From Lewinella sp. 4G2 (lineage in GTDB: Bacteria; Bacteroidota; Bacteroidia; Chitinophagales; Saprospiraceae): a stretch of DNA of 64,000 nucleotides. Made by a program: the position numbers and the translations under genes. Positions 1-64,000 of the stretch are shown piece after piece (position 1 is the stretch's first letter; each line of letters starts with the position of its first letter). The notes beneath the pieces were generated by a model, which worked only from the letters and a program-made list of their open reading frames with translations, did not search any database and had not been told where the DNA came from. Location: assembly GCF_001625015.1 (NCBI RefSeq), contig NZ_LVWJ02000014.1:1054001-1118000 (forward strand), given 5' to 3'.

Positions 1-1
1 C

Positions 2-391
2 AGCGTGGTGGTACTGGCCGACGCCGATCCCTCCACCATTCAGGCCGACGAAACCCACATCGCCAGCCTCATCAATAATTTGCTGGATAACGCCAATAAA
101 TACTCGCCCGAAGCGCCGGAAATCATCGTCAGTACCCGCAACGTGGCTAGTGGAATTGAAATTACCATCCAGGATCATGGCCTCGGAATGAGCCGCGAGG
201 CACGAAAAAACATCTTTGATCGTTTCTATCGCGTCCATACCGGCGACCGCCACGACGTCAAGGGCTTCGGTCTCGGCCTCAGCTACGTGAAAACGATCAC
301 GGAAGTGCACGGCGGCAGCATCCAGGTAAAAAGTGAACTGGGGAAGGGGAGTAGCTTTATTGTTACGCTACCTTATACCCAGAATCTTTAG
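2..391 (+). CDS. sensor histidine kinase, C-terminal ATP-binding part (5' end outside window)
   Basis: Partial gene; the reading frame is open from the window edge, so the true start lies upstream. The 128 residues visible form a HATPase_c domain: an N-box (NNLLDNANKYSP, where N is the Mg/ATP ligand), a G1 box (DHGLGM) and a G2 box (GFGLGLSYVK), ending in a typical GSSFIVTLP strand. The family autophosphorylates a histidine in the missing DHp domain and passes phosphate to a response regulator. The response regulator encoded 163 bp downstream on the same strand is the obvious partner. The sensed signal cannot be told from this fragment. Confidence 0.93.
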   Translation, partial: SVVVLADADPSTIQADETHIASLINNLLDNANKYSPEAPEIIVSTRNVASGIEITIQDHGLGMSREARKNIFDRFYRVHTGDRHDVKGFGLGLSYVKTITEVHGGSIQVKSELGKGSSFIVTLPYTQNL

Positions 392-444
392 AAAATCCTG
401 ACGGAATTACCATATTGGTAGCTCGGTTGAGGATGAATCCTTAG

Positions 445-516
445 GGGTGCTTTGGTACTTTGGTATTTTGGGCTGCCGCGCGCTGTAAACGCGATAGCCC
501 AAAGCACCAAAGCACC
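445..516. repeat. octamer-built inverted repeat between kinase and regulator genes
   Basis: The left arm is built of 8-bp units (TGCTTTGG, TACTTTGG, TATTTTGG) and the right arm of the complementary octamer AAAGCACC twice, closed by GGGCT/AGCCC. The whole folds as an imperfect stem with a 21-nt GC-rich loop. There is no U-tract, so it is not a classical terminator. It lies between two genes expected to be co-transcribed. Confidence 0.6.
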
Positions 517-554
517 AACAAACAAAAAAAACCAACACGCATACTCACTACACC

Positions 555-1301
555 ATGTCCGAAACCAATACTCCACCCGCTCCCAAACTCCTCCTCGTCG
601 AAGACGACCAGAACTTCGGTAACGTGCTGCGCGACTTCCTCGCCAACGTCCACGATTTTGACGTGACGCTCGCCACCGACGGCCTGGCCGGCTTCGAAGC
701 CTACCGCAAGGGCACCTGGGATCTCTGCATTTTTGACGTCATGATGCCCCGCCTCAGTGGCTTCGAACTGGCCAAGAAAGTCAGGGAGAACGATACCCAA
801 ACGCCCATCATTTTCCTCACGGCGAAGGCCATGAAGGAAGACATCCTCAACGGTTTCGAGATCGGGGCGGACGATTACATCACTAAGCCGTTCAACAGCG
901 ATGAGTTGCTGGCCCGCATCAACGTCATCCTCCGCCGTTCAGCGACGCCCGTGGACCCGAAGGAAGAGCAGACCGAATTCGAATTTGGACAGTTCCACTT
1001 CAACTTTCCGCTGCGTATCCTCACGCACACCAACGCGAAGGGGGAAGAGAGCAAGGAAAAACTTTCGCCCAAGGAAGCCCAGTTACTGCGCTTGTTTGCG
1101 ATCCACAAGAACAACGTTCTGAGCCGCAGCGAGGCCCTCACCAAAATTTGGGGTGAGGATAACTACTTCACGGCTAGATCAATGGACGTATTCGTCACCA
1201 AACTCCGCAAATACATGAAGCCGGACGAGCAGATCGAGATCGTCAACATCCACGGCAATGGCTTCCAATTGCTCATCAAGGGCGAGGGTGCCAGCGCCTA
1301 A
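555..1301 (+). CDS. OmpR/PhoB-family two-component response regulator
   Basis: A 248-residue protein. Residues 10-130 form a receiver domain with the acidic pair ED16-17 (VEDD), phospho-acceptor Asp61 (IFDVMMP) and conserved Lys111 (DDYITKPF). Residues about 145-245 form a winged-helix DNA-binding domain (SPKEAQLLRLF, then SRSEALTKIWGED, then MDVFVTKLRKYM). It follows the histidine kinase fragment on the same strand and is probably its cognate regulator. The ATG at 555 gives the standard length for the family. Target genes are not evident. Confidence 0.95.
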   Translation: MSETNTPPAPKLLLVEDDQNFGNVLRDFLANVHDFDVTLATDGLAGFEAYRKGTWDLCIFDVMMPRLSGFELAKKVRENDTQTPIIFLTAKAMKEDILNGFEIGADDYITKPFNSDELLARINVILRRSATPVDPKEEQTEFEFGQFHFNFPLRILTHTNAKGEESKEKLSPKEAQLLRLFAIHKNNVLSRSEALTKIWGEDNYFTARSMDVFVTKLRKYMKPDEQIEIVNIHGNGFQLLIKGEGASA

Positions 1302-1305
1302 ATAG

Positions 1306-1340
1306 TTTTCCACACTTTATCCACATTGCGCTGTGGAGAA
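1306..1340. other. cluster of three DnaA-box-like 9-mers
   Basis: TTTTCCACA (1306-1314), TTATCCACA (1317-1325, identical to the E. coli consensus box) and TGTGGAGAA (1332-1340, inverse of TTCTCCACA) lie within 35 bp. A moderately AT-rich stretch follows (about 1392-1420). No dnaA, dnaN or gidA lies nearby in the window. It may be an origin component, a DnaA-titration site or a DnaA-controlled promoter. The function is inferred only from the motifs. Confidence 0.45.
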
Positions 1341-1419
1341 CAAGAAATAAGCTACATTTACCCATCTGCCCGTTGACCTATTCGGGTAGCGTGAATTTAG
1401 TTTTTGGGATTATGATTAT

Positions 1420-1453
1420 AGCCGTCGTGCATACCTTGCACGACGGCTTTTTT
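1420..1453 (+). terminator. intrinsic terminator
   Basis: A perfect 11-bp stem, AGCCGTCGTGC / GCACGACGGCT (1420-1430 with 1438-1448), encloses a 7-nt loop and is followed by six T. It sits 119 bp after the response regulator stop and just before the next gene. It could end the two-component transcript or a short untranslated RNA arising from 1302-1420. This is the clearest intrinsic terminator in the window. Confidence 0.85.
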
Positions 1454-1475
1454 CGTCCACTTTATTCCGTCCCTC

Positions 1476-2855
1476 GTGCCAACAAATTTTACCTGCCTTT
1501 TTCGTCCTGTTCTGATCTGCTGCCTTTTCCTGTGGGCGCTGCCGCGGGTGCAGAGTCAGGGGGCAAGTAATGCGGGATTAACCTCCAAGCAAACGGACAA
1601 ACTCTACGAGCTGGTGGACGAGAACGCCATCTTTCGGGAAGGGCACACCGGCTTCAGTCTGTACGACGTAGCGAGTTCCCAACGGCTCTACGATTACAAT
1701 GCGGACCGCCTGTTCGTCCCGGCCAGTAACGTGAAGTTGCTCACCTTCTACGTCGCCAACCGGGTGTTGGGGAACCGGGCGCCGGCGGTATTCTATCAAA
1801 CCTATCAGGACCACTACGAGATGTGGGGAACCGGGTACCCCCTCACCCTTCACCCCCAGTTTTTAACGGAAGACCTACTCACGCCGTGGTTGCGGAGTCT
1901 GGGCAAACCCTTTACCCTGCACTACCCCGGCGGAAAGGACGCCCTGCCCCGCTACGGCGCCGGCTGGAGTTGGGACGACTACAACGGAACCTACGTCTAC
2001 GAACGCTCCACCCTTCCGCTCTTCGGGAACCGCCTCTACGTGGAAAAGCAAGAAGTGGAGGGGACGGGCCAAACGGTCATCTTCAGTTCCCCGCCCAGCG
2101 CGCTGAACCAGCTCCGGCCCGTGGCCGACCAGAAGCAGCGGATCTTCCGCCAGGAGTACGGTAATGTCTTCGACGTCCGGCCCGACTACCTTCCCAATTC
2201 TTACCCCTTGCAACGGCCGATGGTCCTTTCTCCCTACTGGATGGTGGAGGAGTTGAAAGCGGCGGCTCCCGGTTTGGACGCTACCCCTGGGTTCAAGCCC
2301 ATTCCTCCGCGGCGCGAGCTCAATACTTTTGAGGTGACGCTGCCCGATACCGTCTACCGCCGTTTCCTGCAGCAGAGTGATAACTATTTGGCCGAGCAGA
2401 TCCTCCTACTCAGCGCCGCCCAACGCTACGGACGGCCGGACGAAGAACTCATCATCGATTACGCGCGGGATACCCTCCTTCCGGCCCTCGGCATTACCAA
2501 TATCCGTTGGGTGGACGGTAGTGGCTTGAGCCGGTACAACCTCCTCACCCCACGGCAACTCACCCGCCTCGTCATGGCCCTCGACCAGGAGGTGGGGCGG
2601 GAGCGGCTCACCCAACTCCTCCCCGAAGGCGGTACCAGTGGTACCCTGAAACGCCGTTTTGATGGCGCCTCCCAACCCTACGTCTGGGCGAAGACGGGCA
2701 CCCTCAGCGGGGTCACCTGCGTCAGCGGCTTATTGAAAACGAAGAAGGGCCGGTGGCTGGCCTTTAGCTTTATGCACAATAATTACGTGGGGGGCTCGCG
2801 GGGGTATTACGAGGAAATGGAGAAGACGTTGGGGTGGTGTTATGAGCGGTTGTAG
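1476..2855 (+). CDS. dacB: D-alanyl-D-alanine carboxypeptidase/endopeptidase, PBP4 (peptidase S13) family
   Basis: The 459 residues begin at a GTG that follows the terminator; no ATG is placed better. An N-terminal hydrophobic signal (residues 8-27) directs export. The three penicillin-binding motifs are present: SxxK at Ser84-Lys87 (SNVK), SDN at 301-303 and KTG at 406-408. The family trims or cleaves peptidoglycan cross-links in the periplasm. An exact copy of the 18-bp dispersed repeat (1534-1551) encodes the end of the signal peptide (WALPRVQ). It appears to be a single-gene unit. Confidence 0.93.
   Translation: MPTNFTCLFRPVLICCLFLWALPRVQSQGASNAGLTSKQTDKLYELVDENAIFREGHTGFSLYDVASSQRLYDYNADRLFVPASNVKLLTFYVANRVLGNRAPAVFYQTYQDHYEMWGTGYPLTLHPQFLTEDLLTPWLRSLGKPFTLHYPGGKDALPRYGAGWSWDDYNGTYVYERSTLPLFGNRLYVEKQEVEGTGQTVIFSSPPSALNQLRPVADQKQRIFRQEYGNVFDVRPDYLPNSYPLQRPMVLSPYWMVEELKAAAPGLDATPGFKPIPPRRELNTFEVTLPDTVYRRFLQQSDNYLAEQILLLSAAQRYGRPDEELIIDYARDTLLPALGITNIRWVDGSGLSRYNLLTPRQLTRLVMALDQEVGRERLTQLLPEGGTSGTLKRRFDGASQPYVWAKTGTLSGVTCVSGLLKTKKGRWLAFSFMHNNYVGGSRGYYEEMEKTLGWCYERL
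1534..1551 (+). repeat. 18-bp dispersed repeat, exact copy (GGGCGCTGCCGCGGGTGC)
   Basis: Exact copy inside the signal-peptide region of the PBP4-type gene, read there as W-A-L-P-R-V-Q. This is a reading frame not used by the other coding copies. Confidence 0.9.
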
Positions 2856-3104
2856 GGGGTGGTACGTGACTTCCGCTGGGATTGGAGCCCCGACCTCTGG
2901 TAGGGGAGTGTTAGCCACGAGCGTTATCACCGAAAAACTACTGTCAACCTAATTAAACTCACCTAACCCGACCGGAGGTCGGGTCTCCAAAACGAGGTCG
3001 GGGCTCCACTCGTACCGGGCCAAAACCACCCAAACGGGTAGCCCCCACCCACCCCACACCCAGGAACTTTGCGAAGCTACTTCCAGTCTTCCAAACGTTT
3101 CCTC
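2856..3104. repeat. repeat-rich intergenic region, GGAGCCCCGACCT family
   Basis: It holds diverged copies of a short palindromic element. GGAGCCCCGACCTCTGG occurs at 2884-2900, ACCCGACCGGAGGTCGGGT is a perfect palindrome-like hairpin at 2966-2984, and an inverted GAGGTCGGGGCTCC is at 2994-3007. A third location of the same family is 5898-5920, so the following secreted-protein gene is bracketed by copies. No gene or clear promoter is seen. Confidence 0.7.
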
Positions 3105-5876
3105 ATGCCATCAAACAATCCCCGTGCGGCTCAGCGCCGGCTCCTCACCATTTTCTGCTTTCTTATCCTCACCAGCCTAAGTGCCCAAACCAGCCTGTAC
3201 TGGATCGGTGGCGCGGGGGAATGGGACGACCCGAGCCACTGGACGAAGGTATCGGGGAACCCTAATGCACTCAGTAGTACGATTCCGGATGAAGACACCC
3301 GAGCGGTGATCGACCTAAATTCCGGGTTGCAGAAGTTCGACGTCATCAACATCCCCGCCGGTACGTACGCAGTTTTCGATTTGGAGGTGACGTACAAAAC
3401 AGATTTCACCCTGCAGTTCGAGGAGAACAGCAGTACCCAGGCCCAAGTGGTCATGAACGTATTTGGGGACCTCACGCTGAATACGGCCATCAGCCTCGAC
3501 TACCAATCTCCCGCGTATAACTATGTTCGTTGGAAATTCACTGGGCCGGGGATACACGAGATTACGACCAGTGGTGAGGACCTGAAGCGGGTAGAGTTCT
3601 TAGACGAAAATGCTACCTACGAACAGCTGGATGACCTGGAAGCCAGCCAGCAATTACGGATGTACGGTGGAGTATGGAACAGCAATGGCCACGACGTAAG
3701 GGCAGAGCGGCTATTTTTCAGGGATAACGCCAGTAGTAGTAATCCACTAACCAAAGTATTCAATACGGCGGGGTCTACCATTTTTGTGGACGAGTGGGAT
3801 TCCAAATTGACGTACGGCTCCCTCACGGTAAACGGGCCCCATACGATCCGTGCCCAGCTTTTTGAGGGGAGCCCCTCCCAGTTAAATGGCCCCAATTTTA
3901 TCTACGACGAACTGATTCTGACGGAATATTCTGATGATCCGCCACCGGGCACCTCCACCATCAATCACTACAATTTTTTCTGTACTGATTGCGAGTTGAA
4001 TAAGATCACCATTGAGGATACTGGCATCACTGAATTAGCAGGACCATTCACGGTGCAGCAGGAGTTGCGCGTCGTCAACCCCGGTTCCGTGATTCGCTTC
4101 AACGGGGGCAACGGGCGGTTCAACACGATGACGATCAACGGAACGGTAAAGACACCCCTGATCAACGGCTGCGATAAAAGGGTCGTGTTCGAAAGCAGCT
4201 TCCGCCCGACGGCCGAGTGGACCCGACCTTCAGGGACGCTGAACTTATCCGATGCCATACTCGACAACATTGTGGCGACGGGCGGCGCCACCTTCCGGCT
4301 CGGTAACGGCCAGTTGATGGGGTCCTCTACGGGCTGGACGATCACCAATCCTCCAACCTCGCTGGATTACGAATGGATCGGCACCGCAAACCAGATGGGC
4401 AGCTGGGCGGACAGAACCAACTGGCGCATCGTGGGTGGCAGCAGTAACGGCTGCATCCCTTCGCAAGTGGACAACGTCTTCATCAATAAAAATGCACGCG
4501 GCGACATCCGCATCCCCAGTGACTTTACGGCTGCCTGCAAAGACCTTACCTGGACGAACAAAGACGGTTTCGAACTGCGGCTAGACGGCGCCCCTACCGT
4601 AAGGAGTGAGTTGCTGGTTACCGGCAGCCTGGAACTGGACGCTTCGGCAACGGTAAGTGGAGTGGGCCTGAATAATCTCACATTCTCTTCTACTCAGCAG
4701 AATACGATCACCACGAATGGCGTCAGCCTACCGCGGTTGAGGTTTGCGGGAGAATTTGGATCCTGGGAGCTAAGGACTTCGCTCGACTGCGACCAAATTT
4801 CTGTGAAGGGGGGGACGCTCCGGACCGAAGGTAAACCCGTAACCACCTCCTATTGGAATACCTCCGGCGAGGTACCGACCACCTACGATCTTGGTAATTC
4901 AGCCATCACCGTTGCGGGGGATTGCATCCTTAAGCGCTTCCCCTACGACCTCGTCACCGTCCAGCCCGGTGAAAGTAGCATCGATGCGCATAGCCTGATC
5001 GCCATGGTGCCCGCACTGTACGACGTGACGGTGCGGGGGCCTACTGCATCGAGGATAAGTCTGGATCCCATCACGATGCGTAACCTGTCCATCGGCGCTA
5101 CAACAGTCCGACTCGATGACTCTCTTACCGTAAACGAACTGATCTTTCTTGATGTCGGAACGCTACTAGTGGATCCTCCCGGAGGGGCGTTCAGTTCCCC
5201 GGGTGGCGGGTTAACCGTATCGGAGGGCATCACAAGCCGGGTAGGGTCCGGTACGGCGTACGTACAATCCCTCCTCCCTGGAACGACCGCCGAACTGCGT
5301 AAGCCGAATGGTAACCTGTGCATCGACGGCCCGGTAGAGTTCAGAGACATTGAAGCATCGGCCGCCGGCATCGTCAACGCGCCGGAGGCAACCGATGCCG
5401 GCAACGTCACCGGTATCGACTTCAGTTCCGGCGCCGGTGCCCTTAACTTGTACTGGATCGCCGGTAGCGGTGATTTTGCCACGCGGGAGAATTGGTCCAG
5501 CCTCTCCGGTGGCTGCCCGGCCAACCGTAACCCCGAATTGGTCACCCGGTTAGTATTCGACAACAACAGTTTCTTTCCCGGTGCCAACGTCGTAACGGTA
5601 GCTGGTGACCGATCGGCGCGGGAGCTCCGGTTCATCAATACCACGGAGATGGGGACGCTTAATCTGCTGGATTCCCTCACGGCTCAAAATCTCCGCGTGC
5701 TGGGTGGCCAGGTAGAACTTAGTGGCCAGGCCCTCAACGTAATCCAGGAGACGCGCCTGGATACGGATGGCTTACTCGAAGCCAACGCTACGAACTTCTA
5801 TACCCGCACGCTGGATACGGAGAGTGGGATGATGGTCGTGCGGCCGGGGGCGGCGGTGCGGGTTAGGGAGGAGTAG
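3105..5876 (+). CDS. large secreted surface protein with three W-rich (YWIGG-W-NW) modules
   Basis: The start chosen is ATG 3105 (MPSNNPRAAQRR), because it gives a normal signal peptide ending in LSAQ; an in-frame TTG exists at 3069. The protein is 923 residues of beta-strand-rich, Thr/Asn/Gly-rich sequence. Three modules are introduced by YWIGGAGEWDDPSHW, YEWIGTANQMGSWADRTNW and YWIAGSGDFATRENW. This arrangement is typical of Bacteroidota surface adhesin-like proteins. Such proteins usually finish with a T9SS sorting domain or PKD modules. This one stops at AVRVREE just before a repeat cluster, so the 3' end may be truncated. Function unknown. Confidence 0.75.
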   Translation: MPSNNPRAAQRRLLTIFCFLILTSLSAQTSLYWIGGAGEWDDPSHWTKVSGNPNALSSTIPDEDTRAVIDLNSGLQKFDVINIPAGTYAVFDLEVTYKTDFTLQFEENSSTQAQVVMNVFGDLTLNTAISLDYQSPAYNYVRWKFTGPGIHEITTSGEDLKRVEFLDENATYEQLDDLEASQQLRMYGGVWNSNGHDVRAERLFFRDNASSSNPLTKVFNTAGSTIFVDEWDSKLTYGSLTVNGPHTIRAQLFEGSPSQLNGPNFIYDELILTEYSDDPPPGTSTINHYNFFCTDCELNKITIEDTGITELAGPFTVQQELRVVNPGSVIRFNGGNGRFNTMTINGTVKTPLINGCDKRVVFESSFRPTAEWTRPSGTLNLSDAILDNIVATGGATFRLGNGQLMGSSTGWTITNPPTSLDYEWIGTANQMGSWADRTNWRIVGGSSNGCIPSQVDNVFINKNARGDIRIPSDFTAACKDLTWTNKDGFELRLDGAPTVRSELLVTGSLELDASATVSGVGLNNLTFSSTQQNTITTNGVSLPRLRFAGEFGSWELRTSLDCDQISVKGGTLRTEGKPVTTSYWNTSGEVPTTYDLGNSAITVAGDCILKRFPYDLVTVQPGESSIDAHSLIAMVPALYDVTVRGPTASRISLDPITMRNLSIGATTVRLDDSLTVNELIFLDVGTLLVDPPGGAFSSPGGGLTVSEGITSRVGSGTAYVQSLLPGTTAELRKPNGNLCIDGPVEFRDIEASAAGIVNAPEATDAGNVTGIDFSSGAGALNLYWIAGSGDFATRENWSSLSGGCPANRNPELVTRLVFDNNSFFPGANVVTVAGDRSARELRFINTTEMGTLNLLDSLTAQNLRVLGGQVELSGQALNVIQETRLDTDGLLEANATNFYTRTLDTESGMMVVRPGAAVRVREE

Positions 5877-5897
5877 GGGTAGTGCTCCCTCCGGTTT

Positions 5898-5920
5898 GGA
5901 GCCCCGACCTCCGGTCGGGG
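5898..5920. repeat. GGAGCCCCGACCT-family hairpin
   Basis: GGAGCCCCGACCTCCGGTCGGGG: the CCCCGACC and GGTCGGGG arms pair around a TCC loop. It is the same family as the copies at 2884-3007 on the other side of the W-module gene. Confidence 0.75.
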
Positions 5921-5944
5921 TTTGGTTTTCACCCGGTTTAAGCG

Positions 5945-6084
5945 CCGGACGCTCGCAGGAGCTCGAATCTTGCTGCGCGCGATCCGACCACGCTACGAGG
6001 TCCTAAAGGGAGGTGACGGGATTTATAACTATCAATCTCTAGGTCCTCGTAGCGTCCGACGAAGGAGGTCCTGCGAGCGTCCGG
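5945..6084. repeat. nested hairpin repeat (ACGCT-NNN-AGG family), copy 1
   Basis: The outer arms CCGGACGCTCGCAGGA and TCCTGCGAGCGTCCGG bound the element (140 bp). The inner arms ACGCTACGAGGTCCTA and TAGGTCCTCGTAGCGT pair around an AT-rich centre. The arms share the frame GACGCT-NNN-AGG, and the variable triplet is complementary within each arm pair (CGC/GCG and ACG/CGT). It has no coding potential and resembles a MITE/REP-type or structured-RNA element. Confidence 0.85.
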
Positions 6085-6108
6085 GTGAAAAGCAAATTCC
6101 ACGGCTGA

Positions 6109-6247
6109 CCGGACGCTCGCAGGAGCTCGAATCTTGCTGCGCGCGATCCGACCACGCTACGAGGTCCTAGGGGGAAGTAACGGGATTTATAACTATAATC
6201 TCTAGGTCCTCGTAGCGTCCGACGAAGGAGGTCCTGCGAGCGTCCGG
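6109..6247. repeat. nested hairpin repeat (ACGCT-NNN-AGG family), copy 2
   Basis: A nearly identical second copy (139 bp) in the same orientation, separated by 24 bp from copy 1. Differences lie mainly in the central spacer (AGGGAGGTGACGGG versus GGGGAAGTAACGGG). The remaining 184 bp up to the next gene are AT-richer and probably hold its promoter, though no clear box was found. Confidence 0.85.
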
Positions 6248-6431
6248 TCCTTGCGGCGGATAACTAAACACAAAATAATTCTACAACAACTGTAACACCC
6301 ACCAATTCCAACGCATAGACGCACGTACCCCCAAGAGGTTACCCCGCTATTCGTCACTGCTATTGACGCATAATTATTTGCGTAAGCAGTTGAAATTTAG
6401 TTAATTAGCTCACGCTACTCAAGTTTTCACT

Positions 6432-8015
6432 ATGAAACACAGCCTACTCTTTTTCCTCTTCACCCTCGTCTGCGGTGGCCTTTCGGCGCAGCTGACGAAC
6501 AACGGGGCGACCATTGTCATCGAACAGGGAGCCACGTTGACCGTGGAGGGCGCTCTGACGAATTCTTCCGGTACGATCAATAACGCCGGCACTCTGGAGG
6601 TCGAGCGCAATTTTACCAATAACGCTAGCCTGATTGCTACGGGCAACCAGAGTGTGGTGGCCTTCATCGGTAGCTTCAACTCCAATTTCAATCCGAATGG
6701 CGCGCCCATTCGGAGGTTGGAGGTCAGAAAGACGAACGCGCAGGTGGACCTGACCGGCGACGTCACGGTGACGGAAGAGCTCAGCTTTACGGGGGGCAAT
6801 AATACGCGGCTGGACATCAATAATTCCGACTTATTCCTCGGCGCGGCAACTACCGTTACGGGTGGGGCCAGTAACCGCTTCATCTCTACTACCGGGACGG
6901 GTTTTGTAGAAAAAGCACTCCCCGCTTCCCAGTTCTCCCTTCCCCTGGGTTCGACGACCAACAAGATCCTGACAATGAACGTCAACGGTCTTCTTTACGT
7001 GCCGGGGGCAAACATTCGTGTACGCCACCGCGAGGGCCCAGCGCCCGATCTGCCCGCTGACGCTACGGACTACCTGACTTACCACAACGAAATTGTCGCT
7101 TCGGGAATCGCAGCGTACAGTAATGCAGTCCGTTCCAACTACGGATTTAGCTCGGTGGTGGGCGACATCACCAAAGTGGAGGGAGCGAGTTACTCTAGTG
7201 GACAGTGGTCCTACGACGATGCGGACCGCCAAACGAGTTTCTTTACCGGAGAGGTGACGGGGACGATCACGGCGGGCACCGCTTTCTTCACCGGGACCAA
7301 CTTCTACGGCCAAGTGGACCCGCAGGTTTATCTGCAGGGTAGTTACATCAACGGTGCCAATATGATGCGGACGAATCTTTCCGATGCGGGCCTCATCCCC
7401 CTCGCCTCACCCTATTCCGATGCACCCGCGACAGCGCCCTCCATACCTACCGGCGCCGTGGACTGGGTGAAAGTGGAACTCCGCAACGCCGTATTCCCAG
7501 CCACGGTGGAGAGCGTACGGAGTGGTTTCCTGATGTCCGACGGATCGATCGTGGCGCCGGACGGCTCCAGCTTCCTTTCCTTTAAGGATGCGCCGAAATC
7601 CGCCTTCGTTGCTATCTACCACCGCAACCACCTCCCCATCAGAACGAGTGCCGTCTTCACTACGGATAACGCGCCCTTCGTTGACCTCACGAACGGAGCC
7701 AACGTGTACTCGAACCCATCCGTAACGGGTAACGCGCCCACCAAAGCCCTGAGCGGCGGCGTGGCCGGCATGTGGTCCGGCGATGCCAATGGCAGCGGTA
7801 ACGTCTCCTACAACGGCGGTGGAAACGACCGGACCTCGATCCTGCTACGCGTCGGCTTTGCGACCTCCAATAACACTACGTCCGGCTACTTCAACGAAGA
7901 CATCAACCTGGACGGAAATACCATTTACAACGGTGGTGGAAGCGACCGGACTTCGGTACTGCTGAACGTCGGTTTCGCTACCCCCACCAAGGTCATTCAA
8001 TCCCATATCGATTAA
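6432..8015 (+). CDS. secreted protein with beta-helix-like N-terminus and C-terminal dockerin-like repeats
   Basis: 527 residues starting at ATG 6432 with a signal peptide ending GGLSAQ. Residues about 20-150 are Asn/Thr/Gly-rich repeats of beta-helix type (GATLTVEGALTN, NNAGTLEVERNF). The last 80 residues hold two related Ca-binding-like segments: GDANGSGNVSYNGGGNDRTS followed by ILLRVG, and EDINLDGNTIYNGGGSDRTS followed by VLLNVG. D-x-N-x-x-G loops of this kind resemble dockerin repeats common at the C-termini of Bacteroidota surface proteins. The next gene starts 11 bp downstream, so the two are co-transcribed and may form a surface pair. No T9SS domain is seen here. Confidence 0.75.
   Translation: MKHSLLFFLFTLVCGGLSAQLTNNGATIVIEQGATLTVEGALTNSSGTINNAGTLEVERNFTNNASLIATGNQSVVAFIGSFNSNFNPNGAPIRRLEVRKTNAQVDLTGDVTVTEELSFTGGNNTRLDINNSDLFLGAATTVTGGASNRFISTTGTGFVEKALPASQFSLPLGSTTNKILTMNVNGLLYVPGANIRVRHREGPAPDLPADATDYLTYHNEIVASGIAAYSNAVRSNYGFSSVVGDITKVEGASYSSGQWSYDDADRQTSFFTGEVTGTITAGTAFFTGTNFYGQVDPQVYLQGSYINGANMMRTNLSDAGLIPLASPYSDAPATAPSIPTGAVDWVKVELRNAVFPATVESVRSGFLMSDGSIVAPDGSSFLSFKDAPKSAFVAIYHRNHLPIRTSAVFTTDNAPFVDLTNGANVYSNPSVTGNAPTKALSGGVAGMWSGDANGSGNVSYNGGGNDRTSILLRVGFATSNNTTSGYFNEDINLDGNTIYNGGGSDRTSVLLNVGFATPTKVIQSHID
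7422..7439 (-). repeat. 18-bp dispersed repeat, one mismatch (GCACCCGCGACAGCGCCC)
   Basis: Lies inside the dockerin-like protein gene, encoding A-P-A-T-A-P between SD and SIPTG. The same one-base variant (G to A) occurs at 55920 in an NRPS gene. Confidence 0.8.
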
Positions 8016-8026
8016 TCAAATCAACT

Positions 8027-9076
8027 ATGAAAAACGCTTACCTACTTTTTGCTTTTCTCCTGGCCAGTGCCTTTGCTGGTGATCTGTTCGCCCAGGATTA
8101 CGAGATCCGCGCCCGCACGGCCGGCCCCGGCCTGGTTGCCGTTGACGTTCGCTTCGTCGGCGCCGGCCCCAACCCCATGGCGGTGACGGATGCCCTGTTG
8201 GACTTCACCGTGGACCTCCGCTACCCCGCTGCGGCTGGCCTGGATTACGTTTCTCTCGATAATACCGGTGGCTACGGCATCCAGCGCGCCAGCGTAGAAC
8301 AGGTGGATGGTGACGATGAGTTCGTCGGTTTCGCCCTCAGCGTAGCCCCCGTATTTCTGCTCGCCGACTGGGAGCGGGATGAGTGGATCGAGATCTTCAC
8401 GGCCACTTTTGACGGCGACGCCAGCCCCGACGAGATCGTGGCGATCGGTGCGCTGGGGTCTAACCCCTTCAACGCAAACATCCCGAATCTTAACATGTCT
8501 GGCCCCGACTTCACGCCAGCCATCGTTGGCTCGGCCAACCTGCCCGTGGAACTGGCGGACTTCGCCGTTGCCCGCGTCGGTGCCGCCTCCGCTACCCTGA
8601 ACTGGACGACGGAGCGCGAGGAGAACACCTCCCACTTCGAAGTAGAACGGAGCACCAATACGCAAGACTGGACCGTCATCGCCACCGTTGATGCGAATGG
8701 CAATAGCGAAACCGCGCTCGACTACCTCGCTTACGATAAAGACATTGCCCTGCCCGTGCGCAACGCCGGGACCGTTTTCTACCGCCTCCACATTATTGAC
8801 TTCGATGGACATACGGAATACTCACCCGTCAAAACAATTGCCTTTGAACCCATGGCCACCAGCCTGACCGTTTACCCCAACCCGACTACGGATCTCGTCA
8901 CCGTACAGACGGCGGAGGAATTGGTCTCGGTTACGCTACTGGACCAACAGGGCCGGCAGCTTACGACGACTAACTTGAATCAGCTTGACCTGAGTGGCTT
9001 CCCGGTGGGGGCTTACGGGTTGCGGATTGAGACGGTTGGTGGGGTTGAGACGCGGGTTGTTGTGCGGGGGCGGTAG
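8027..9076 (+). CDS. T9SS-sorted surface protein with possible cohesin-like N-terminal domain
   Basis: 349 residues with a signal peptide (ending DLFAQ). Residues about 25-165 form a beta-sandwich-like segment whose pattern (LLDFTVDLRYPAA, then IEIFTATFDGD) recalls cohesin folds; this is a weak resemblance. Residues about 175-280 form a fibronectin-III-like segment (VELADF, LNWTTEREENTSHFEVERS, FYRLHIIDFDG). Residues about 285-349 form a T9SS type A sorting domain (LTVYPNPTTDLVTV, VGAYGLRI). It would be secreted through the outer membrane and surface attached. It follows the dockerin-like protein gene by 11 bp, which suggests a joint function. Confidence 0.85.
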   Translation: MKNAYLLFAFLLASAFAGDLFAQDYEIRARTAGPGLVAVDVRFVGAGPNPMAVTDALLDFTVDLRYPAAAGLDYVSLDNTGGYGIQRASVEQVDGDDEFVGFALSVAPVFLLADWERDEWIEIFTATFDGDASPDEIVAIGALGSNPFNANIPNLNMSGPDFTPAIVGSANLPVELADFAVARVGAASATLNWTTEREENTSHFEVERSTNTQDWTVIATVDANGNSETALDYLAYDKDIALPVRNAGTVFYRLHIIDFDGHTEYSPVKTIAFEPMATSLTVYPNPTTDLVTVQTAEELVSVTLLDQQGRQLTTTNLNQLDLSGFPVGAYGLRIETVGGVETRVVVRGR

Positions 9077-9110
9077 GTTAGACTCCTATACGCGAAACGC
9101 CTATCACGTC

Positions 9111-9145
9111 TCCCCTCTCCTTTGGAGAGGGGCCGGGGGAGAGGG
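9111..9145. repeat. CCCTCTCC hairpin repeat, copy 1
   Basis: TCCCCTCTCC-TTT-GGAGAGGGG followed by CCGGGGGAGAGGG. The same family occurs at 12268-12303 and 35221-35256. The direct copy at 12268 lies on the other side of the DsbD-like gene. Confidence 0.85.
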
Positions 9146-9195
9146 ATACACGACGTCATGTATAGCGGTGTAGGCGTAGGTTCTATAAACGAAAA

Positions 9196-9262
9196 CCCGG
9201 GATCTGAATCGACCTTTGGTCGATCCTGATCCCGGGCTATCATGGTGATCCCTACCGGGATC
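9196..9262. repeat. CCCGGGATC double-hairpin repeat, copy 1
   Basis: The first hairpin spans 9196-9236 (CCCGGGATC/GATCCCGGG arms with inner ATCGACC/GGTCGAT). The second, GATCCCTACCGGGATC, spans 9247-9262. An inverted copy of the same pair lies at 36808-36877 upstream of thrS. Confidence 0.85.
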
Positions 9263-9280
9263 GGTAGTCTGGGGTTATAG

Positions 9281-9345
9281 ACATACATACACCCACATAC
9301 CTACATCCATATACGTACACTTATATATACACGTACATACACACC
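9281..9345. repeat. low-complexity TACATAC-type array
   Basis: A purine-poor stretch of words such as ACATACA, TACACCC, ACATACC, TACATCC and ATATACG, compatible with a loose 7-bp period. No coding function. Confidence 0.6.
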
Positions 9346-9402
9346 CAGGGTCGTCGGCCTTCGGCCTTGGGACCCTGGGTTAGGGGGGACCCTTTCAGGG
9401 TC
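9344..9402. repeat. CCCAGGGTC double-hairpin repeat, copy 1
   Basis: CCCAGGGTC...GACCCTGGG (9344-9379, with inner GGCCTTCGGCC) is followed by GACCCTTTCAGGGTC (9388-9402). A direct copy is at 12320-12378. It lies just downstream of the DsbD-like gene stop and might act in 3'-end formation for that gene, though no U-tract is present. Confidence 0.85.
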
Positions 9403-9430
9403 TGGCGCGTTAGAATTTCTGGGGAATTCT

Positions 9431-12151
9431 TTACTTCGACTCTAGGTTTCGGTACGTAGAAAGGCCACACTTCAGGAAGTTCTCGTACTCATCTACGTCG
9501 GGGGTATAGGCGACCGGGGCGTTCAGGGTCTTTCCATCGGGGCTGACGAGGACGTAGTAGGGCTGGCTGGAGCGGGCGAAAACGGTCTGCTGGAAGTAGT
9601 GCCATTTTTCGCCGACCTGGTCGATGAGTTTGGTGCGGCCGGTGCCGTCGAGGCGATCGACTTCTACGTGTTCTTCGGCGGGAAGTTCGGAGCGGTCGTC
9701 GGTGTAGAGGCTGACGATAACGTATTCGTCGGTGAGGTAGCGGTTGATTTTGTCGACCGTCCAGACGTTCTCTTCCATTTTGCGGCAGTTGACGCAGGTG
9801 AAGCCGGTGAAATCGAGCATCACGGGTTTGTTGACCTCTTTGGCGTAGGTCAGGCCTTCTTCGAGGGATTTGAAGGGCGTCAGGTTGAGGTCCTTATCGC
9901 AGCCGGCGAAGAAGTTGTAGCAGACCGGCGGCGCGATGCCGCTGAGAAGATTCCGCGTTCGGTAGGTACCCGTTTCGGGGGTGGTTGTCAGGCCAATGGC
10001 CAGGTAGACGGCCAGGGCGACGGAGCCGGCTCCGATCACGCTACCGACGATGCCGATCTTGCGCTTCTTGCTGTCCAGTGGAAAGCTGATCAGTTTGAAG
10101 AGGTAGGCGGCGATGCCCACCGCGCACAGGATCCAGATCGCGAGGAAGGGCTCAATTTTGAGGAAGTCCCACTCGCCCACCAAGTCGGCGTTGGAGAGGA
10201 ATTTGAAGGCCAGGGCGACTTCCACGAAGCCGAGGACGACCTTTACGCTATTCAACCAGCCACCACTTTTCGGCATGCTGTTGAGGAAACCAGGGAAGGC
10301 GGCGAACAGGGCGAACGGCAGACCCAGGGCCACGCCGAACCCGGCCATCCCCGCCGTCAGTGGCCAGGCGCCACCGGAGAGGGATTCAACGAGCAGGCTA
10401 CCGAGGATCGGCCCGGTACAGCTGAAACTCACCAACGCCAGCGTCAGGGCCATGAAGAAGATGCCGGCGATGCCGCCCGTCCCCTCCGCCTTGCTGGCGC
10501 GGTTGGACCAACTTTCCGGCAGCGTCAGTTCGTAGAAGCCGAAGAAGGAACCGGCGAAGAAGAGGAAGACCACGAAGAAGGCCACGTTCAGCGGCACGCT
10601 ACTCGCAATCGTATTCAGCAGGCCTGGGTCCAGCCCTTGGATAAGGTGGAAGGGTGCACTCAGCAGTACGTAGATCAGGAATATGAAGAAGCCGTAGAGG
10701 CCGGCCTTCTGGATCCCCTGCGCCCGCGTGCCGCCACTCTTCGTGAAGAAGCTGACCGTCAGCGGTATCATCGGGAAGATGCAGGGCATGATGAGGGCGA
10801 AAAGTCCACCGAGGAAGCCCAGCCCGAAGATGCTGAGTAGCCCTTTGTTGACCGTCTTTTCTTCGCCGACGCTACAGGCGCCGATGGGGTCCGCATCGAA
10901 GGCGACGCCGATCCCCAGGCCTACGGTTTCGGCTGTTTTACCCTCTTCCCCGGCACCTGCGGCAGCGCCCGAACCACCTGCTACGCCGTCGATGCTGACT
11001 ACGGCTTTGGCGCCGGAGAGATCGAGTTGGAAGGGTACTTCTTTGGGCGGGAAGCAGATCTCGTCGTCGCAGGTTTGGTAGTAGACGTAGCCGTCCACAA
11101 CGTCCGCTTTGCTGACGTCGACGCGCTGTTCGTAGACGACCTGGCCGCCCACGATCTTGGCAACTTTGGCGTCCCAGGCCTTATCGTATTTGGTCTTGAG
11201 CGTGGCGCTCGTTTCGGTGACGTCGCCAATGAGTTTTACACCGTCGTTTTCGTCTACGAAGAACTCGGTGGGGCTGGGGCCGACGGTGGGGTCCACGTCC
11301 TTGCTGTAGGTCGTCCAGCCCTCGCTCAGGGTGCCGATCATGCGTACGAGGTACTCGTTTTCAGCGACGGGCTCGGCCTCAAAAACCCAGCTCACGGGGT
11401 CGTTCTCGGAAGCAGCGGGTCCGGCGGCGCGGAGGGTGGGGCCGGGGGTGAACGCCGCTTCGGTTACTTGCTCGTCTTCCTCCGGAGTGGGCGCTGCCGC
11501 GGGTGCCGGCTTAGGGGGAGCAGGCGTGGATACCTTCGGAGCCGTAGCCGTCCGCTCATTCGGTTGGGGATCGGCGGGGCGAGTAATGACCGGCTTAGTT
11601 TGGGGTGCCGGCAGGGCCGGGCTCGTAGTGGACGGGGCTTCCGGAGCCACCACGGGCTCAGTAATTGGGGTAATGGCGCCCCGATCAGGAGCGGGTGGCG
11701 CGACCTCAAAGATGAACTCCTCATCCGTCGGCGGGAGGCACTGCTCGTCGTCGCAACACATGTATTCAATCGTCGTGCGAATGGGCTCCCCGTAGTTGAT
11801 GACGCGCACCTTCTGGATAAAGTAAGTCGGTTCGTCGGGCAGGAATTTGATGACGTCAACGCCGAACATCTCGTCCATGCCCGCCTTCTTGTGCCCCTTT
11901 TCGAGGGACTTACCGATAAGCTCGTAGTGGTCGCCCTCCGCCCAGGTGAAGGAGGTCGGGATGGGCCCACCGTCGGGCGTATACTGGCTGTAGATGTTCC
12001 ACCCGTCCTCCGGCAACGCCTTGACGATGAGGTGGAACTCATTGCCGCTGAGGTGCTCGACCTCCGTCTCGAAGGAGATCGGGCTGGCGAATTGCGCCGT
12101 AGCGGCCAGGGAGGTGAGTAAAAGGAGGAACGTGAATAGTCTGGACATCAT
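9431..12151 (-). CDS. dsbD: DsbD-like thiol:disulfide interchange protein (cytochrome c biogenesis/reductase)
   Basis: 906 residues with a signal peptide (LAATAQ). Two periplasmic DsbD-alpha-type domains are present, each with a Cys pair (CCDDEQCLPP near 130 and TCDDEICFPP near 360), joined by an Ala/Pro-rich linker. The CcdA/DsbD transmembrane core follows (MPCIFPMIPL and FSCTGPIL carry the redox cysteines). A C-terminal thioredoxin domain carries CVNC near 785-790. The family moves electrons from cytoplasmic thioredoxin to periplasmic disulfides. Duplication of the alpha domain is unusual. Two 18-bp repeats lie in Ala-rich linkers (APAAAP and GAAAGA), and the gene is flanked by direct copies of two hairpin families. 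Confidence 0.92.
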   Translation of the reverse strand: MMSRLFTFLLLLTSLAATAQFASPISFETEVEHLSGNEFHLIVKALPEDGWNIYSQYTPDGGPIPTSFTWAEGDHYELIGKSLEKGHKKAGMDEMFGVDVIKFLPDEPTYFIQKVRVINYGEPIRTTIEYMCCDDEQCLPPTDEEFIFEVAPPAPDRGAITPITEPVVAPEAPSTTSPALPAPQTKPVITRPADPQPNERTATAPKVSTPAPPKPAPAAAPTPEEDEQVTEAAFTPGPTLRAAGPAASENDPVSWVFEAEPVAENEYLVRMIGTLSEGWTTYSKDVDPTVGPSPTEFFVDENDGVKLIGDVTETSATLKTKYDKAWDAKVAKIVGGQVVYEQRVDVSKADVVDGYVYYQTCDDEICFPPKEVPFQLDLSGAKAVVSIDGVAGGSGAAAGAGEEGKTAETVGLGIGVAFDADPIGACSVGEEKTVNKGLLSIFGLGFLGGLFALIMPCIFPMIPLTVSFFTKSGGTRAQGIQKAGLYGFFIFLIYVLLSAPFHLIQGLDPGLLNTIASSVPLNVAFFVVFLFFAGSFFGFYELTLPESWSNRASKAEGTGGIAGIFFMALTLALVSFSCTGPILGSLLVESLSGGAWPLTAGMAGFGVALGLPFALFAAFPGFLNSMPKSGGWLNSVKVVLGFVEVALAFKFLSNADLVGEWDFLKIEPFLAIWILCAVGIAAYLFKLISFPLDSKKRKIGIVGSVIGAGSVALAVYLAIGLTTTPETGTYRTRNLLSGIAPPVCYNFFAGCDKDLNLTPFKSLEEGLTYAKEVNKPVMLDFTGFTCVNCRKMEENVWTVDKINRYLTDEYVIVSLYTDDRSELPAEEHVEVDRLDGTGRTKLIDQVGEKWHYFQQTVFARSSQPYYVLVSPDGKTLNAPVAYTPDVDEYENFLKCGLSTYRNLESK
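10953..10970 (-). repeat. 18-bp dispersed repeat, one mismatch (GCACCTGCGGCAGCGCCC)
   Basis: Lies inside the DsbD-like gene and is read there as G-A-A-A-G-A, in the linker between the second alpha domain and the membrane core. The same T variant occurs at 45050. Confidence 0.85.
11489..11506 (+). repeat. 18-bp dispersed repeat, exact copy
   Basis: Lies inside the DsbD-like gene in the opposite orientation to the copy 536 bp away. It is read as A-P-A-A-A-P in the Pro-rich linker between the two alpha domains. Confidence 0.9.
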
Positions 12152-12189
12152 TGGGATTCGCTTAGGGGCCGGGCGGCGGAGGGAAAACG

Positions 12190-12210
12190 CGGGCTGCCGC
12201 GGGGCCGGTG
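12190..12210 (-). repeat. degenerate 18-bp repeat in the dsbD leader
   Basis: On the minus strand the segment reads GCACCGGCCCCGCGGCAGCC, i.e. the repeat with four inserted bases. It lies immediately after a -7 box, at the expected 5' end of the dsbD transcript. Assignment to the family is tentative. Confidence 0.4.
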
Positions 12211-12218
12211 CAAAAATA
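12211..12218 (-). promoter_or_regulatory. -7 box (TATTTTTG) upstream of dsbD
   Basis: On the minus strand it matches the Bacteroidota TAnnTTTG element, 60 bp upstream of the dsbD start. No convincing -33 TTTG was found. Confidence 0.5.
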
Positions 12219-12267
12219 ACGTAGTGGTGGGGGATGGTTGTATAAGGGGCTGTTAATGGGGGGCTAT

Positions 12268-12303
12268 CCCCCCTCTCCTTTGGAGAGGGGCTGGGGGAGA
12301 GGG
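12268..12303. repeat. CCCTCTCC hairpin repeat, copy 2
   Basis: CCCCCTCTCC-TTT-GGAGAGGGG followed by CTGGGGGAGAGGG, in the same orientation as the copy at 9111. Confidence 0.85.
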
Positions 12304-12319
12304 CATGTGTACACGAAAA

Positions 12320-12378
12320 CCCAGGGTCGTCGGCCTTTGGCCTTGGGACCCTGGGCTAGGGGGGACCCTTTCAGGGTC
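12320..12378. repeat. CCCAGGGTC double-hairpin repeat, copy 2
   Basis: Nearly identical to 9344-9402, including the second hairpin GACCCTTTCAGGGTC. It ends 31 bp before the TRAP operon start, so it lies in the leader or promoter region of dctP. Confidence 0.85.
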
Positions 12379-12409
12379 CGGTGTCACCTCAATGCGTTAC
12401 CTTACCCCT

Positions 12410-13384
12410 ATGCGTGCCTTATCCATTTTATTTATGTGCCTCACCCTCGGCGGAGCCTGGTCCTGCAAGCCGGCGGGGGAGGCGGAGATCACGTTGCGGG
12501 CGAGTATCCTGGTGGCCGAGGACCACACCTGGTACCAGGCCCTGCGCTTCTTTGGGGATGAGCTGGAGGAGCGGTCCGGCGGGCGGATGCAGTTGCAGAT
12601 CTACCCGTCCGAGCAATTGGCGAAGGAGATCGAGGCCATCCGGATGATCCAGGCGGGGGTGATCGATATGACGACGACGAGCGCCCTGCTCAGCAACTGG
12701 ACGGAGATCATGACCTTCTGCGAAATGCCCTTCCTGATGGACAGTATGGAGGACGTCGACGCCATGCTGAACGGGCCAGTCGGGGCGCGGATCCGTTCCG
12801 AAATGGTGACCAAGACCGGCCTGCGGCCGGTGGCCTACTTTCAGGCCGGGGCCCGCCACCTGACGTCGAACCGGCCCATCAAACACCCGGACGACCTGCA
12901 GGGGCTGGCCATCCGCATCCCCAGCATCCCCGCTTTCGTAACGGCCTGGGACGCGCTCGGAGCCAAGACGACGCCCATCGCCTTCTCAGAAGTATTCACC
13001 TCCCTCCAGCAGGGCGTCATCAACGCCCAGGAGAACCCCCTGCCACTGACGAAGATGCTCGCCATCTACGAAGTGCAGGACTACCTGAACCTGACGAGCC
13101 ACGTATTCGGTTGGACCTACCCCGTGATCGGCGAAAAGCAATTCCAGGCCATGCCGGCGGATCTGCAAGAGATCTTCCTGGAGTGCGCCGCCGAGATGCA
13201 GACCTACGAGCGGAAGTTGTTCCTGAAGAACGACGCCCTCGTCCGCGCCGAACTGGAAGCCAAGGGGATGACCTTCGTGGAGGTGGACCGCGAAGCCTTC
13301 AAACAAAAGCACGGCCTGGCTATCTACAATACCCTCTCGCCGGAGATGCAGGCCGTTTACCGTTCGCTGAAAGACACACTGTAA
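12410..13384 (+). CDS. dctP: TRAP transporter substrate-binding lipoprotein (DctP family)
   Basis: The start chosen is ATG 12410 (MRALSILFMC), with ATG 12392 as an alternative. The open frame runs further upstream only through a non-coding hairpin repeat. About 324 residues. The N-terminus is a lipoprotein-like signal (LGGAWSC), suggesting membrane anchoring. The mature part has DctP hallmarks: an N-terminal ASILVAEDHTWYQAL strand, a long central helix region, and the ligand-Arg-containing IRIPSIPAFVTAWDALGA segment followed by FSEVFTSLQQGVINAQENP. It binds small organic acids for uptake. The stop overlaps the dctQ start (TAATG), so the three TRAP genes are one operon. Confidence 0.92.
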   Translation: MRALSILFMCLTLGGAWSCKPAGEAEITLRASILVAEDHTWYQALRFFGDELEERSGGRMQLQIYPSEQLAKEIEAIRMIQAGVIDMTTTSALLSNWTEIMTFCEMPFLMDSMEDVDAMLNGPVGARIRSEMVTKTGLRPVAYFQAGARHLTSNRPIKHPDDLQGLAIRIPSIPAFVTAWDALGAKTTPIAFSEVFTSLQQGVINAQENPLPLTKMLAIYEVQDYLNLTSHVFGWTYPVIGEKQFQAMPADLQEIFLECAAEMQTYERKLFLKNDALVRAELEAKGMTFVEVDREAFKQKHGLAIYNTLSPEMQAVYRSLKDTL

Positions 13385-13881
13385 TGAGGTCCTTCGTCAA
13401 AATTATCGGGACGCTGCTGAAGTGGGCTACCCTCTTCAGCACCGTTGGCTTCGTCGCTGCCATCCTGGTGCAGATCTTTGCGCGCCTGTTTTTGCCGACG
13501 GCGCCGTCCTGGACGGAAGAGGCCGCCCGAGTCTTCTTTGTGTTGGCCATCGGGTGCGCGGCCGGTCCGGCGCTGCGGAGTGGGGAGTACGTGCAATTCG
13601 ACTTCTTCTTTCAACGGATGAGCCCGCGCTGGCAGCACCGTCTGGCCTTGTTGATCGATGCCCTGACGGTCGTGCTCTTCGCCCTCTTCACGGTGTACGC
13701 CGCCGCCTTCACCTGGATGGGCTGGGCGGAAAGCTCGCCGAGCCTGAAGTTTCCGATGGCCATCCCGTTCGTGGGGATGCTCGTCCTGGGCCTCTCCGTC
13801 CTCATTTTTGCGGTAGACCGGCTCGTCCGGACAATTGGTAGGCGGCCCCGGGCGGTGGAGGCCACAAAGCGGACGCCATGA
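13384..13881 (+). CDS. dctQ: TRAP transporter small membrane subunit (DctQ family)
   Basis: 165 residues with four hydrophobic segments (about 10-35, 48-65, 87-110 and 127-148). The conserved PSWTEEAARVFFVLAIGCAA segment of DctQ follows the first helix. It overlaps dctP by one base and dctM by four (ATGA), so translation is coupled. The subunit pairs with DctM in the inner membrane. The substrate is unknown, since DctP specificity is not readable from sequence. Confidence 0.92.
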   Translation: MRSFVKIIGTLLKWATLFSTVGFVAAILVQIFARLFLPTAPSWTEEAARVFFVLAIGCAAGPALRSGEYVQFDFFFQRMSPRWQHRLALLIDALTVVLFALFTVYAAAFTWMGWAESSPSLKFPMAIPFVGMLVLGLSVLIFAVDRLVRTIGRRPRAVEATKRTP

Positions 13882-15155
13882 TCTTAGTGTTACTCCTCAC
13901 CTTCGCCGTCTGCATCCTGCTGCGTTTCCCGATCGCTTTTTCGCTCGGGCTTTCCTGCCTGTTGTACCTAATCGCGACGGGCACGCCGCTCATCGTGATG
14001 CCGATGAAGATGTACTCCGGGATCGACGTGTTCGTACTGCTGAGCATCCCCGGCTTCATCATGGCCGGTAACCTGATGAACAGTGGCGGGCTTACGGAGA
14101 AGATCATCGCTTTTTGTAACCACCTCGTGGGGCACATCCGCGGTGGGCTGGCGCTGGCCAACATTGCCGCTTCCATGCTCTTTGCCGGGATTTCCGGGAC
14201 GGCCATTTCCGATACGGCCAGCATCGGTTCGGTGATGATCCCGGCCATGAAACGGGAGGGGTACGACGCGGATTTTGCCTGCGCGGTGACGGCGGCTTCC
14301 TCCACCGTGGGGCCGATCATCCCACCGAGCGTATCGATGATCATTGCGGCGACGCTGACGGGCCTTTCCGTCGGGAAACTCTTTCTGGCGGGGGCCATCC
14401 CCGGTTTCCTGCTGGGCGTGAGTTTGCTGGGCTATACCTATTACATCTCCCGCAAGCGCCAGTACCCGAAACACGAACGAAGTTCCCTCGCCGAAGTCGG
14501 CCGTGGCTTCATCGATACCTTCTGGGCCTTGCTGCTGACGGTCATCATCCTCTACGGCATCATCGGTGGCCTGTTTACCCCGACGGAGGCCTCGATCGTC
14601 GCCGTGCTGTACGCTTTGGTGGTGGGGGTATTCGTGTACCGCAAACTCACTTTCCGCCGCGCCTTCGTGGTGTTCCTGGATTCGATGAAGACCTCCGCCT
14701 CGTTAATGGTGCTCATCGGTTTCGCTAACCTGTTCGGGTATATCCTCATTACTGAGCAATTACCGCAGGTGGTGTCGGGGCAGATCCTGTCGTTTACGGA
14801 TAACCCTTACGTGGTACTGCTGCTCATTAACCTGCTGCTGATTTTCGTGGGTACGTTTATGGAGACGATTGCGGCGCTGCTCATCCTCTTCCCCATTTTA
14901 TTAAAGGTGGCCCTGGCGGTGGGGATTGATCCGATCCACTTCTCCGTCATCGCCCTCCTCAACCTGATGATTGGCTTGACGACGCCGCCGCTGGGCGTGT
15001 GCTTGTTCGTGGCGGCGGGTATTGGGAAGGTATCGATTGGGGCGGTGAGTCGGGCGGGTTTCCCGTTCTTGCTGGTGAGCCTGGTGGTGCTGGCGTTGGT
15101 GACGTTGTTTCCGGGGATTTCTTTGTTTTTGCCGGAGTTGTTTTTGGGGGAGTAA
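13878..15155 (+). CDS. dctM: TRAP transporter large permease subunit (DctM family)
   Basis: 425 residues, strongly hydrophobic with about 11-12 membrane segments. Typical DctM features are the SIPGFIMAGNLMNSGGLTEK loop, the AGISGTAISDTASIGSVMIP segment and VGPIIPPSVSMI. It is the Na+- or H+-coupled transport channel of the TRAP system. It completes a full DctPQM set with no adjacent catabolic genes; alanine dehydrogenase lies on the other strand after a repeat-filled gap. Confidence 0.95.
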   Translation: MILVLLLTFAVCILLRFPIAFSLGLSCLLYLIATGTPLIVMPMKMYSGIDVFVLLSIPGFIMAGNLMNSGGLTEKIIAFCNHLVGHIRGGLALANIAASMLFAGISGTAISDTASIGSVMIPAMKREGYDADFACAVTAASSTVGPIIPPSVSMIIAATLTGLSVGKLFLAGAIPGFLLGVSLLGYTYYISRKRQYPKHERSSLAEVGRGFIDTFWALLLTVIILYGIIGGLFTPTEASIVAVLYALVVGVFVYRKLTFRRAFVVFLDSMKTSASLMVLIGFANLFGYILITEQLPQVVSGQILSFTDNPYVVLLLINLLLIFVGTFMETIAALLILFPILLKVALAVGIDPIHFSVIALLNLMIGLTTPPLGVCLFVAAGIGKVSIGAVSRAGFPFLLVSLVVLALVTLFPGISLFLPELFLGE

Positions 15156-15215
15156 GGTTGGAGGCGTGGCTTCTGGGCGCGTGGTGTGCTTCCGGCGGTT
15201 TGTTTCGCAGGGGAT

Positions 15216-15450
15216 GGAGAGGTTGGGGAGGCCTGCGGCGCTTGCTTGTGTGGCATTTATTCGCAGGAGAAGTAGAGATTGGGAGAACTAGAGGCTATCG
15301 GCGGATTTTCGCAGGAGCGGGAGAGGTTGGGGAGGCCTGCGGCGCTTGCTTGTGTGGCATTTGTTCGCAGGAGAAATAGAGATTGGGAGAACTAGAGGCT
15401 ATCGGCGGATTTTCGCAGGAGCGGGAGAGGTTGGGGAGGCCTGCGGCGCT
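15216..15450. repeat. 104-bp tandem repeat, about 2.3 copies
   Basis: Units begin at the word GGTTGGGGAGGCCTGCGGCG at 15221, 15325 and 15429, exactly 104 bp apart. The third copy breaks off after GGCGCT at 15450. The copies differ by only a few bases, so the duplication is recent. The open frame through it follows from the repeat and is not considered a gene. Confidence 0.9.
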
Positions 15451-15651
15451 GCGTGACTGCCCGCCCCGAAGGGCCGGCCTGCGTAGCGGTGGCACACCGT
15501 CAGGTGGCCCACTCTACTTGTTTGATGGCCTCCAACACCGGTTTGGGACCTCCGGTCCCGATCTTAAACCGTAGATGAGCACTAGAACAAACACTAATCT
15601 CCCAACCCACCACTCTTACGTCCAAAATCTAAAATCTAAAGTCTAACGTCC
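15451..15651. other. gene-free spacer with hairpin and short heptamer array
   Basis: It contains an inverted repeat at 15539-15571 (CGGTTTGGGACC...GGTCCC...AAACCG) and a short array of 7-bp words at about 15615-15635 (AAAATCT, AAAATCT, AAAGTCT). No gene or promoter is recognised. Confidence 0.6.
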
Positions 15652-16899
15652 TCACATACTAGAAGTCATCAACAACCCAATATCCGTCGACCGCATCTCA
15701 AACCGCCTGCCCAAATAGCTATTCGTCAGGCAGCCTTTGAAGGTGTACACGCCGTGGCGCATGCCCTTGTTGTGCATGATGTACTCCTCGATGGAAGCGG
15801 CGCCATCCGCTTTGAGGAGCATGGGGACGATCAGGTTACTCACCGCGATGCTCGCCGTGCGGCCCACGCGGCTGGCGATGTTGGGGATGCAGCAATGGGT
15901 AACGTCGTGGCGGACGAACGTCGGGCGGTCCATGCTCGTCAGTTTGCTGGTGGCGAAGCAGCCGCCCTGGTCGATGCTCACGTCTATGATGACCGAGCCG
16001 GGGCGCATGGCACGGACCATGTCTTCACTGACGACCACCGGCGTGCGCCCGTCCTCAGCGTGGATGGCACCGATGGCGACTTCGGCCGTGAGGAGCTCCC
16101 GCCGCAGGTAAGTCGGGTTGAAGGCGCTCGTGTAGAGTTGGCGACCCACGCTATTCTGTAGGCGCATCAGTTTGTGGATGTTATCGTCGAAGATCTTTAC
16201 TTCGGCACCCATGCCGAGGGCGGTGCGGGTCGCGTATTCGGCCACGACGCCGCCGCCGAGGATCACGATTTTTGCGCTCGGTACGCCGGAGACGCCGCCG
16301 AGGAGGACGCCGGGTCCATCGCCCTTGCCACTCAGCAGTTCGGCCGCCATCTGTACGGCCGTGATGCCCGCCATTTCGCTCATGATGCGGACGATCGGGT
16401 AGCAACCACTGTCGTCCTGCAGGTACTCCATCGCGATGGCGATGATGCGCTTGGCCTTAAGGCGGTAGAGGTACTCCGCCGAGATGATCGGTAGCTGGAG
16501 GGGGGAGATCAGGACCGTCCCCGGTTGCATCATGTCGATCTCCTCGAGGGTGGGCGGCGCTACTTTCAGGATCACCTTCGCCTTGGTGTAGACCTCGCGG
16601 GCGGAGTGGGCAATTTCGCCACCTTCTTCGCTGTAGTGGTGGTCGGTAAAGTTGCTCGCCGTGCCGGCGCCGGTCTGAACGAGGACGCGGTGCCCCCGGC
16701 TCGTCAACCGGTTCACGCCGCTGGGTACGAGGGCGACGCGGCGTTCCTGCAGCGTAATTTCTTTTGGGATACCGATGAAGAGCGCCTCCCGTTTCGTTTC
16801 CACGGCCAGGGTTTCGGTTTGGGTTTGCCCGTAGCCGCCCGTCAGTTCGTCGGGGAGGGAGACTTTGGGGCGGTCCGGCGCTTTATCGGTGCTGCTCAT
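15652..16899 (-). CDS. ald: alanine dehydrogenase (AlaDH/PNT family)
   Basis: The start chosen is ATG 16899 (MSSTDKAPDRP). A longer open frame overlaps the upstream tsaE gene and has no family similarity. 415 residues. The N-terminal catalytic half begins IGIPKEITLQERRVALVPSG. A Rossmann NAD-binding segment contains VILGGGVVAEYATRTALG, and a C-terminal catalytic region follows with RHDVTHCCIPNIASRVGRTA. The family converts L-alanine to pyruvate and ammonium with NAD. The N-terminus is about 40 residues longer than the classical enzymes. The start lies 8 bp after the tsaE stop, so the two form an operon. Confidence 0.88.
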   Translation of the reverse strand: MSSTDKAPDRPKVSLPDELTGGYGQTQTETLAVETKREALFIGIPKEITLQERRVALVPSGVNRLTSRGHRVLVQTGAGTASNFTDHHYSEEGGEIAHSAREVYTKAKVILKVAPPTLEEIDMMQPGTVLISPLQLPIISAEYLYRLKAKRIIAIAMEYLQDDSGCYPIVRIMSEMAGITAVQMAAELLSGKGDGPGVLLGGVSGVPSAKIVILGGGVVAEYATRTALGMGAEVKIFDDNIHKLMRLQNSVGRQLYTSAFNPTYLRRELLTAEVAIGAIHAEDGRTPVVVSEDMVRAMRPGSVIIDVSIDQGGCFATSKLTSMDRPTFVRHDVTHCCIPNIASRVGRTASIAVSNLIVPMLLKADGAASIEEYIMHNKGMRHGVYTFKGCLTNSYLGRRFEMRSTDIGLLMTSSM

Positions 16900-16907
16900 G
16901 CTGGCGG

Positions 16908-17324
16908 TTACTGGTCGGTCGTGATGGTGAGCGTGCGCGACTGTCCGTCCGCCGCGTGCTCCAGGCGTAAGTGGACAACGCCCGGAGGCAGGAGAGGTTC
17001 TAACACGGCCGGCCATTCGATGAAGATCGCCACGGCGTCCGCGTGCACCGTTTCCTCGATACCGGCGGCCAGGGCTTCCTCCACGTCCCCCAAGCGGTAG
17101 GCATCCAGGTGGTAGATCGGCCCGTCGGCGGCGGCGTATTCGTTCACGATGCTGAAGGTGGGGCTCGAGGTCGGCTCCGTCACCCCCAGTTGCCGCGCCA
17201 TTTCCGCCACCAGGGTTGTCTTGCCCGCCCCGAGGTTCCCCTCCAGGGTGTAGATGGTCCCGGCCGGGTACCGATCGAGCAGGCTTTTGGCGATGGTGGG
17301 GAGGTCATTCAGCGTGTACTGCAT
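16908..17324 (-). CDS. tsaE: tRNA threonylcarbamoyladenosine biosynthesis ATPase TsaE
   Basis: 138 residues with the TsaE P-loop GNLGAGKTTL (about 29-38), the switch-like SSPTFSIVNEY and the YHLDAYRLGDVEE motif. It is the ATPase that supports t6A37 synthesis on ANN-decoding tRNAs with TsaB and TsaD. The ATG at 17322-17324 is preceded after one base by an exact 18-bp dispersed repeat. A -7-like TACCTTCG box lies at 17364-17371 on the minus strand, so the repeat sits in the short 5' leader. Confidence 0.94.
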   Translation of the reverse strand: MQYTLNDLPTIAKSLLDRYPAGTIYTLEGNLGAGKTTLVAEMARQLGVTEPTSSPTFSIVNEYAAADGPIYHLDAYRLGDVEEALAAGIEETVHADAVAIFIEWPAVLEPLLPPGVVHLRLEHAADGQSRTLTITTDQ

Positions 17325-17325
17325 G

Positions 17326-17343
17326 GGGCGCTGCCGCGGGTGC
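17326..17343 (+). repeat. 18-bp dispersed repeat, exact copy, directly before the tsaE start
   Basis: On the tsaE strand it reads GCACCCGCGGCAGCGCCC, followed by C and ATG. It occupies the place of a ribosome-binding site, and no Shine-Dalgarno sequence is seen. It is the clearest non-coding copy. Confidence 0.9.
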
Positions 17344-17655
17344 GGGGTTTTGGGGGATGGGCGCGAAGGTAGGGTTGAGGGAGGTAAAAGTTTTGCTTGG
17401 GACAGTAGGCGTTTGGGTGGGGTTGGTGAAATTAGCAGAGGTGACGATGGGGGTATCCAGTTGGTCGTTAGCCAACGGATAGGGGATGTGGTGTTTTTGG
17501 GTTGTGATGATTTTAGTTGCCGTCGTCGTCTCCGAAAATTTCGGGGTGGTCAGGAGACGTCTGGTTCTCTGCGGGCGCCGTATTTCTGGGTGGATTAAGA
17601 TAGGGTGCGCCCAATTGGCGCTACCCGTCAAGCCTTGCGGCCTGAGGATAGTTTT
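17344..17655. other. spacer between the island and tsaE
   Basis: It contains the tsaE leader and probable -7 box near 17364-17371. It also holds an imperfect inverted repeat at 17603-17626 (GGGTGCGCC / GGCGCTACCC) that could end minus-strand transcripts from the island. Base composition shifts here from GC-rich to AT-rich. No gene is supported. Confidence 0.5.
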
Positions 17656-18048
17656 TCATTGGGCGGTATCATATCGTTTCGGTGTTGCTAAAAATTGCAG
17701 TAGTTCGTTCATTTCATCTAGAGATAAAGAATCGAACCTGCTACCTATCTCTATATGATCATCATCATACAAGGTTGTGATTAAACGATCAAGCCGACGA
17801 TAATCCTCTAATTTGTATAAATGTTTAAATTGTTTATCTTTTTCTGAGGTTTGATGACAAAACATACACCTCTCGTAAAAGGTGGCCTTACCAGACCTCC
17901 ATGCGCTAGTCTTGTATACAGCATTATCCCCGTTATATACAAGAGATTGGCTTGCACATCCGATGGCTAATGCCAACCCAATGACAATAATGAACTTGGC
18001 GAGGTCCGCCCCTTTAAAAACCAGCATCTTTCGCCTTTTTTCTGTCAT
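17656..18048 (-). CDS. small lipoprotein with c-type haem motif, possible immunity partner of the RHS protein
   Basis: The start chosen is ATG 18048 (MTEKRRK), preceded by a GGGGAGAAG ribosome-binding-like sequence; ATG 18060 and ATG 18027 are alternatives. 130 residues. A lipoprotein signal (ALAIGC) is followed by RCMFCHQ, a CxxCH haem-attachment motif, and a C-terminal helix region resembling the end of small cytochrome c domains (LSLDEMNELLQFL). The gene overlaps the 3' end of the RHS gene by 35 bp. That placement is typical of immunity genes for polymorphic toxins, but a periplasmic cytochrome is the more direct reading of the motif. AT-rich like its neighbour. Confidence 0.6.
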   Translation of the reverse strand: MTEKRRKMLVFKGADLAKFIIVIGLALAIGCASQSLVYNGDNAVYKTSAWRSGKATFYERCMFCHQTSEKDKQFKHLYKLEDYRRLDRLITTLYDDDHIEIGSRFDSLSLDEMNELLQFLATPKRYDTAQ

Positions 18049-21000
18049 ACTTCTCCCCATGAGAGTTTAAAAAATCTCTTGCACGACTACGTGTTCTGTA
18101 ATGAGTTTTATGGCGTCGCCCATTTGCAAACTCCTTTGGTGTTTTAGTGCCACCTAAGTCCTGGATAAACTTCAAAATCTGTTGACGCGTGAGGCTTATA
18201 CTGCCATTTAGATGATCTCCCATTAGCCCGCTACCATCACTCGAGTGATCAGCTCCTGTATTGTGACCAAACTCATGTGCACCTAACTCACCGCCTTTTT
18301 CCCCGGTAAGTTCACCTGCTTCTACAAGAGTAACATTGCCTGGAGTCTCCCCCCAACCCTGCACGTTCTCTTCGTTACTATTGACAACTTGATCAACGAC
18401 AATCATTAAAAAGTCAGTGTCCGAAACATCGTCCAGAGACGTGACTACAGTTTGGTTAACCCTTGTCTTTACGGACACAGTAACTTTTCTATCTGTTAGC
18501 TGGTAATCGTCTGTCCGAACATAAGATGGTGCTCTACCGCTAAATGAGCTCTCGATACTGGACTTGACTCGACCTAATCCGACGCTTATTTCATGCCCTT
18601 GTTTTGAAGATAAGTTAATGACCTTCTGATTATAAGACGCTGAGACGTTTCGTCGGCCTACATTCCCATTTGAATCTCTAACGTCGTCTGCTCTAACTTT
18701 TTGCAGCCCATGCAGGTCAATATTTGCGATAGGTTCATTCTCAGCATAGTTGTAAGTCGACACATGTGGAAACTGATCTGAGATCGGGTCCACGCCTGTG
18801 AAGCGCCCGATGGCCGGATCGTAGTACCGGAAGCCATACGCATACAGTCCAAGGTCTTCATTAAGCTCCTTCCCATTGTACCGATAACGATTGTCGTCAA
18901 CTCCTGTTTGGCTGTCATTCCAAGCCCCCCGCATCTCCATCCCAAATGGATAGTAATGATGTTCACTAATTACTTCCTCCTCCTCAATACTTCCGTTTAG
19001 ATCCCAATCAGCAAATCTAACTCTTACATTGCCTAACTGATCGGTGAGATTGTATTCAGATATCCAATCGACAGATTGTGGGCAACTAGCCGTAAACGCA
19101 GCGAATGTAGTGCCTAGTTGTGAAGAGAAGCCACTTTTTAGTTCAATCGTTTTTTCTGCTGTTATTGCTGTTGGGTTCGTAATGGGCACACTTGCTGTAG
19201 CCAACGTTTTTCGGCCTCTATACACGCTTCGATCTTGAGGAAGAAAATTTTCGTATGCCCCAAGATTATTATAGATGTTTAAATCATCTTCTTCAATCTC
19301 TGGAAAATCTGGAATATCTGGTATGTCCTTGTCTTCATTGCAATCACGCAGCAAGCCGTAAGAGTAGAAGCCTGACGAGGCTACACGGCCTTCAGCATGA
19401 AGTGCATAGTCCAGCCGATTTTCTTTAAAAACCATATCTCCTATATATGTCCTGACAGTCGATTGTCCATCGATACTAGAGGTGATTTCTCCAATTTTTT
19501 CTCCCGTCGAGGTATAAATGATATCAACAGTTGTTCCATTTGATTTTTCAAATCTATATGGCAAGTTTAAGTAATTATAATCAACTATAATAGAATTAGT
19601 CGGATCAACAGTTACATTTCCGTTTTCATCATAAACGTAGTCTAAGCCCGAAGTAGAGTTGTTGAACCCACTATCACCCTGATTCCCAGTACCATCAGAT
19701 ATTGAAGCTACTTTATTTGAATTTTGATGAATAGTATATTCTAGTAAATCAACCCAGTTATTACTACCATCTTCTAAGACACCCGCCCGTGACAGACTAC
19801 TAATATTGCCCCTATCGTCATAGTTGATCGATCCAGTGTAGTCAATACCATCAATTTTCGTTTCATGTAAATTGAGCCTGTCCAGGTTATCATATATGAA
19901 ATCCTGCACAAGATTAGACACGCCACTTCCAAACTGATCTAATTTTAATATATTTCCGTTTGAATGAGTGATTTCGCCATTTGAATAGTGCAGCTTAAGT
20001 CCGAAAAGGTCATCTTCGCGTGCGGTCACATCGTTTATACTATTCAAGAATCCATTGGGCAAGTAAGTGTAATCAACTCTTTGTAGCGTTTGCTTCTTCC
20101 CACCCAAAAACTTCGTACTAAGTTCTCCTTTAGAGTTGTAATCATATTCAGCAATTGTATCTATAGCGCCTACTAGAATGCCATCAATAAGACGGTGAGA
20201 CTGGCTTACTACCCGACCAGATCGATTAACGGATGATGAATTCCAGGAACGATGATATCTCTTATCCGTATGAACAGCGTTTGATGACGATAATACCATT
20301 CCATTAGGGTGAGTTACAAATTTTTCTATTCTGCTATTTTGATCGTCATTCAATGGATGGTTAGACTTTTTACTGATTAGCTTTCCAAAAGTATCATACT
20401 CATAAAGCGTCGTATAGCTATGATTTGCAACGTTCCTTCCATCCATCTTAAAAGTCGACGATGAAATTACCTTGTCCTTTAAAAAATTGGTATTTCCATA
20501 TTGAAATAAAGACGTTGTACTTCCATTTGTAATGTCTTGTTCACGAGATTCATTCTCAGCATTAATTGTATTAGTAAAACCTGTTTTTGTAATTCTACCA
20601 TAGCCATCATAAACATTTGAATAGTACCCTAAGCCGGAAGGATAAAGCTCACCTTCGGTATAGGTTAGCAAATCTCTTTGGTTATAATAGTAATTCTCGA
20701 TTGGACGGTCTGGGAATTTTTTACTTAGAAGGTTGTTCCAGCCATCATAAGTGTAACCATAGAACAAATTATTGCTAGCAGATGATGCACCAGCTGGGAA
20801 AACAAATTTGAGCCTATCTTTAAGATCATAAGTGCTGTAGGTGTCTACAAAATCATCTGCACCTTTATGCCTACGCTGTAAAATTATCCGTCCTCTAATA
20901 TCAGCAAAAGTCTCAGATATTTTACCCTCTTCATCTATTAATCTAGTTACGAATAAAGAATTAACGGGATAAACATCGTTAAGTGGAGTTTCAATAATAT

Positions 21001-24000
21001 CGATGTTTGAGCCGTGTTGATACTGTTTTCTTGACCATTGCGGCATAGTCGTATATTGTACTCGGCCTAGAGGATCCGCAAAATATTCAACCAATGTGTA
21101 ATCATTACCCGTTGGATCGACGTAGGCACGTGAATCACTATCGGACGGAAAGGCTTCATATCTTTTATAAGGTCTGCCAACCTCGTCGTATTCAATTGCA
21201 TTTTGGATCAAACTCTTGAAACTTTCTGGATCTTGCTGATCATTTATTTTCCACCTATCCACTTGTTGACTTGGTCGCCCGAGGCCATCATAATATTGAC
21301 TTACAGATTGTGCTGTAAAGTCACAAAGCTCGGCAACGTCTTCCGTCAATTCATATTGATCCGTAATGGTCACGCGGTTTCCAACTCCTGATCTATGATA
21401 GCCATACGAAATGTCCTTTTTTATTTCGATCCCACCATTGGGAGACAGGACCGTAACGCTATCTAATCTTGTTAATTCGTCGTATTTGTATCTTATCTTT
21501 GAACTATCAACATTAATGTGCTGTAGAAGAAAATTTGAATTTGTTACATAGGTGTATTCCTCCTTAAAATCAAGAAACTGTTTTGACTTTACAAGTCCAG
21601 TGGGGTACCAATCAAATATAATTGTATCCCAGCCTTTATATGTTACAAATTGTGGACGGCCGTATTTGTAGTTTTCTATCCTCACTTCTTCTTCCCAACT
21701 TCCCGACCAGACTGCATCATCACTTTCAGTTGCGATATACTTGTTAACTCTTGATAATCTAGGAAACCCTGCATCCAGACTAAATATGCTTTGCTGGCCG
21801 CTAACCATAATGCTATTTACTTCTAAACTAGATTCTAAGGTTGATATTATATTTAACTCCTTGAGCTTTAGGGCTGCAGAATCAGTAGATGCATCTGGAT
21901 AAGCATATCTTTTTAGATATGTCTTGCCATCACTGTTTTCAGTAGAAATGGAGGTTGGGTATGTTGGATAAACATCGGATTCATAATTGTAAGAAGTGGT
22001 ACTGGCAACGCCATCAATTTCGTTAACTTTACTGTTGACTTTGAAGAATCCATTTTTAATACCATATCCACGTGGCCCTAATAAGATTCGGGGCGGAATA
22101 ATAACCCCATTACACACGCTTCCACTTTCAGAAACAGTGAAAAGAGACAGAACAGCGCCTGCGTTATCAATGCCAGGATATACTACCTCGATGCCATCTA
22201 TAGATTTTCTAGCAATCAGTTGCCCTGATTCATTAAAAGATTTTTCTTCCTTTAATTGTCCTCTCGCAAAATCCGGTAAGGTTGGAAGTGGTAGTTGATC
22301 TTCTGGCGGGCTACCATTCGGCATTGCCCCCATATAATATTCACGAATTATAGAACCAGAGTTTGGAATAATTTCTTCAACATGCGAGTAGCAAATGTGT
22401 CGCCCATCAAAGTCTGTATGGGAGGTATAAAAGTTTGATCTTATGTCTGTAGCCTCGATCAATAATGAGCTACTCCCCGGTGAACTAACAACATTATAAT
22501 CAATTTTGTAATTAGGATACTTAAATAAGACACCTGACTTAGTTCCATTTGGCTTCTGGTATTTAAATGAACGTGATACAGTGGAATTCCCAGCAATTTG
22601 ATTAGTACTGGCAGTTATCTCTTTAATACGAAGACCTCCTACAAGATCGTTAATCCAAAAATCATTACCAGAATTTTCTGCTTTGTGTCGTTCGTACACA
22701 TAACTAATTTCCCCTCCAGTCGGCAGGATTTGTTTTTTTAAAGTTCCAGTTAAAGCTGAATTTAGATTACCTACATTTCGGTTTAGACCGCTATTGATGT
22801 ATGGTACAACCCTAGGAAGCAAGCCAGATCGTGCATCATTACTAGTGACATTATTGTAAAATCCCCAATGATCTATCGCCTTACTCAATAAGCTAGGATA
22901 TGGTGCACCTTCGTAATATTCAAATATATGCGATGGTACTTTGGTTCTTTCGCCGAATGTTCCGCATTGTTGTTCTTGAATTGACTCAAGTTTTAGTCTT
23001 TTACGATAAGAAGAAGTAGGGTCATGAGGTCCTTTTAAACTGCTGTCATTTTCTACGTCATCTGTGGCTGGACCAGTCACGTAAGAGTACTCGAATGCCA
23101 CCTGTTTACAAAGACCATAAAAGTCACCTTGCTTATTCTGTCTAAATTCTATATTATTTAGTCGCTTAGGCGGTTGGCTTGACCCATCGAAGTTATTCCA
23201 AATTGATAAATCTTGTCTGTTTTCTTCAGCTGATAAGAAGACAGATTCAGTTCCGCTTTTCGTTTCAATGCCAACTAATCGGTAGCTTTCTATATAGTTG
23301 ATACTGATCGGCTTATTCTCTAAGTCTCCGATATTGCCAGGAGTCAAATAATCCAAATTGAAGTCGGTTCTCCTGTAACACCCGGTTTCTGAACCGTCAG
23401 GGTTGAGAATTGATGCTTTATTTGAAACACCTCTTTGGTCACTATTTGTTAAGTATTTATATTTTTCTTTTTCATAATTAAAGTCAATTGAGTAGTTGCC
23501 ATCCGCACTCTCAATTTTGACTAAAAACCAACTATCTCCACACGGCGACAAATCTCTTCGCGGCGAATAATAATCCAAATTCATTCCCGTCCTCTCCATC
23601 TTCGGAACCTCGTCAGATGTTATTTCATCACTAGGAACTCCAAAGTAGTATTTTGTTCCATCTGGACCCGTAATGACGAATCCCTTAATCGTACCAAATT
23701 CTCTTTGAAATAGTGGCTCTATTATGAGATCATTATCCGGTAAAAGCACAATTCTTTTCTCACTTGTTCCATCAAAGTAAAACTTGCCAGATTTCCCCAA
23801 AAAATTAAAGGAAAAAATGTCGGGCTCAAAATCTACTTCACCTCTTTCGTAAGCTAGGATGTCTATTTCCAGAGTCCCATCATGAACGACTTGTCCATGA
23901 TAATAGTAACCCTTTTTCGTACTGTCATCATCGTACCCTCCTCTTCTGCTGCGCATAATCATGCCCCCGCTATTTAGTGTCCAGCCCATTCCAGTCCAGC

Positions 24001-24283
24001 TCGAGGGATTAGCTACGCGCAGTCCACTTGCGTGATAAGAAAGATATATTGGGAGTTGCAAATCACCTTCTTTTAGCGTGTGCAACGGAATTGCAATTTG
24101 TGGAATCCCCGTGAAGTGACTAACTGGCATTTCGACGTATTCACCAAATGCCGCTGCGGTTGGAGTCTGAATGGCACCAATATTTAATTCTCCCCCACTT
24201 GGTTGAGCAAAGACAACATGAGAACCAAAGATCACAAATATTATCAGCAAGCAGAGCCTTGAAAAAAATGTAGTAATGGGCAT
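18014..24283 (-). CDS. giant RHS/YD-repeat protein with C-terminal metzincin-like tip
   Basis: 2089 residues with a signal peptide (VVFAQ). An N-terminal SpvB/RHS-type beta region carries the Bacteroidota signature LPIYLSYHASGLRVANPSSW. Many YD-type repeats follow (about 900-1750). The RHS core closes at about 1800-1855 with RYRYNGKELNEDLG, YGFRYYDPAIGRFTGVDPIS and a final DLHGLQ. The variable tip (about 1860-2089) contains HEFGHNTGADH (His2003, His2007, His2013) and a likely Met-turn (SGLMGD, Met2021), i.e. a zinc metzincin protease site. This architecture matches polymorphic toxins. Much more AT-rich than the rest of the window, suggesting transfer. Confidence 0.88.
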   Translation of the reverse strand: MPITTFFSRLCLLIIFVIFGSHVVFAQPSGGELNIGAIQTPTAAAFGEYVEMPVSHFTGIPQIAIPLHTLKEGDLQLPIYLSYHASGLRVANPSSWTGMGWTLNSGGMIMRSRRGGYDDDSTKKGYYYHGQVVHDGTLEIDILAYERGEVDFEPDIFSFNFLGKSGKFYFDGTSEKRIVLLPDNDLIIEPLFQREFGTIKGFVITGPDGTKYYFGVPSDEITSDEVPKMERTGMNLDYYSPRRDLSPCGDSWFLVKIESADGNYSIDFNYEKEKYKYLTNSDQRGVSNKASILNPDGSETGCYRRTDFNLDYLTPGNIGDLENKPISINYIESYRLVGIETKSGTESVFLSAEENRQDLSIWNNFDGSSQPPKRLNNIEFRQNKQGDFYGLCKQVAFEYSYVTGPATDDVENDSSLKGPHDPTSSYRKRLKLESIQEQQCGTFGERTKVPSHIFEYYEGAPYPSLLSKAIDHWGFYNNVTSNDARSGLLPRVVPYINSGLNRNVGNLNSALTGTLKKQILPTGGEISYVYERHKAENSGNDFWINDLVGGLRIKEITASTNQIAGNSTVSRSFKYQKPNGTKSGVLFKYPNYKIDYNVVSSPGSSSLLIEATDIRSNFYTSHTDFDGRHICYSHVEEIIPNSGSIIREYYMGAMPNGSPPEDQLPLPTLPDFARGQLKEEKSFNESGQLIARKSIDGIEVVYPGIDNAGAVLSLFTVSESGSVCNGVIIPPRILLGPRGYGIKNGFFKVNSKVNEIDGVASTTSYNYESDVYPTYPTSISTENSDGKTYLKRYAYPDASTDSAALKLKELNIISTLESSLEVNSIMVSGQQSIFSLDAGFPRLSRVNKYIATESDDAVWSGSWEEEVRIENYKYGRPQFVTYKGWDTIIFDWYPTGLVKSKQFLDFKEEYTYVTNSNFLLQHINVDSSKIRYKYDELTRLDSVTVLSPNGGIEIKKDISYGYHRSGVGNRVTITDQYELTEDVAELCDFTAQSVSQYYDGLGRPSQQVDRWKINDQQDPESFKSLIQNAIEYDEVGRPYKRYEAFPSDSDSRAYVDPTGNDYTLVEYFADPLGRVQYTTMPQWSRKQYQHGSNIDIIETPLNDVYPVNSLFVTRLIDEEGKISETFADIRGRIILQRRHKGADDFVDTYSTYDLKDRLKFVFPAGASSASNNLFYGYTYDGWNNLLSKKFPDRPIENYYYNQRDLLTYTEGELYPSGLGYYSNVYDGYGRITKTGFTNTINAENESREQDITNGSTTSLFQYGNTNFLKDKVISSSTFKMDGRNVANHSYTTLYEYDTFGKLISKKSNHPLNDDQNSRIEKFVTHPNGMVLSSSNAVHTDKRYHRSWNSSSVNRSGRVVSQSHRLIDGILVGAIDTIAEYDYNSKGELSTKFLGGKKQTLQRVDYTYLPNGFLNSINDVTAREDDLFGLKLHYSNGEITHSNGNILKLDQFGSGVSNLVQDFIYDNLDRLNLHETKIDGIDYTGSINYDDRGNISSLSRAGVLEDGSNNWVDLLEYTIHQNSNKVASISDGTGNQGDSGFNNSTSGLDYVYDENGNVTVDPTNSIIVDYNYLNLPYRFEKSNGTTVDIIYTSTGEKIGEITSSIDGQSTVRTYIGDMVFKENRLDYALHAEGRVASSGFYSYGLLRDCNEDKDIPDIPDFPEIEEDDLNIYNNLGAYENFLPQDRSVYRGRKTLATASVPITNPTAITAEKTIELKSGFSSQLGTTFAAFTASCPQSVDWISEYNLTDQLGNVRVRFADWDLNGSIEEEEVISEHHYYPFGMEMRGAWNDSQTGVDDNRYRYNGKELNEDLGLYAYGFRYYDPAIGRFTGVDPISDQFPHVSTYNYAENEPIANIDLHGLQKVRADDVRDSNGNVGRRNVSASYNQKVINLSSKQGHEISVGLGRVKSSIESSFSGRAPSYVRTDDYQLTDRKVTVSVKTRVNQTVVTSLDDVSDTDFLMIVVDQVVNSNEENVQGWGETPGNVTLVEAGELTGEKGGELGAHEFGHNTGADHSSDGSGLMGDHLNGSISLTRQQILKFIQDLGGTKTPKEFANGRRHKTHYRTRSRARDFLNSHGEKYDRKKAKDAGF

Positions 24284-24396
24284 AGGTAATTCTTTTGTTC
24301 GCTTACGGAGGAACTGTTTATTAAGTCGAATACTTATAGATACCTTTCAAGCAGCGGTTATAGTAGGATGAGCTTTAAATAGCTACGGTATTTCAC

Positions 24397-25863
24397 CTAA
24401 TGACTAACGACCACCAACTTTTGAGCCAGCAAACCAGCCTTTTCACCACCAATAAATTCAACGTTGTAAGTACCGGATACCCACTGCGATGTATTAAATT
24501 TTTCGTACTTGTTATTTGTTGAACGTTGTTCTATGATTTGACCGGATGCGTTACTAACTCTTATCAGAATTGGCGCATCCGTGAAACCACTTTCCACTAC
24601 AAAATAATTGGAGGCAGGATTTGGATACACCATGTAGGTAGAATTATTCAACTCTTCATTCTGCAGTTGATCACCACACGGAGAACAATTTGCAATTTTC
24701 GCTAATGACCTATTGAGCTTTTCTAACTCCGACCTCAGTTCATCTTGCTCGTTCAATAGTTGTTTGTAATCACGCTCCTGCCGCGCAATCACCTCCCCCT
24801 GCTCCTGCACCGCCCCAACCAAAATTGCAATCATATCCATATACCGCACCCCACGGATATCTACGGCCTCAGCATCAGCCACCGCGCCAGCACCTTTCTC
24901 CGTACCGCCAACCACGCTCGGAAAGCCCAACTCGTCCACTTCTTCCGCCGTAGCGATCTCCGCCGCGTCGGTGGTGTAGGGGTGGTGGACATCCGTCACC
25001 AGGTCGGGTAGCACTTTGGCGACTTCCTGCGCCACGAAGCCATAGTGGATAACCTCTTCCTCGCCGAAGCCCATCTTCTCGGAGGCTTTGTAGCTGTAAG
25101 TGTGGGGTTTTAGGCTATTAACGATATCCAGCGCGCCTTCGATGTTCTTGACATTTTTCTTCAGTCGTTCGTCCGAAGCTTGCGTGAAGGTGCCATTGAC
25201 GTGTACGTCCCCGACGAAGTAACCAGCGTAACCAGAGCCACCGTTGATGTTACTGTATAGCCCGTACCGCGCAGCTTGACCGCCACCTTTAATGTCGATG
25301 TACTGCCCGTAGGAAGTCTTAGCCGCATCTTGCGTATAACTCTTTACCTGGATGTAACTACCGTAGGCATTATTCCGCTTCCGGTGCACCGTCTCTCCGT
25401 AGAAATTGGCGAACAGCTTATTCTGCGCCCGCGTGCCCCGGTCATCCACAATACTGTAGTTACCGAATAACCGACCTTTGGCGTCGGCTGTATTGGAGAG
25501 GTCGTTATAAATGCCGTAAGCGTCCATATCACCACCGTGGCTAACGACGTTACGCACGCCGTACGTCAAGCCAGTAGCCCCCATCGCCTGTTCTACGTGA
25601 TTCCACAAGCCATACTTTTCGGCTAGGCCAGAATCAAGCACATTATAGATGCCGACACCGCGCACGGTATCCGCGCCAGTCGAGCGGACGAACAGATTGT
25701 ATTCGTGGTCAGCATTGCTGAAGCGGCTCTTCGCCATCGGGTGGGGAAGGTCGCCAAAGCCATTGCTACCGGTACTATCAACGAAAATTTGGGCGCTAAG
25801 CGATTGGCTGGTAACGACTAGGCATAGCAATGCCAGGATGGGTATCAGGAACTCTTTTTTCAT
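24397..25863 (-). CDS. peptidase S74 (intramolecular chaperone) protein with T9SS sorting domain
   Basis: 488 residues with a signal peptide (QSLSAQ). The N-terminal part is a repetitive beta-rich region (YGIYNDLSNTAD, YGQYIDIKGGGQ). An S74 chaperone domain starts near 230 (SDERLKKNVKNIEGALDIVN and HYGFVAQEVAKVLPDLV), followed by a coiled coil at about 350-390. The C-terminal T9SS type A domain (about 409-488) contains YMVYPNPASNYFVVES and WVSGTYNVEF. S74 domains trimerise fibre-like proteins and then self-cleave. It precedes the RHS gene by 113 bp on the same strand. The last third (below about 24775) is AT-rich, the first two thirds GC-rich. Confidence 0.9.
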   Translation of the reverse strand: MKKEFLIPILALLCLVVTSQSLSAQIFVDSTGSNGFGDLPHPMAKSRFSNADHEYNLFVRSTGADTVRGVGIYNVLDSGLAEKYGLWNHVEQAMGATGLTYGVRNVVSHGGDMDAYGIYNDLSNTADAKGRLFGNYSIVDDRGTRAQNKLFANFYGETVHRKRNNAYGSYIQVKSYTQDAAKTSYGQYIDIKGGGQAARYGLYSNINGGSGYAGYFVGDVHVNGTFTQASDERLKKNVKNIEGALDIVNSLKPHTYSYKASEKMGFGEEEVIHYGFVAQEVAKVLPDLVTDVHHPYTTDAAEIATAEEVDELGFPSVVGGTEKGAGAVADAEAVDIRGVRYMDMIAILVGAVQEQGEVIARQERDYKQLLNEQDELRSELEKLNRSLAKIANCSPCGDQLQNEELNNSTYMVYPNPASNYFVVESGFTDAPILIRVSNASGQIIEQRSTNNKYEKFNTSQWVSGTYNVEFIGGEKAGLLAQKLVVVSH

Positions 25864-26092
25864 GGGTATTTAGATTCTGCCTCAATATAGTTGCTAAAAA
25901 TTAAAAATTACGTTCAAACATTATATCAACGTAAAATTCTATCATATCGCGAATTATTGGAATGTATGTTTATACTCTAACAGTGATGTACCACTATTGA
26001 ACTCCAAGGAAATTAACGTCATTACGCACCAACCTACTGAACCGACTTCCTGTCTACGGTTGTAGGTCCTCAATACCCTACCTTCACCCTCC

Positions 26093-27115
26093 ATGATTCG
26101 CCAAGCCTTTTTCTGCCTCACCCTCCTCCTCTCCACCTGCGCCAGCGCCCAAACCACCCCCACCCAGGACGCCCGCCCCCGCGTCGTCACCTCCGCCAGC
26201 ATTTTTGCGGATATGGCCACCATGATCGCCGATACCTTCGTGCAAATCCAATCCATCGTGCCGATTGGGGGGGACCCGCACATCTACGAACCGACGCCCA
26301 GCGACGTCCGCCTCGTCGCCCAGGCCGACCTCGTGCTGGTGAACGGGCTCACCTTCGAAGGGTGGATGAACGAACTGATCGCCAACTCGGGGACGCGCGC
26401 CCGCACCGTACGCATCACCGAAGGGATCGGCGAAATCGCCAGCGAGGAATACGCCAACTCGGCCGACCCCCACGCCTGGATGACCGCCCAGAACGGCATG
26501 ACCTACGTGCGCAACATCCGCGACGCGCTGATCGAACTGGACCCCTTCAACCGCGAGGTGTACGAATTCAACGCCGGCGTCTACCTCCAGCAATTGGAGG
26601 AGCTGGACCAGGCCATTTTCGAGCAGATCGAAACCATCCCCGCCGGCCAGCGGGTGCTGATCACGAGCCACGACGCCTTTCGCTACTTCGGCCGCCACTA
26701 CGGCATCCGCGTCGAAGCGGCCCTGGGCACGAGCACCGACGCCGAGGTGCAAACCAACGACGTGCAGCGCCTCACCGAGATCATCCGCAACACCGGCGTG
26801 CCCGCTATCTTCGTGGAGACGACGATCAACCCCAAGCTGATTCGCCAGATCGCAAAGGACAACGGCGTTTTCATCGGCGGCTACCTCTACGCGGATAGCC
26901 TCGGGGAGCCCGATACGCCCGCCGGCACTTACGTCGGGATGTTGCGGCACAACGTCTCTACCATCGTGAAGGCCCTGCGCGGCGAACGCAACGCGAAGTA
27001 CGAAGCCGAGAACCAGGAGACGAGCAGCCTGCAGACCTACTTTCTGCTCGGTGTGATTCTCGCCGTCATGGTCGGGGCCTTTTTGTACATGGTGCGCGTC
27101 CTGAACCGGGGTTGA
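26093..27115 (+). CDS. zinc/manganese-type ABC substrate-binding protein with C-terminal membrane anchor
   Basis: 340 residues with a signal peptide (CASAQ). The TroA/ZnuA fold shows metal-ligand positions in GGDPHIYEPTPSD, SADPHAWM, SHDAFRYFGRHYG and VETTINPK. The family captures Zn or Mn in the periplasm for an ABC importer. Unusually, residues about 315-335 (YFLLGVILAVMVGAFLYMV) form a transmembrane helix at the C-terminus, which would tether the protein to the inner membrane. No permease or ATPase gene is adjacent; the barrel-protein gene follows by 39 bp. The likely -7 box (TACCTTCA, 26079-26086) is very close to the ATG. Confidence 0.9.
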   Translation: MIRQAFFCLTLLLSTCASAQTTPTQDARPRVVTSASIFADMATMIADTFVQIQSIVPIGGDPHIYEPTPSDVRLVAQADLVLVNGLTFEGWMNELIANSGTRARTVRITEGIGEIASEEYANSADPHAWMTAQNGMTYVRNIRDALIELDPFNREVYEFNAGVYLQQLEELDQAIFEQIETIPAGQRVLITSHDAFRYFGRHYGIRVEAALGTSTDAEVQTNDVQRLTEIIRNTGVPAIFVETTINPKLIRQIAKDNGVFIGGYLYADSLGEPDTPAGTYVGMLRHNVSTIVKALRGERNAKYEAENQETSSLQTYFLLGVILAVMVGAFLYMVRVLNRG

Positions 27116-27154
27116 GTACTCACGTTTGGTCGCTGCCCCCCGTCCCGAAGTCAT

Positions 27155-27940
27155 ATGCAAGCCAATCCGACGATTAAATTTCTCTTTCTGCTCTGCGCGC
27201 TGTTGTGCGCGGCGAACGTTGCCGCCCAAGTGGCCAAACCGCTGCCGTTGCCGGATGCGACGACGGGTAGCAGCCGCGCCACCAAACTGCGCGGCGAAAC
27301 CCTCTTCGGCCTCGAGGCCACGGGTGGAGTGTTGGTCCCTATTTACCGCCGTTTCCAGGGTCAACGCTTCGAAAATCTGGACTGGCAACTTGGCGGCGGT
27401 GGCTTCCTGGGGGCCAACTTTATCCTCCTGCCCCAAAACGAAGTGTCCTTCTCCCTCGGCGCCGAATACCTTTACGAGCAGGGGACTTTCCAAAACTACA
27501 TCGTGGGCAACGCGGGCGACGGCAATACCTTCCGTACGGGCGACATCATGGTCCGCGAACAACACCTGCGTCTCCTGTTGCAAATGCGCGCCAACGTGGA
27601 CCGCTTCGCCCTCTACCTCGGCGGCCAGCTCTCCTTCGGTCTGCGCCGCGCCTACCGCTACGAATACGAACAAGTGACGGCCCAGCGTTTCGACCCCGAA
27701 ACCGGCGCCACGGTCGGGCTCGATCCTCCCATCCGCATCAGCGGGGAAGACGATCGTAGGTATACCGACGGTGGCTACATCGGCCTGCTCTTCGGGGCCG
27801 GTTATTTCGTGACGGACCGCCTGATTGCCCGCATCCGTTACGACCTGGGTGTGCACTCCAATCTAGGCATCAATCGTTTCGATCGCCACGTCCGCCACCG
27901 CCTCGATCTGGGCGTGGATTACTTGATTCTCGGCAAGTAA
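27155..27940 (+). CDS. outer-membrane beta-barrel protein
   Basis: 261 residues with a signal peptide (NVAAQ). The mature sequence alternates aromatic/hydrophobic strands with polar turns and ends in a strand (LDLGVDYLILGK), as expected of an 8- to 10-stranded OmpA/OmpW-like barrel. It follows the metal-binding protein gene in the same direction. The 3' end overlaps the convergent downstream gene by 22 bp. Specific function unknown. Confidence 0.75.
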   Translation: MQANPTIKFLFLLCALLCAANVAAQVAKPLPLPDATTGSSRATKLRGETLFGLEATGGVLVPIYRRFQGQRFENLDWQLGGGGFLGANFILLPQNEVSFSLGAEYLYEQGTFQNYIVGNAGDGNTFRTGDIMVREQHLRLLLQMRANVDRFALYLGGQLSFGLRRAYRYEYEQVTAQRFDPETGATVGLDPPIRISGEDDRRYTDGGYIGLLFGAGYFVTDRLIARIRYDLGVHSNLGINRFDRHVRHRLDLGVDYLILGK

Positions 27941-28683
27941 ATCGTATTCTTCTCGAAGCCGTTGTTGAAGCTGAAATTGGTCCGCCACCGCGCGCCCCAC
28001 TTGGCTTTTGGGTCCAGGTCGCCCTCCCAGTTCAGGGCGCCGTGCGACTGGCTCACGACGGGCAGTTTCACTCCGTTGGCGAAGGTGTCGTAGGTGTACT
28101 TCATCATGATCGGCGTCGCCCGTTCGTAGGCCATTACCGTGAAGAGGAACTGGTCCACTAACCCGGTGTGAGGGTTCACGTAGAGCAGGTAGCGGTCCTT
28201 GGCTACCCCGACGTTGTCATTAAAGGTCACGTCCAGCAAATCGTAGTCGATGCCCTCAAATTCCCGCGTCCCCGCGTAGGCGAATTGCAGCCCCGGGTCG
28301 CTCATTTTTTGCATCATGGCCAGCCAGTAGTAGTTGGTCTTGCGGGTGAAGAGGGCGGATTTTAGCTCGTTCTCGTCCGTCGTTTCCACGTCGTCGATCC
28401 ACACCCGCACGTTCTCCCCGTCGAAGTACTGCCGCCGGCGTTTCCCCTCCTTCGTCGTGCTCATCCCGTAGCTGATCTCCCCGTCGAAGATATACCGTTC
28501 GGTGCTGGTCCCCCGCTTGCTCGTGTAGGTGTATTCTACGTCCTTGAGTTGGTGCAAAGCATCCATCCCGCCCACGCTGTTCACCACGCGTTCTCGCAAT
28601 TCCTCCGCCTCATTTTGGGCGCTGGCGCGGGTGCCGGGGAAAAGGGTCAGGGTAGCTAAGAGGAGGAGGGCTAGGGTACGCAT
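27919..28683 (-). CDS. secreted LolA/LppX-fold-like protein of unknown function
   Basis: The start chosen is ATG 28683 (MRTLALLLLA), giving a normal signal peptide ending RASAQ; an in-frame ATG at 28728 only adds a polar extension. 254 residues. The mature part reads as a half-barrel (VVNSVGGMDALHQLKDVEYT, RQYFDGENVRVWIDD, YDLLDVTFNDN), in the manner of periplasmic LolA-like carriers common in Bacteroidota. It is convergent with and overlaps the barrel-protein gene by 22 bp. The assignment rests on pattern only. Confidence 0.6.
   Translation of the reverse strand: MRTLALLLLATLTLFPGTRASAQNEAEELRERVVNSVGGMDALHQLKDVEYTYTSKRGTSTERYIFDGEISYGMSTTKEGKRRRQYFDGENVRVWIDDVETTDENELKSALFTRKTNYYWLAMMQKMSDPGLQFAYAGTREFEGIDYDLLDVTFNDNVGVAKDRYLLYVNPHTGLVDQFLFTVMAYERATPIMMKYTYDTFANGVKLPVVSQSHGALNWEGDLDPKAKWGARWRTNFSFNNGFEKNTIYLPRIK
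28617..28634 (+). repeat. 18-bp repeat with one mismatch in a signal peptide (GGGCGCTGGCGCGGGTGC)
   Basis: On the gene strand it encodes T-R-A-S-A-Q, the signal-peptide end. Because ASAQ is itself a common cleavage motif here, this copy may be coincidental. A similar two-mismatch segment lies at 26133-26150 in another signal peptide. Confidence 0.45.
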
Positions 28684-28801
28684 GGGGTGGGGGCTTTTGG
28701 TTGAGGAGAATTCTTCCGTGGAAAGCAAGTAGACGTTTTGGGGTTTGCCTGGGTTCTCCGGTCACGTTCCCAGATGTCGGAATAGGACGAAGTAGGCACC
28801 A

Positions 28802-29536
28802 CTACCGCCCCTCACAAAACAGCACCACCTCTCCCCCACGCCACCCGTGCAAGTGGTTAGGCGGGTAAGTGATTTCCGCTACCCGGAAACCAGCCTCACT
28901 CAGGCGCTGGCGGAGGCCCTTTACGGAATACTCCCGCACGTGGTCCGCTTGCCCGTAGGCCTGGAGGCGTTGGGCGGGGGTGGTCAGGCTGGGGTCCTCG
29001 TAGGTCTCCCCTTCGCGGAAGGGCGTCTGGATGAGGCACAATCCCCCGGGCTTCAGGATGCGGCGGAGTTCCGCCATCGCCGCCCGGTCGTCGGGAATGT
29101 GCTCGAGCACGTGGTAACAAACTACGATGTCAAACTGCCCGTCCGGCTCGTCGATGGCCGTAATATCGTAGCGCCGGTCGGCGGAAAACTCGCCTTCATA
29201 ATCCGTAGTCAGGTAAGCAGCTGGGCCGGCTTCCCGCACCAGCTTATTTAAGATGGCCGGCGGCGAAAAATGCAAGATCCGCTGCCCCCGAATGTCCAGC
29301 TCCTCACTGAGGATTTGCCACAACCGGCGCGTCCTGGGCAGACTGCCGCAACGCGGGCACAGCAGATCTCCCCGCTCCAGTTTGACAAACTGGGAGAGAC
29401 CGGTACCGCAGCAATTGCACTGGTAGGTGGAGCCGCGGTAGCGTAAGGAAGCCAGGTAGCGCAAGCGATCCTCGTTGGCCCGCAAAATGCTGGCCGGAAG
29501 GATGGATTTAGCTAGTGACTTGAGCTGCTCGTACAT
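28802..29536 (-). CDS. class I SAM-dependent methyltransferase with N-terminal zinc ribbon
   Basis: 244 residues. The N-terminal part has two Cys pairs (CNCCGTGL and CPRCGSLPRTRR) forming a zinc ribbon. Residues about 85-240 form a methyltransferase type 11 domain: DIVVCYHVLEHIPDDRAAM is motif II/III and ILKPGGLCLIQTPF is post-motif III. The glycine-rich SAM loop is replaced by ILHFSPPAILNKLV, a known variant of this subgroup. The substrate is unknown; such proteins often accompany glycosylation or O-antigen genes, but none is adjacent apart from a radical SAM gene upstream. A -7 box lies directly before the ATG. Confidence 0.85.
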   Translation of the reverse strand: MYEQLKSLAKSILPASILRANEDRLRYLASLRYRGSTYQCNCCGTGLSQFVKLERGDLLCPRCGSLPRTRRLWQILSEELDIRGQRILHFSPPAILNKLVREAGPAAYLTTDYEGEFSADRRYDITAIDEPDGQFDIVVCYHVLEHIPDDRAAMAELRRILKPGGLCLIQTPFREGETYEDPSLTTPAQRLQAYGQADHVREYSVKGLRQRLSEAGFRVAEITYPPNHLHGWRGGEVVLFCEGR

Positions 29537-29541
29537 GGGAG

Positions 29542-29549
29542 CAAAAGTA
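29542..29549 (-). promoter_or_regulatory. -7 box (TACTTTTG) just upstream of the methyltransferase gene
   Basis: On the minus strand TACTTTTG ends five bases before the ATG (29534-29536). With usual spacing the transcript would start at or next to the start codon, i.e. be leaderless. Inferred from the motif only. Confidence 0.5.
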
Positions 29550-29576
29550 GGGTATGGGGAACTTGGCGTTTAGGAA

Positions 29577-30086
29577 CGGACGCTTTGAGGACGCCATCTC
29601 TTTCGCTGCGCTACAGAACTGGCGACGCTTCAAGGTCCTGACTACGGAGTAATGAGGTCCTTGGAGCGTGCGCAGCTCCTCCAAGCGTCCGGTCTTTAGC
29701 GTTATCAAGAGCTATCTCACCCCCCATCCATCAACCAAACCTCACAACCCTTTGAGGACGCCATCTCTTTCGCTGCGCTACAGAACTGGCGACGCTCCAA
29801 GGTCCTGACGACGGAGTAATGAGGTCCTTGGAGCGTGCGCAGCTCCTCCAAGCGTCCGGTCTTTAACGTTTTCAAGAGCTATCTCATCCCCTAATCCATC
29901 AACCAAACCTCACAACCCTTGGAGGACGCCATCTCTTTCGCTGCGCTGCAGAACTTGCGACGCTCCAAGGTCCTTACTACGGATTAATGAGGTCCTTGGA
30001 GCGTGCGCAACTCCTCCAAGCGTCCGGTCTTTAGCGCTTTCAAGAACTATCTCACCCCCTAATCCATCAACCAAACCTCACAACCC
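29577..30086. repeat. three tandem copies of a 167-168-bp unit with nested hairpin (ACGCT-NNN-AGG family)
   Basis: The word GGACGCCATCTC starts at 29589, 29756 and 29924 (167 and 168 bp apart). Each unit holds the inner arms ACGCTCCAAGGTCCT / AGGTCCTTGGAGCGT (first copy with one G-U type change) and a right outer arm TCCTCCAAGCGTCCGG. Only the first copy keeps the left outer arm CGGACGCT. The end of each unit reproduces the last 28 bp of the adjacent radical SAM gene, including its stop, so the gene's 3' end was triplicated with the element. Confidence 0.9.
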
Positions 30087-31090
30087 TCCGTACAATTCTG
30101 GCAAATATCAATCTCCGCCCGCCCCTTCAGCAGTTTGGTGCGGAAATCATCGTAGGCGGCGCCCTCCCAGATTTGGTCGAGGCTCTCCGCCTTCACGTCG
30201 CCGAGGCGGTGGGTGACGTCCTTATCGAAGCAGCAGGGCGCGACGAGGCCGTCCCAGGTGATGACGCAGGAGTGCCACAGTTTCCAACAGTGGTTCTGCA
30301 GTTTATTCTTGAGGCCGTAGGTGCCGTCCTCTTTTTTGTAGTAGCGGGCGTGGTCCTCATTCTCGGGCATGAGGGGGTTGCCGTGCTCGTAATCGTAGAG
30401 CTGCGCGGATTTGAACTTCACCTCGTCAATCCCAATCTCATCCGCCAGGCGGACGACGTCCTCCATCTGGTGCTCATTCGGCTTCACGACGAGGAACTGA
30501 AAAATGATGTGCGGCGTAGCCGATTGCAACTCCTTCTTGGCTTGCACGACGTTCCGTGCCCCCTGCAGCACGCTCTCCAGCTTACCTGCCTTGCGGTACT
30601 GTTCGTACACCTCCTGCGTCGTCCCGTCCACACTGATGATGAGCCGGTCCAGCCCGCTGGTGATCGTCCGTTCCGCATTGGCCTTATTCAGGAAGTGCCC
30701 GTTCGTGGAGGTGATGGTGTACACCCCCCGGTCACTAGCTTCCTTCACCATATCCAGAAAATCCGGATTGATGTACGGCTCCCCCTGAAAGTAAAAGATG
30801 AGGTAGAGCAACCGGTCGGCAATGTCGTCCATTGTCTTCCGGAAGAAATCCGCCTTCAGGTTCCCTGTCGGCCGGGTAAACTGCCGCAAACCACTCGGGC
30901 ACTCCGGGCACCGCAGGTTACACGCCGTCGTAGGCTCAAAACTTACCGTAAAGGGCTTGCCCCACACCACCGGCCGCTGCAACCACCGCGTCGCGTAGTA
31001 GCTGGCGGCCACCTTCGTTGCGTTCACCACCCGCTTGGGCGTGAGCTTGCGGAGGAAGTTGAGGGTATCTTTTGGGTAGAGTTTGGGCAT
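30059..31090 (-). CDS. radical SAM protein with SPASM domain
   Basis: 343 residues. The radical SAM cluster motif CNLRCPEC is at Cys57, Cys61 and Cys64. The barrel follows (YLIFYFQGEPYINPDFLDMV, ITSTNGHF, LIISVDGTTQEVYEQYRKAG). The C-terminal SPASM cysteines (NHCWKLWHSC, LVAPCCFDKD and ICQNCTEGCEVW) bind extra Fe-S clusters. This MoaA/PqqE-like group acts on peptides, sugars or cofactors; no precursor peptide gene is seen nearby. The last codons are part of the tandemly triplicated unit. Confidence 0.9.
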   Translation of the reverse strand: MPKLYPKDTLNFLRKLTPKRVVNATKVAASYYATRWLQRPVVWGKPFTVSFEPTTACNLRCPECPSGLRQFTRPTGNLKADFFRKTMDDIADRLLYLIFYFQGEPYINPDFLDMVKEASDRGVYTITSTNGHFLNKANAERTITSGLDRLIISVDGTTQEVYEQYRKAGKLESVLQGARNVVQAKKELQSATPHIIFQFLVVKPNEHQMEDVVRLADEIGIDEVKFKSAQLYDYEHGNPLMPENEDHARYYKKEDGTYGLKNKLQNHCWKLWHSCVITWDGLVAPCCFDKDVTHRLGDVKAESLDQIWEGAAYDDFRTKLLKGRAEIDICQNCTEGCEVWLMD

Positions 31091-31095
31091 TAGAA

Positions 31096-31138
31096 ATGAT
31101 TCTCGATTCTCGATTCTCGATTGGCGATTCTTGATTGG
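31096..31138. repeat. 7-bp period array (GATTCTC words)
   Basis: Reads GATTCTC, GATTCTC, GATTCTC, GATTGGC, GATTCTT, GATTGGC in exact 7-bp phase. A short inverse piece (ATCGAGAATCGAGAATCA) is at 31207-31225, so the two ends of this spacer can pair. It lies between the radical SAM and rho genes. Confidence 0.85.
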
Positions 31139-31232
31139 CTACCGCTGCTACACGGGAGGGAGCACGCAGTGCGACAAAGCCGTGCGGTAGCTAAATCAGT
31201 CCTCACTTATCGAGAATCGAGAATCACATATC

Positions 31233-33383
31233 TTAAGAGTTCATCGAAGCCATAAACTCCCCATTATTCCTTGTACTCTGCATGTGCCGCATCAAAAACT
31301 GGAACGCTTCTTCCGGCTTCATATCCGCCAGGTGGTTGCGGAGGACGAACATGCGCTGCAGCACGTCCCGCTCCAACAGGAGGTCGTCGCGGCGGGTGCT
31401 GGACTTGGTGAAGTCGATGGATGGGTACATCCGTTTGTTGGCCAGGAAGCGGTCGAGTTGGAGCTCCATGTTACCGGTACCCTTGAACTCTTCGAAGATC
31501 ACCTGGTCCATCTTGGAGCCCGTGTCGATCAGGGCGGTGGCCAGGATCGTCAGGGAGCCGCCACCGTCGATGTTACGGGCGGCACCGAAGAACTTCTTCG
31601 GCTTCTGCAGGGCGTTGGCCTCCACACCACCGGAAAGAACCTTGCCGGAGCTCGGCTGAACGGTGTTGTACGCCCGCGCTAAACGGGTGATGGAATCGAG
31701 GAGGATACAAACGTCGTGGCCGGATTCAACCATCCGCTTCGCTTTTTCCAGCACGACGTTCGCCACGCGCACGTGGTTATCCGCCGGCTCGTCGAAGGTG
31801 GAGGCCACTACTTCAGCTTTCACGCTGCGCTTCATGTCGGTGACTTCCTCGGGGCGTTCGTCCACCAACAGCACGATGAGGTAGGTTTCGGGGTGGTTTT
31901 CGGCGATGGCGTTGGCCACGTCCTTCAGCAGGAAGGTCTTACCGGATTTTGGCTGGGCCACGATCAATCCCCGCTGCCCCTTACCGATGGGCGTGAAGAG
32001 GTCGATCAGGCGCATCCCGTAGTCCTTACCGTCGGGCCGGCCGGAGAGGGTGAACTTCTCGGTCGGGAACTGGGCGGTGAGGTAGTCAAACGGTACCCGG
32101 TCACGAATGACGCGGGGCTCGAGGCCGTTGATTTTTTCCACTTCCAGCAGGGCGAAGTACTTCTCCCCTTCCTTCGGTGGCTTAACGGGGCCGCGCACGA
32201 GGTCACCCGTCCGCAAACCAAATTGCTTCACCTGTTGCTGGTTGACGTACACGTCGTCCGGGCTACTCAGGTAGTTGTAATCGCTGGAGCGCAGGAAGCC
32301 GTAACCGTCGGGCATCATCTCGAGGATGCCGGAGGACGTCACCAGACCGTCGAGTTTGTACTCGGGCTGGCGGGGCGTTTGGTTACGCTGGTTGCGGTTG
32401 TTGCCGCGTTCGTTGCGGTTATTATTACCGCGCTCATTCCGGTCATTATTGTTGTTCGCCCGGTCGTTATTGCTGCGGTCGGTACGTTCTGTGGCGCCGC
32501 GTTCGTTGCGTTCGTCTCCGCGCGCCCGGTCGGCGTAGCGTCCGCGTGGGGGGAGTTCTTCCCGGCCTTCAGCGGCGCGGCCCCGGTTGGCGTAGCGGGC
32601 TTCGTAGGCGTTGTCCTTGCCTTCGGGGGCGTCCTGGTTGCCGCGTCCGCGTCCACGTGTGTTGCGTGGGTTCTCGTCGGGGTCCTGGTCCTGGTTGCCA
32701 CGGCCACGTCCACGGGTGGGGCGGGTAATTTCTTCGGGTTCCTGGTCTTCGTTCCGGCCCCGTCCGCGTCCGCGGGTGGGTCGGTTGTCGTCGATTTCCG
32801 GTTCTTCGGCTCGGCCTCTTCCCCGTCCGCGGCCGCGGGTGTTGCGGCTATCTTCGCGTTCGGCGTCGTCATCGTTGCGGCGTCCCCGGCCCCGTCCGCG
32901 GGTGTTGCGGCTTTCATCGGCGTCGGTTGTTTCGTCGCGATTGGATTTGCGGGCGCTGCCGCGGGTGCTGCGTTCGGTGGTTGAAGGGTCGTCGTCCGTT
33001 TTGCTGGAGCGGGCGCTACGGCCACGTCCTCTACTGGGAGCTTCGTCCTTGTCTTCCGTGGAGGTGGCGGCGCGTCCCCGGCCCCGTCCCCGGGTGGGTT
33101 TGGCGTCGTCGTCCTTAGGCTTGTCGTCCTTCATTGCGGATCTCTCCGCTTTTTCGTTTTTGGCCTTGGCGATGGCGGCGGCGCGGCGGTTGGGGACGCG
33201 GTCGGTATCGGAAGCGGCGGGTGGTTCTTTGGCAGTGCTGGTGCCCTGGACGGCTTGCTGGTCGAGGATCTTAAGGATGAGGTCCTGCTTATTGAGTCGC
33301 TTGTAGGATTTGAGTCCCATTTTGTCGGCCAGGTCCCGTAGTTCGGGGACCAGCATGGCCTTCAGTTGTGCTATGCTTAACAT
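31233..33383 (-). CDS. rho: transcription termination factor Rho with large disordered Arg/Gly/Asn-rich insert
   Basis: 716 residues, against about 420 in E. coli. Rho_N helix bundle at 1-45 ([20 protein letters not shown]). A disordered insert of about 300 residues follows, made of TRGRGRGR repeats and then [16 protein letters not shown] repeats. Next come the cold-shock RNA-binding domain ([15 protein letters not shown]) and the RecA-type ATPase with Walker [19 protein letters not shown] and the Q/R-loop regions. It terminates transcription as an RNA-driven hexameric helicase. Long inserts are known in Bacteroidota Rho. An exact 18-bp repeat interrupts the RGR array (STRGSAR). Confidence 0.97.
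32951..32968 (+). repeat. 18-bp dispersed repeat, exact copy inside rho
   Basis: On the rho strand it encodes S-T-R-G-S-A-R, breaking the otherwise regular TRGRGR array. Yet another reading frame is used relative to other coding copies. Confidence 0.85.
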
Positions 33384-33673
33384 CTATTGTTGGAAGTGAT
33401 ACGGTATGAAAGAAGGTTGGAGGGGGAAAAGGCCGCGCGGCTGGGTTGGGATATTGAGTGGGCGCGACGGCGGTGATAATCGGGCTGCGGTGAAACTTTG
33501 GCGGCGCGCGCGGACCTAAAGAAGTAGGGCGCGGGCAGTTGCCACTTAGGAAAAAACAGCCGAAGGGGGAATGCGTGCCAGCGGTTACAGAACGTAAGCG
33601 CCGGCGGCGAGGCAGATTCGCTCGCGGTGGCAAATGTAGCCTTTATTTCGGAAGTCCGATAAAAAAGCCGTGT

Positions 33674-33681
33674 TACCTTTG
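33674..33681 (+). promoter_or_regulatory. -7 box (TACCTTTG), probable serS promoter
   Basis: Perfect match to TAnnTTTG, about 150 bp upstream of the serS ATG. The leader would include the heptamer array and the 18-bp repeat. No clear -33 element. Confidence 0.5.
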
Positions 33682-33799
33682 CCGAAGGAACGCCCGGCCC
33701 CACAATTTTGTTGTCAATCAATGTTCCCGAAGTCCACCCAGCTCAATACTAGCCACTTAACACTAGAAACTACCTACTAGATACTAGCCACTAACCCCC

Positions 33800-33815
33800 G
33801 CACCCGCGGCAGCGC
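33800..33815 (-). repeat. 18-bp dispersed repeat, first 16 bases exact, in the serS leader
   Basis: GCACCCGCGGCAGCGC followed by a run of A and ATCCTCCCC before the ATG at 33831. Like the tsaE copy it is non-coding and close to a start codon, in the same sense orientation. Confidence 0.85.
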
Positions 33816-33830
33816 AAAAAAATCCTCCCC

Positions 33831-35108
33831 ATGTTACAAGTAGCCACCCTCAGAAACGATCGGGAAAACGTTCTCGCCGGCCTCGCCAAACGGTACTTCC
33901 CGGACGCCGAAGCCACCGTGGACCGCATCATCGAGCTGGACGACCAACGCAAGGACATCCAAACCAAGAGCGACGCCATCCTCGCCGAACGCAACACGCT
34001 GAGCGGGCAGATCGGCCAACTCTTTAAGACGGGTAAGAAGGACGAAGCCACCGCCCTGCGCGCCAAAGTGGGCGAGCTGAAGGAAGAAATCGCCACCCTG
34101 CAGGAAGAAGCGACCACCGTAGCCGAGCAACTGGAAGAAGCGCTGCTCTCCGTACCCAACGTCCCCCACGAGCTGGTGAAACAGGGCCACGGCGAAGAAG
34201 AAAACGAAGTGTACCGCGCTTACGAAGGCGCCCTCCCCAAACTGGAAGGCGGCGCCAAACCCCACTGGGAACTGGCCGACGAGTACGGGATCTTTGACCT
34301 CGAACTGGGCGTAAAAACCACCGGCGGCGGCTTCCCCGTCTTCACCGGGCAGGGCGCCCGCCTGGCCCGCAGCCTCGTCAATTTCTTCCTGGACCGCAAC
34401 ACCGAGGCCGGCTACGTCGAATACCAACCCCCACTGCTGGTGAACGAAGCCACGGCCCGCGCCACCGGCCAACTCCCCGATAAGGAAGGGCAGATGTACC
34501 ACGTTACGCGCGACGACCTTTACCTCATCCCCACCGCCGAAGTGCCGCTGACGAACCTCTTCCGCGGGGAGATCGTCGACAAAGAAAACCTGCCCGTAAA
34601 ACTGACGGGCTACACCCCCTGCTTCCGCCGCGAAGCGGGTAGCTATGGCGCCCACGTAAGGGGCCTCAACCGCGTCCACCAGTTCGATAAGGTCGAGATC
34701 GTAGAGATCGCCGACCCCGCCACGAGCTACGAACGGCTGGACGCGATGGTCGCCCACGTCGGGCAATTGCTAACGGATCTCGGCCTGCCCTTCCGCATCC
34801 TCCGCCTTTGCGGTGGAGACACCGGTTTCACCAGCGCTATGACCTACGACTTCGAAGTCTGGAGCGCCGCCCAGGAGCGGTGGCTGGAAGTAAGTTCCGT
34901 CTCCAACTTCGAAACCTACCAGAGCAACCGCCTGAAACTGCGGTACCGCGAGGACAAGAAAACGACCCTCGCCCACACCCTGAATGGCTCCGCCCTGGCC
35001 CTTCCCCGCATCATCGCCGCCCTGCTGGAGAACAACCAGACGGCCGAAGGGATTGTATTACCTAAGGTACTGCACGCCTACGTCGGCAAGCAGCTGTTGA
35101 CCCGTTAA
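33831..35108 (+). CDS. serS: seryl-tRNA synthetase
   Basis: 425 residues, full length for the family. An N-terminal antiparallel coiled-coil arm (about 28-105) that binds the tRNA-Ser long arm is followed by the class II core: motif 2 region (GYTPCFRREAGSYG), the serine/ATP region (CGGDTGFTSAMTYDFEVWSA) and motif 3 (LNGSALALPRIIAALLENNQ). It charges tRNA-Ser with serine. Monocistronic by context. Confidence 0.97.
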   Translation: MLQVATLRNDRENVLAGLAKRYFPDAEATVDRIIELDDQRKDIQTKSDAILAERNTLSGQIGQLFKTGKKDEATALRAKVGELKEEIATLQEEATTVAEQLEEALLSVPNVPHELVKQGHGEEENEVYRAYEGALPKLEGGAKPHWELADEYGIFDLELGVKTTGGGFPVFTGQGARLARSLVNFFLDRNTEAGYVEYQPPLLVNEATARATGQLPDKEGQMYHVTRDDLYLIPTAEVPLTNLFRGEIVDKENLPVKLTGYTPCFRREAGSYGAHVRGLNRVHQFDKVEIVEIADPATSYERLDAMVAHVGQLLTDLGLPFRILRLCGGDTGFTSAMTYDFEVWSAAQERWLEVSSVSNFETYQSNRLKLRYREDKKTTLAHTLNGSALALPRIIAALLENNQTAEGIVLPKVLHAYVGKQLLTR

Positions 35109-35220
35109 CCCTGATTCGTCAGGGCGACCTATGTATAGGAGGTGGTGCAATAGCAATGTTTCGACTGGGCGTTGATTACTATTTGAAGAGTGTACCGCTT
35201 ATGTGTTACGCCTGAAACGT

Positions 35221-35256
35221 CTCCCCTCTCCCCCGGAGAGGGGCTGGGGGAGAGGG
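35221..35256. repeat. CCCTCTCC hairpin repeat, copy 3
   Basis: CTCCCCTCTCC-CCC-GGAGAGGGGCTGGGGGAGAGGG, the third member of the family seen at 9111 and 12268, in the serS-to-protease spacer. The loop triplet changed from TTT to CCC while the arms are unchanged. Confidence 0.85.
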
Positions 35257-35337
35257 CTATTAAGGGCATGCGAAACTGTACATTACGTGGATAATTCTCA
35301 GCAGTACCACCAAAATTGACCAACAAAACTACCTAGC

Positions 35338-36036
35338 ATGTTTAGTGGAGGCTACGGCATTTACATCGTCATCACCCTCGTTTTCGCCGGTATTGGTGGC
35401 CTGGTGAGCAACCGTTTGAAGAGTAAGTTCAAGCACTACGCCCGCATCCCCATGGCCGGGCAGATGAGCGGCGCCGAAGTGGCCCAGAAAATGTTGGACG
35501 ACCACCAGATCCGCGACGTCCGCATCGTGATGGGCCAGGGTTTTCTGAGCGATCACTACAATCCGCAAACGAAGACGGTTTCCCTCAGCCCCGAAGTTTA
35601 CCAGGGCCGGAGCATCTCCTCGGCGGCGGTAGCGGCCCACGAGTGTGGCCACGTCGTCCAACACGCCACGGCCTACACTTGGCTGACGCTGCGGAGCAAA
35701 ATGGTGCCCGTCGTCCAACTCGCCAGCCGCGCCCAGGGCTTCCTGCTGATGTTCGCCATCGGTGGCCTGGCCGGTGGTTTCGGTGGGCTGATGCTGCAGA
35801 TCACCATCGCCGCCTTCGCAATTACGACCCTCTTCAGCCTCGTAACCCTCCCCGTAGAATTCGACGCGAGTAACCGCGCCCTCGCCTGGTTGGATACCTC
35901 CGGCATCGTCCGCGGCGAAAAGCACGATGGCGCCAAGGATGCCCTCTGGTGGGCCGCAATGACCTACGTAGTCTCCGCCCTCTCCTCGCTGACGGTGCTG
36001 GTTTGGCTGATTTTGTCGTCTCAATCGCGGCGTTAG
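35338..36036 (+). CDS. YugP-type membrane zinc metallopeptidase
   Basis: 232 residues. A membrane segment at 5-22, a zincin helix AAHECGHVVQHA (HExxH near 100), and further membrane segments at about 135-175 and 207-227 are typical of the YugP (DUF) family. The conserved LPVEFDASNRALAWL after the third helix contains the likely third zinc ligand. Inner-membrane protease of unknown substrate. Confidence 0.88.
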   Translation: MFSGGYGIYIVITLVFAGIGGLVSNRLKSKFKHYARIPMAGQMSGAEVAQKMLDDHQIRDVRIVMGQGFLSDHYNPQTKTVSLSPEVYQGRSISSAAVAAHECGHVVQHATAYTWLTLRSKMVPVVQLASRAQGFLLMFAIGGLAGGFGGLMLQITIAAFAITTLFSLVTLPVEFDASNRALAWLDTSGIVRGEKHDGAKDALWWAAMTYVVSALSSLTVLVWLILSSQSRR

Positions 36037-36042
36037 GAGAGT

Positions 36043-36165
36043 TGCGAGTTACAAGTTGCAAGTAGCGAGTAAGGATTCGATACTCGCAACTCGATACTCG
36101 CAACTTGATACTCGATACTCGCAACTTGATACTCGACACTCGCAACTCGATACTCGCAACTCAAA
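36043..36165. repeat. 7-bp period array (TACTCGC/AACTCGA words)
   Basis: Units TACTCGC, AACTCGA, TACTCGC, AACTTGA, TACTCGA, TACTCGC, AACTTGA and so on keep strict 7-bp phase from about 36078 to 36163, preceded by inverse words (GAGTTGCGAGTTACAAG). It lies directly upstream of the frr promoter. Confidence 0.88.
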
Positions 36166-36178
36166 CCCCTCCAATCTA

Positions 36179-36186
36179 TATATTTG
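36179..36186 (+). promoter_or_regulatory. -7 box (TATATTTG) of frr
   Basis: Match to TAnnTTTG, 28 bp before the frr ATG. The start chosen for frr depends on it, because the longer open frame would begin upstream of the promoter. Confidence 0.6.
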
Positions 36187-36214
36187 CCCCCAAGCAACAA
36201 CCAACCAAGCCAAC

Positions 36215-36778
36215 ATGAGCGAATTACTAAGCGAACACCTGGAAGAAGCCAAAATGCTAATGGACGAGGCCATCGGCCACCTCGAATCCGAACTCCTCAA
36301 GATCCGGACGGGAAAAGCCAGCCCCGCCATGCTCAGCGGACTAATGGTGAAGTACTACGGCGCCCCAACGCCCATTAACCAAGTAGCGAATATCTCTACG
36401 GCGGACTCCCGCACGCTGACGCTCCAACCCTTCGATAAAACGGCCATCGGCGACATCGAACGCGCCATCTTCGAGGCCAACCTCGGCGTAACGCCCCAGA
36501 ACGACGGCGACCTCATCCGCATCAACATTCCACCACTGACGGAAGAACGCCGCAAGCAACTCGCCAAGCAAGTGAAAGCTTCCGGTGAAGACGCCAAGAT
36601 CGTCATCCGCAACATCCGCCGCGACGCGATGGAGGCCATCAAAAAGGAGGTCAAAAACGGCTACCCCGAAGATGCCGGCAAGCGCAAGGAGGACGAAGTC
36701 CAGGGTTGGGTCAACGGCTACAACAAGAAGATTGAAGAACACGTCGAGAACAAGGAGAAGGACGTGATGACGCTGTAA
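36215..36778 (+). CDS. frr: ribosome recycling factor
   Basis: The start chosen is ATG 36215 (MSELLSEHLEEAK). The longer open frame reads through the heptamer array. 187 residues, the normal length. Conserved features are LLKIRTGKASPAML, the YYGAPTPINQVANIS hinge region and IPPLTEERRKQLAKQVK. With EF-G it splits post-termination ribosomes. Confidence 0.97.
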   Translation: MSELLSEHLEEAKMLMDEAIGHLESELLKIRTGKASPAMLSGLMVKYYGAPTPINQVANISTADSRTLTLQPFDKTAIGDIERAIFEANLGVTPQNDGDLIRINIPPLTEERRKQLAKQVKASGEDAKIVIRNIRRDAMEAIKKEVKNGYPEDAGKRKEDEVQGWVNGYNKKIEEHVENKEKDVMTL

Positions 36779-36807
36779 ATCGGTAAATCAAGTCTTGTAT
36801 TTCACAA

Positions 36808-36877
36808 GATCCCGGTAGGGATCACCGCGATAGGCCGGGATCAGGCTGGACCAAAGGTCCAGTCAGATCCCGGCCTA
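36808..36877. repeat. CCCGGGATC double-hairpin repeat, copy 2 (inverted)
   Basis: GATCCCGGTAGGGATC (36808-36823) is followed by a perfect 12-bp stem TAGGCCGGGATC / GATCCCGGCCTA (36831-36877) with inner CTGGACC/GGTCCAG. It is in reverse order to 9196-9262. It lies between frr and the thrS promoter and may terminate frr. Confidence 0.85.
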
Positions 36878-36891
36878 ACCATTTTCCTACC

Positions 36892-36899
36892 TACTTTTG
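36892..36899 (+). promoter_or_regulatory. -7 box (TACTTTTG) of thrS
   Basis: Match to TAnnTTTG, 44 bp before the thrS ATG. Confidence 0.55.
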
Positions 36900-36943
36900 C
36901 GCTCCAATCCCGCATTTGTAAGCGGGCGAAAGCTTTATTCCCA

Positions 36944-38872
36944 ATGATCAATATCAAATTTCCCGACGGCAACGTCCGCCAGTACGAACCCGGCACCTCC
37001 GCCCTGCAGATGGCCGAGAGCATCTCTTCCGGCCTGGCCCGCAACGTCGTTTCCGCCACCGTCAACGGTAAACTGACCGACCGCAACGTACCCATCAACG
37101 AGGACTCCACGATGGTTTTCCACACCTGGAACGATCAGGTGGGTAAGGAAACCTTTTGGCACTCCACGGCGCACCTTATGGCCGAGGCCCTCGAGGCGCT
37201 TTACCCCGGTATCAAGTTCGGCTACGGCCCCGCCGGCGAGAACGGGTTCTTCTACGACGTCGAGCCCCCCGCCGGCCAATCAATCAGCTCCGACGACTTC
37301 GAGACCATCGAAAAAAAGATGATCGAACTGGCGCGGCAGAAGAACGAGTACGTCCGCCGCGAAGTCAGCAAAGAGGAGGCCATCGCCTACTTCACCGAAA
37401 AGGGCGACGAGTACAAGCTCGAACTCCTCGACGCGCTGGAGGACGGCACCATCACCTTCTACACTCAGGGCGAGTTCACCGACCTCTGCCGCGGCCCCCA
37501 CATCCCCAACACCGGCGCCATCAAGGCTGTCAAACTGATGAAGATCGGCGGTGCCTTCTGGCGGGGAGACGAAAAGAACAAGCAACTCACGCGCATCTCC
37601 GGCATCTCATTCCCCAAGGCGAAGGAGCTCAAGGAGTACCTCGAAAACCTGGAGGAAGCTAAAAAGCGCGACCACCGGAAACTGGGCAAGGAGCTCGAAC
37701 TCTTCATGTTCTCCGAGAAGGTCGGCGCCGGCCTCCCCATGTGGCTACCCAAGGGCTACCAACTTCGCCAGCGCCTCGCGGCCTACCTCGAAAAGAAGCA
37801 GGAAGCCGCCGGTTACGAACAGGTTGCCACCCCACACATCGGAAAAAAGGAGCTCTACCAGACTTCCGGCCACTGGGATAAGTACGGTGAGGACAGCTTC
37901 CAACCCATCAAGACCCCCCGCGAGGGTGAGGAATTCCTCCTCAAACCCATGAACTGCCCGCACCATTGCGAGATGTACAAGTTCCGCCCCCGCTCTTACA
38001 AGGAACTACCCCTCCGCCTCGCGGAATTTGGTACCGTGTACCGCTACGAACAGACTGGGGAGCTCCACGGCCTGAGCCGCGTCCGGGGCTTCACTCAGGA
38101 TGACGCCCACATCTTCTGTATGCCGGAGCAGGTGAAGGGTGAGTTCATCGCCGTCGTCCACATCGTTCAGGAAGTCCTGGGTATGATCGGTTTCGATGAC
38201 GTTACCGCCCAAATTAGCCTGCGCGATCCCCAGACGCCAGAGAAATACATCGGCTCGGACGAGAACTGGGCCACTGCCGAGCAGGCCATCATCGATGCCT
38301 GTAAGGAAATCGACATCAAGACCGTCACCGAGTACGGGGAAGCCGCCTTCTACGGCCCCAAACTCGATTTCATGGTCCGCGATGCCCTCGGCCGCAGCTG
38401 GCAGCTGGGTACCGTCCAGGTCGATTACAATCTCCCCGAACGCTTCGAGTTGGAGTACATCGGTAGTGACAATGAGGCCCACCGTCCGGTGATGATCCAC
38501 CGCGCGCCCTTCGGTTCGATGGAGCGTTTCACGTCCATCCTCATTGAGCACACGGCCGGTAAATTCCCCCTCTGGCTGGCGCCCGAACAGTTCGCGATCC
38601 TCCCCATCAGCGAGCGTTTCAACGATTACGCCCAGGACGTCAAAGCAAAGCTAGCCGAGCACGATATCCGCGGCCTCGTCGACGACCGCAACGAAACCAT
38701 CGGCCGCAAGATCCGCGACAACGAGACCAAACGTATCCCCTTCATGCTCATCGTCGGTGAGAATGAGGTCGAGGCCGGCGGCGTGGCCGTCCGCGTCCAG
38801 GGCGAAGGCGACAAGGGCACGATGAGCGTAGCGGAATTTGTGGCGTTTTTTCAGGAGCAGTTGGTGTATTGA
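36944..38872 (+). CDS. thrS: threonyl-tRNA synthetase
   Basis: 642 residues with the full domain set. TGS domain at 1-62, editing (SAD) domain at about 63-225 with [11 protein letters not shown], class II catalytic core at about 245-530 ([17 protein letters not shown] with zinc-ligand Cys and His, motif 2 [17 protein letters not shown], motif 3 [11 protein letters not shown]) and anticodon-binding domain to the end. It charges tRNA-Thr. Standard length, no anomaly. Confidence 0.98.
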
Positions 38873-38888
38873 TTTGGGTGGTCTGGGC

Positions 38889-39087
38889 GACAGACTACAA
38901 AAGCCCGGCCGCTCCGTTATACAGTCTGCAGTCTATATTCTGTAGTCTGTAGTGGCCTTGGGAAGATGACTACAGACTACAGACTAAATCTTCCCGGCCG
39001 CTCCAGGAACATCCAACTGCGCTACGCTTGGGTTGGAGGCCGTCTGGAGAGCCTGGTTACTGCAGACTATAGACTACTGACTACAGA
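38889..39087. repeat. 7-bp period arrays (AGTCTGT / CAGACTA words)
   Basis: Words AGTCTGC, AGTCTAT, ATTCTGT, AGTCTGT (about 38930-38960) and inverse words ACTACAG, ACTACAG, ACTAAAT and CAGACTA, TAGACTA, CTGACTA, CAGACTA (to 39092) keep 7-bp phase. The direct and inverse blocks can pair. The last block runs into the TonB receptor stop codon. Confidence 0.85.
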
Positions 39088-41346
39088 CTAAAACCGTACC
39101 CGCCCAATAGCCCGTAGGAAAAAAGGTGCCCCCGGCGTAAAGTGAATCTCTTCCGTCGGTGAAGTCTCATTAAACAAACGGCTTTCCGTTGCAAACTGAG
39201 TTTCCTCCCACTCCGTATCCAGCAAGTTCTGCGCCTCCAACCCGATCGTGAAGGCACCGATCCGGTAATTAAGGTTGGCGTCAACGATGCCGTAACCCTT
39301 TGCTACGATGCTGTTGTCCTCGTTAGCGGGCCGGTCCGCCAGGTAACGGTAACGGAGCCCGGCGGTCCACTTATCGGACTTATAGCTCAGCCCGCCCGTG
39401 CTCGTAAAGGGAGGGGCCAGGGGGATGTAATCCTCCCCTTCCAATTCTTCGGTACTCCGGGCGAATGCGTAGTTCACGTCCAAATCGGCAAACAGACCTC
39501 TGGCCAACTGAGCGCGGACCCCGAAGTCAACTCCTAAACGGCGGGTCTCACCACTGGGCTCAACGATGCCGGCGTCACCGACGTAGACGAATTCCTGGTC
39601 GAGCAGCAGCGCCCAGAGTGCTGCGTTGACGATCACCCCCGGGGTGGGGCGGTAAATGAAACCAAGATCACCACCGTAGGCCGCCGGAAGGATGTCGTCC
39701 GCCGAATTATCCAGTACCACACGGGTATCATTGGAATGGAACCCAATCCCGGTCTTCAAAAATAATTGCAACTCATTATTAGCATTGTACATGAAATTCA
39801 GCTTGGGGCTGACGCGGCTCGCCGTCTGCTCCTGCCGGTCGTACAGCGTCGCCAGTCCGTCCACGTAGTTGAACTGGAAGTAGTCGAAGCGAAGGCCGGT
39901 ATTGATGAGTAAGTTGCCAAACTCCATCTCCCCGTTCACGTATCCAAAGAGGTTGCTCTCATCGATGTCTCCCTGCTGGACGAAACTGCGCTCCGTCGTA
40001 CGGTTAATCGTATTGGCCAAGCCGTTATCATCGCTATTGTCGTAGCGTAAGCCGACGCCGGACTTGATCAACAACTCCCGATCAGCCACGTAAACGGCTT
40101 TGTTCAGTTCCGTGGACAAGCCAAAAATATCCCGCTCCTCCCGCTGGCGAATCTGATCACCGTTGACGGGGTCCTCCAGGAAGAAAGTAAAGTTGGAGAA
40201 CAGCTCGAAATCGTACCGGGAGTAGAATGCGGACGTTTTCACAAAAGTGTTTCGGTCCACCACCTTGTTGTAATTGACGGCAACGTTCGTCCGGCTGGTG
40301 TACCCACCCTCCGTATCGTCGATGGCTCCGAAGCGGCCAATCAGACCACTTTCAACGGCACGAACCGGGATCTGCCCCGAGGCATCCCACTTACTCGTGA
40401 AGTGGCTGGCCAGCAGGGAAACCTTACTCTTGTCACGAAGTACGCCCGTGTATTTGCCCATCACGTTGAAGCGACTGAAGTGCTGGGAAGAATCGAAGGG
40501 GCCATCCGTCAGGGTATACGCCGTCGCCAAGTAGGCATTATGGTTATCACTGGAAAGCACGTCGATTAGGCTCGTCAAACGCCGGGTGTTGAAGCTACCG
40601 TACTCGATTCCGGCGCTGCTGGATTCAAGGCGTTCTTTTAGCGCGAAGTTGACGTATCCGGCCGTGTTGAAATTACCTACGTCCGCGTAGTAGGGACCCT
40701 TACCGAAATCAATTTTCTCAATGGTTTCGGGGATGATGAAGTGAAGGTCCGCATAGCCCTGCCCGTGGGCGTGGCTTACCATGTTCACGGGAAGGCCATC
40801 CACCGAGATGGCGACGTCCGTACCGTGGTCCACGTCAAAGCCCCGCAGAAAGATCTGCTCGGCCTTGCCTCCGCCGGCGTGTTGGCCAATGACCAGACCC
40901 GGGACGGAGCGAAGCACCTCCTGGGCGGAAGCTACCGGCCGTACCGCCAGGTCAATACTGGTAATAACGTTGAGGGCCTCAACACCGGGGCGGATAACTA
41001 CCTCGTTCAGGTTAAAGCTCCCTTCCCGCATCCGGATCTCGATCTCTACGGGCTGGTTGGGTACCAATACAGTTTGGGTAAGGTAACCTAGGTAGGATAT
41101 CATGATACTATCGCCGGCATCTACCTCATCGAGGGTGAAATAACCCAGCTCATTGGTGTGTGCGTGGTGCTCATGCCCGACGTGAATGACGTAGGCACCG
41201 ATTACGGGCCGGCTGGCTTCGTCTACGACCCGACCGTTGAGGCGGTCTACCGGGTGGTTATGATCGTGGCCAGCATGGCTTTGCGCATTTAGCGTAGCGG
41301 TGAACGCTAAAGACAGGAGGAGGATAAGGCGGGAAAAGGATCTCAT
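39088..41346 (-). CDS. TonB-dependent receptor with His-rich N-terminus, linked to the NRPS arm
   Basis: 752 residues with a signal peptide (TLNAQ). A His-rich stretch (SHAGHDHNHPVD) and a carboxypeptidase-regulatory-like domain (about 30-115) follow, the latter with a second His patch (GHEHHAHTNE). Next are the plug (SVPGLVIGQHAGGGKAEQ, SHAHGQGYADLHFIIPE) and a 22-strand barrel. Such receptors import large or metal-bound ligands across the outer membrane. It lies 51 bp downstream of the NRPS gene on the same strand, so it probably takes up (or is inhibited by) the cluster product. The histidines suggest a metal link. Confidence 0.9.
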   Translation of the reverse strand: MRSFSRLILLLSLAFTATLNAQSHAGHDHNHPVDRLNGRVVDEASRPVIGAYVIHVGHEHHAHTNELGYFTLDEVDAGDSIMISYLGYLTQTVLVPNQPVEIEIRMREGSFNLNEVVIRPGVEALNVITSIDLAVRPVASAQEVLRSVPGLVIGQHAGGGKAEQIFLRGFDVDHGTDVAISVDGLPVNMVSHAHGQGYADLHFIIPETIEKIDFGKGPYYADVGNFNTAGYVNFALKERLESSSAGIEYGSFNTRRLTSLIDVLSSDNHNAYLATAYTLTDGPFDSSQHFSRFNVMGKYTGVLRDKSKVSLLASHFTSKWDASGQIPVRAVESGLIGRFGAIDDTEGGYTSRTNVAVNYNKVVDRNTFVKTSAFYSRYDFELFSNFTFFLEDPVNGDQIRQREERDIFGLSTELNKAVYVADRELLIKSGVGLRYDNSDDNGLANTINRTTERSFVQQGDIDESNLFGYVNGEMEFGNLLINTGLRFDYFQFNYVDGLATLYDRQEQTASRVSPKLNFMYNANNELQLFLKTGIGFHSNDTRVVLDNSADDILPAAYGGDLGFIYRPTPGVIVNAALWALLLDQEFVYVGDAGIVEPSGETRRLGVDFGVRAQLARGLFADLDVNYAFARSTEELEGEDYIPLAPPFTSTGGLSYKSDKWTAGLRYRYLADRPANEDNSIVAKGYGIVDANLNYRIGAFTIGLEAQNLLDTEWEETQFATESRLFNETSPTEEIHFTPGAPFFLRAIGRVRF

Positions 41347-41397
41347 TGGGTGGGTGATGCTTATGAAATAATAGGTTGTGAAAGGGCTGAGTAAGAT

Positions 41398-44300
41398 TTA
41401 TTCGTCCACTTCCATCTCAGCGAGTAAGGCTTCAATGGTGCTTTCCAGATAAATAGCTTGTTCTTTTATGGTTGGGTGGCTGAAGACTACCGGTATGGGC
41501 ACTTCCAATTCGAAAGTGTCCTGAATGCGGGCCGCTAACCGGATGGCCGTCAGGGAGTGTCCGCCCAGGTCCAGGAATTTTTCGGTAGCGCTGATTTGTT
41601 CCAAATTGAGCACGTCTCCCCAGATCTCGGCCAGCATTTCTTCAAATTCTCCCTCCGGGGCAACGTAGGTGGCGACGGCCACTTCACCGCGGATCTCTTC
41701 CGCGGCCAACAAGGCCTTACGGTCTACCTTCCCGTTGGGAGTCAGGGGCATGGAAGGGATGGCCACAAAATGGCTGGGCAGAGAATAATCCGGAAGCCGT
41801 TCGGCTAGGTACCGCCGCAGTTCATCGGCCGAGACGCCATCTTCCGCAGTGTAGTACGCGACGAGATGGCGGTTCTCCAGGTTCTCCTGGGCGTTCGAAT
41901 AGCCAATCTCCCGCATCATGCGTTTGACTTCCCGCTCGTCAACCTCTTCGTTGATCTCTTCGAGGGCCGCATTCCGTTGCTTGTGGCCGACGCGGACGTC
42001 CCAGCTGTAGGGAAAGGCGTAGTTGTTGTACCCCTTCTCCTTTTTGTGGACGTAAATTCCTAACTGGTTGATCAAGCAGTTGGTAGAACGGCCGGTGTCC
42101 GTTGGCCGGTCCCAGGGCAGACGCTCGTCGAGGTCCCTGAGCATCTCGTCCAGCGTAACGTCGGTATAGCGGTAAAAATCGATGAACTGAACGCGGTCAA
42201 AAACGGCGGCGTCGTCAAACATGGATGTATCCAGTAGTTGCTTGACGGCGTCGTCCGCCTGGTGATAGACTTTGCGGGCTTCCAGAATGGCAGCGTCAAT
42301 GTCTTTGCCGGAGTTACCATTCAAAAAGAGTTCCTCTGTCAACCGGGTCTCGAAGAACTGGCCGCGGGAAAGCCCCGTCACGATGTACGGGATGTTTTTT
42401 TCCAGCGCTAACTGAGTACTTAAAGTATAGATCGTTTTGAAGCAACCGTTGCAAACGTTACAGTGGCGGTGCAGGCTATCCGTGAAGATGGCGTTCATCG
42501 CCGGAGTGCTCCCGACGTGGCAATCCACACCGAGCGCAGCAGCTACCCGCCGCACGTTCGCCAGGGCCTGCTGGCTGATGTATCCGTTATCCAGCGTGAA
42601 GGCCAGCACCTTGAGGCCCATTTGTACGAGTTGCCCCAGGGCGTAAGTACTGTCCTTACCACCGCTCAGGAGCATGATACAGTCGTACTCCGCTGCGCCT
42701 GCACTGGGCTGGGGGGTAAACAATTGCCGAAGGTCCTCCTTGGTGCGGAAATAGTGCTGCACCTGTTTTTGGTAGTCCTCAAAACCCAGGCAGAGTTGAC
42801 AAACTCCCGCTTCATCAAAGACGGCACTGGGGTAGTTGGCCGGTAGCCCGCATTTTGTACAGTAGTGGGCTTCCTTCCGCATCCCCGTCTGCCGGGCGTC
42901 TACCATTTCTACGGCGACGTTACTGACAGCGGGGTGAGTGGCCAGCGCGGCTTCTACTTCGTTAAGCTCGATCCGGAAACCCCGCCATTTTACCTGGCGG
43001 TCCGCCCGGCCGAGAAAGACCAGGTCACCATTGCGGTGGCGGCGGGCGACGTCTCCCGTTCGGTACAAACGCTCGCCCGGCACACCGGCATAGTGCACGA
43101 AGCGTTCGGCCGTTCGTTCGGCATCTCCGTAGTATGCTTTGGCTAAGCCACTTCCCCCCAGGTACAATTCACCACTTACGCCGGGAGGACTTGGGTGGCC
43201 GTATTCATCCAGGATAACGGCAAACGTGCCGGGAATGGCACGGCCGATCGGCACGGATGGCTGGGGCGGCGCTCCAATATCGAACTGATGGACGATGCAG
43301 CCCACGGTAGCTTCCGTCGGCCCGTATTCATTATAGATCTTCACGCCGGCCGGGAAGGTTTGGGCAGTTTCCACGGCCAGGCCCCAACGGAAGTTTTCGC
43401 CCCCAACAATCAGGGTGGAAACGAGTGCCTCGGGGTACTGCCGCCCACTCAGCAAGGCCAAGTGGCTCGGTGTTAGTTTGATGACGTCGCTCCGGTTATC
43501 GTCCAGCACCCTGAATAAGGCCAGATCCGGTTGCCCCGCGGGCGGCTCCTCGTAGATGAGGACGTGCCCCCCGCAAGTCAGCGGCGTAAACAGAGAGGTG
43601 ACCGTCAGGTCAAAACCAATCATCGTAAACAGTGGGAAGGCCGGGGCCGGCACTGTAACGTAAGTCTCCCGGGCGTAGGCCACGTAATTCGCCAGCGCTC
43701 CGTGGCTGATCACCACTCCTTTTGGCGTTCCGGTGGAGCCGGAGGTGAACATGACGTAAGCCGGGTCAGTAGCTTTTACGGCGGGTAAATCAGTGGTCGG
43801 CCTGGTGGCACTCACTAGCCCCCAATCCGTGTCGAGTTGGAGAGTCGGGACACCAACTCCGGCTGTTACCTCCGTTAAGGATGCGACGGTCAGAACGAAG
43901 CGAGCTTCTCCCTGCTCCAATAGCGTAGTTCCTCTTTGCGCTGGCGTAGATGCCGGCACCGGGAGGTAAGCCAGACCAGCCTTCCAGCATCCGAACAAGG
44001 CGACGAACAACTCCGGCCCCCGCGGCAAATGAACGGCCACGTTTCCGCCGTTTACCCGCCCCCGTAGGAAATGGGCCAACTGCTCACTCTGCCGCTCCAA
44101 ATCTCCGTAGGACAATTCCCCACCCGCAAAGTCCAGGGCCAGCGTCTCCGGATGGGATAGCGCACGGGACGAAAATAAATCCGGAACCAAACCCGGCGCC
44201 TCCGTGCGTATTGGTCCTGCTTCCATTGCGGAGCCGTCGGCTAGCGGTACTGCTGCGATCGTTCGGGAAGGATCCTCCAGAAAGGCATCCAGCAACGCCA

Positions 44301-45528
44301 GGATCTCCGTGGCTACGTGGTCACCACCATCGGGGAAAATGTCCGCATTCAGGTCCAGTTCTAACCGTAGTCCGTCTCCGTTCCCGAAGTCGTAGGCCTG
44401 GACGCGTACCTGGTGGGCGGCGTCCGCGTGGCCCGGGTGGATCCATTCCGTCCGGGCACTGATGTCTTCGGTAAAGTCCCCAAACTTGACGTGGATGTAA
44501 TTCAGGATTACTCCCACCGAACGCAGCAAATCGGGGGTGACGAGACCGGGGCGGGCCTCCGCCAGGAAGGCGTTCGTCTGCGTCCGGACGGTCTCCAATA
44601 AGGAGAGAAAATTCCGCCCCGGTGTTACTTCCACGGTTAGGGGAAGCACTTCAATGAAGCAGCCGGGTGTATCCTGGCTCTTTCGGTTCGTCCGGTTATG
44701 GGCGGGTGTCCCGATGGTGAGGGTTTGCTCCTCGACCACCCGGCTCAGGTAGGCGAAAACCAGGGTAGCCAGTACGTTAAACAGGGTCAGGTCCCGTGTC
44801 CAGTGTTTGATGTTTGCTTGAGTGAGGAGGGCTTCCAGCTTTTGCTGGCGTTCCGCACCGAGTAACACAGTCGTGCGATTTGAGGCCGTTACTGTTTGTT
44901 GGGGCCTACGTCCGTACAGCGTTGGTTTACCAGGGTTAGGCTGCTCCGCCCAGTAACTGGATGGTTCTTGCTGAGCGCGTGTCCGTTCCCGTTCCAGGTA
45001 GCCTCCGTAGGAGGGGGGGCTGGTCTTATTTACTTGCCCACCTAACCCGGCACCTGCGGCAGCGCCCAGATAGAATTCGCGCAGCAGCCGGTACTGCACC
45101 GAAATACCCCAGGCGTCCGTAATGAGATGGTGCTGGTTCAGGAAGAAAATATGTTCCTCCTCACTCACCTTAATTACGGCAGCATCGTAAGCGTAGCGGT
45201 CCAGGGGGAAAACGGTTTGAGTACGGGCCCGGAGGTAGTCCTCAAGGTTCCCATCGATATCCTCAGCGCGCAAGATGGCTAACTGCCGGGGCGCAGTAGG
45301 TAAAACGCGTTGCTGAGGTCGTCCGTCTACGGTAGTGAAAACGGTACGCATGGCGTCACTAGCCGCGCAGAGTTGATTGAAGGCTCCGTTGAACCGCGCG
45401 ACATCGAGCGGCCCACGCAGGTGAAAAGCGAAGGCCATATTGTACAGCGGTTGGCCCCAGGCCAATTGTTGGCCGGCCCAGAGGACTTGCTGCCCCTTCG
45501 TTAGCTCCTGGTACCCTGCTCCCTTCAT
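41398..45528 (-). CDS. NRPS: C-A-PCP, with a PP-loop ATPase domain inserted in the A domain
   Basis: 1376 residues. Condensation domain at 1-430 with NQHHLITDAWG (His133-134). Adenylation core at 455-880: YVMFTSGSTGTPKG at 591-604, NEYGPTEAT, LYRTGD, GRADRQVKWRGFRIE. Its specificity residues read D-L-T-K-I-G-E-V-G, one change from the textbook Asn code. An AANH/PP-loop domain (about 882-1215) is inserted after motif A8. The A domain then ends (NGKVDRKAL at 1265-1273), followed by a PCP with LGGHS (Ser1325). It overlaps the carrier-protein gene by three bases (ATGA). It should condense the pyrrolyl starter with Asn and modify it. Confidence 0.95.
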   Translation of the reverse strand: MKGAGYQELTKGQQVLWAGQQLAWGQPLYNMAFAFHLRGPLDVARFNGAFNQLCAASDAMRTVFTTVDGRPQQRVLPTAPRQLAILRAEDIDGNLEDYLRARTQTVFPLDRYAYDAAVIKVSEEEHIFFLNQHHLITDAWGISVQYRLLREFYLGAAAGAGLGGQVNKTSPPSYGGYLERERTRAQQEPSSYWAEQPNPGKPTLYGRRPQQTVTASNRTTVLLGAERQQKLEALLTQANIKHWTRDLTLFNVLATLVFAYLSRVVEEQTLTIGTPAHNRTNRKSQDTPGCFIEVLPLTVEVTPGRNFLSLLETVRTQTNAFLAEARPGLVTPDLLRSVGVILNYIHVKFGDFTEDISARTEWIHPGHADAAHQVRVQAYDFGNGDGLRLELDLNADIFPDGGDHVATEILALLDAFLEDPSRTIAAVPLADGSAMEAGPIRTEAPGLVPDLFSSRALSHPETLALDFAGGELSYGDLERQSEQLAHFLRGRVNGGNVAVHLPRGPELFVALFGCWKAGLAYLPVPASTPAQRGTTLLEQGEARFVLTVASLTEVTAGVGVPTLQLDTDWGLVSATRPTTDLPAVKATDPAYVMFTSGSTGTPKGVVISHGALANYVAYARETYVTVPAPAFPLFTMIGFDLTVTSLFTPLTCGGHVLIYEEPPAGQPDLALFRVLDDNRSDVIKLTPSHLALLSGRQYPEALVSTLIVGGENFRWGLAVETAQTFPAGVKIYNEYGPTEATVGCIVHQFDIGAPPQPSVPIGRAIPGTFAVILDEYGHPSPPGVSGELYLGGSGLAKAYYGDAERTAERFVHYAGVPGERLYRTGDVARRHRNGDLVFLGRADRQVKWRGFRIELNEVEAALATHPAVSNVAVEMVDARQTGMRKEAHYCTKCGLPANYPSAVFDEAGVCQLCLGFEDYQKQVQHYFRTKEDLRQLFTPQPSAGAAEYDCIMLLSGGKDSTYALGQLVQMGLKVLAFTLDNGYISQQALANVRRVAAALGVDCHVGSTPAMNAIFTDSLHRHCNVCNGCFKTIYTLSTQLALEKNIPYIVTGLSRGQFFETRLTEELFLNGNSGKDIDAAILEARKVYHQADDAVKQLLDTSMFDDAAVFDRVQFIDFYRYTDVTLDEMLRDLDERLPWDRPTDTGRSTNCLINQLGIYVHKKEKGYNNYAFPYSWDVRVGHKQRNAALEEINEEVDEREVKRMMREIGYSNAQENLENRHLVAYYTAEDGVSADELRRYLAERLPDYSLPSHFVAIPSMPLTPNGKVDRKALLAAEEIRGEVAVATYVAPEGEFEEMLAEIWGDVLNLEQISATEKFLDLGGHSLTAIRLAARIQDTFELEVPIPVVFSHPTIKEQAIYLESTIEALLAEMEVDE
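41883..42885 (-). other. PP-loop (AANH) domain inserted between A8 and A10 of the adenylation domain
   Basis: Residues about 882-1215 of the NRPS. A zinc knuckle CTKC (Cys890, Cys893) with CQLC (Cys910, Cys913) precedes SGGKDS (955-960), the pyrophosphatase loop. CNVCNGC (Cys1023, 1026, 1029) and TGLSRGQFFETRL follow. This layout fits the PseA/WbpG (N-acetyl-sugar amidotransferase) and thiolation branches of the AANH superfamily, which adenylate a carbonyl oxygen and replace it with N or S. The flanks are continuous A-domain sequence, so this is a true insertion within one polypeptide, not a fusion at an end. Confidence 0.9.
45050..45067 (-). repeat. 18-bp dispersed repeat, one mismatch, inside the NRPS C domain
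   Basis: GCACCTGCGGCAGCGCCC on the plus strand. It is read in the gene as G-A-A-A-G-A at residues 155-160, in the loop after the HHxxxD helix of the condensation domain. Confidence 0.85.
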
Positions 45529-45773
45529 CGTGCCGCGCTGCGCTGATTCTCGACGTAGCGGCTGATGGCGGCTACGGAAATAAAGTTATCGATGATCATA
45601 TCACCGGGAGGTACCTTGAAACCGTAGGTTTTCTCAATAAAGTTGATGACGCGGAAGATGCCCATGGAACTGACGAGGCCACTCCCCAGAAGGTCGTCCT
45701 CAACGTCAAGGTCGTAACCGGGTTCTTCGCCCAGTACTTCGGTGATCAGGTATTGTAAAATGTCTTCTTGCAT
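45525..45773 (-). CDS. stand-alone peptidyl carrier protein of the pyrrole cassette
   Basis: The start chosen is ATG 45773 (MQEDILQYLI); upstream codons lie inside the adenylation gene. 82 residues. Carrier-protein helix pattern with LLGSGLVSSMGIF. The second Ser of the pair (Ser36) occupies the phosphopantetheine position, but the usual preceding Asp is replaced by Ser. It starts one base after the adenylation gene stop and its own stop overlaps the NRPS ATG. By analogy with PltL/RedO it would hold prolyl and then pyrrolyl-2-carboxyl thioester. Confidence 0.88.
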   Translation of the reverse strand: MQEDILQYLITEVLGEEPGYDLDVEDDLLGSGLVSSMGIFRVINFIEKTYGFKVPPGDMIIDNFISVAAISRYVENQRSAAR

Positions 45774-45774
45774 A

Positions 45775-47343
45775 TCAGGAAGGCTGTAATGGGGAATAGC
45801 TGCTCTCAAGTTGCCGGCGATCGATCTTGCCCCCCGGGGTGCGGGGGAGCGCCCCATAGGGTAGGATCTCCTGGGGCACGGCAAAGGCCGGTAGCCGGGC
45901 AGAAAAGTAGGATAAGAGTTTGGGGGCGGGTTTTCGGTCCGATACGTGCACGGCTAAAATCAGCCTTTTCGTACCGCTAGTATCGGCCACCGCGAAGGTG
46001 GCGGATTCGACGACGGCGGGGTGGTTATTGGCTACCATTTCCACCTCGTCGAGTTCCACCCGGTAGCCCCGGATCTTCACTTGCCGGTCCCGCCGGCCCA
46101 GTAAGTGTAAGGTGCCGTCAGTATCGCGGCGGGCCAGGTCGCCCGTCCGGTAGTAGGTCTCAAAAAAGCCGGGGTAACGTTCAACTTTGAGGAAGGCACG
46201 CGCCGTCAGATCCGGCCGCTTCCAGTAGCCCGCCATGGTGGTTGCGGAGCGGACCAGAAGCTCGCCAGTTTCGCCCGGAGGAACTTCTTTGCCAGTTTCG
46301 TTTGTCAGGATCACGTGCGTGTTGGCCCAGGCCTTCCCAATGGGTACGGCACCGGTAAAACTTAACTCTCCGGTGATATCGTAGGTCGTGCAGACGTTCG
46401 TTTCGGCCGGGCCGTAATGGTTACTGAAGGTAGCGCGGGGCAGGAGGCCGATCAGTTGGCGCAAGTACTCCGGCGCCAGGGCTTCGCCGGCCCAAACCAC
46501 GAGGCGGAGGGCGGTCAGGTCCAGGTCCGCCAGTGTGTTCGTCAGGAGCATTTGCTGAAGTGCGAGGGGTACGGAGTACCAGACGGAGACCTTTTCTGCA
46601 GCCATCATGGCAGCCATCGAGGCGGGTAGGCGCACGTGGGCGTCGGTGGCAAGGGCAATCGTCGCACCCGTTAGCGGCCCGCAGAAGTAAGCGAGCGTAC
46701 ACATGTCGAAGTGCAGCGCGCAGTGGTTACCGAGCACGTCGTTCTCCGTGATCTTGTAGTTATCCCGAATCAATTTCGCGTAGGCCAAACCACTCCGGTG
46801 CGTGTGCATGATGCCCTTAGGCGTGCCGGTAGAGCCAGAAGTAGTAAGAATATACGCCAGGTCGTCCGCCAGTATATTCGGAGTCTGAGGCGCTGACGCA
46901 GGTGCGAGGTTCAGGTCGTCCGGGCCGAGCGTAGGCACGGGGAGGTCCCCAGCAAACCCCAGGACCAACCGCAACGGGGAGGGCTCCGTAAACAGCTCCG
47001 GAAGGCGGCGGCGTTGTTGCCGATTGGTGATCAGCACGGCCACGTCGCACTCATTGAGCAAGGTGATCGTGCGGGCCGCCGGTGAAAAGGGATCAAGGGG
47101 TAAGTAGACCGCGCCGACGAGCAGTACGCCGTAAACGGCCGCTACGCTTTCCAGGCAGCGGGGCAGGTAGATCCCCACCCGGTCACCTTTCTTGACGCCC
47201 TTGGCTAAAAGCGTATTCGCCAGTCGATTGGCCGCCACCAGTAACTCCGCAAAAGTCTGGAATTGGCCACCACACTGTACCGCCACTTTACTGGGCAAGC
47301 GCCGGGCGGTCTCAACGAGGGATTGGTGGAGCAGGAAGGGCAT
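45775..47343 (-). CDS. stand-alone adenylation enzyme, probable L-prolyl-AMP ligase (PltF/RedM-like)
   Basis: 522 residues, a complete A domain without C or PCP. Core motifs: YILTTSGSTGTPKG, NHYGPAETN, YYRTGDLARR, GRRDRQVKIRGYRVE and PGGKIDRRQL. The specificity residues I read are D-M-L-Y-V-A-H-V-C, close to the D-L-L-Y-L-A-L-V-C type of pyrrole-forming prolyl ligases. Its start directly abuts the dehydrogenase stop, and the carrier protein follows. The trio of ligase, carrier and flavin dehydrogenase is the established route from proline to pyrrole-2-carboxyl thioester. Confidence 0.88.
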   Translation of the reverse strand: MPFLLHQSLVETARRLPSKVAVQCGGQFQTFAELLVAANRLANTLLAKGVKKGDRVGIYLPRCLESVAAVYGVLLVGAVYLPLDPFSPAARTITLLNECDVAVLITNRQQRRRLPELFTEPSPLRLVLGFAGDLPVPTLGPDDLNLAPASAPQTPNILADDLAYILTTSGSTGTPKGIMHTHRSGLAYAKLIRDNYKITENDVLGNHCALHFDMCTLAYFCGPLTGATIALATDAHVRLPASMAAMMAAEKVSVWYSVPLALQQMLLTNTLADLDLTALRLVVWAGEALAPEYLRQLIGLLPRATFSNHYGPAETNVCTTYDITGELSFTGAVPIGKAWANTHVILTNETGKEVPPGETGELLVRSATTMAGYWKRPDLTARAFLKVERYPGFFETYYRTGDLARRDTDGTLHLLGRRDRQVKIRGYRVELDEVEMVANNHPAVVESATFAVADTSGTKRLILAVHVSDRKPAPKLLSYFSARLPAFAVPQEILPYGALPRTPGGKIDRRQLESSYSPLQPS

Positions 47344-48495
47344 CTAAAGTCCGGTCAGTTGTGCAATAATGTTCCGCTGGATGTCCGAAGTACCCGCGTA
47401 GATGATGCCGCCAATGGCGTCCCGAAGATCCCGTTCCACTTCTGTTTCCGCCAGATAACCGTTACCACCACGAATGCGGATGGCGTCGAGGCTCGAAGCG
47501 ACGAAGCTTTCACTGAGGTAAAGCTTGAGCATGGAGGATTCTAGGAGAGCGGGTTCATCCGCCTGTTTTTTGTCGGCCAGGTTGTACAAGAGTAGGCGGG
47601 CGGTCTCGAGCCGTAGTTTCATGTCCGCAATCCGGTTGGATACGGACTGGAATTGCCCGATCGGCTGGCCGAATTGCTTCCGCTGCCGGGCGTAGGCAAC
47701 GCTCTCCTCCAGCTGCCGGGCCATGGCACCGAGGTTAGAGGCCAGGATGCCGCAACGGTCGTACTCCAGGGAGTGATTGCCGATGCTGAAGCCGGCCCCC
47801 TCTGCCCCCAGACGGTTGGCGGTGGGGACGAAACAGTCCGTCAACTCAATCGAACCGAAGGGAACGCTGCGCAGGCCCATCTTGTGTTCATTGGGCCCCG
47901 CCTTGAAGCCAGGAAAGGTTTTTTCAACTAGGAAGGCCGTGATGCCCCATTTCCCCATTTTGGGGCGGGCGTTGGCGAAGATGAGCACCACATCCGCTTC
48001 GGGGCCGAGTGTGATGTAGCGTTTGGTACCGTTCAGTATGTATCCGCCCTCCGTAGGGGTGGCCGTCATCTGCATGGAATAAACGTCCGAGCCCGCTTCC
48101 GCTTCCGTAAGAGCGTGGGCACCGATCCATTCCCCGCTGCACATGGGGGGGAGGAAGCGTTCCTTCTGGGCTTCCGTCCCGAAGGTGTTAATGGGGAGCA
48201 TGACCGTCCACAACTGGGCATTGAGGCCGAGGGCAAGTCCGTTATCCCGGGAGCCGTACCCGAATCCTTCCATAGCCCGGACGGCGCGGGGGATGTCCAC
48301 ACCTTCAACCTCGCCACCGTAGCGGGCGGGGGTAGACAAGCCGAGGAGGCCAAAATCGGCGCAGGCGCTCCATACTTCCCGAGAGAAACTGGATTCGGCG
48401 TCGCGTTGGCGGGCTCCAGTGCTGAGTTGCTCCAAGGCGAAGGCGGCCACTTTATTGCGGTAGCCCTCCGTAGAAGTGTGCGTGGAGGTAGACAT
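47344..48495 (-). CDS. acyl-CoA-dehydrogenase-like flavoprotein, probable prolyl-S-PCP dehydrogenase (PltE/RedW-like)
   Basis: 383 residues with the full ACAD fold: helical N-terminus, the HALTEAEAGSDVYSM FAD/substrate strand, RKQFGQPIGQFQSV and the C-terminal GGIIYAGTSDIQRNI. Straight-chain acyl-CoA dehydrogenases carry the base Glu in IYEGT; here Ala stands in that place. An acidic residue in SLEYDRCG could serve instead, as in isovaleryl-CoA dehydrogenase. First gene of the minus-strand arm and directly abuts the prolyl ligase gene. Expected to oxidise carrier-bound proline to pyrrole. Confidence 0.88.
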   Translation of the reverse strand: MSTSTHTSTEGYRNKVAAFALEQLSTGARQRDAESSFSREVWSACADFGLLGLSTPARYGGEVEGVDIPRAVRAMEGFGYGSRDNGLALGLNAQLWTVMLPINTFGTEAQKERFLPPMCSGEWIGAHALTEAEAGSDVYSMQMTATPTEGGYILNGTKRYITLGPEADVVLIFANARPKMGKWGITAFLVEKTFPGFKAGPNEHKMGLRSVPFGSIELTDCFVPTANRLGAEGAGFSIGNHSLEYDRCGILASNLGAMARQLEESVAYARQRKQFGQPIGQFQSVSNRIADMKLRLETARLLLYNLADKKQADEPALLESSMLKLYLSESFVASSLDAIRIRGGNGYLAETEVERDLRDAIGGIIYAGTSDIQRNIIAQLTGL

Positions 48496-49123
48496 AGAAG
48501 TAATAGTGGGCGCTTGTGCGTCCAGATTTGCTGGGGTCCGTTTCCATAAAGGCTCATCAAGGGTGCTTGGTACGTATACCTGAGCGTCCGTCCTCCTTTG
48601 CTTGGTTAGTAAAATACTAACTCCCGCATCAGCAACTTCGAGTAGTAAAATCTACAAGAAGCGCACGTTCGGTTAAGTCACTCGCCAAAAACGGCGTAGG
48701 AACTGTGACGGATTTTACCCTATCACCATTCATTGAAGATCGGAATGTGAAGTATTCGTGAGGCACTTCAGTCCGTATCATATTAAATAGTTAAGCGGGA
48801 CGCACTTACGTTGCGTTCCTTCGAGCATATTTTAATCAAGTGTATTCAAATATAGGGTTCCGATAGTGGATTAATGTTGTGTTTTCTTTTATTCAAACTC
48901 ATTATGCAAGCTATCATCCAAACTTTCCCAAATTCTGGTAAGGCTGGATTGTAGTTTTGTAAACCGTCCTTGAGTTTTGCTCGGTATCCATGAGCCGACG
49001 ACAATATAATAGATATGGTCGTGCGTGAAAGGGCCAAGCCCGCAAGATTAAAATGCATAGCCCGATTCGTCCGGAGAACATTCACTTAGGCGAGGCATCC
49101 GAGCTAACACAATACACCCGCTA
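48496..49123. other. divergent regulatory region of the NRPS cluster
   Basis: 628 bp between the two arms, AT-richer than the genes. It must hold both arm promoters. It contains the palindrome GTTAGTA-AAA-TACTAAC at 48605-48621 but no clear TAnnTTTG box. An open frame of 79 codons (48846-49085, minus) lacks any recognisable domain and is not called. Confidence 0.6.
48605..48621. promoter_or_regulatory. palindromic operator candidate GTTAGTA-AAA-TACTAAC
   Basis: A perfect 7-bp dyad with a 3-bp spacer, 110 bp upstream of the first minus-strand biosynthetic gene. Size and symmetry suit a dimeric repressor. The regulator is unknown; the TetR gene at 61251 is a candidate, although the palindrome next to that gene differs. 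Confidence 0.4.
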
Positions 49124-50917
49124 TTGACTTACATCCAACGGTTAAAATGCATACTGACGACCGGGGAGCGCCGCCGTTTAGGCTGGTTAACGGTTGGGGT
49201 ATTATTTATGGCCTTTTTCGAAGTAGTGGGCGTCGGCGCGATCCTTCCCTTCATGAAAATCGTGGCCACGCCGGAGAACACTGCCGGAAGCGTATGGGTG
49301 AAGGGTCTACAACACTTAACGGGTGCGTCCGACCACGGAGATCTCGTGGTCTGGTCCGCCATCCTCGTTTTTGGCTTATTGCTACTGGGCAACTTGTGCC
49401 GGGGCGTTGTGGGGTATTTACAACAGAAGATCGGGTGGTCCATCTCAGCGGCCCTGAGCAGCCGGTTACTGAAGGCTTACCTCTCCCGCGGGTATGATTT
49501 TTACCTGACCAAAAATTCCTCGGAACTCAAGGTGAGCTTACTCTCGGAGGTTAATAAGTTTACTACGGGGGTGCTGATTCCCCTACTTTCCCTCATTTCG
49601 AAGGGTACGCTGGTCGTAGTGATTGCGGCCTTGCTGTTTTACGTAGATCCACTCTTGTCGTTCGTTTCGGTCCTCGTTCTGGGCGGATTATTCTTACTCA
49701 TCTACTGGTGGCGGCGAAGGGCACTCAGCAAACTGGGGGAGAAGCGGGTGGAATCCAATGTTCGGCGGTACGGATCCCTCATCGAGTTGTTTAGTGGCAT
49801 CAAAACCTTCATGGTCTACGGTGTGGAAGGTTTCTTCTACCAGCGTTTCAGCCGGGCTGCCCACGACTTTTCGGAGGTACAACCCAGCATGTTCGTGATC
49901 TCCCAAACGCCGCGGCTAGGCATGGAGGTGCTACTCTTTGGTGGGCTATTAGGAATGACAACCTATTTATACTTCAGCCTGGGGGATATTTCGGAAGCCC
50001 TGCCCATCCTCTCGCTTTACGCGCTGGCCGGCGTAAAACTTCTCCCCTCCCTGCAGGCGGTCTACGTAGCTGCGACTTCGCTACGCCACCACGCCAATAC
50101 GGTTGATGCGCTGTACGCAGATTTCCACCACCCACAGAACGGATCGGCGATCGTGGTAACGGAGGAGCTCGCCCCGCAGCGCTTACAATCCTCAATTGCG
50201 TTGGAGGGGCTCAGTTTTTCTTACGAGAATAGCGATTCTCCGGCGCTGCGGGACATCAACCTGAAAATTGAAAAGGGAACGACGGTAGCCTTCGTCGGTT
50301 CCACTGGCTCCGGGAAGTCGACCATGGCGGATATCCTCGTCGGGCTGCTCCGGCCGTCCGCGGGTTTTCTCTTACTGGACGGCGTGGCCTTAACACCGGA
50401 GGACACCCCCGCCTGGCAAAAGGGGATCGCTTACGTCCCCCAGGATGTAGTCCTTTTCGATGATACCGTACTCCATAACATCGCCATTGGCGAGGCTACG
50501 GATTCCATTGATCGGGAACGGGCTTACGCCGCCGCCCGGGTAGCCAATATTCATACTTTCATCACGGATGAGCTCGCGCAAGGTTACGCTACGAAGGTTG
50601 GCGAGCGGGGTGCCCGCATAAGCGGCGGGCAGAAGCAAAGGATCGGCCTCGCTCGCGCGCTGTATCGCCGACCGGAGGTACTCGTCCTGGACGAAGCGAC
50701 CAGCGCCCTTGATAACGTGACCGAGCAAGCCGTGTTAACCTCCCTCGCCGGTAGTGACCGCCAACTGACAACGATCGTGATTGCCCACCGGCTGGCGACC
50801 ATCCGCCACGCGGACTGTATTTATTTGCTGGACCACGGAGAGTTGGTCGGGCAGGGAACCTACCAGGAATTAGTCGACACCAACGCTGACTTCCGGGAGA
50901 TGGCCCGCTTAAACTAA
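49124..50917 (+). CDS. ABC exporter (fused permease and ATPase)
   Basis: 597 residues starting at TTG 49124; the next in-frame Met lies inside the first membrane helix. Six membrane helices (about 18-315) are followed by an ATPase domain: Walker A GSTGSGKST, Q-loop YVPQDVVLFD, signature ISGGQKQRIG, Walker B VLVLDEATSALD and H-loop IVIAHRLATI. MsbA/peptide-exporter type half-transporter acting as a homodimer. First gene of the plus-strand NRPS arm, hence probable exporter of the product. Confidence 0.93.
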   Translation: MTYIQRLKCILTTGERRRLGWLTVGVLFMAFFEVVGVGAILPFMKIVATPENTAGSVWVKGLQHLTGASDHGDLVVWSAILVFGLLLLGNLCRGVVGYLQQKIGWSISAALSSRLLKAYLSRGYDFYLTKNSSELKVSLLSEVNKFTTGVLIPLLSLISKGTLVVVIAALLFYVDPLLSFVSVLVLGGLFLLIYWWRRRALSKLGEKRVESNVRRYGSLIELFSGIKTFMVYGVEGFFYQRFSRAAHDFSEVQPSMFVISQTPRLGMEVLLFGGLLGMTTYLYFSLGDISEALPILSLYALAGVKLLPSLQAVYVAATSLRHHANTVDALYADFHHPQNGSAIVVTEELAPQRLQSSIALEGLSFSYENSDSPALRDINLKIEKGTTVAFVGSTGSGKSTMADILVGLLRPSAGFLLLDGVALTPEDTPAWQKGIAYVPQDVVLFDDTVLHNIAIGEATDSIDRERAYAAARVANIHTFITDELAQGYATKVGERGARISGGQKQRIGLARALYRRPEVLVLDEATSALDNVTEQAVLTSLAGSDRQLTTIVIAHRLATIRHADCIYLLDHGELVGQGTYQELVDTNADFREMARLN

Positions 50918-50971
50918 CTGCCGGCTACGCAATTCCACCCTCCCACCCCGCAGAGAACTTTACACTACACA

Positions 50972-52210
50972 ATGACTACACCACAACCATTCAAAACTTT
51001 GCTCAGACTGACCTTAATCGGCGTCATATGCCTGCTGGGTTTTCAAAAACTGGCGGCTCACAAGGCGGACGAGAGCTACGTTTTTCTTAAGATCTACAAT
51101 GACCACATTGACGGTCATTACCAAATCACCGCCGGGGACCTCAACCTCGCCCTGGGCCTCAACTTGACGGATGATCTCGACGAGGCGCAAATTCAACCCT
51201 ACCTGCCGCGCATCCACCAGTACCTAAAGGAAAATTGTTACTTCAAGTCTGCCGCCGGAGACCACCCTATGACCTTCACCACGGTATCCTTCATGCCGGT
51301 GAGTTACGGCACTTTCGTGAACCTGGATTTCAAACTGGCGAATACCGAAGTGATCCCCGATGAGTTGGAGGTGAAGTTTGACATCATTTACGATAAGAAA
51401 CCCCGCCACCGGAATAAACTCATCCAGGCCTATAACTGGAAGGCGGGCATCACGAAAAATGAGGCCATGATCAGCCTCGCGTTCTCTCCCGGCAACGGGG
51501 TGCAGACGTTGGACCTCACCTCCCGCTCCGTCCTTAAGGGCTTTTGGGGGATGATCGTTAGCGGTATGTACCACATCTACATTGGGCTGGATCACATCCT
51601 GTTCCTACTGGCGCTGCTGCTGCCGGCCGTCGTCCGCCGTAAGAAGGGAGCTACGGGTATTTTGAATTCCTGGGAACCGGTGGAGGAGTTTCGCCCGGCC
51701 TTCATGTACGTACTGAAGATCGTGACCTTCTTCACCATCGCGCATACCATCACCTTGAGTTTAGCGGCCTTGGATGTGGTCAGCCTACCCAGCCGGATTG
51801 TGGAATCACTCATCGCGCTTTCCATTGCGTTGGCGGCCATCCATAACATCAAGCCCTTCCGGGAAAATGAGACGGTGGGCATCGCATTTGTTTTTGGCCT
51901 GTTTCACGGGTTTGGCTTCGCCAGTGTACTGGGGGAGGTGGGCCTGAGTGGTGAGTTCATGGTTCTTTCCCTCCTCGGGTTCAACATCGGAGTTGAACTG
52001 GCCCAGGTGATCATCATCTGCCTGGCCTTTCCTGCGCTGTTCTTTTTGAGGAAGAGCAAGTATTACAAGCCAGTCATCCTCATTGGTGGATCCATCTTCC
52101 TGATCGCCATCGCCTGTTACTGGTTCATCGAGCGCTTCTTTGAGGTGGACCTCGTTATTGGCGGCTATGTGGAGCGGGCCATTAAGAAAGTGAAAAGAAT
52201 ATTCAGCTAA
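50972..52210 (+). CDS. HupE/UreJ-like membrane protein within the NRPS operon
   Basis: 412 residues. A signal-type N-terminus is followed by an extracytoplasmic domain (about 30-185) and about seven membrane helices with the family motif GMYHIYIGLDHILFLLAL and the helix GLFHGFGFASVLGEVGL containing a conserved His. HupE/UreJ relatives are implicated in nickel, cobalt or copper handling. It lies between exporter and NRPS genes (54 bp and 4 bp spacing), so it is part of the cluster. This is a hint that the product concerns metal. Confidence 0.85.
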   Translation: MTTPQPFKTLLRLTLIGVICLLGFQKLAAHKADESYVFLKIYNDHIDGHYQITAGDLNLALGLNLTDDLDEAQIQPYLPRIHQYLKENCYFKSAAGDHPMTFTTVSFMPVSYGTFVNLDFKLANTEVIPDELEVKFDIIYDKKPRHRNKLIQAYNWKAGITKNEAMISLAFSPGNGVQTLDLTSRSVLKGFWGMIVSGMYHIYIGLDHILFLLALLLPAVVRRKKGATGILNSWEPVEEFRPAFMYVLKIVTFFTIAHTITLSLAALDVVSLPSRIVESLIALSIALAAIHNIKPFRENETVGIAFVFGLFHGFGFASVLGEVGLSGEFMVLSLLGFNIGVELAQVIIICLAFPALFFLRKSKYYKPVILIGGSIFLIAIACYWFIERFFEVDLVIGGYVERAIKKVKRIFS

Positions 52211-52214
52211 GCCA

Positions 52215-55200
52215 ATGAGTAAACCTTCCGCACTACAGCGCTGGCTAAAGCGTAAGCAGGCCCCGGAGAAACCGGAGCCCGGCCCGGTACGTAGCCAGGG
52301 GGTGGAAGAGAACGCCTCTTTCCCACTTACCGCTACTCAACACCGGCTGTGGGTGCTGAGTACACTTAATCCAGAGAGCTCTTTTTATCACTACGCCGAA
52401 ACCTATGGGCTAACGGGGAACGTCGATCCGGTTAAACTGAGGGCAGCCTTTCGGGCGGTAGTGAGCCGGCACGCCATTCTCAGGGCGACCTTTCACGGTG
52501 GGGCCGATGGTCCGTACCAGAAAGTTGGGGCGGCGCCAGAGTTTGAATTTACGGAAGAAGACCTACGGGGCGTGAAGGCGGAATCGAGACCCGCTGCCCT
52601 GCAAGACCGCTGTCACAAAATCGCCAATCGCCCATTCGATCTAACGCAAGGCCCACTACTTCGCGTAGCCCTTTTGCGGATGGCCGACACGGAATGGACC
52701 CTGTTACTGGTTCTGCACCACATCGTATTTGACTTTTGGTCGTTGGCCATTCTGCGGCGGGAACTCACCCTGGCTTACCGGGGGGAAATTTTGCCACCAC
52801 TCCAACTTCAATACCCGGAGCTGGGCCTCAATCGGAAGCCCACCAAGGAAAGTGATCTGGCCTGGTGGAAGGAGCAACTACGAGGTTTACCTCCGGCCCT
52901 GAACCTGCCTACCGACCGACCGAGACCGGCGTCCCCAAGCTACCGGGGCGCATACGCATACGGGACAATCCACGCAGCAGATGCAGCCGCTATTCGGCGG
53001 GCAGCCCGTGGCCAGGGGGTAACCTTATATACCTACTTACTGGCTGCTTACCAGGTGCTGCTCGCTCGATTCAGCGGTACCGAGGACTTCGCCATTGGAG
53101 CCCCGGTCACCACTCGGGATAGACAGGAACTCGAGGAGTTGATCGGTTTTTTCGATCAAACCTTGACCCTGCGGTCTTCCTTAACGGACGGAATTAGTTT
53201 TCGGCAATTAGTCGAGCGGGTGAAGGCATCTACGACGGAAGCTTTTCTCCGCAAATCCGTTCCTTTCGAGGAGGTGGTGCAGGCCATTAATCCACCACGG
53301 TTACCGGGGGCTAATCCTTTGTTCCAACACATGCTGGTGCTAAAGCAAGCTGCCCCGGACGAACACATCAACGCTGAACTGGAACTTCACGCCCGGCCCT
53401 TCGATGCGGGGATCGCAAGGTTTGACCAAACCCTATTCGTTGCTGATACGGGTCAAGAACTGGAGATACTACTGGAATACGCCACGGATCTGTTCGACGC
53501 CGACACCATCCAACGCTACGTAGCCCACTTCATCACCCTGCTGCAAGAAGTGACGTTGAAACCGGATGCCCCTCTGGAAACCATCCGTACTACCCCGGAG
53601 GCTGAATACCAGCAACTCACCGAAACCTGGAACGCTACCTGCGAGCCACTGCCGGCGGGAGCCACTATCACATCACTGATCGCTGAACACGTCGAATCCG
53701 CTCACACTGCCGTCAGCGCAGGAAACGGCCAGCTCACCTACCGCGAACTCAAAGTGGCGGCAGATCGATTGAGCCGGCAGCTTGACCAGTCGACTGATCG
53801 TGACGAGGAGATCATTGGCCTTTACCTTGGCCCGGTTACGGAAATGGCCGTGGCGCTCCTCGCTACCTTACAGTCCGGCTACGCCTACCTGCCACTGGAC
53901 CCGAGCTACCCAGCGGACCGTATCAACTATTTGATCGAAGATTCTGGCGTCCGTACCATCCTGACGACCCCAGCCTTTGCCGCCGCACTCGAACTTCCCG
54001 CGGGTATTCGAGTGCTCCACGTCGGCGATAACGATGCTAAGGTTCAGGAATCGACCTCCAGTACTAGCCAAATTCCTACCCGTCGCGGAGCAGGCCAAGG
54101 CCCGCGCCCGGAAGACCTGGCCTACGTCATTTATACTTCCGGAAGTACCGGGAAGCCAAAAGGCGTCCCCGTCACCCACGCTAATCTCGTCCACTCGACT
54201 CTGGCGCGGCGGAGCGTTTATCCGAGCCAGCCCACGGCCTTCCTGTTGCTATCCTCCTTCAGCTTCGATAGCTCCGTTGCGGGCATCTTCTGGGCGTTGA
54301 CGTCGGGGGCGAAACTTGTCCTGGCGCCACGCCGGATCGAGCAAGACCTCGATGCGCTGGCGAGCCTCATCGCTAATGAGGCCGTTAGCCACACGCTGAT
54401 GTTGCCTACGCTTTACGAGACCGTTTTGCGCTTTTCTGATGCGGAGGAATTAGGAAGCTTACGAACCGTAATTGTGGCCGGTGAGGCCTGTACGGCTAAG
54501 TTGGTCAAGCATCACTTCGCCACGCTACCCTCGGCGGAGCTATTTAATGAATATGGGCCCACCGAAGCTACGGTATGGTGTACGGCGCACCAGATTCTAC
54601 CCGAAGATGCGACCGGAGCCATCCCCATCGGCCGGCCGATCCCTAATGCTACGGCTTACGTCATGGCTAAGGGTGGCCGGGCGCTCGCTCCACTCGGCGT
54701 TCCCGGAGAATTATACATTGGTGGTGCCGGAGTGACCGCCGGATACCGGGGCCGGCCGGAACTGACGGCAGAGAAATTTGTCGCCAGTCCATTCGGCAAA
54801 GAGGAGCGGCTCTACCGAACGGGAGATCTGGCCCGGCATGGAAAAGATGGCCAGCTCTACTTTCTCGGACGGGTGGACCGGCAGATCAAACTGCGCGGCT
54901 ACCGGATCGAACTGGGGGAAGTTCGGGAAGCCCTCCTTTTTCTCCCGGGCGTAACGGAAGCGGCGGTACGCGTAGATCAGGAGCGGCAAAGATTGCTCGG
55001 CTACGTCGCGGGCGTTCCGGTTACGGCGCTCCCCAATTTGCGGCGGTCGTTACTGGAACGGATGCCCAAACACCTCGTCCCGGCGGCCCTCCACGCCGTG
55101 GATGTCTTCCCACAGTTAGTCAACGGAAAGATTGATGTGGCCAGTCTACCCTTAACGTTGTCCGGGCAAAATCGAATTGAAAGTGATACGGACCAAACGG

Positions 55201-56771
55201 AACTTTCCCCCGCGGCAGCCACCCTTCTGGAGATTTGGCGCACTGCGCTGAAGGACCCAAGCATTGGCGCCAATGATAACTTCTTTGAAGTCGGGGGAGA
55301 CTCTATCCTCAGTATTCAAATTGTGGCCCGGGCCCGGGCAGCAGGTCTTAACCTCAGTCCCCGCTCGGTTTTCGAGCACCAGACGGTCGCTGAAATGGCC
55401 CGTAATGTTGGTGGCGCCTCTTTGGCAGCCTCACCTCAGGAATTTTCCGGGCCCTTCCCCCTGCATCCCATTCAATCCTGGTTTTTTACGGAACACCGCG
55501 CTGCGCCGCATCACTGGAACCAGGGGGTAGCCGTGCGGGTGCCGGGGCAACTTACTTCGGAGCAAGTCACTGAAGCCCTGCACTACCTGGTTGGGGTGCA
55601 CCACGGCTTGCGACAGCAGTTCCACCAGAGCGGCGCAGGAGAATGGGAAGCGAGGATCGTTGACAACGCTGATGCGCCGGTTTACCTTATCCCGGAAGGC
55701 ATTAATTCGGAGGAGGCCATTCAGGACTACCTGCAGCGTGAGCAATCCACCTACCCACTGGAGAATACTCCATTATTTCGTGGCCATTATTCCCCCGCGG
55801 CGAGTACCCTTTACTTATTAGCCCATCACCTCGTGGTGGACGTCGTTACCTGGCGTATCCTTTTGGAGGATCTGGGCCAACTTTGGCAGCAGCTCAATAC
55901 CGGTTCTCCCCTTCACCTGGCACCCGCGACAGCGCCCTATGGCCGTTACGCACGGCAGTTGGCGGAACGCACGGAGCAAGGTGTTTTTTCGAAAGAGATC
56001 TCCTTCTGGAAAGACCAACAGTTTGTACCCCTCCCGGGGCTGACTCCTGATCAAAACCTATCTACCGAGGCGACTACGTCAACGCTGGAATTGCAACTCA
56101 CCGCCGCCGAGACGGAGCCGTATTTGCGCGCGGCAAACGAAGCGTACCGGACCACGACGGAAGAACTGATCCTGGCGGCACTGGTAATGGCAATTGGTGC
56201 GCCGCAGCTTCACCTCGGGCTGGAGCACAATGGGCGGAGTGATGAAGATGCTGACCTCACGCGGTCCGCAGGCTGGTTTACGGCTGCTTATCCGCTGACG
56301 CTTGCTGGTGGTGATGAACCGGGGGCCATCATCGTTGCGACGAAGGAAAAATTACGGTCAGTACCCGGTAATGGCGTGGGGTACGGAGCGCTTAAGTACG
56401 GTGCGAAGGTAGATTTTGGCCCGCAGCCGCAGCTACTTTTCAATTACCTGGGCCGCATTGATTCCGAAGATCCCAAAGGAGCGGGCTATTCCTTCCTGAA
56501 CGAGGACCTCCGGGCACCCGCCAGTGAACGAAATCGGCTGTGGGAAATTAACGTAGGTATCTTCAACGATGAGCTGCGGCTTTCGTGGGCCTTCGATACT
56601 TCTACGTTTACTACCGAGCAGATGCAAGTGCGTTTGGCAAGCATGCGGGAAGCTTTATTCGCCGTCAGCCACCATTGCCTCACCGTAGATGAAGCTACTT
56701 TCAGCCCCTCCGATTTTCCGGAAGCGGACCTTAGTCAGAACGATTTAGACGCTTTATTCGATCAACTATGA
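52215..56771 (+). CDS. NRPS: C-A-PCP-E
   Basis: 1518 residues. Condensation domain at about 40-470 (HHIVFDFWS near 167). Adenylation domain at about 490-960 (VIYTSGSTGKPKG near 640, NEYGPTEAT, LYRTGDLARH, GRVDRQIKLRGYRIE). Its specificity residues read D-S-A-M-I-A-E-V-W, which I cannot assign to an amino acid. PCP at about 990-1065 with FFEVGGDS (Ser1029), the GGDS form that precedes epimerases. Epimerization domain at about 1075-1510 with HHLVVDVVTWRILLEDL, LEHNGRS, SAGWFTAAYP and NYLGR. It should add a residue and convert it to the D form. It overlaps the next gene (ATGA). Confidence 0.95.
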   Translation: MSKPSALQRWLKRKQAPEKPEPGPVRSQGVEENASFPLTATQHRLWVLSTLNPESSFYHYAETYGLTGNVDPVKLRAAFRAVVSRHAILRATFHGGADGPYQKVGAAPEFEFTEEDLRGVKAESRPAALQDRCHKIANRPFDLTQGPLLRVALLRMADTEWTLLLVLHHIVFDFWSLAILRRELTLAYRGEILPPLQLQYPELGLNRKPTKESDLAWWKEQLRGLPPALNLPTDRPRPASPSYRGAYAYGTIHAADAAAIRRAARGQGVTLYTYLLAAYQVLLARFSGTEDFAIGAPVTTRDRQELEELIGFFDQTLTLRSSLTDGISFRQLVERVKASTTEAFLRKSVPFEEVVQAINPPRLPGANPLFQHMLVLKQAAPDEHINAELELHARPFDAGIARFDQTLFVADTGQELEILLEYATDLFDADTIQRYVAHFITLLQEVTLKPDAPLETIRTTPEAEYQQLTETWNATCEPLPAGATITSLIAEHVESAHTAVSAGNGQLTYRELKVAADRLSRQLDQSTDRDEEIIGLYLGPVTEMAVALLATLQSGYAYLPLDPSYPADRINYLIEDSGVRTILTTPAFAAALELPAGIRVLHVGDNDAKVQESTSSTSQIPTRRGAGQGPRPEDLAYVIYTSGSTGKPKGVPVTHANLVHSTLARRSVYPSQPTAFLLLSSFSFDSSVAGIFWALTSGAKLVLAPRRIEQDLDALASLIANEAVSHTLMLPTLYETVLRFSDAEELGSLRTVIVAGEACTAKLVKHHFATLPSAELFNEYGPTEATVWCTAHQILPEDATGAIPIGRPIPNATAYVMAKGGRALAPLGVPGELYIGGAGVTAGYRGRPELTAEKFVASPFGKEERLYRTGDLARHGKDGQLYFLGRVDRQIKLRGYRIELGEVREALLFLPGVTEAAVRVDQERQRLLGYVAGVPVTALPNLRRSLLERMPKHLVPAALHAVDVFPQLVNGKIDVASLPLTLSGQNRIESDTDQTELSPAAATLLEIWRTALKDPSIGANDNFFEVGGDSILSIQIVARARAAGLNLSPRSVFEHQTVAEMARNVGGASLAASPQEFSGPFPLHPIQSWFFTEHRAAPHHWNQGVAVRVPGQLTSEQVTEALHYLVGVHHGLRQQFHQSGAGEWEARIVDNADAPVYLIPEGINSEEAIQDYLQREQSTYPLENTPLFRGHYSPAASTLYLLAHHLVVDVVTWRILLEDLGQLWQQLNTGSPLHLAPATAPYGRYARQLAERTEQGVFSKEISFWKDQQFVPLPGLTPDQNLSTEATTSTLELQLTAAETEPYLRAANEAYRTTTEELILAALVMAIGAPQLHLGLEHNGRSDEDADLTRSAGWFTAAYPLTLAGGDEPGAIIVATKEKLRSVPGNGVGYGALKYGAKVDFGPQPQLLFNYLGRIDSEDPKGAGYSFLNEDLRAPASERNRLWEINVGIFNDELRLSWAFDTSTFTTEQMQVRLASMREALFAVSHHCLTVDEATFSPSDFPEADLSQNDLDALFDQL
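55920..55937 (-). repeat. 18-bp dispersed repeat, one mismatch, inside the epimerization domain
   Basis: GCACCCGCGACAGCGCCC encoding A-P-A-T-A-P between SPLHL and YGRYAR. This is the loop that follows the active-site helix, equivalent to the location of copies in the two condensation domains. Confidence 0.85.
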
Positions 56772-59155
56772 GCACCAGCGCCAAGGCAAAAGTGGAGGCC
56801 ATCCTCCCGCTCAGTTACCTGCAGAAAGCCCTGCTGTTCCACCATTTAGCGGAGGAGCGCGACCAGGGCCTGACGCAGGTGCACGCTTACTGCTCCGGGC
56901 CGCTGCAGAATGCCACTTTTACCGCCGCGTGGGAAAAAGTAGTTGCGCGCCACCCCGCCATGCGGACTTCCGTACACTGGGAAAAGGTAGCTAAACCCGT
57001 TGCGGCCGTCCGGCCCACCGCCCCCTTTTCGATCACTTACGAAACGGTGGATCGAAAGGAGGAGTTGGAGCCCGCCGTTGTTGATTACCTCGAGGGTGAT
57101 CAGCGAATGGGGCTGGACCTGACCAAAGCTTCGGTGAACCGATTACACGTTTTTTCTGCGGGTACCCATCACCACGCTTTCGTCTGGACGAGCCATCACA
57201 TTTTGCTGGATGGTTGGTCCGCCGGCGTGGTCTTGCGGGATGTATTTGCGTGTTACGATGCTGCTACGCGCGGAGCCCTTCCTGAATTGGCCCAGTTGCC
57301 CGGCCCCAAATCTTACCAACATTGGTTGGCGGGGCGGGACCGTAGCGCGGCGGCAGACTATTGGTCCGGCCAGTTAGCTGGGTTCACCGAAGCGCACGCT
57401 TTCAATGCGGGCGCTGCCGCGGGTGCGGAGCGAAAGGTGTTAGAGCACCGATTTACAGCGGACGTAGCGGAACACCTCAAAGGGCAACTACGCCAAAAAA
57501 GACTGACCCTGAATGGAGCGGTAAGGGGGCTTTGGGCCATTTGCCTCGCTGCCTACTTCAAACGGGAAGACGTGCTTTACGGGACGACCGTCTCCGGGCG
57601 GACGGCCGACATCCCCGGCCACGACGCCGTTGCGGGGCTATTTACGAATGCCCTACCCGTACGCATCAAAATCACCCCCGAACAAAGGCTGAATGATTGG
57701 CTAACGGAACTCCAGCGCACGCAATTAGCCGGTAACGAACACCAGTACGCTTCCCTGGAGGAGATCGCGGATTGGTCCGGCACCTCAATGGGCACCCTGC
57801 AGTATGACCATTTGGTGTTGGTGCAGAATTACCCCTGGTCCGAACTGAGTGGCGGTGGCCTGAAGGTAGATCGCTTCGTAGGTGCTACCACGAGTTCTCA
57901 CCCCCTGACGGTCATGGTAGACCCGTCGGACGGCTTGCGGGTCATCTTTCACTACGATCCCGCAGTGATACCCGAAACTTTACTGTCCTGGTTGGAAGAC
58001 GCCTTCTGTGGTTTGCTGGAAGGTTTCGGGGAGTTAGGGCGATACTTGATGGGCGATCTCCTGGAATTGCTGCCGCCCGCTCCCGCAGCCTTAGATTCGG
58101 TAAGCTTAGGGGGTGCCCGGGATCTTGATTCCTACAGCCTACCGACTTCCGCGGTAGAGTTTGAACTCGTCCGGATCTGGGAAGAATTGCTGAAACTTTC
58201 TCCCATCGGCGTGGAAGATGATTTTTTCATGGCGGGGGGCACGTCCCTGTTAGCGCTACGCCTTTTCCACCGGGTGGAGGAAAGCTTCGGAAAGAAATTT
58301 TCGATCATCAGCATCGTGCGCCACCGGACGATCCGGCAACTGGCCCAACTGATCCAGGACGGTGAGACGGATGACGGGTGGAATACAATCGTCCCCCTAA
58401 AGGCAACGGGTACTAAGCCCGCCATCTGGTGTTTTCACGCCGGCCAGGGCCACGTGCTCTTCTACCACCCCATGGTAAAGCATTTGGACGCGGACCGACC
58501 GGTTTATGCGATCCAACCTAACGGCCTGAACGGGGTGGACGAAGTACACGGTAGCATCGCCGAGATGGCGAGCCACTATTTGGAGGAGATGCGGAAAATC
58601 CAACCCGCGGGACCTTACTTGCTCCTCGCTTACTGCTACAGTACGGCCATCTGTGTGGAGATTCACCACCAACTCGTTGCTGCCGGTGAAGCACCACCCA
58701 TATTGCTCATTGTGGATAGTGCTCCGAAAGCAAAGGAACTGGACAAGTTGATGGTCCACCGGCAGAACCGCCACGACGCCCGCTGGGTAATGGGCCGGCT
58801 TTACCGGGGGGAGTTCAAAAAACTGGGCCGGAGCCTGCTGACGGATTACGCTCCGGAAAGGCTACTCAACGAGGAGCTAAAAGATGAACGGGTATCCAAC
58901 GCCGCCAAGAACCGCTTTCTGCCCAGTTACGAGGCCTATATCTGGCGACCCATCAATACCGAAGTGGCCCTCTTCCGCAGTGAAGACTACCGCGCGGGTG
59001 ATCACAAGGACTGGCACCTGGACTCCTGGAATATCCTTAGCGATAACCAGCTCCGCACCTTCGCCGTAGCCGGTGAGCACAAACATCTGTTCGAAGAACC
59101 GCTGGTTGCGGATTTGGCTGGTGCAATCGAGGCCTACCTGGCCACCAGAGATTAA
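56768..59155 (+). CDS. NRPS termination protein: C-PCP-TE without an A domain, cysteine thioesterase
   Basis: 795 residues. Condensation domain at about 10-430 (TSHHILLDGWS, then NALPVRI). PCP at about 455-525 with FFMAGGTSLLALRL (Ser493). Thioesterase at about 540-795 with nucleophile segment LLLAYCYST in place of the usual GYSFG, so Cys623 replaces Ser. LIVDSAP carries the likely Asp and AGEHKHLF the His (His771). No adenylation domain is present, so the PCP must be loaded in trans or serve as a transfer station. It starts inside the preceding stop (ATGA) and ends overlapping the glycosyltransferase (TAATG). Confidence 0.93.
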   Translation: MSTSAKAKVEAILPLSYLQKALLFHHLAEERDQGLTQVHAYCSGPLQNATFTAAWEKVVARHPAMRTSVHWEKVAKPVAAVRPTAPFSITYETVDRKEELEPAVVDYLEGDQRMGLDLTKASVNRLHVFSAGTHHHAFVWTSHHILLDGWSAGVVLRDVFACYDAATRGALPELAQLPGPKSYQHWLAGRDRSAAADYWSGQLAGFTEAHAFNAGAAAGAERKVLEHRFTADVAEHLKGQLRQKRLTLNGAVRGLWAICLAAYFKREDVLYGTTVSGRTADIPGHDAVAGLFTNALPVRIKITPEQRLNDWLTELQRTQLAGNEHQYASLEEIADWSGTSMGTLQYDHLVLVQNYPWSELSGGGLKVDRFVGATTSSHPLTVMVDPSDGLRVIFHYDPAVIPETLLSWLEDAFCGLLEGFGELGRYLMGDLLELLPPAPAALDSVSLGGARDLDSYSLPTSAVEFELVRIWEELLKLSPIGVEDDFFMAGGTSLLALRLFHRVEESFGKKFSIISIVRHRTIRQLAQLIQDGETDDGWNTIVPLKATGTKPAIWCFHAGQGHVLFYHPMVKHLDADRPVYAIQPNGLNGVDEVHGSIAEMASHYLEEMRKIQPAGPYLLLAYCYSTAICVEIHHQLVAAGEAPPILLIVDSAPKAKELDKLMVHRQNRHDARWVMGRLYRGEFKKLGRSLLTDYAPERLLNEELKDERVSNAAKNRFLPSYEAYIWRPINTEVALFRSEDYRAGDHKDWHLDSWNILSDNQLRTFAVAGEHKHLFEEPLVADLAGAIEAYLATRD
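57409..57426 (+). repeat. 18-bp dispersed repeat, exact copy, inside the C domain
   Basis: Encodes G-A-A-A-G-A between HAFNA and ERKVLEH, the linker between the two halves of the condensation domain. Confidence 0.9.
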
Positions 59156-60525
59156 TGGCGAAGATTTTTTGCATCGTCGACGGCCATACGGGCCTGCTGA
59201 ACGTAAGCTTGGAATTAAGCCGCCGGCTGCGAGATGCCGGCCACGAAATTTCTCTCGGTGCCCTAACCGAAAGCCGAAATAAGGTGGAGTCAGCTGATTT
59301 TTCCTGGCTGGAACTTCAGCCACGATACCTCAGCCCAGGGGTAGCGAAAGGCTTTGGCGGGGCTCCACTAAATAAACTAGCCGCGGCGGTAAGGAATCGG
59401 GTGGGTTACAAGCGCAAAAGGGAACGAGCGCTGGCGGAACTCGCCCTGCCAGCATTTACCTACTTACTCCAAACGGACCGGCCGGACCTGGTTATTATTG
59501 GTATGGAGTGCCGGGAGTACATTATTGCCACCTACGGGGAAGGGGTGCCTATTTTACTGTTGAGCCCCTGGTTTAACGGAGCCTACCTACCCGATCTACC
59601 TCCGCTGAATACTTTGTTGGCACCGAATGGATCTACTGGCTACCAGGACGCGATCAACCTGGCCTGGAACCAACGGCTGGCAAAACTGAGTCAGCAACGG
59701 CAACGTCGCTTCAGATGGTCCGCCGGTTTAGATCGTGAATCCCTTCTCCTGGAATTGGCCAACCGCCGTGGTATCCCCGCGAGTGCCATCGACCGCCTGG
59801 GCTGGCCGGCCCCCTTTACCATTAAGGGCTTGCCCGTGGCTCACACCACCCTGGACGCGTTGGAACTGCCCCACGAACAGCCCGAGTTTCACCATTACTT
59901 AGGGCCAATGGTGCCCTCGTCCCCTCCGCCAAATGAGAAGGGTAGCGAAGTTGACGAGCGATTGGAGGAAATGCTTAAACGCCGAGCGCAGCAGCAGAGA
60001 AAGCTGATCTATTGTTCCGTCTCCACGATGGCGGAGGGTATTGATGACTTTCTCGAGCGGGTAGTACAAGCCTGCGCGGGGCGGAAGGATTGGTTACTCA
60101 TCGTCGCCCTCGGCGGCAACGGCGGGCGATTGGACCACATCGAGCTGCCCGACAACGCTTATGTATTTGAGTGGGTGCCTCAATTAAAGGTATTGGCCGA
60201 AGCTGACTGCAGTATTAACCACGCGGGCATCAACACCATTAATGAATGTATTGTCAACGAAGTACCGATGGTCATTTACTCGGGTGGGCGGTTCGATCAG
60301 GACGGGTGCGCTGCGCGGATAGCCTACCATCAGTTGGGGGTCGTCGGAGACCGGGCGGAAGATGACTCGGTCGCGATCCGTAGCAACATTGAACGGGTGC
60401 TCACGGAGCCGGTGTTCCGGGCGAAGATCAGTGAAGTGAATAGGTACGCTCAAAGTGAGGAGGTACGGGGTAGGTTGCTAGCGCTCGTCGAACGGGTCAT
60501 GGCTGAAGGTAATCCAGTACTGTAA
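59155..60525 (+). CDS. GT1-type glycosyltransferase (MGT/UGT-like)
   Basis: 456 residues of GT-B fold. The N-terminal acceptor half begins MAKIFCIVDGHTGLLNVSLE. The C-terminal donor-binding half has FEWVPQLKVLAEADCSINHA, INTINECIVNEVPMVIYSGG and FDQDGCAARI, a close match to the GT1 nucleotide-sugar signature. The family glycosylates small natural products. Its ATG overlaps the NRPS stop (TAATG), so it is translated with the peptide synthetase and probably decorates the product. Confidence 0.93.
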   Translation: MAKIFCIVDGHTGLLNVSLELSRRLRDAGHEISLGALTESRNKVESADFSWLELQPRYLSPGVAKGFGGAPLNKLAAAVRNRVGYKRKRERALAELALPAFTYLLQTDRPDLVIIGMECREYIIATYGEGVPILLLSPWFNGAYLPDLPPLNTLLAPNGSTGYQDAINLAWNQRLAKLSQQRQRRFRWSAGLDRESLLLELANRRGIPASAIDRLGWPAPFTIKGLPVAHTTLDALELPHEQPEFHHYLGPMVPSSPPPNEKGSEVDERLEEMLKRRAQQQRKLIYCSVSTMAEGIDDFLERVVQACAGRKDWLLIVALGGNGGRLDHIELPDNAYVFEWVPQLKVLAEADCSINHAGINTINECIVNEVPMVIYSGGRFDQDGCAARIAYHQLGVVGDRAEDDSVAIRSNIERVLTEPVFRAKISEVNRYAQSEEVRGRLLALVERVMAEGNPVL

Positions 60526-61184
60526 TGACTGAGGTACGCTACGTACATAACCGGGAAGAATTATCCTCCACCGCCTTTCGTAAGCTGGAAGCCCTGTTGC
60601 CGCCCATCTTCCACGGTTCATTTGCGCGGTATCGCCGCTGGCAGGACCGGCAGGCTGGCCTATTCGGAAAATTATTAGTGCGGCAACTGCTGAAGGAAGT
60701 CCTCGGGCAGCCGGAATTACTGGCGACGATGACCGTTGATGATCACGCCCGGCCATCACTGGCTTTTGGGGGTGATTTTAATATCTCGCACACCAATGGG
60801 CTCATCGTTGCCGCCCTGAGTACTACTCAACGAATTGGTATCGACGTGGAGCGCCATCAGGAAGTTGATCCGGCAGAATTCGACCGAGTTTTTACCGTTC
60901 ACGAACAGCAGCGGATCCGCAGAAGTAAGCACCCACAGGCTACTTTCTACCAGACCTGGACGAGAAAGGAAGCCGCCATGAAAGCGGACGGCCGTGGCTT
61001 CTACCTCAACGCTGCGGATTACGAAACGGGAGAGGCCACTATCGCTATTGATGGAAACGACTGGGTATTAAGGGAGCTCCCCTTGCCGCGGGGGTATACC
61101 GGTCACCTTAGCGCACTTAACGTGACGGAGGTGAGGATAGAGGAGGTGAGTTTGCTTGAATTCTTGGCTTGGGGAACTGATTAG
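60525..61184 (+). CDS. Sfp-type 4'-phosphopantetheinyl transferase
   Basis: 219 residues. Conserved motifs: FNISHTNGLIVAAL, IGIDVERHQ (Mg-binding Asp and Glu) and FYQTWTRKEAAMKADG. It transfers phosphopantetheine from CoA to the carrier-protein serines of the cluster. Overlaps the glycosyltransferase stop (TAATG) and is the last gene of the plus arm. Confidence 0.95.
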   Translation: MTEVRYVHNREELSSTAFRKLEALLPPIFHGSFARYRRWQDRQAGLFGKLLVRQLLKEVLGQPELLATMTVDDHARPSLAFGGDFNISHTNGLIVAALSTTQRIGIDVERHQEVDPAEFDRVFTVHEQQRIRRSKHPQATFYQTWTRKEAAMKADGRGFYLNAADYETGEATIAIDGNDWVLRELPLPRGYTGHLSALNVTEVRIEEVSLLEFLAWGTD

Positions 61185-61250
61185 CCAAAGTGAAGAGGGC
61201 AGGGATTTATGCTCAACCTACATTTTTAGCGCATCCTGTCGGCGTAGCTG

Positions 61251-61886
61251 CTAAAGGGTTTTCTCGGGCCCACCATAAAACAAGTACCCCAGAATCATCG
61301 CCGGAATAACTCGACGCTGCTCCTCCACAAATTGAAGGAACTGGGCTTCGTCGTACTCCCCGGCGTACAGCACGGAGCCCTTGGTAATGAACGGATAGAT
61401 CGTCATCCCTACCAGCGCGCTGGTGAAACTGGGGACGGACATGGACCGAATTTTTCCACTCTTTTCAAGCGCAGCCAGTTTTGCGGTGAGGACGATCGCG
61501 GAGTCCTTAAAGTCAACGATTTCCTTAAAGGCTTCGGGGTTGCGCTCCGACTCCACGAGGCAAAAGGTCGCTACGTGTGGCTTGCGGATGAAGAGGTCCG
61601 TAAAGCCGTCCACGAAACCGTGTACGATCTCTTCCAAAGAATTTTCGGCTCGGAAGACGCCGTAGTAAATGTCTACGAATTCGGACATGGCCGACTTAGC
61701 TACCAGGGAAAAGAGCTCGTCTTTCGATTTATGGTGGTAGTGTAGGGTGGCTACGTTGATGCCCGCCTCCTCCGCGATATCGCGTGTCTTGGTGCCATCG
61801 TACCCCTTTCGCGTAAAAACGCGAATGGCCGCAGCGGCAATCTTGGCCTTGGTATCCAATTTCTTCGTAGTGGGCGTAGCGCTCAT
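61251..61886 (-). CDS. TetR/AcrR-family transcriptional regulator
   Basis: 211 residues. The N-terminal helix-turn-helix is RVFTRKGYDGTKTRDIAEEA followed by GINVATLHYHHKSKDELFSL, and an all-helical ligand-binding C-terminus follows. It is convergent with the phosphopantetheinyl transferase and divergent from the sigma factor. A large dyad lies 82 bp upstream of its start. Likely controls the efflux genes to the right, or the biosynthetic cluster. Confidence 0.93.
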   Translation of the reverse strand: MSATPTTKKLDTKAKIAAAAIRVFTRKGYDGTKTRDIAEEAGINVATLHYHHKSKDELFSLVAKSAMSEFVDIYYGVFRAENSLEEIVHGFVDGFTDLFIRKPHVATFCLVESERNPEAFKEIVDFKDSAIVLTAKLAALEKSGKIRSMSVPSFTSALVGMTIYPFITKGSVLYAGEYDEAQFLQFVEEQRRVIPAMILGYLFYGGPEKTL

Positions 61887-61967
61887 GCTGAAGTAAAGGT
61901 ATTTAGTGGGAGAAAGGTTGGGCGATTAAGGTCCGTGCGAGGAGTCCGAATTTCAGCAGGCGGGAAG

Positions 61968-62009
61968 GCAATCAAAAGATTCAATCAAATGATTGAACCT
62001 TTTGATTGC
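61968..62009. promoter_or_regulatory. nested dyad, probable TetR operator
   Basis: Outer arms GCAATCAAAAG / CTTTTGATTGC (11 bp, perfect) enclose inner arms TTCAATCA / TGATTGAA (8 bp, perfect, 2-bp spacer). It is located between the divergent tetR and sigma-factor genes, ending 37 bp before the latter. Double symmetry suggests two repressor dimers, or overlapping sites. Confidence 0.65.
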
Positions 62010-62046
62010 GGGTTCCCTTTGAGGATGCGTAACCATTCCTCAAGTC

Positions 62047-62559
62047 ATGACCATCACAGAATTTACCCAGCTCGGCGAGCAGTATTTACCGGCAATGGAG
62101 GCCCAGGCCCTGCGCTTGACCAATGATCCACACCGCGCAAAGGATCTGCTGCAGGAGGCGGCTTACTCGGCTTACAAAAACCGCCAGCAATTTCGGCCCG
62201 GCACCAGTTTTCTGGCCTGGGCCCAGGCGATCATTCGCAACACATTTTTCAGCAGCTATCGCCAGCAAAAGCGGCGGGGTGATCTGCTGAAAGCGACGCC
62301 CATCCACGACAGTTGGAGTACCCGCGAGGTAACGTACAACCCGGCCGAAGGAACCATGGGCGCTGAAAAGATCATGGAACTGGTGCAGGGACTACCCGTC
62401 ATCTTTCGCCACCCTTTTTTGCTCCACTACGAAGGGGTCAAGTACCGGGAGATTTCCCTGCGGCTCGGCATCCCCGTCGGGACGGCAAAAAGCAGGGTCT
62501 TTACCGCCCGGCAGATCCTGAAGAAGCAAATTGATGCACTCTACCGGATTGCAGGTTAG
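62047..62559 (+). CDS. ECF-type RNA polymerase sigma factor
   Basis: 170 residues. Sigma region 2 (about 10-80) contains TNDPHRAKDLLQEAAYSAYK and FLAWAQAIIRNTFFSSYRQQ. Region 4 (about 110-165) contains VKYREISLRLGIPVGTAKSR. No anti-sigma factor gene follows; the efflux adaptor gene begins 60 bp downstream. Transcription probably starts near the dyad at 61968-62009. Confidence 0.93.
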   Translation: MTITEFTQLGEQYLPAMEAQALRLTNDPHRAKDLLQEAAYSAYKNRQQFRPGTSFLAWAQAIIRNTFFSSYRQQKRRGDLLKATPIHDSWSTREVTYNPAEGTMGAEKIMELVQGLPVIFRHPFLLHYEGVKYREISLRLGIPVGTAKSRVFTARQILKKQIDALYRIAG

Positions 62560-62619
62560 AATATGGCTTAGTCCGGCCCCTTTGCGTCCTTCCACTACTC
62601 CACTTTATATCCCATTTTC

Positions 62620-63753
62620 ATGCGTAACCTTCTTATTCTCGGCCCAATTCGCGGCCTTATTTTCTGCCTATTTCTTGGCTTCTTCGCTTGTAGTGGAGAC
62701 GAGGGGTCCGACGCCTCCGTGACCACGGATGCTGCACCCCCAACTTCCCCCGCACCCGCGGCCGCGCCCGCTAAATCCTACCCTACTGAAACCGTCACCT
62801 TGCGTACGGTGAAACGGCCGATCAGTCTGACCGGGCGCGTGGTGCCCCTTCAGGAAGCCGTCGTCAGTAGCCAGGTGCCGGGTATCGTGCTGCCCACCGA
62901 TAAACTGCTCCAGGAAGGGAAATACTACGCAAAGGGGGAGGTGATGGTACGGATCGACAACGAAACGCTGCGCCTGGGGCTGAAGGCCGACCGCGCCCAG
63001 CTCGCCACCGCCATCGTGCCCTTACTCTCCGATCTGAGCATTGACTACGCCGATGAATACCCCGCCTGGGAAGGCTTCGTCAATAGCATTAAAGCCGACC
63101 AATCGCTACCCGCCATGCCCGGCATTGAAAGCCAAAAACTGCGGTACTTCATCAGCTCGCGGGGGATACCCGGACAGTACTACGGCATTCAGGCCAAGGA
63201 GGCTACACTGGACGATTACACCGTTCGCGCCCCCTTCAGCGGGCGCTTGACGATGGCCGCCGTCGACCCCGGCAGCTACGTCAACCCGGGCCAGCCACTG
63301 GCGAAGATCAGCCGCACGGACGTATACGAAGTGAAGGCCAGTCTCCCCGCAGCTGCCGTGCCCAAAGTTGCGACCGGCCAACGGGTGCAACTCCGCTCCC
63401 GTAATCTAAGCAGGGAATTCACCGGGACGATCAACCGCTTCGGTACGGCCATTGATCCGCAGACCCAGTCGGTCATCGCTTACGTCCGCCTGGCGGGTAA
63501 GGACCTCCGGAGCGGCCTCTACCTCGAAGGGGAACTCCCCGGCGACGAACTGGCCGACGTGGCCGTCCTACCCCGCGAGGCCCTGAATCGGGATAACTCC
63601 GTCTACGTAATTACCGATGGGAAGGTGGCCTCCAAGACCGTCGAGGTCGCGGCCATCGAAAGCGACAAGGTCTACCTGCGCGGTCTGCTGGACGGTGATC
63701 GGGTAATCGTACAAACCGCCGAATCCTCCATCATTGGTACGCGGGCAAAATAG
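62620..63753 (+). CDS. RND efflux periplasmic adaptor lipoprotein (HlyD/AcrA family)
   Basis: 377 residues. Lipoprotein signal ending GFFACSG, then an Ala/Pro linker created partly by an 18-bp repeat (APAAAP). Next come a barrel-sandwich hybrid split by a helical hairpin (GRVVPLQEAVVSSQVPGIV ... YTVRAPFSGRLTMAAVDPG), a beta-barrel and a membrane-proximal domain (VAVLPREALNRDNSVYVITD). It bridges the RND pump to an outer-membrane channel. The pump gene follows by 68 bp. Confidence 0.94.
   Translation: MRNLLILGPIRGLIFCLFLGFFACSGDEGSDASVTTDAAPPTSPAPAAAPAKSYPTETVTLRTVKRPISLTGRVVPLQEAVVSSQVPGIVLPTDKLLQEGKYYAKGEVMVRIDNETLRLGLKADRAQLATAIVPLLSDLSIDYADEYPAWEGFVNSIKADQSLPAMPGIESQKLRYFISSRGIPGQYYGIQAKEATLDDYTVRAPFSGRLTMAAVDPGSYVNPGQPLAKISRTDVYEVKASLPAAAVPKVATGQRVQLRSRNLSREFTGTINRFGTAIDPQTQSVIAYVRLAGKDLRSGLYLEGELPGDELADVAVLPREALNRDNSVYVITDGKVASKTVEVAAIESDKVYLRGLLDGDRVIVQTAESSIIGTRAK
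62752..62769 (-). repeat. 18-bp dispersed repeat, one mismatch (GCACCCGCGGCCGCGCCC)
   Basis: Encodes A-P-A-A-A-P in the post-lipobox linker of the efflux adaptor. Confidence 0.75.
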
Positions 63754-63821
63754 TCCTCCCGCCCTACCCTTTTATTTATTCTCCCTTGTCATTTCCCGGC
63801 ATCACCGGGTAAGTCACCATT

Positions 63822-64000
63822 ATGCGTAAGCTCATCAAGTTCTTCATCGAACACCCAACCATCGTCAACCTTTGTGTCCTCCTCATCGTCGGCCTCGGCG
63901 CCATGACGCTGTTGCAGACCGACACGAGTTACCTGCCCAAAGCCAAGGTGCGATTCATCGACGTGGCGGTCGTTTACCCCGGTGCCACGCCCGAGCAAGT
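63822..64000 (+). CDS. RND efflux pump (AcrB/MdtB-like), N-terminal fragment
   Basis: Cut by the window end. The 59 codons visible start MRKLIKFFIEHPTIVNL, followed by a membrane helix and VAVVYPGATPEQV. This matches the start of RND permeases (first helix, then the porter-domain YPGA-PE-V motif). Follows its adaptor gene by 68 bp in the same direction. Confidence 0.93.
   Translation, partial: MRKLIKFFIEHPTIVNLCVLLIVGLGAMTLLQTDTSYLPKAKVRFIDVAVVYPGATPEQ

What the first reader, a model, noticed from the sequence alone, without database searches (positions are those of the whole stretch)
41398..45528. Adenylation domain interrupted by a complete PP-loop (AANH) ATPase domain
Between motifs A8 and A10 of an otherwise normal A domain lie about 335 residues with zinc knuckles (CTKC, CQLC), SGGKDS and CNVCNGC. 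Interrupted A domains carrying methyltransferase, ketoreductase, oxidase or monooxygenase domains are established. I know of no described case with a PP-loop N/S-transferase. It implies that carbonyl-to-thiocarbonyl or amide-to-amidine chemistry is performed directly at the amino-acid activation station.
Basis: partly seen in the sequence, partly recalled or inferred. Interest (0 to 1): 0.95.

Follow-up and report, generated by a model that had tools for sequence, protein, structure and literature searches.

The report
Asparagine-to-nitrile domain inside NRPS module
A peptide-building enzyme carries, inside the part whose signature marks it as asparagine-activating, an ATP-binding domain of an already described type (AMDH) that likely turns the asparagine into a nitrile; the same layout recurs in many bacteria, here in a gene cluster predicted to make a metal-binding compound.

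Summary
In detail: window ORF 41398-45528 (-) is C-A-T with about 320-335 residues of PP-loop fold inserted between A8 and A10. It is no assembly error: the architecture recurs in many proteins and at loci of three phyla. The claim that no case is described is wrong. The insert is an AMDH (aminomutase/amide-dehydratase) domain, known from CysH (cystobactamid; PMC7966384) and AlbIV (albicidin): 48% identical to the Cystobacter Cbv34 protein over 324 residues, same insertion site, same code DLTKIGEVG. CysH turns carrier-bound Asn into beta-cyanoalanine, or supports isoasparagine after hydroxylation. So nitrile formation on the Asn side chain is the likely reaction, not thioamide or amidine. Two points go beyond what I read in that paper. 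First, a CxxC...C triad (C1026, C1029, C1151) is Cys in 351/351, 351/351 and 350/350 family members examined, in 0 of 21 N-acetyl sugar amidotransferases, and matches the [4Fe-4S] motif of PP-loop sulfur insertases; it could explain why CysH is brown. Second, in Bacteroidota, Cyanobacteria and Rhodobacterales the module sits in a conserved cluster (prolyl-carrier-type dehydrogenase, ligase, carrier, HupE-type permease, often a His-type module), predicted to make a metallophore.

The parts
41398..45528 (-). NRPS1, 1376 aa: C - A(a1-a8) - AMDH - A(a9-a10) - PCP
44566..45510 (-). Condensation domain (residues 7-321; HHLITD at residue 133)
42889..44169 (-). Adenylation core a1-a8 (residues 454 to about 880)
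   Evidence: AMP-binding 454-800; end of a8 read by eye
43300..43611 (-). Specificity-code residues between 640 and 743: DLTKIGEVG, Asn type
   Evidence: DLTKIGEVGK treated among Asn / beta-cyanoalanine codes in PMC12283262
41908..42867 (-). AMDH insert (residues 888-1207), PP-loop/HUP fold
   Evidence: WbuX 888-1207; fold; 48% to the Cystobacter Cbv34 protein
42790..42861 (-). Zinc-ribbon-type cysteines C890, C893, C910, C913
   Evidence: 12 of 12 inserts and 21 of 21 WbuX proteins
42649..42666 (-). PP-loop SGGKDS (residues 955-960)
42442..42453 (-). C1026-x2-C1029, first part of the CxxC...C triad
42076..42078 (-). C1151, third cysteine of the triad
41728..41871 (-). A subdomain second half, a9-a10 (residues 1220-1267, K1267)
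   Evidence: Lys in 19 of 19 rows
41446..41634 (-). Carrier protein domain (residues 1299-1361)
45525..45773 (-). Stand-alone carrier protein, 82 aa from the ATG at 45773
   Evidence: ORF; PP-binding 5.1e-05, over cut-off
45775..47343 (-). Stand-alone adenylating ligase, proline type likely
   Evidence: 6o6e and 7thn prolyl-carrier ligases among the hits, behind several general NRPS chains
47344..48495 (-). Acyl-CoA dehydrogenase, prolyl-carrier dehydrogenase type
   Evidence: 4irn prolyl-ACP dehydrogenase 1.4e-113, next 8.5e-80; PigA/RedW models best, below cut-offs
49124..50917 (+). ABC exporter
50972..52210 (+). HupE/UreJ_2 membrane protein (metal permease family)
   Evidence: in 16 of 18 loci
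52215..56771 (+). NRPS2: C-A-T plus a second condensation-type stretch; code DSALIAEVW (His type)
   Evidence: DSALIAEVWK given as a His code in PMC12283262
56768..59155 (+). NRPS3: C-T-TE
59155..60525 (+). Glycosyltransferase (EryCIII/UDPGT type)
60525..61184 (+). 4'-phosphopantetheinyl transferase
39088..41346 (-). TonB-dependent receptor with a His-rich N-terminus
   Evidence: within the held stretch in 6 of 18 loci

Best explanation
The insert is an AMDH domain, the described aminomutase/amide-dehydratase insert of asparagine-activating NRPS modules, and it would convert the asparagine held on this module's carrier into beta-cyanoalanine, a nitrile. Shown here: the architecture, the Asn-type code, 48% identity to the AMDH of the Cystobacter Cbv34 protein (taken as CysH by strain, size and layout), and conservation of the zinc-type cysteines, the PP-loop and a CxxC...C triad. 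Taken from PMC7966384: CysH-bound Asn loses water only when AMDH is present; with the hydroxylase CysJ the domain instead supports isoasparagine formation. Inferred: the PP-loop uses ATP to adenylate the side-chain carboxamide oxygen, and loss of AMP gives the nitrile; the triad holds a [4Fe-4S] cluster that would bind or polarise the amide; no CysJ-type hydroxylase was found in this cluster, so dehydration should prevail over isomerisation. Further inferred: the small carrier bears a dehydroproline or pyrrole-2-carboxyl unit made by ligase and dehydrogenase, the C domain joins it to the modified Asn, NRPS2 adds His, and the released peptide serves in metal uptake through the TonB receptor and the HupE-type permease.
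For: Homology and layout: (48.5% over 324 residues, E 1e-112; 41% over 939 residues for A-AMDH-T). Tree: 41 AMDH sequences do not mix with 21 WbuX. Same Asn code in the Cystobacter protein, identical in 104 of 113 long family members and changed only conservatively in the other 9, DLTK[IL]GEVG in 20 of 20 AMDH modules read by script at loci and the window. CysH chemistry. AlbIV precedent. Triad 351/351, 351/351, 350/350 against 0 of 21 WbuX, none of which has any CxxC after the PP-loop in the slice compared; motif defined as CXXC-C for [4Fe-4S] LarE; CysH dark brown. Nitrile synthetase ArtA among the best folds. Cluster conservation. His code. The genome's one TauD-family gene lies some 430 kb outside the window.
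Against: No activity was tested; the window's domain lies in a different branch from CysH, so the reaction could have shifted. The triad is shared with sulfur-inserting enzymes. PMC7966384 leaves the mechanism open; it found no CxxCxxxC motif and judged a radical mode unlikely, while allowing a metal cofactor. CysH is a stand-alone A-AMDH-T without a C domain. In Streptomyces (L049) the domain sits outside an A domain beside a non-Asn module, so its substrate need not always be Asn. The metallophore role rests on neighbours only; the TonB gene is in the held stretch of 6 of 18 loci, all Bacteroidota, and not in four other Saprospiraceae, six cyanobacterial or two Rhodobacterales loci. The dehydrogenase misses the curated cut-offs. 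The module is rare: 2 of 296 phylum genomes, own included.
Confidence: 0.65

Rival explanations
1. The domain acts mainly as the aminomutase of the AMDH pair and delivers isoasparagine (the amide swapped between alpha and beta positions) rather than a nitrile.
For: CysH AMDH supports isoasparagine formation, most efficiently after CysJ hydroxylation; some isoasparagine forms without CysJ.
Against: No hydroxylase of the TauD family among the cluster genes scanned; the only TauD match of the genome lies some 430 kb outside the window. In vitro CysH without CysJ gives the nitrile, though isomerisation cannot be seen by mass there.
Confidence: 0.2
2. The domain is a [4Fe-4S] sulfur insertase that makes a thioamide on the carrier-bound substrate, as CtaC does in closthioamide biosynthesis.
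For: CxxC...C triad as in CtaC (C154, C157, C284) and LarE; triad absent in 21 of 21 WbuX; fold close to LarE, NcsA and TtuA with [4Fe-4S].
Against: The triad is equally present in the Cystobacter protein, whose product is a nitrile or isoasparagine. No sulfur donor gene among the cluster genes scanned. LarE and TtuA models match far below cut-off.
Confidence: 0.08
3. The domain makes an amidine with ammonia, as the N-acetyl sugar amidotransferases WbuX/WbpG are thought to do.
For: Best-scoring PP-loop family among curated models is WbuX; zinc cysteines shared 21 of 21; nearest solved fold 8wex.
Against: Score 121 against a cut-off of 203.2; the two groups separate in the tree; no HisH/HisF ammonia partners among the cluster genes scanned, whereas the WbuX-type genes beside the module on L050 and L051 have both.
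Confidence: 0.03
4. Assembly or sequencing error joined two genes.
For: None found.
Against: Same fusion in 119 other listed proteins and at loci of Bacteroidota, Cyanobacteria and Alphaproteobacteria.
Confidence: 0.01

Closest known systems
AMDH domain of CysH (cystobactamid, Cystobacter Cbv34)
   Same: Insertion site after a8, Asn code DLTKIGEVG, zinc-type cysteines, SGGKDS, CxxC...C triad, 48% identity
   Different: CysH is a stand-alone A-AMDH-T with the hydroxylase CysJ and shuttling protein CysB; here C-A-AMDH-T in an operon with a Pro-type starter cassette and no such hydroxylase found
AlbIV (albicidin)
   Same: A domain with a 342-residue AANH insert proposed to turn Asn into beta-cyanoalanine (PMC12283262 passage); its domain is 69% identical to the CysH one (PMC7966384)
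   Different: Sequence not examined here by choice
N-acetyl sugar amidotransferases (WbuX, WbpG, LpNASAT 8wex)
   Same: PP-loop fold, zinc tetracysteine (PMC10607449, parts 1-2 of 4)
   Different: No CxxC...C triad (0 of 21), implicated in sugar amidation, genes with HisH/HisF in the two cases seen
[4Fe-4S] PP-loop sulfur insertases (LarE, TtuA, NcsA, CtaC)
   Same: PP-loop and CXXC-C motif
   Different: Insert sulfur; LarE and TtuA models match the insert far below their cut-offs
Nitrile synthetase ArtA (PDB 9lei, 9leh)
   Different: Separate protein; only the PDB title and the fold match were seen
Interrupted A domains with methyltransferase, oxidase or ketoreductase
   Same: Insertion between a8 and a9 (PMC11355689 passages)
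   Different: Other inserted chemistry

Membership tests
AMDH domain (CysH/AlbIV type) | Insert of about 38 kDa (342 aa) in an NRPS A domain | tested here: met
   Insert residues 888-1207 by profile, about 335 by eye, between a8 and a9-a10
AMDH domain (CysH/AlbIV type) | Asn-type code of the host A domain | tested here: met
   DLTKIGEVG in the window and in P0242
AMDH domain (CysH/AlbIV type) | SGGKD ATP motif | tested here: met
   SGGKDS 955-960
AMDH domain (CysH/AlbIV type) | Sequence homology to the CysH AMDH | tested here: met
   48.5% identity over 324 residues, E 1e-112; groups with it against WbuX
AMDH domain (CysH/AlbIV type) | Asn dehydration or isomerisation on the carrier | not testable with these tools
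   Needs the enzyme
N-acetyl sugar amidotransferase WbuX (TIGR03573) | Curated score cut-off | tested here: not met
   121 bits against 203.2
N-acetyl sugar amidotransferase WbuX (TIGR03573) | Zinc tetracysteine and PP-loop | tested here: met
[4Fe-4S] PP-loop sulfur insertases | CXXC-C triad | tested here: met
   C1026, C1029, C1151
[4Fe-4S] PP-loop sulfur insertases | Curated LarE / TtuA cut-offs | tested here: not met
   24.3 of 150 bits and 19.8 of 450 bits
[4Fe-4S] PP-loop sulfur insertases | Bound [4Fe-4S] cluster and sulfur transfer | not testable with these tools
   Needs spectroscopy and assay
Prolyl-carrier dehydrogenase (neighbour 47344-48495) | Curated RedW / PigA cut-offs | tested here: not met
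   354.6 of 650 and 359.6 of 500 bits; nearest solved relative by sequence is the prolyl-ACP dehydrogenase 4irn
Metallophore biosynthesis cluster | Metal chelation by the product | not testable with these tools
   Only neighbours: HupE-type permease, TonB receptor, His-type code

The most novel reading that the evidence does not exclude
AMDH domains are [4Fe-4S]-dependent PP-loop enzymes: the invariant CxxC...C triad carries an oxygen-labile cluster that, with ATP, drives dehydration or isomerisation of carrier-bound asparagine, which would explain the brown colour of CysH and its unexplained chemistry. In Bacteroidota, Cyanobacteria and Rhodobacterales this domain serves one ancient, undescribed family of nitrile-bearing (dehydroprolyl or pyrrolyl)-cyanoalanyl-histidine metallophores, recovered through a TonB receptor and a HupE-type permease.
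Probability: 0.3. Interest if true: 0.72.

Novelty: new member of a known kind. Interest (0 to 1): 0.42.

Why it matters
What remains open and is made directly testable is how AMDH works: PMC7966384 calls the mode of catalysis not yet described and found no CxxCxxxC motif, while the alignment here shows a conserved cysteine triad of the type that binds [4Fe-4S] in related PP-loop enzymes. The conserved cluster around it points to an unknown compound family shared by Bacteroidota, Cyanobacteria and Rhodobacterales, with a nitrile and a histidine as possible metal ligands.

Tried and rejected
Thioamide reading: I held it as the leading idea up, because of the CxxC...C triad and the CtaC paper. 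It was demoted when PMC12283262 and PMC7966384 showed that the same kind of insert on the same code makes beta-cyanoalanine.

Amidine reading from WbuX similarity: rejected on score, tree and absence of HisH/HisF partners in the cluster.

The A-AMDH-T model (pLDDT 79.0, pTM 0.57) was not used for claims on domain arrangement. The LarE model matched 0 of 99 class genomes at E 1e-30 and the TtuA model 4 of 60, all below cut-off; neither gave sequences worth aligning. The cyanobacterial metallophores lusichelin and fatuamide were checked as possible products; no thioamide, pyrrole, prolyl or asparagine term occurs in either text (passages only). The places of the code residues were set with the GrsA sequence as I recall it; the resulting strings were then found as Asn-type and His codes in PMC12283262.

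No term or 87 was AMDH. Seen as passages only: PMC11355689, PMC9283937, PMC12210259, PMC11877528, PMC4771312, PMC13185837, PMC11253843, PMC8097286.

Full report
WHAT IS THERE. The ORF 45528-41398 (-) encodes 1376 residues without an internal stop. Pfam finds Condensation 7-321, AMP-binding 454-800, the second half only of AMP-binding_C 1220-1267, PP-binding 1299-1361 and a QueC-type PP-loop at 950-1022. The NCBIfam model WbuX covers residues 888-1207 with E 2.1e-33, below its cut-off. By eye the insert lies in the loop between the last strand after a8 and the strand before a9; a8-a9 is the commonest site of interrupted A domains according to PMC11355689 (passages).

NOT AN ARTEFACT. A protein search scored on the insert, with candidates of 757-2408 residues, gave 2009 proteins at E<=1e-3 of 7995 scored; the 120 listed, the window's own included, all show AMP-binding. 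A scan of GTDB contigs gave 21 loci from Bacteroidota and Cyanobacteria, among them the isolates Neolewinella xylanilytica, Lewinella and Leptolyngbya. Plasmids of two Rhodobacterales hold it too, and a Streptomyces plasmid holds a divergent form that is not inside an A domain. It is patchy: 2 of 296 evenly drawn genomes of the window's phylum at E<=1e-40, the own genome being one.

WHAT IT IS. PMC12283262 (sections 12 and 16 and passages) treats DLTKIGEVGK among the Asn codes as compatible with beta-cyanoalanine and says that the activating domain of albicidin's AlbIV has a 342-residue insert probably of the AANH superfamily. PMC7966384 (abstract, parts 2 and 3 of 9, and passages) names this kind of insert AMDH in CysH: CysH-bound Asn becomes beta-cyanoalanine (-18) only if AMDH is present; with the hydroxylase CysJ, isoasparagine linkers form; deletion of the domain abolishes both linkers; homologous domains occur in numerous clusters of unknown products. 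The last protein search returned a 975-residue NRPS of Cystobacter sp. Cbv34 (P0242), the cystobactamid strain; that it is CysH is my identification from strain, size and layout. The window insert is 48.5% identical to it over 324 residues (E 1e-112), and A-AMDH-T as a whole 41% over 939. Its code is DLTKIGEVG as in the window. In a tree of 41 AMDH sequences and 21 WbuX the two do not mix (the root was placed between them, so this shows no more than that); CysH groups with Corallococcus, Sorangium, Rugamonas and Spartinivicinus, and the window with Bacteroidota and Cyanobacteria, in a group of 35 with support 0.88 that leaves the CysH group out. Membership in the AMDH family is therefore as firm as sequence can make it; the reaction in this strain is inferred.

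SUBSTRATE. The Asn code is identical in 104 of 113 long family members and changed only conservatively in the other 9. Of the AMDH modules that the script read (19 at loci and the window), 20 of 20 have DLTK[IL]GEVG; L050, not picked up by the script and read by eye, has DLTKVGEVG. The exception is L049 in Streptomyces, where AMDH is the N-terminal half of a separate AMDH-condensation protein beside an A-T protein with code DARHASLMT and an asnB gene.

THE CYSTEINE TRIAD. Aligned with 21 standalone WbuX proteins, the four zinc-type cysteines are shared by all (12 of 12 and 21 of 21), but C1026, C1029 and C1151 are Cys in 12 of 12 NRPS inserts and in none of the 21, and none of the 21 has a CxxC anywhere after the PP-loop in the slice compared; 13 of the 21 have an unrelated Cys at the column of R1179. 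Over the three protein lists, one record left out, C1026 is Cys in 351 of 351, C1029 in 351 of 351 and C1151 in 350 of 350 with one gap, the Cystobacter protein included; the lists are the best hits of searches, so they are not an even sample. CXXC plus a distant Cys is the [4Fe-4S] motif described for LarE (PMC9283937 passages), and CtaC uses C154, C157 and C284 (PMC6772006, parts 1 and 2 of 3). PMC7966384 reports that CysH is dark brown, which it takes as a sign of a metal, and that no CxxCxxxC motif was found, so that a radical mode is thought unlikely. A tri-Cys [4Fe-4S] site would reconcile these. This is a prediction: I could not measure distances and did no spectroscopy.

MECHANISM. Most likely: the A domain loads Asn on its own carrier (shown for CysH); the PP-loop adenylates the side-chain amide oxygen (inferred from the fold family); AMP leaves and the nitrile forms (product shown for CysH). 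The cluster would bind or polarise the amide (inferred). Because no TauD-type hydroxylase is among the cluster genes scanned and the genome's only TauD match lies some 430 kb outside the window, dehydration is favoured over isomerisation.

THE CLUSTER. Upstream on the same strand lie a small carrier protein, a ligase with prolyl-carrier ligases among its solved relatives and a dehydrogenase whose best solved relative by sequence is the prolyl-ACP dehydrogenase 4irn, 383.5 bits against 272.3 for the next, though it misses the curated cut-offs. On the other strand follow an ABC exporter, a HupE/UreJ_2 protein, NRPS2, C-T-TE, a glycosyltransferase and a phosphopantetheinyl transferase. Of 18 loci with at least 10 kb upstream of the insert held (16 from genome contigs, 2 plasmids; L049, the window itself and the shorter loci L006, L008, L014, L020, L021 and L023 not counted), 17 have the dehydrogenase, 17 the ligase, 18 the carrier, 16 HupE, 14 an ornithine cyclodeaminase homologue, 9 the glycosyltransferase and 6 the TonB receptor (L010 lacks dehydrogenase, ligase and HupE; L005 lacks HupE). 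The window itself has no cyclodeaminase gene among the cluster genes scanned. The next A domain has the code DSALIAEVW in the window, L009, L010, L011, L012 and L015 and, by eye, in L050; PMC12283262 gives DSALIAEVWK as a His code. HupE/UreJ proteins are described as nickel transporters (PMC4771312 passages). The TonB receptor has only weak similarity to the copper porin OprC (5.5e-6) and to B12 and colicin receptors (4e-7 and 1e-6). Together this suggests a metallophore; it is not shown.

AGAINST. The triad also fits a sulfur insertase; the window's branch is not CysH's; the only direct chemistry is from CysH; the product is unknown.

VERDICT. Observation confirmed, novelty claim refuted, function reassigned. 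New member of a known kind, with a testable cofactor prediction and a conserved cluster for which searches showed no description; none of those searches was specific to it.

Noticed in passing
L011:12805-19640; also L009, L010, L012, L015: The second A domain of these cyanobacterial clusters is split: one gene ends after a8 (C-A core), a later NRPS gene begins just before a9-a10 (A end-T-C), and genes for methyltransferase, glycosyltransferase, sulfotransferase or others lie between them. By eye the ends look like helical docking segments.
   Followed up: partly
L050:17418-25466, second A domain: The Rhodobacterales NRPS has a short extra segment at the same a8-a9 point of its second A domain, which resembles a fused remnant of the split seen in cyanobacteria (read by eye).
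   Followed up: no
L049:19932-22112: In Streptomyces sp. NBC_01216 an AMDH-type domain stands outside any A domain, fused to a condensation-type domain, next to an A-T protein and an asparagine synthase gene.
   Followed up: partly
window 18014-24283 (-): A 2089-residue RHS/YD-repeat-like protein (by eye) with a C-terminal HEFGHNTGADHS metallopeptidase-like motif; Pfam finds only DUF6443.
   Followed up: no
window 24397-25863 (-): Protein with a Peptidase_S74 endosialidase chaperone domain and a Por secretion tail.
   Followed up: no
G373, G370, G344, G386, G342: Several class relatives hold WbuX-like matches at E 1e-32 to 1e-37, below cut-off, in open frames of 604-690 residues, perhaps a further fused PP-loop subfamily.
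   Followed up: no
L050:1956-5304 and L051:1953-5301: An annotated N-acetyl sugar amidotransferase with HisF and HisH partners lies about 14 kb from the AMDH-bearing NRPS on both plasmids, a built-in contrast between the two families.
   Followed up: yes
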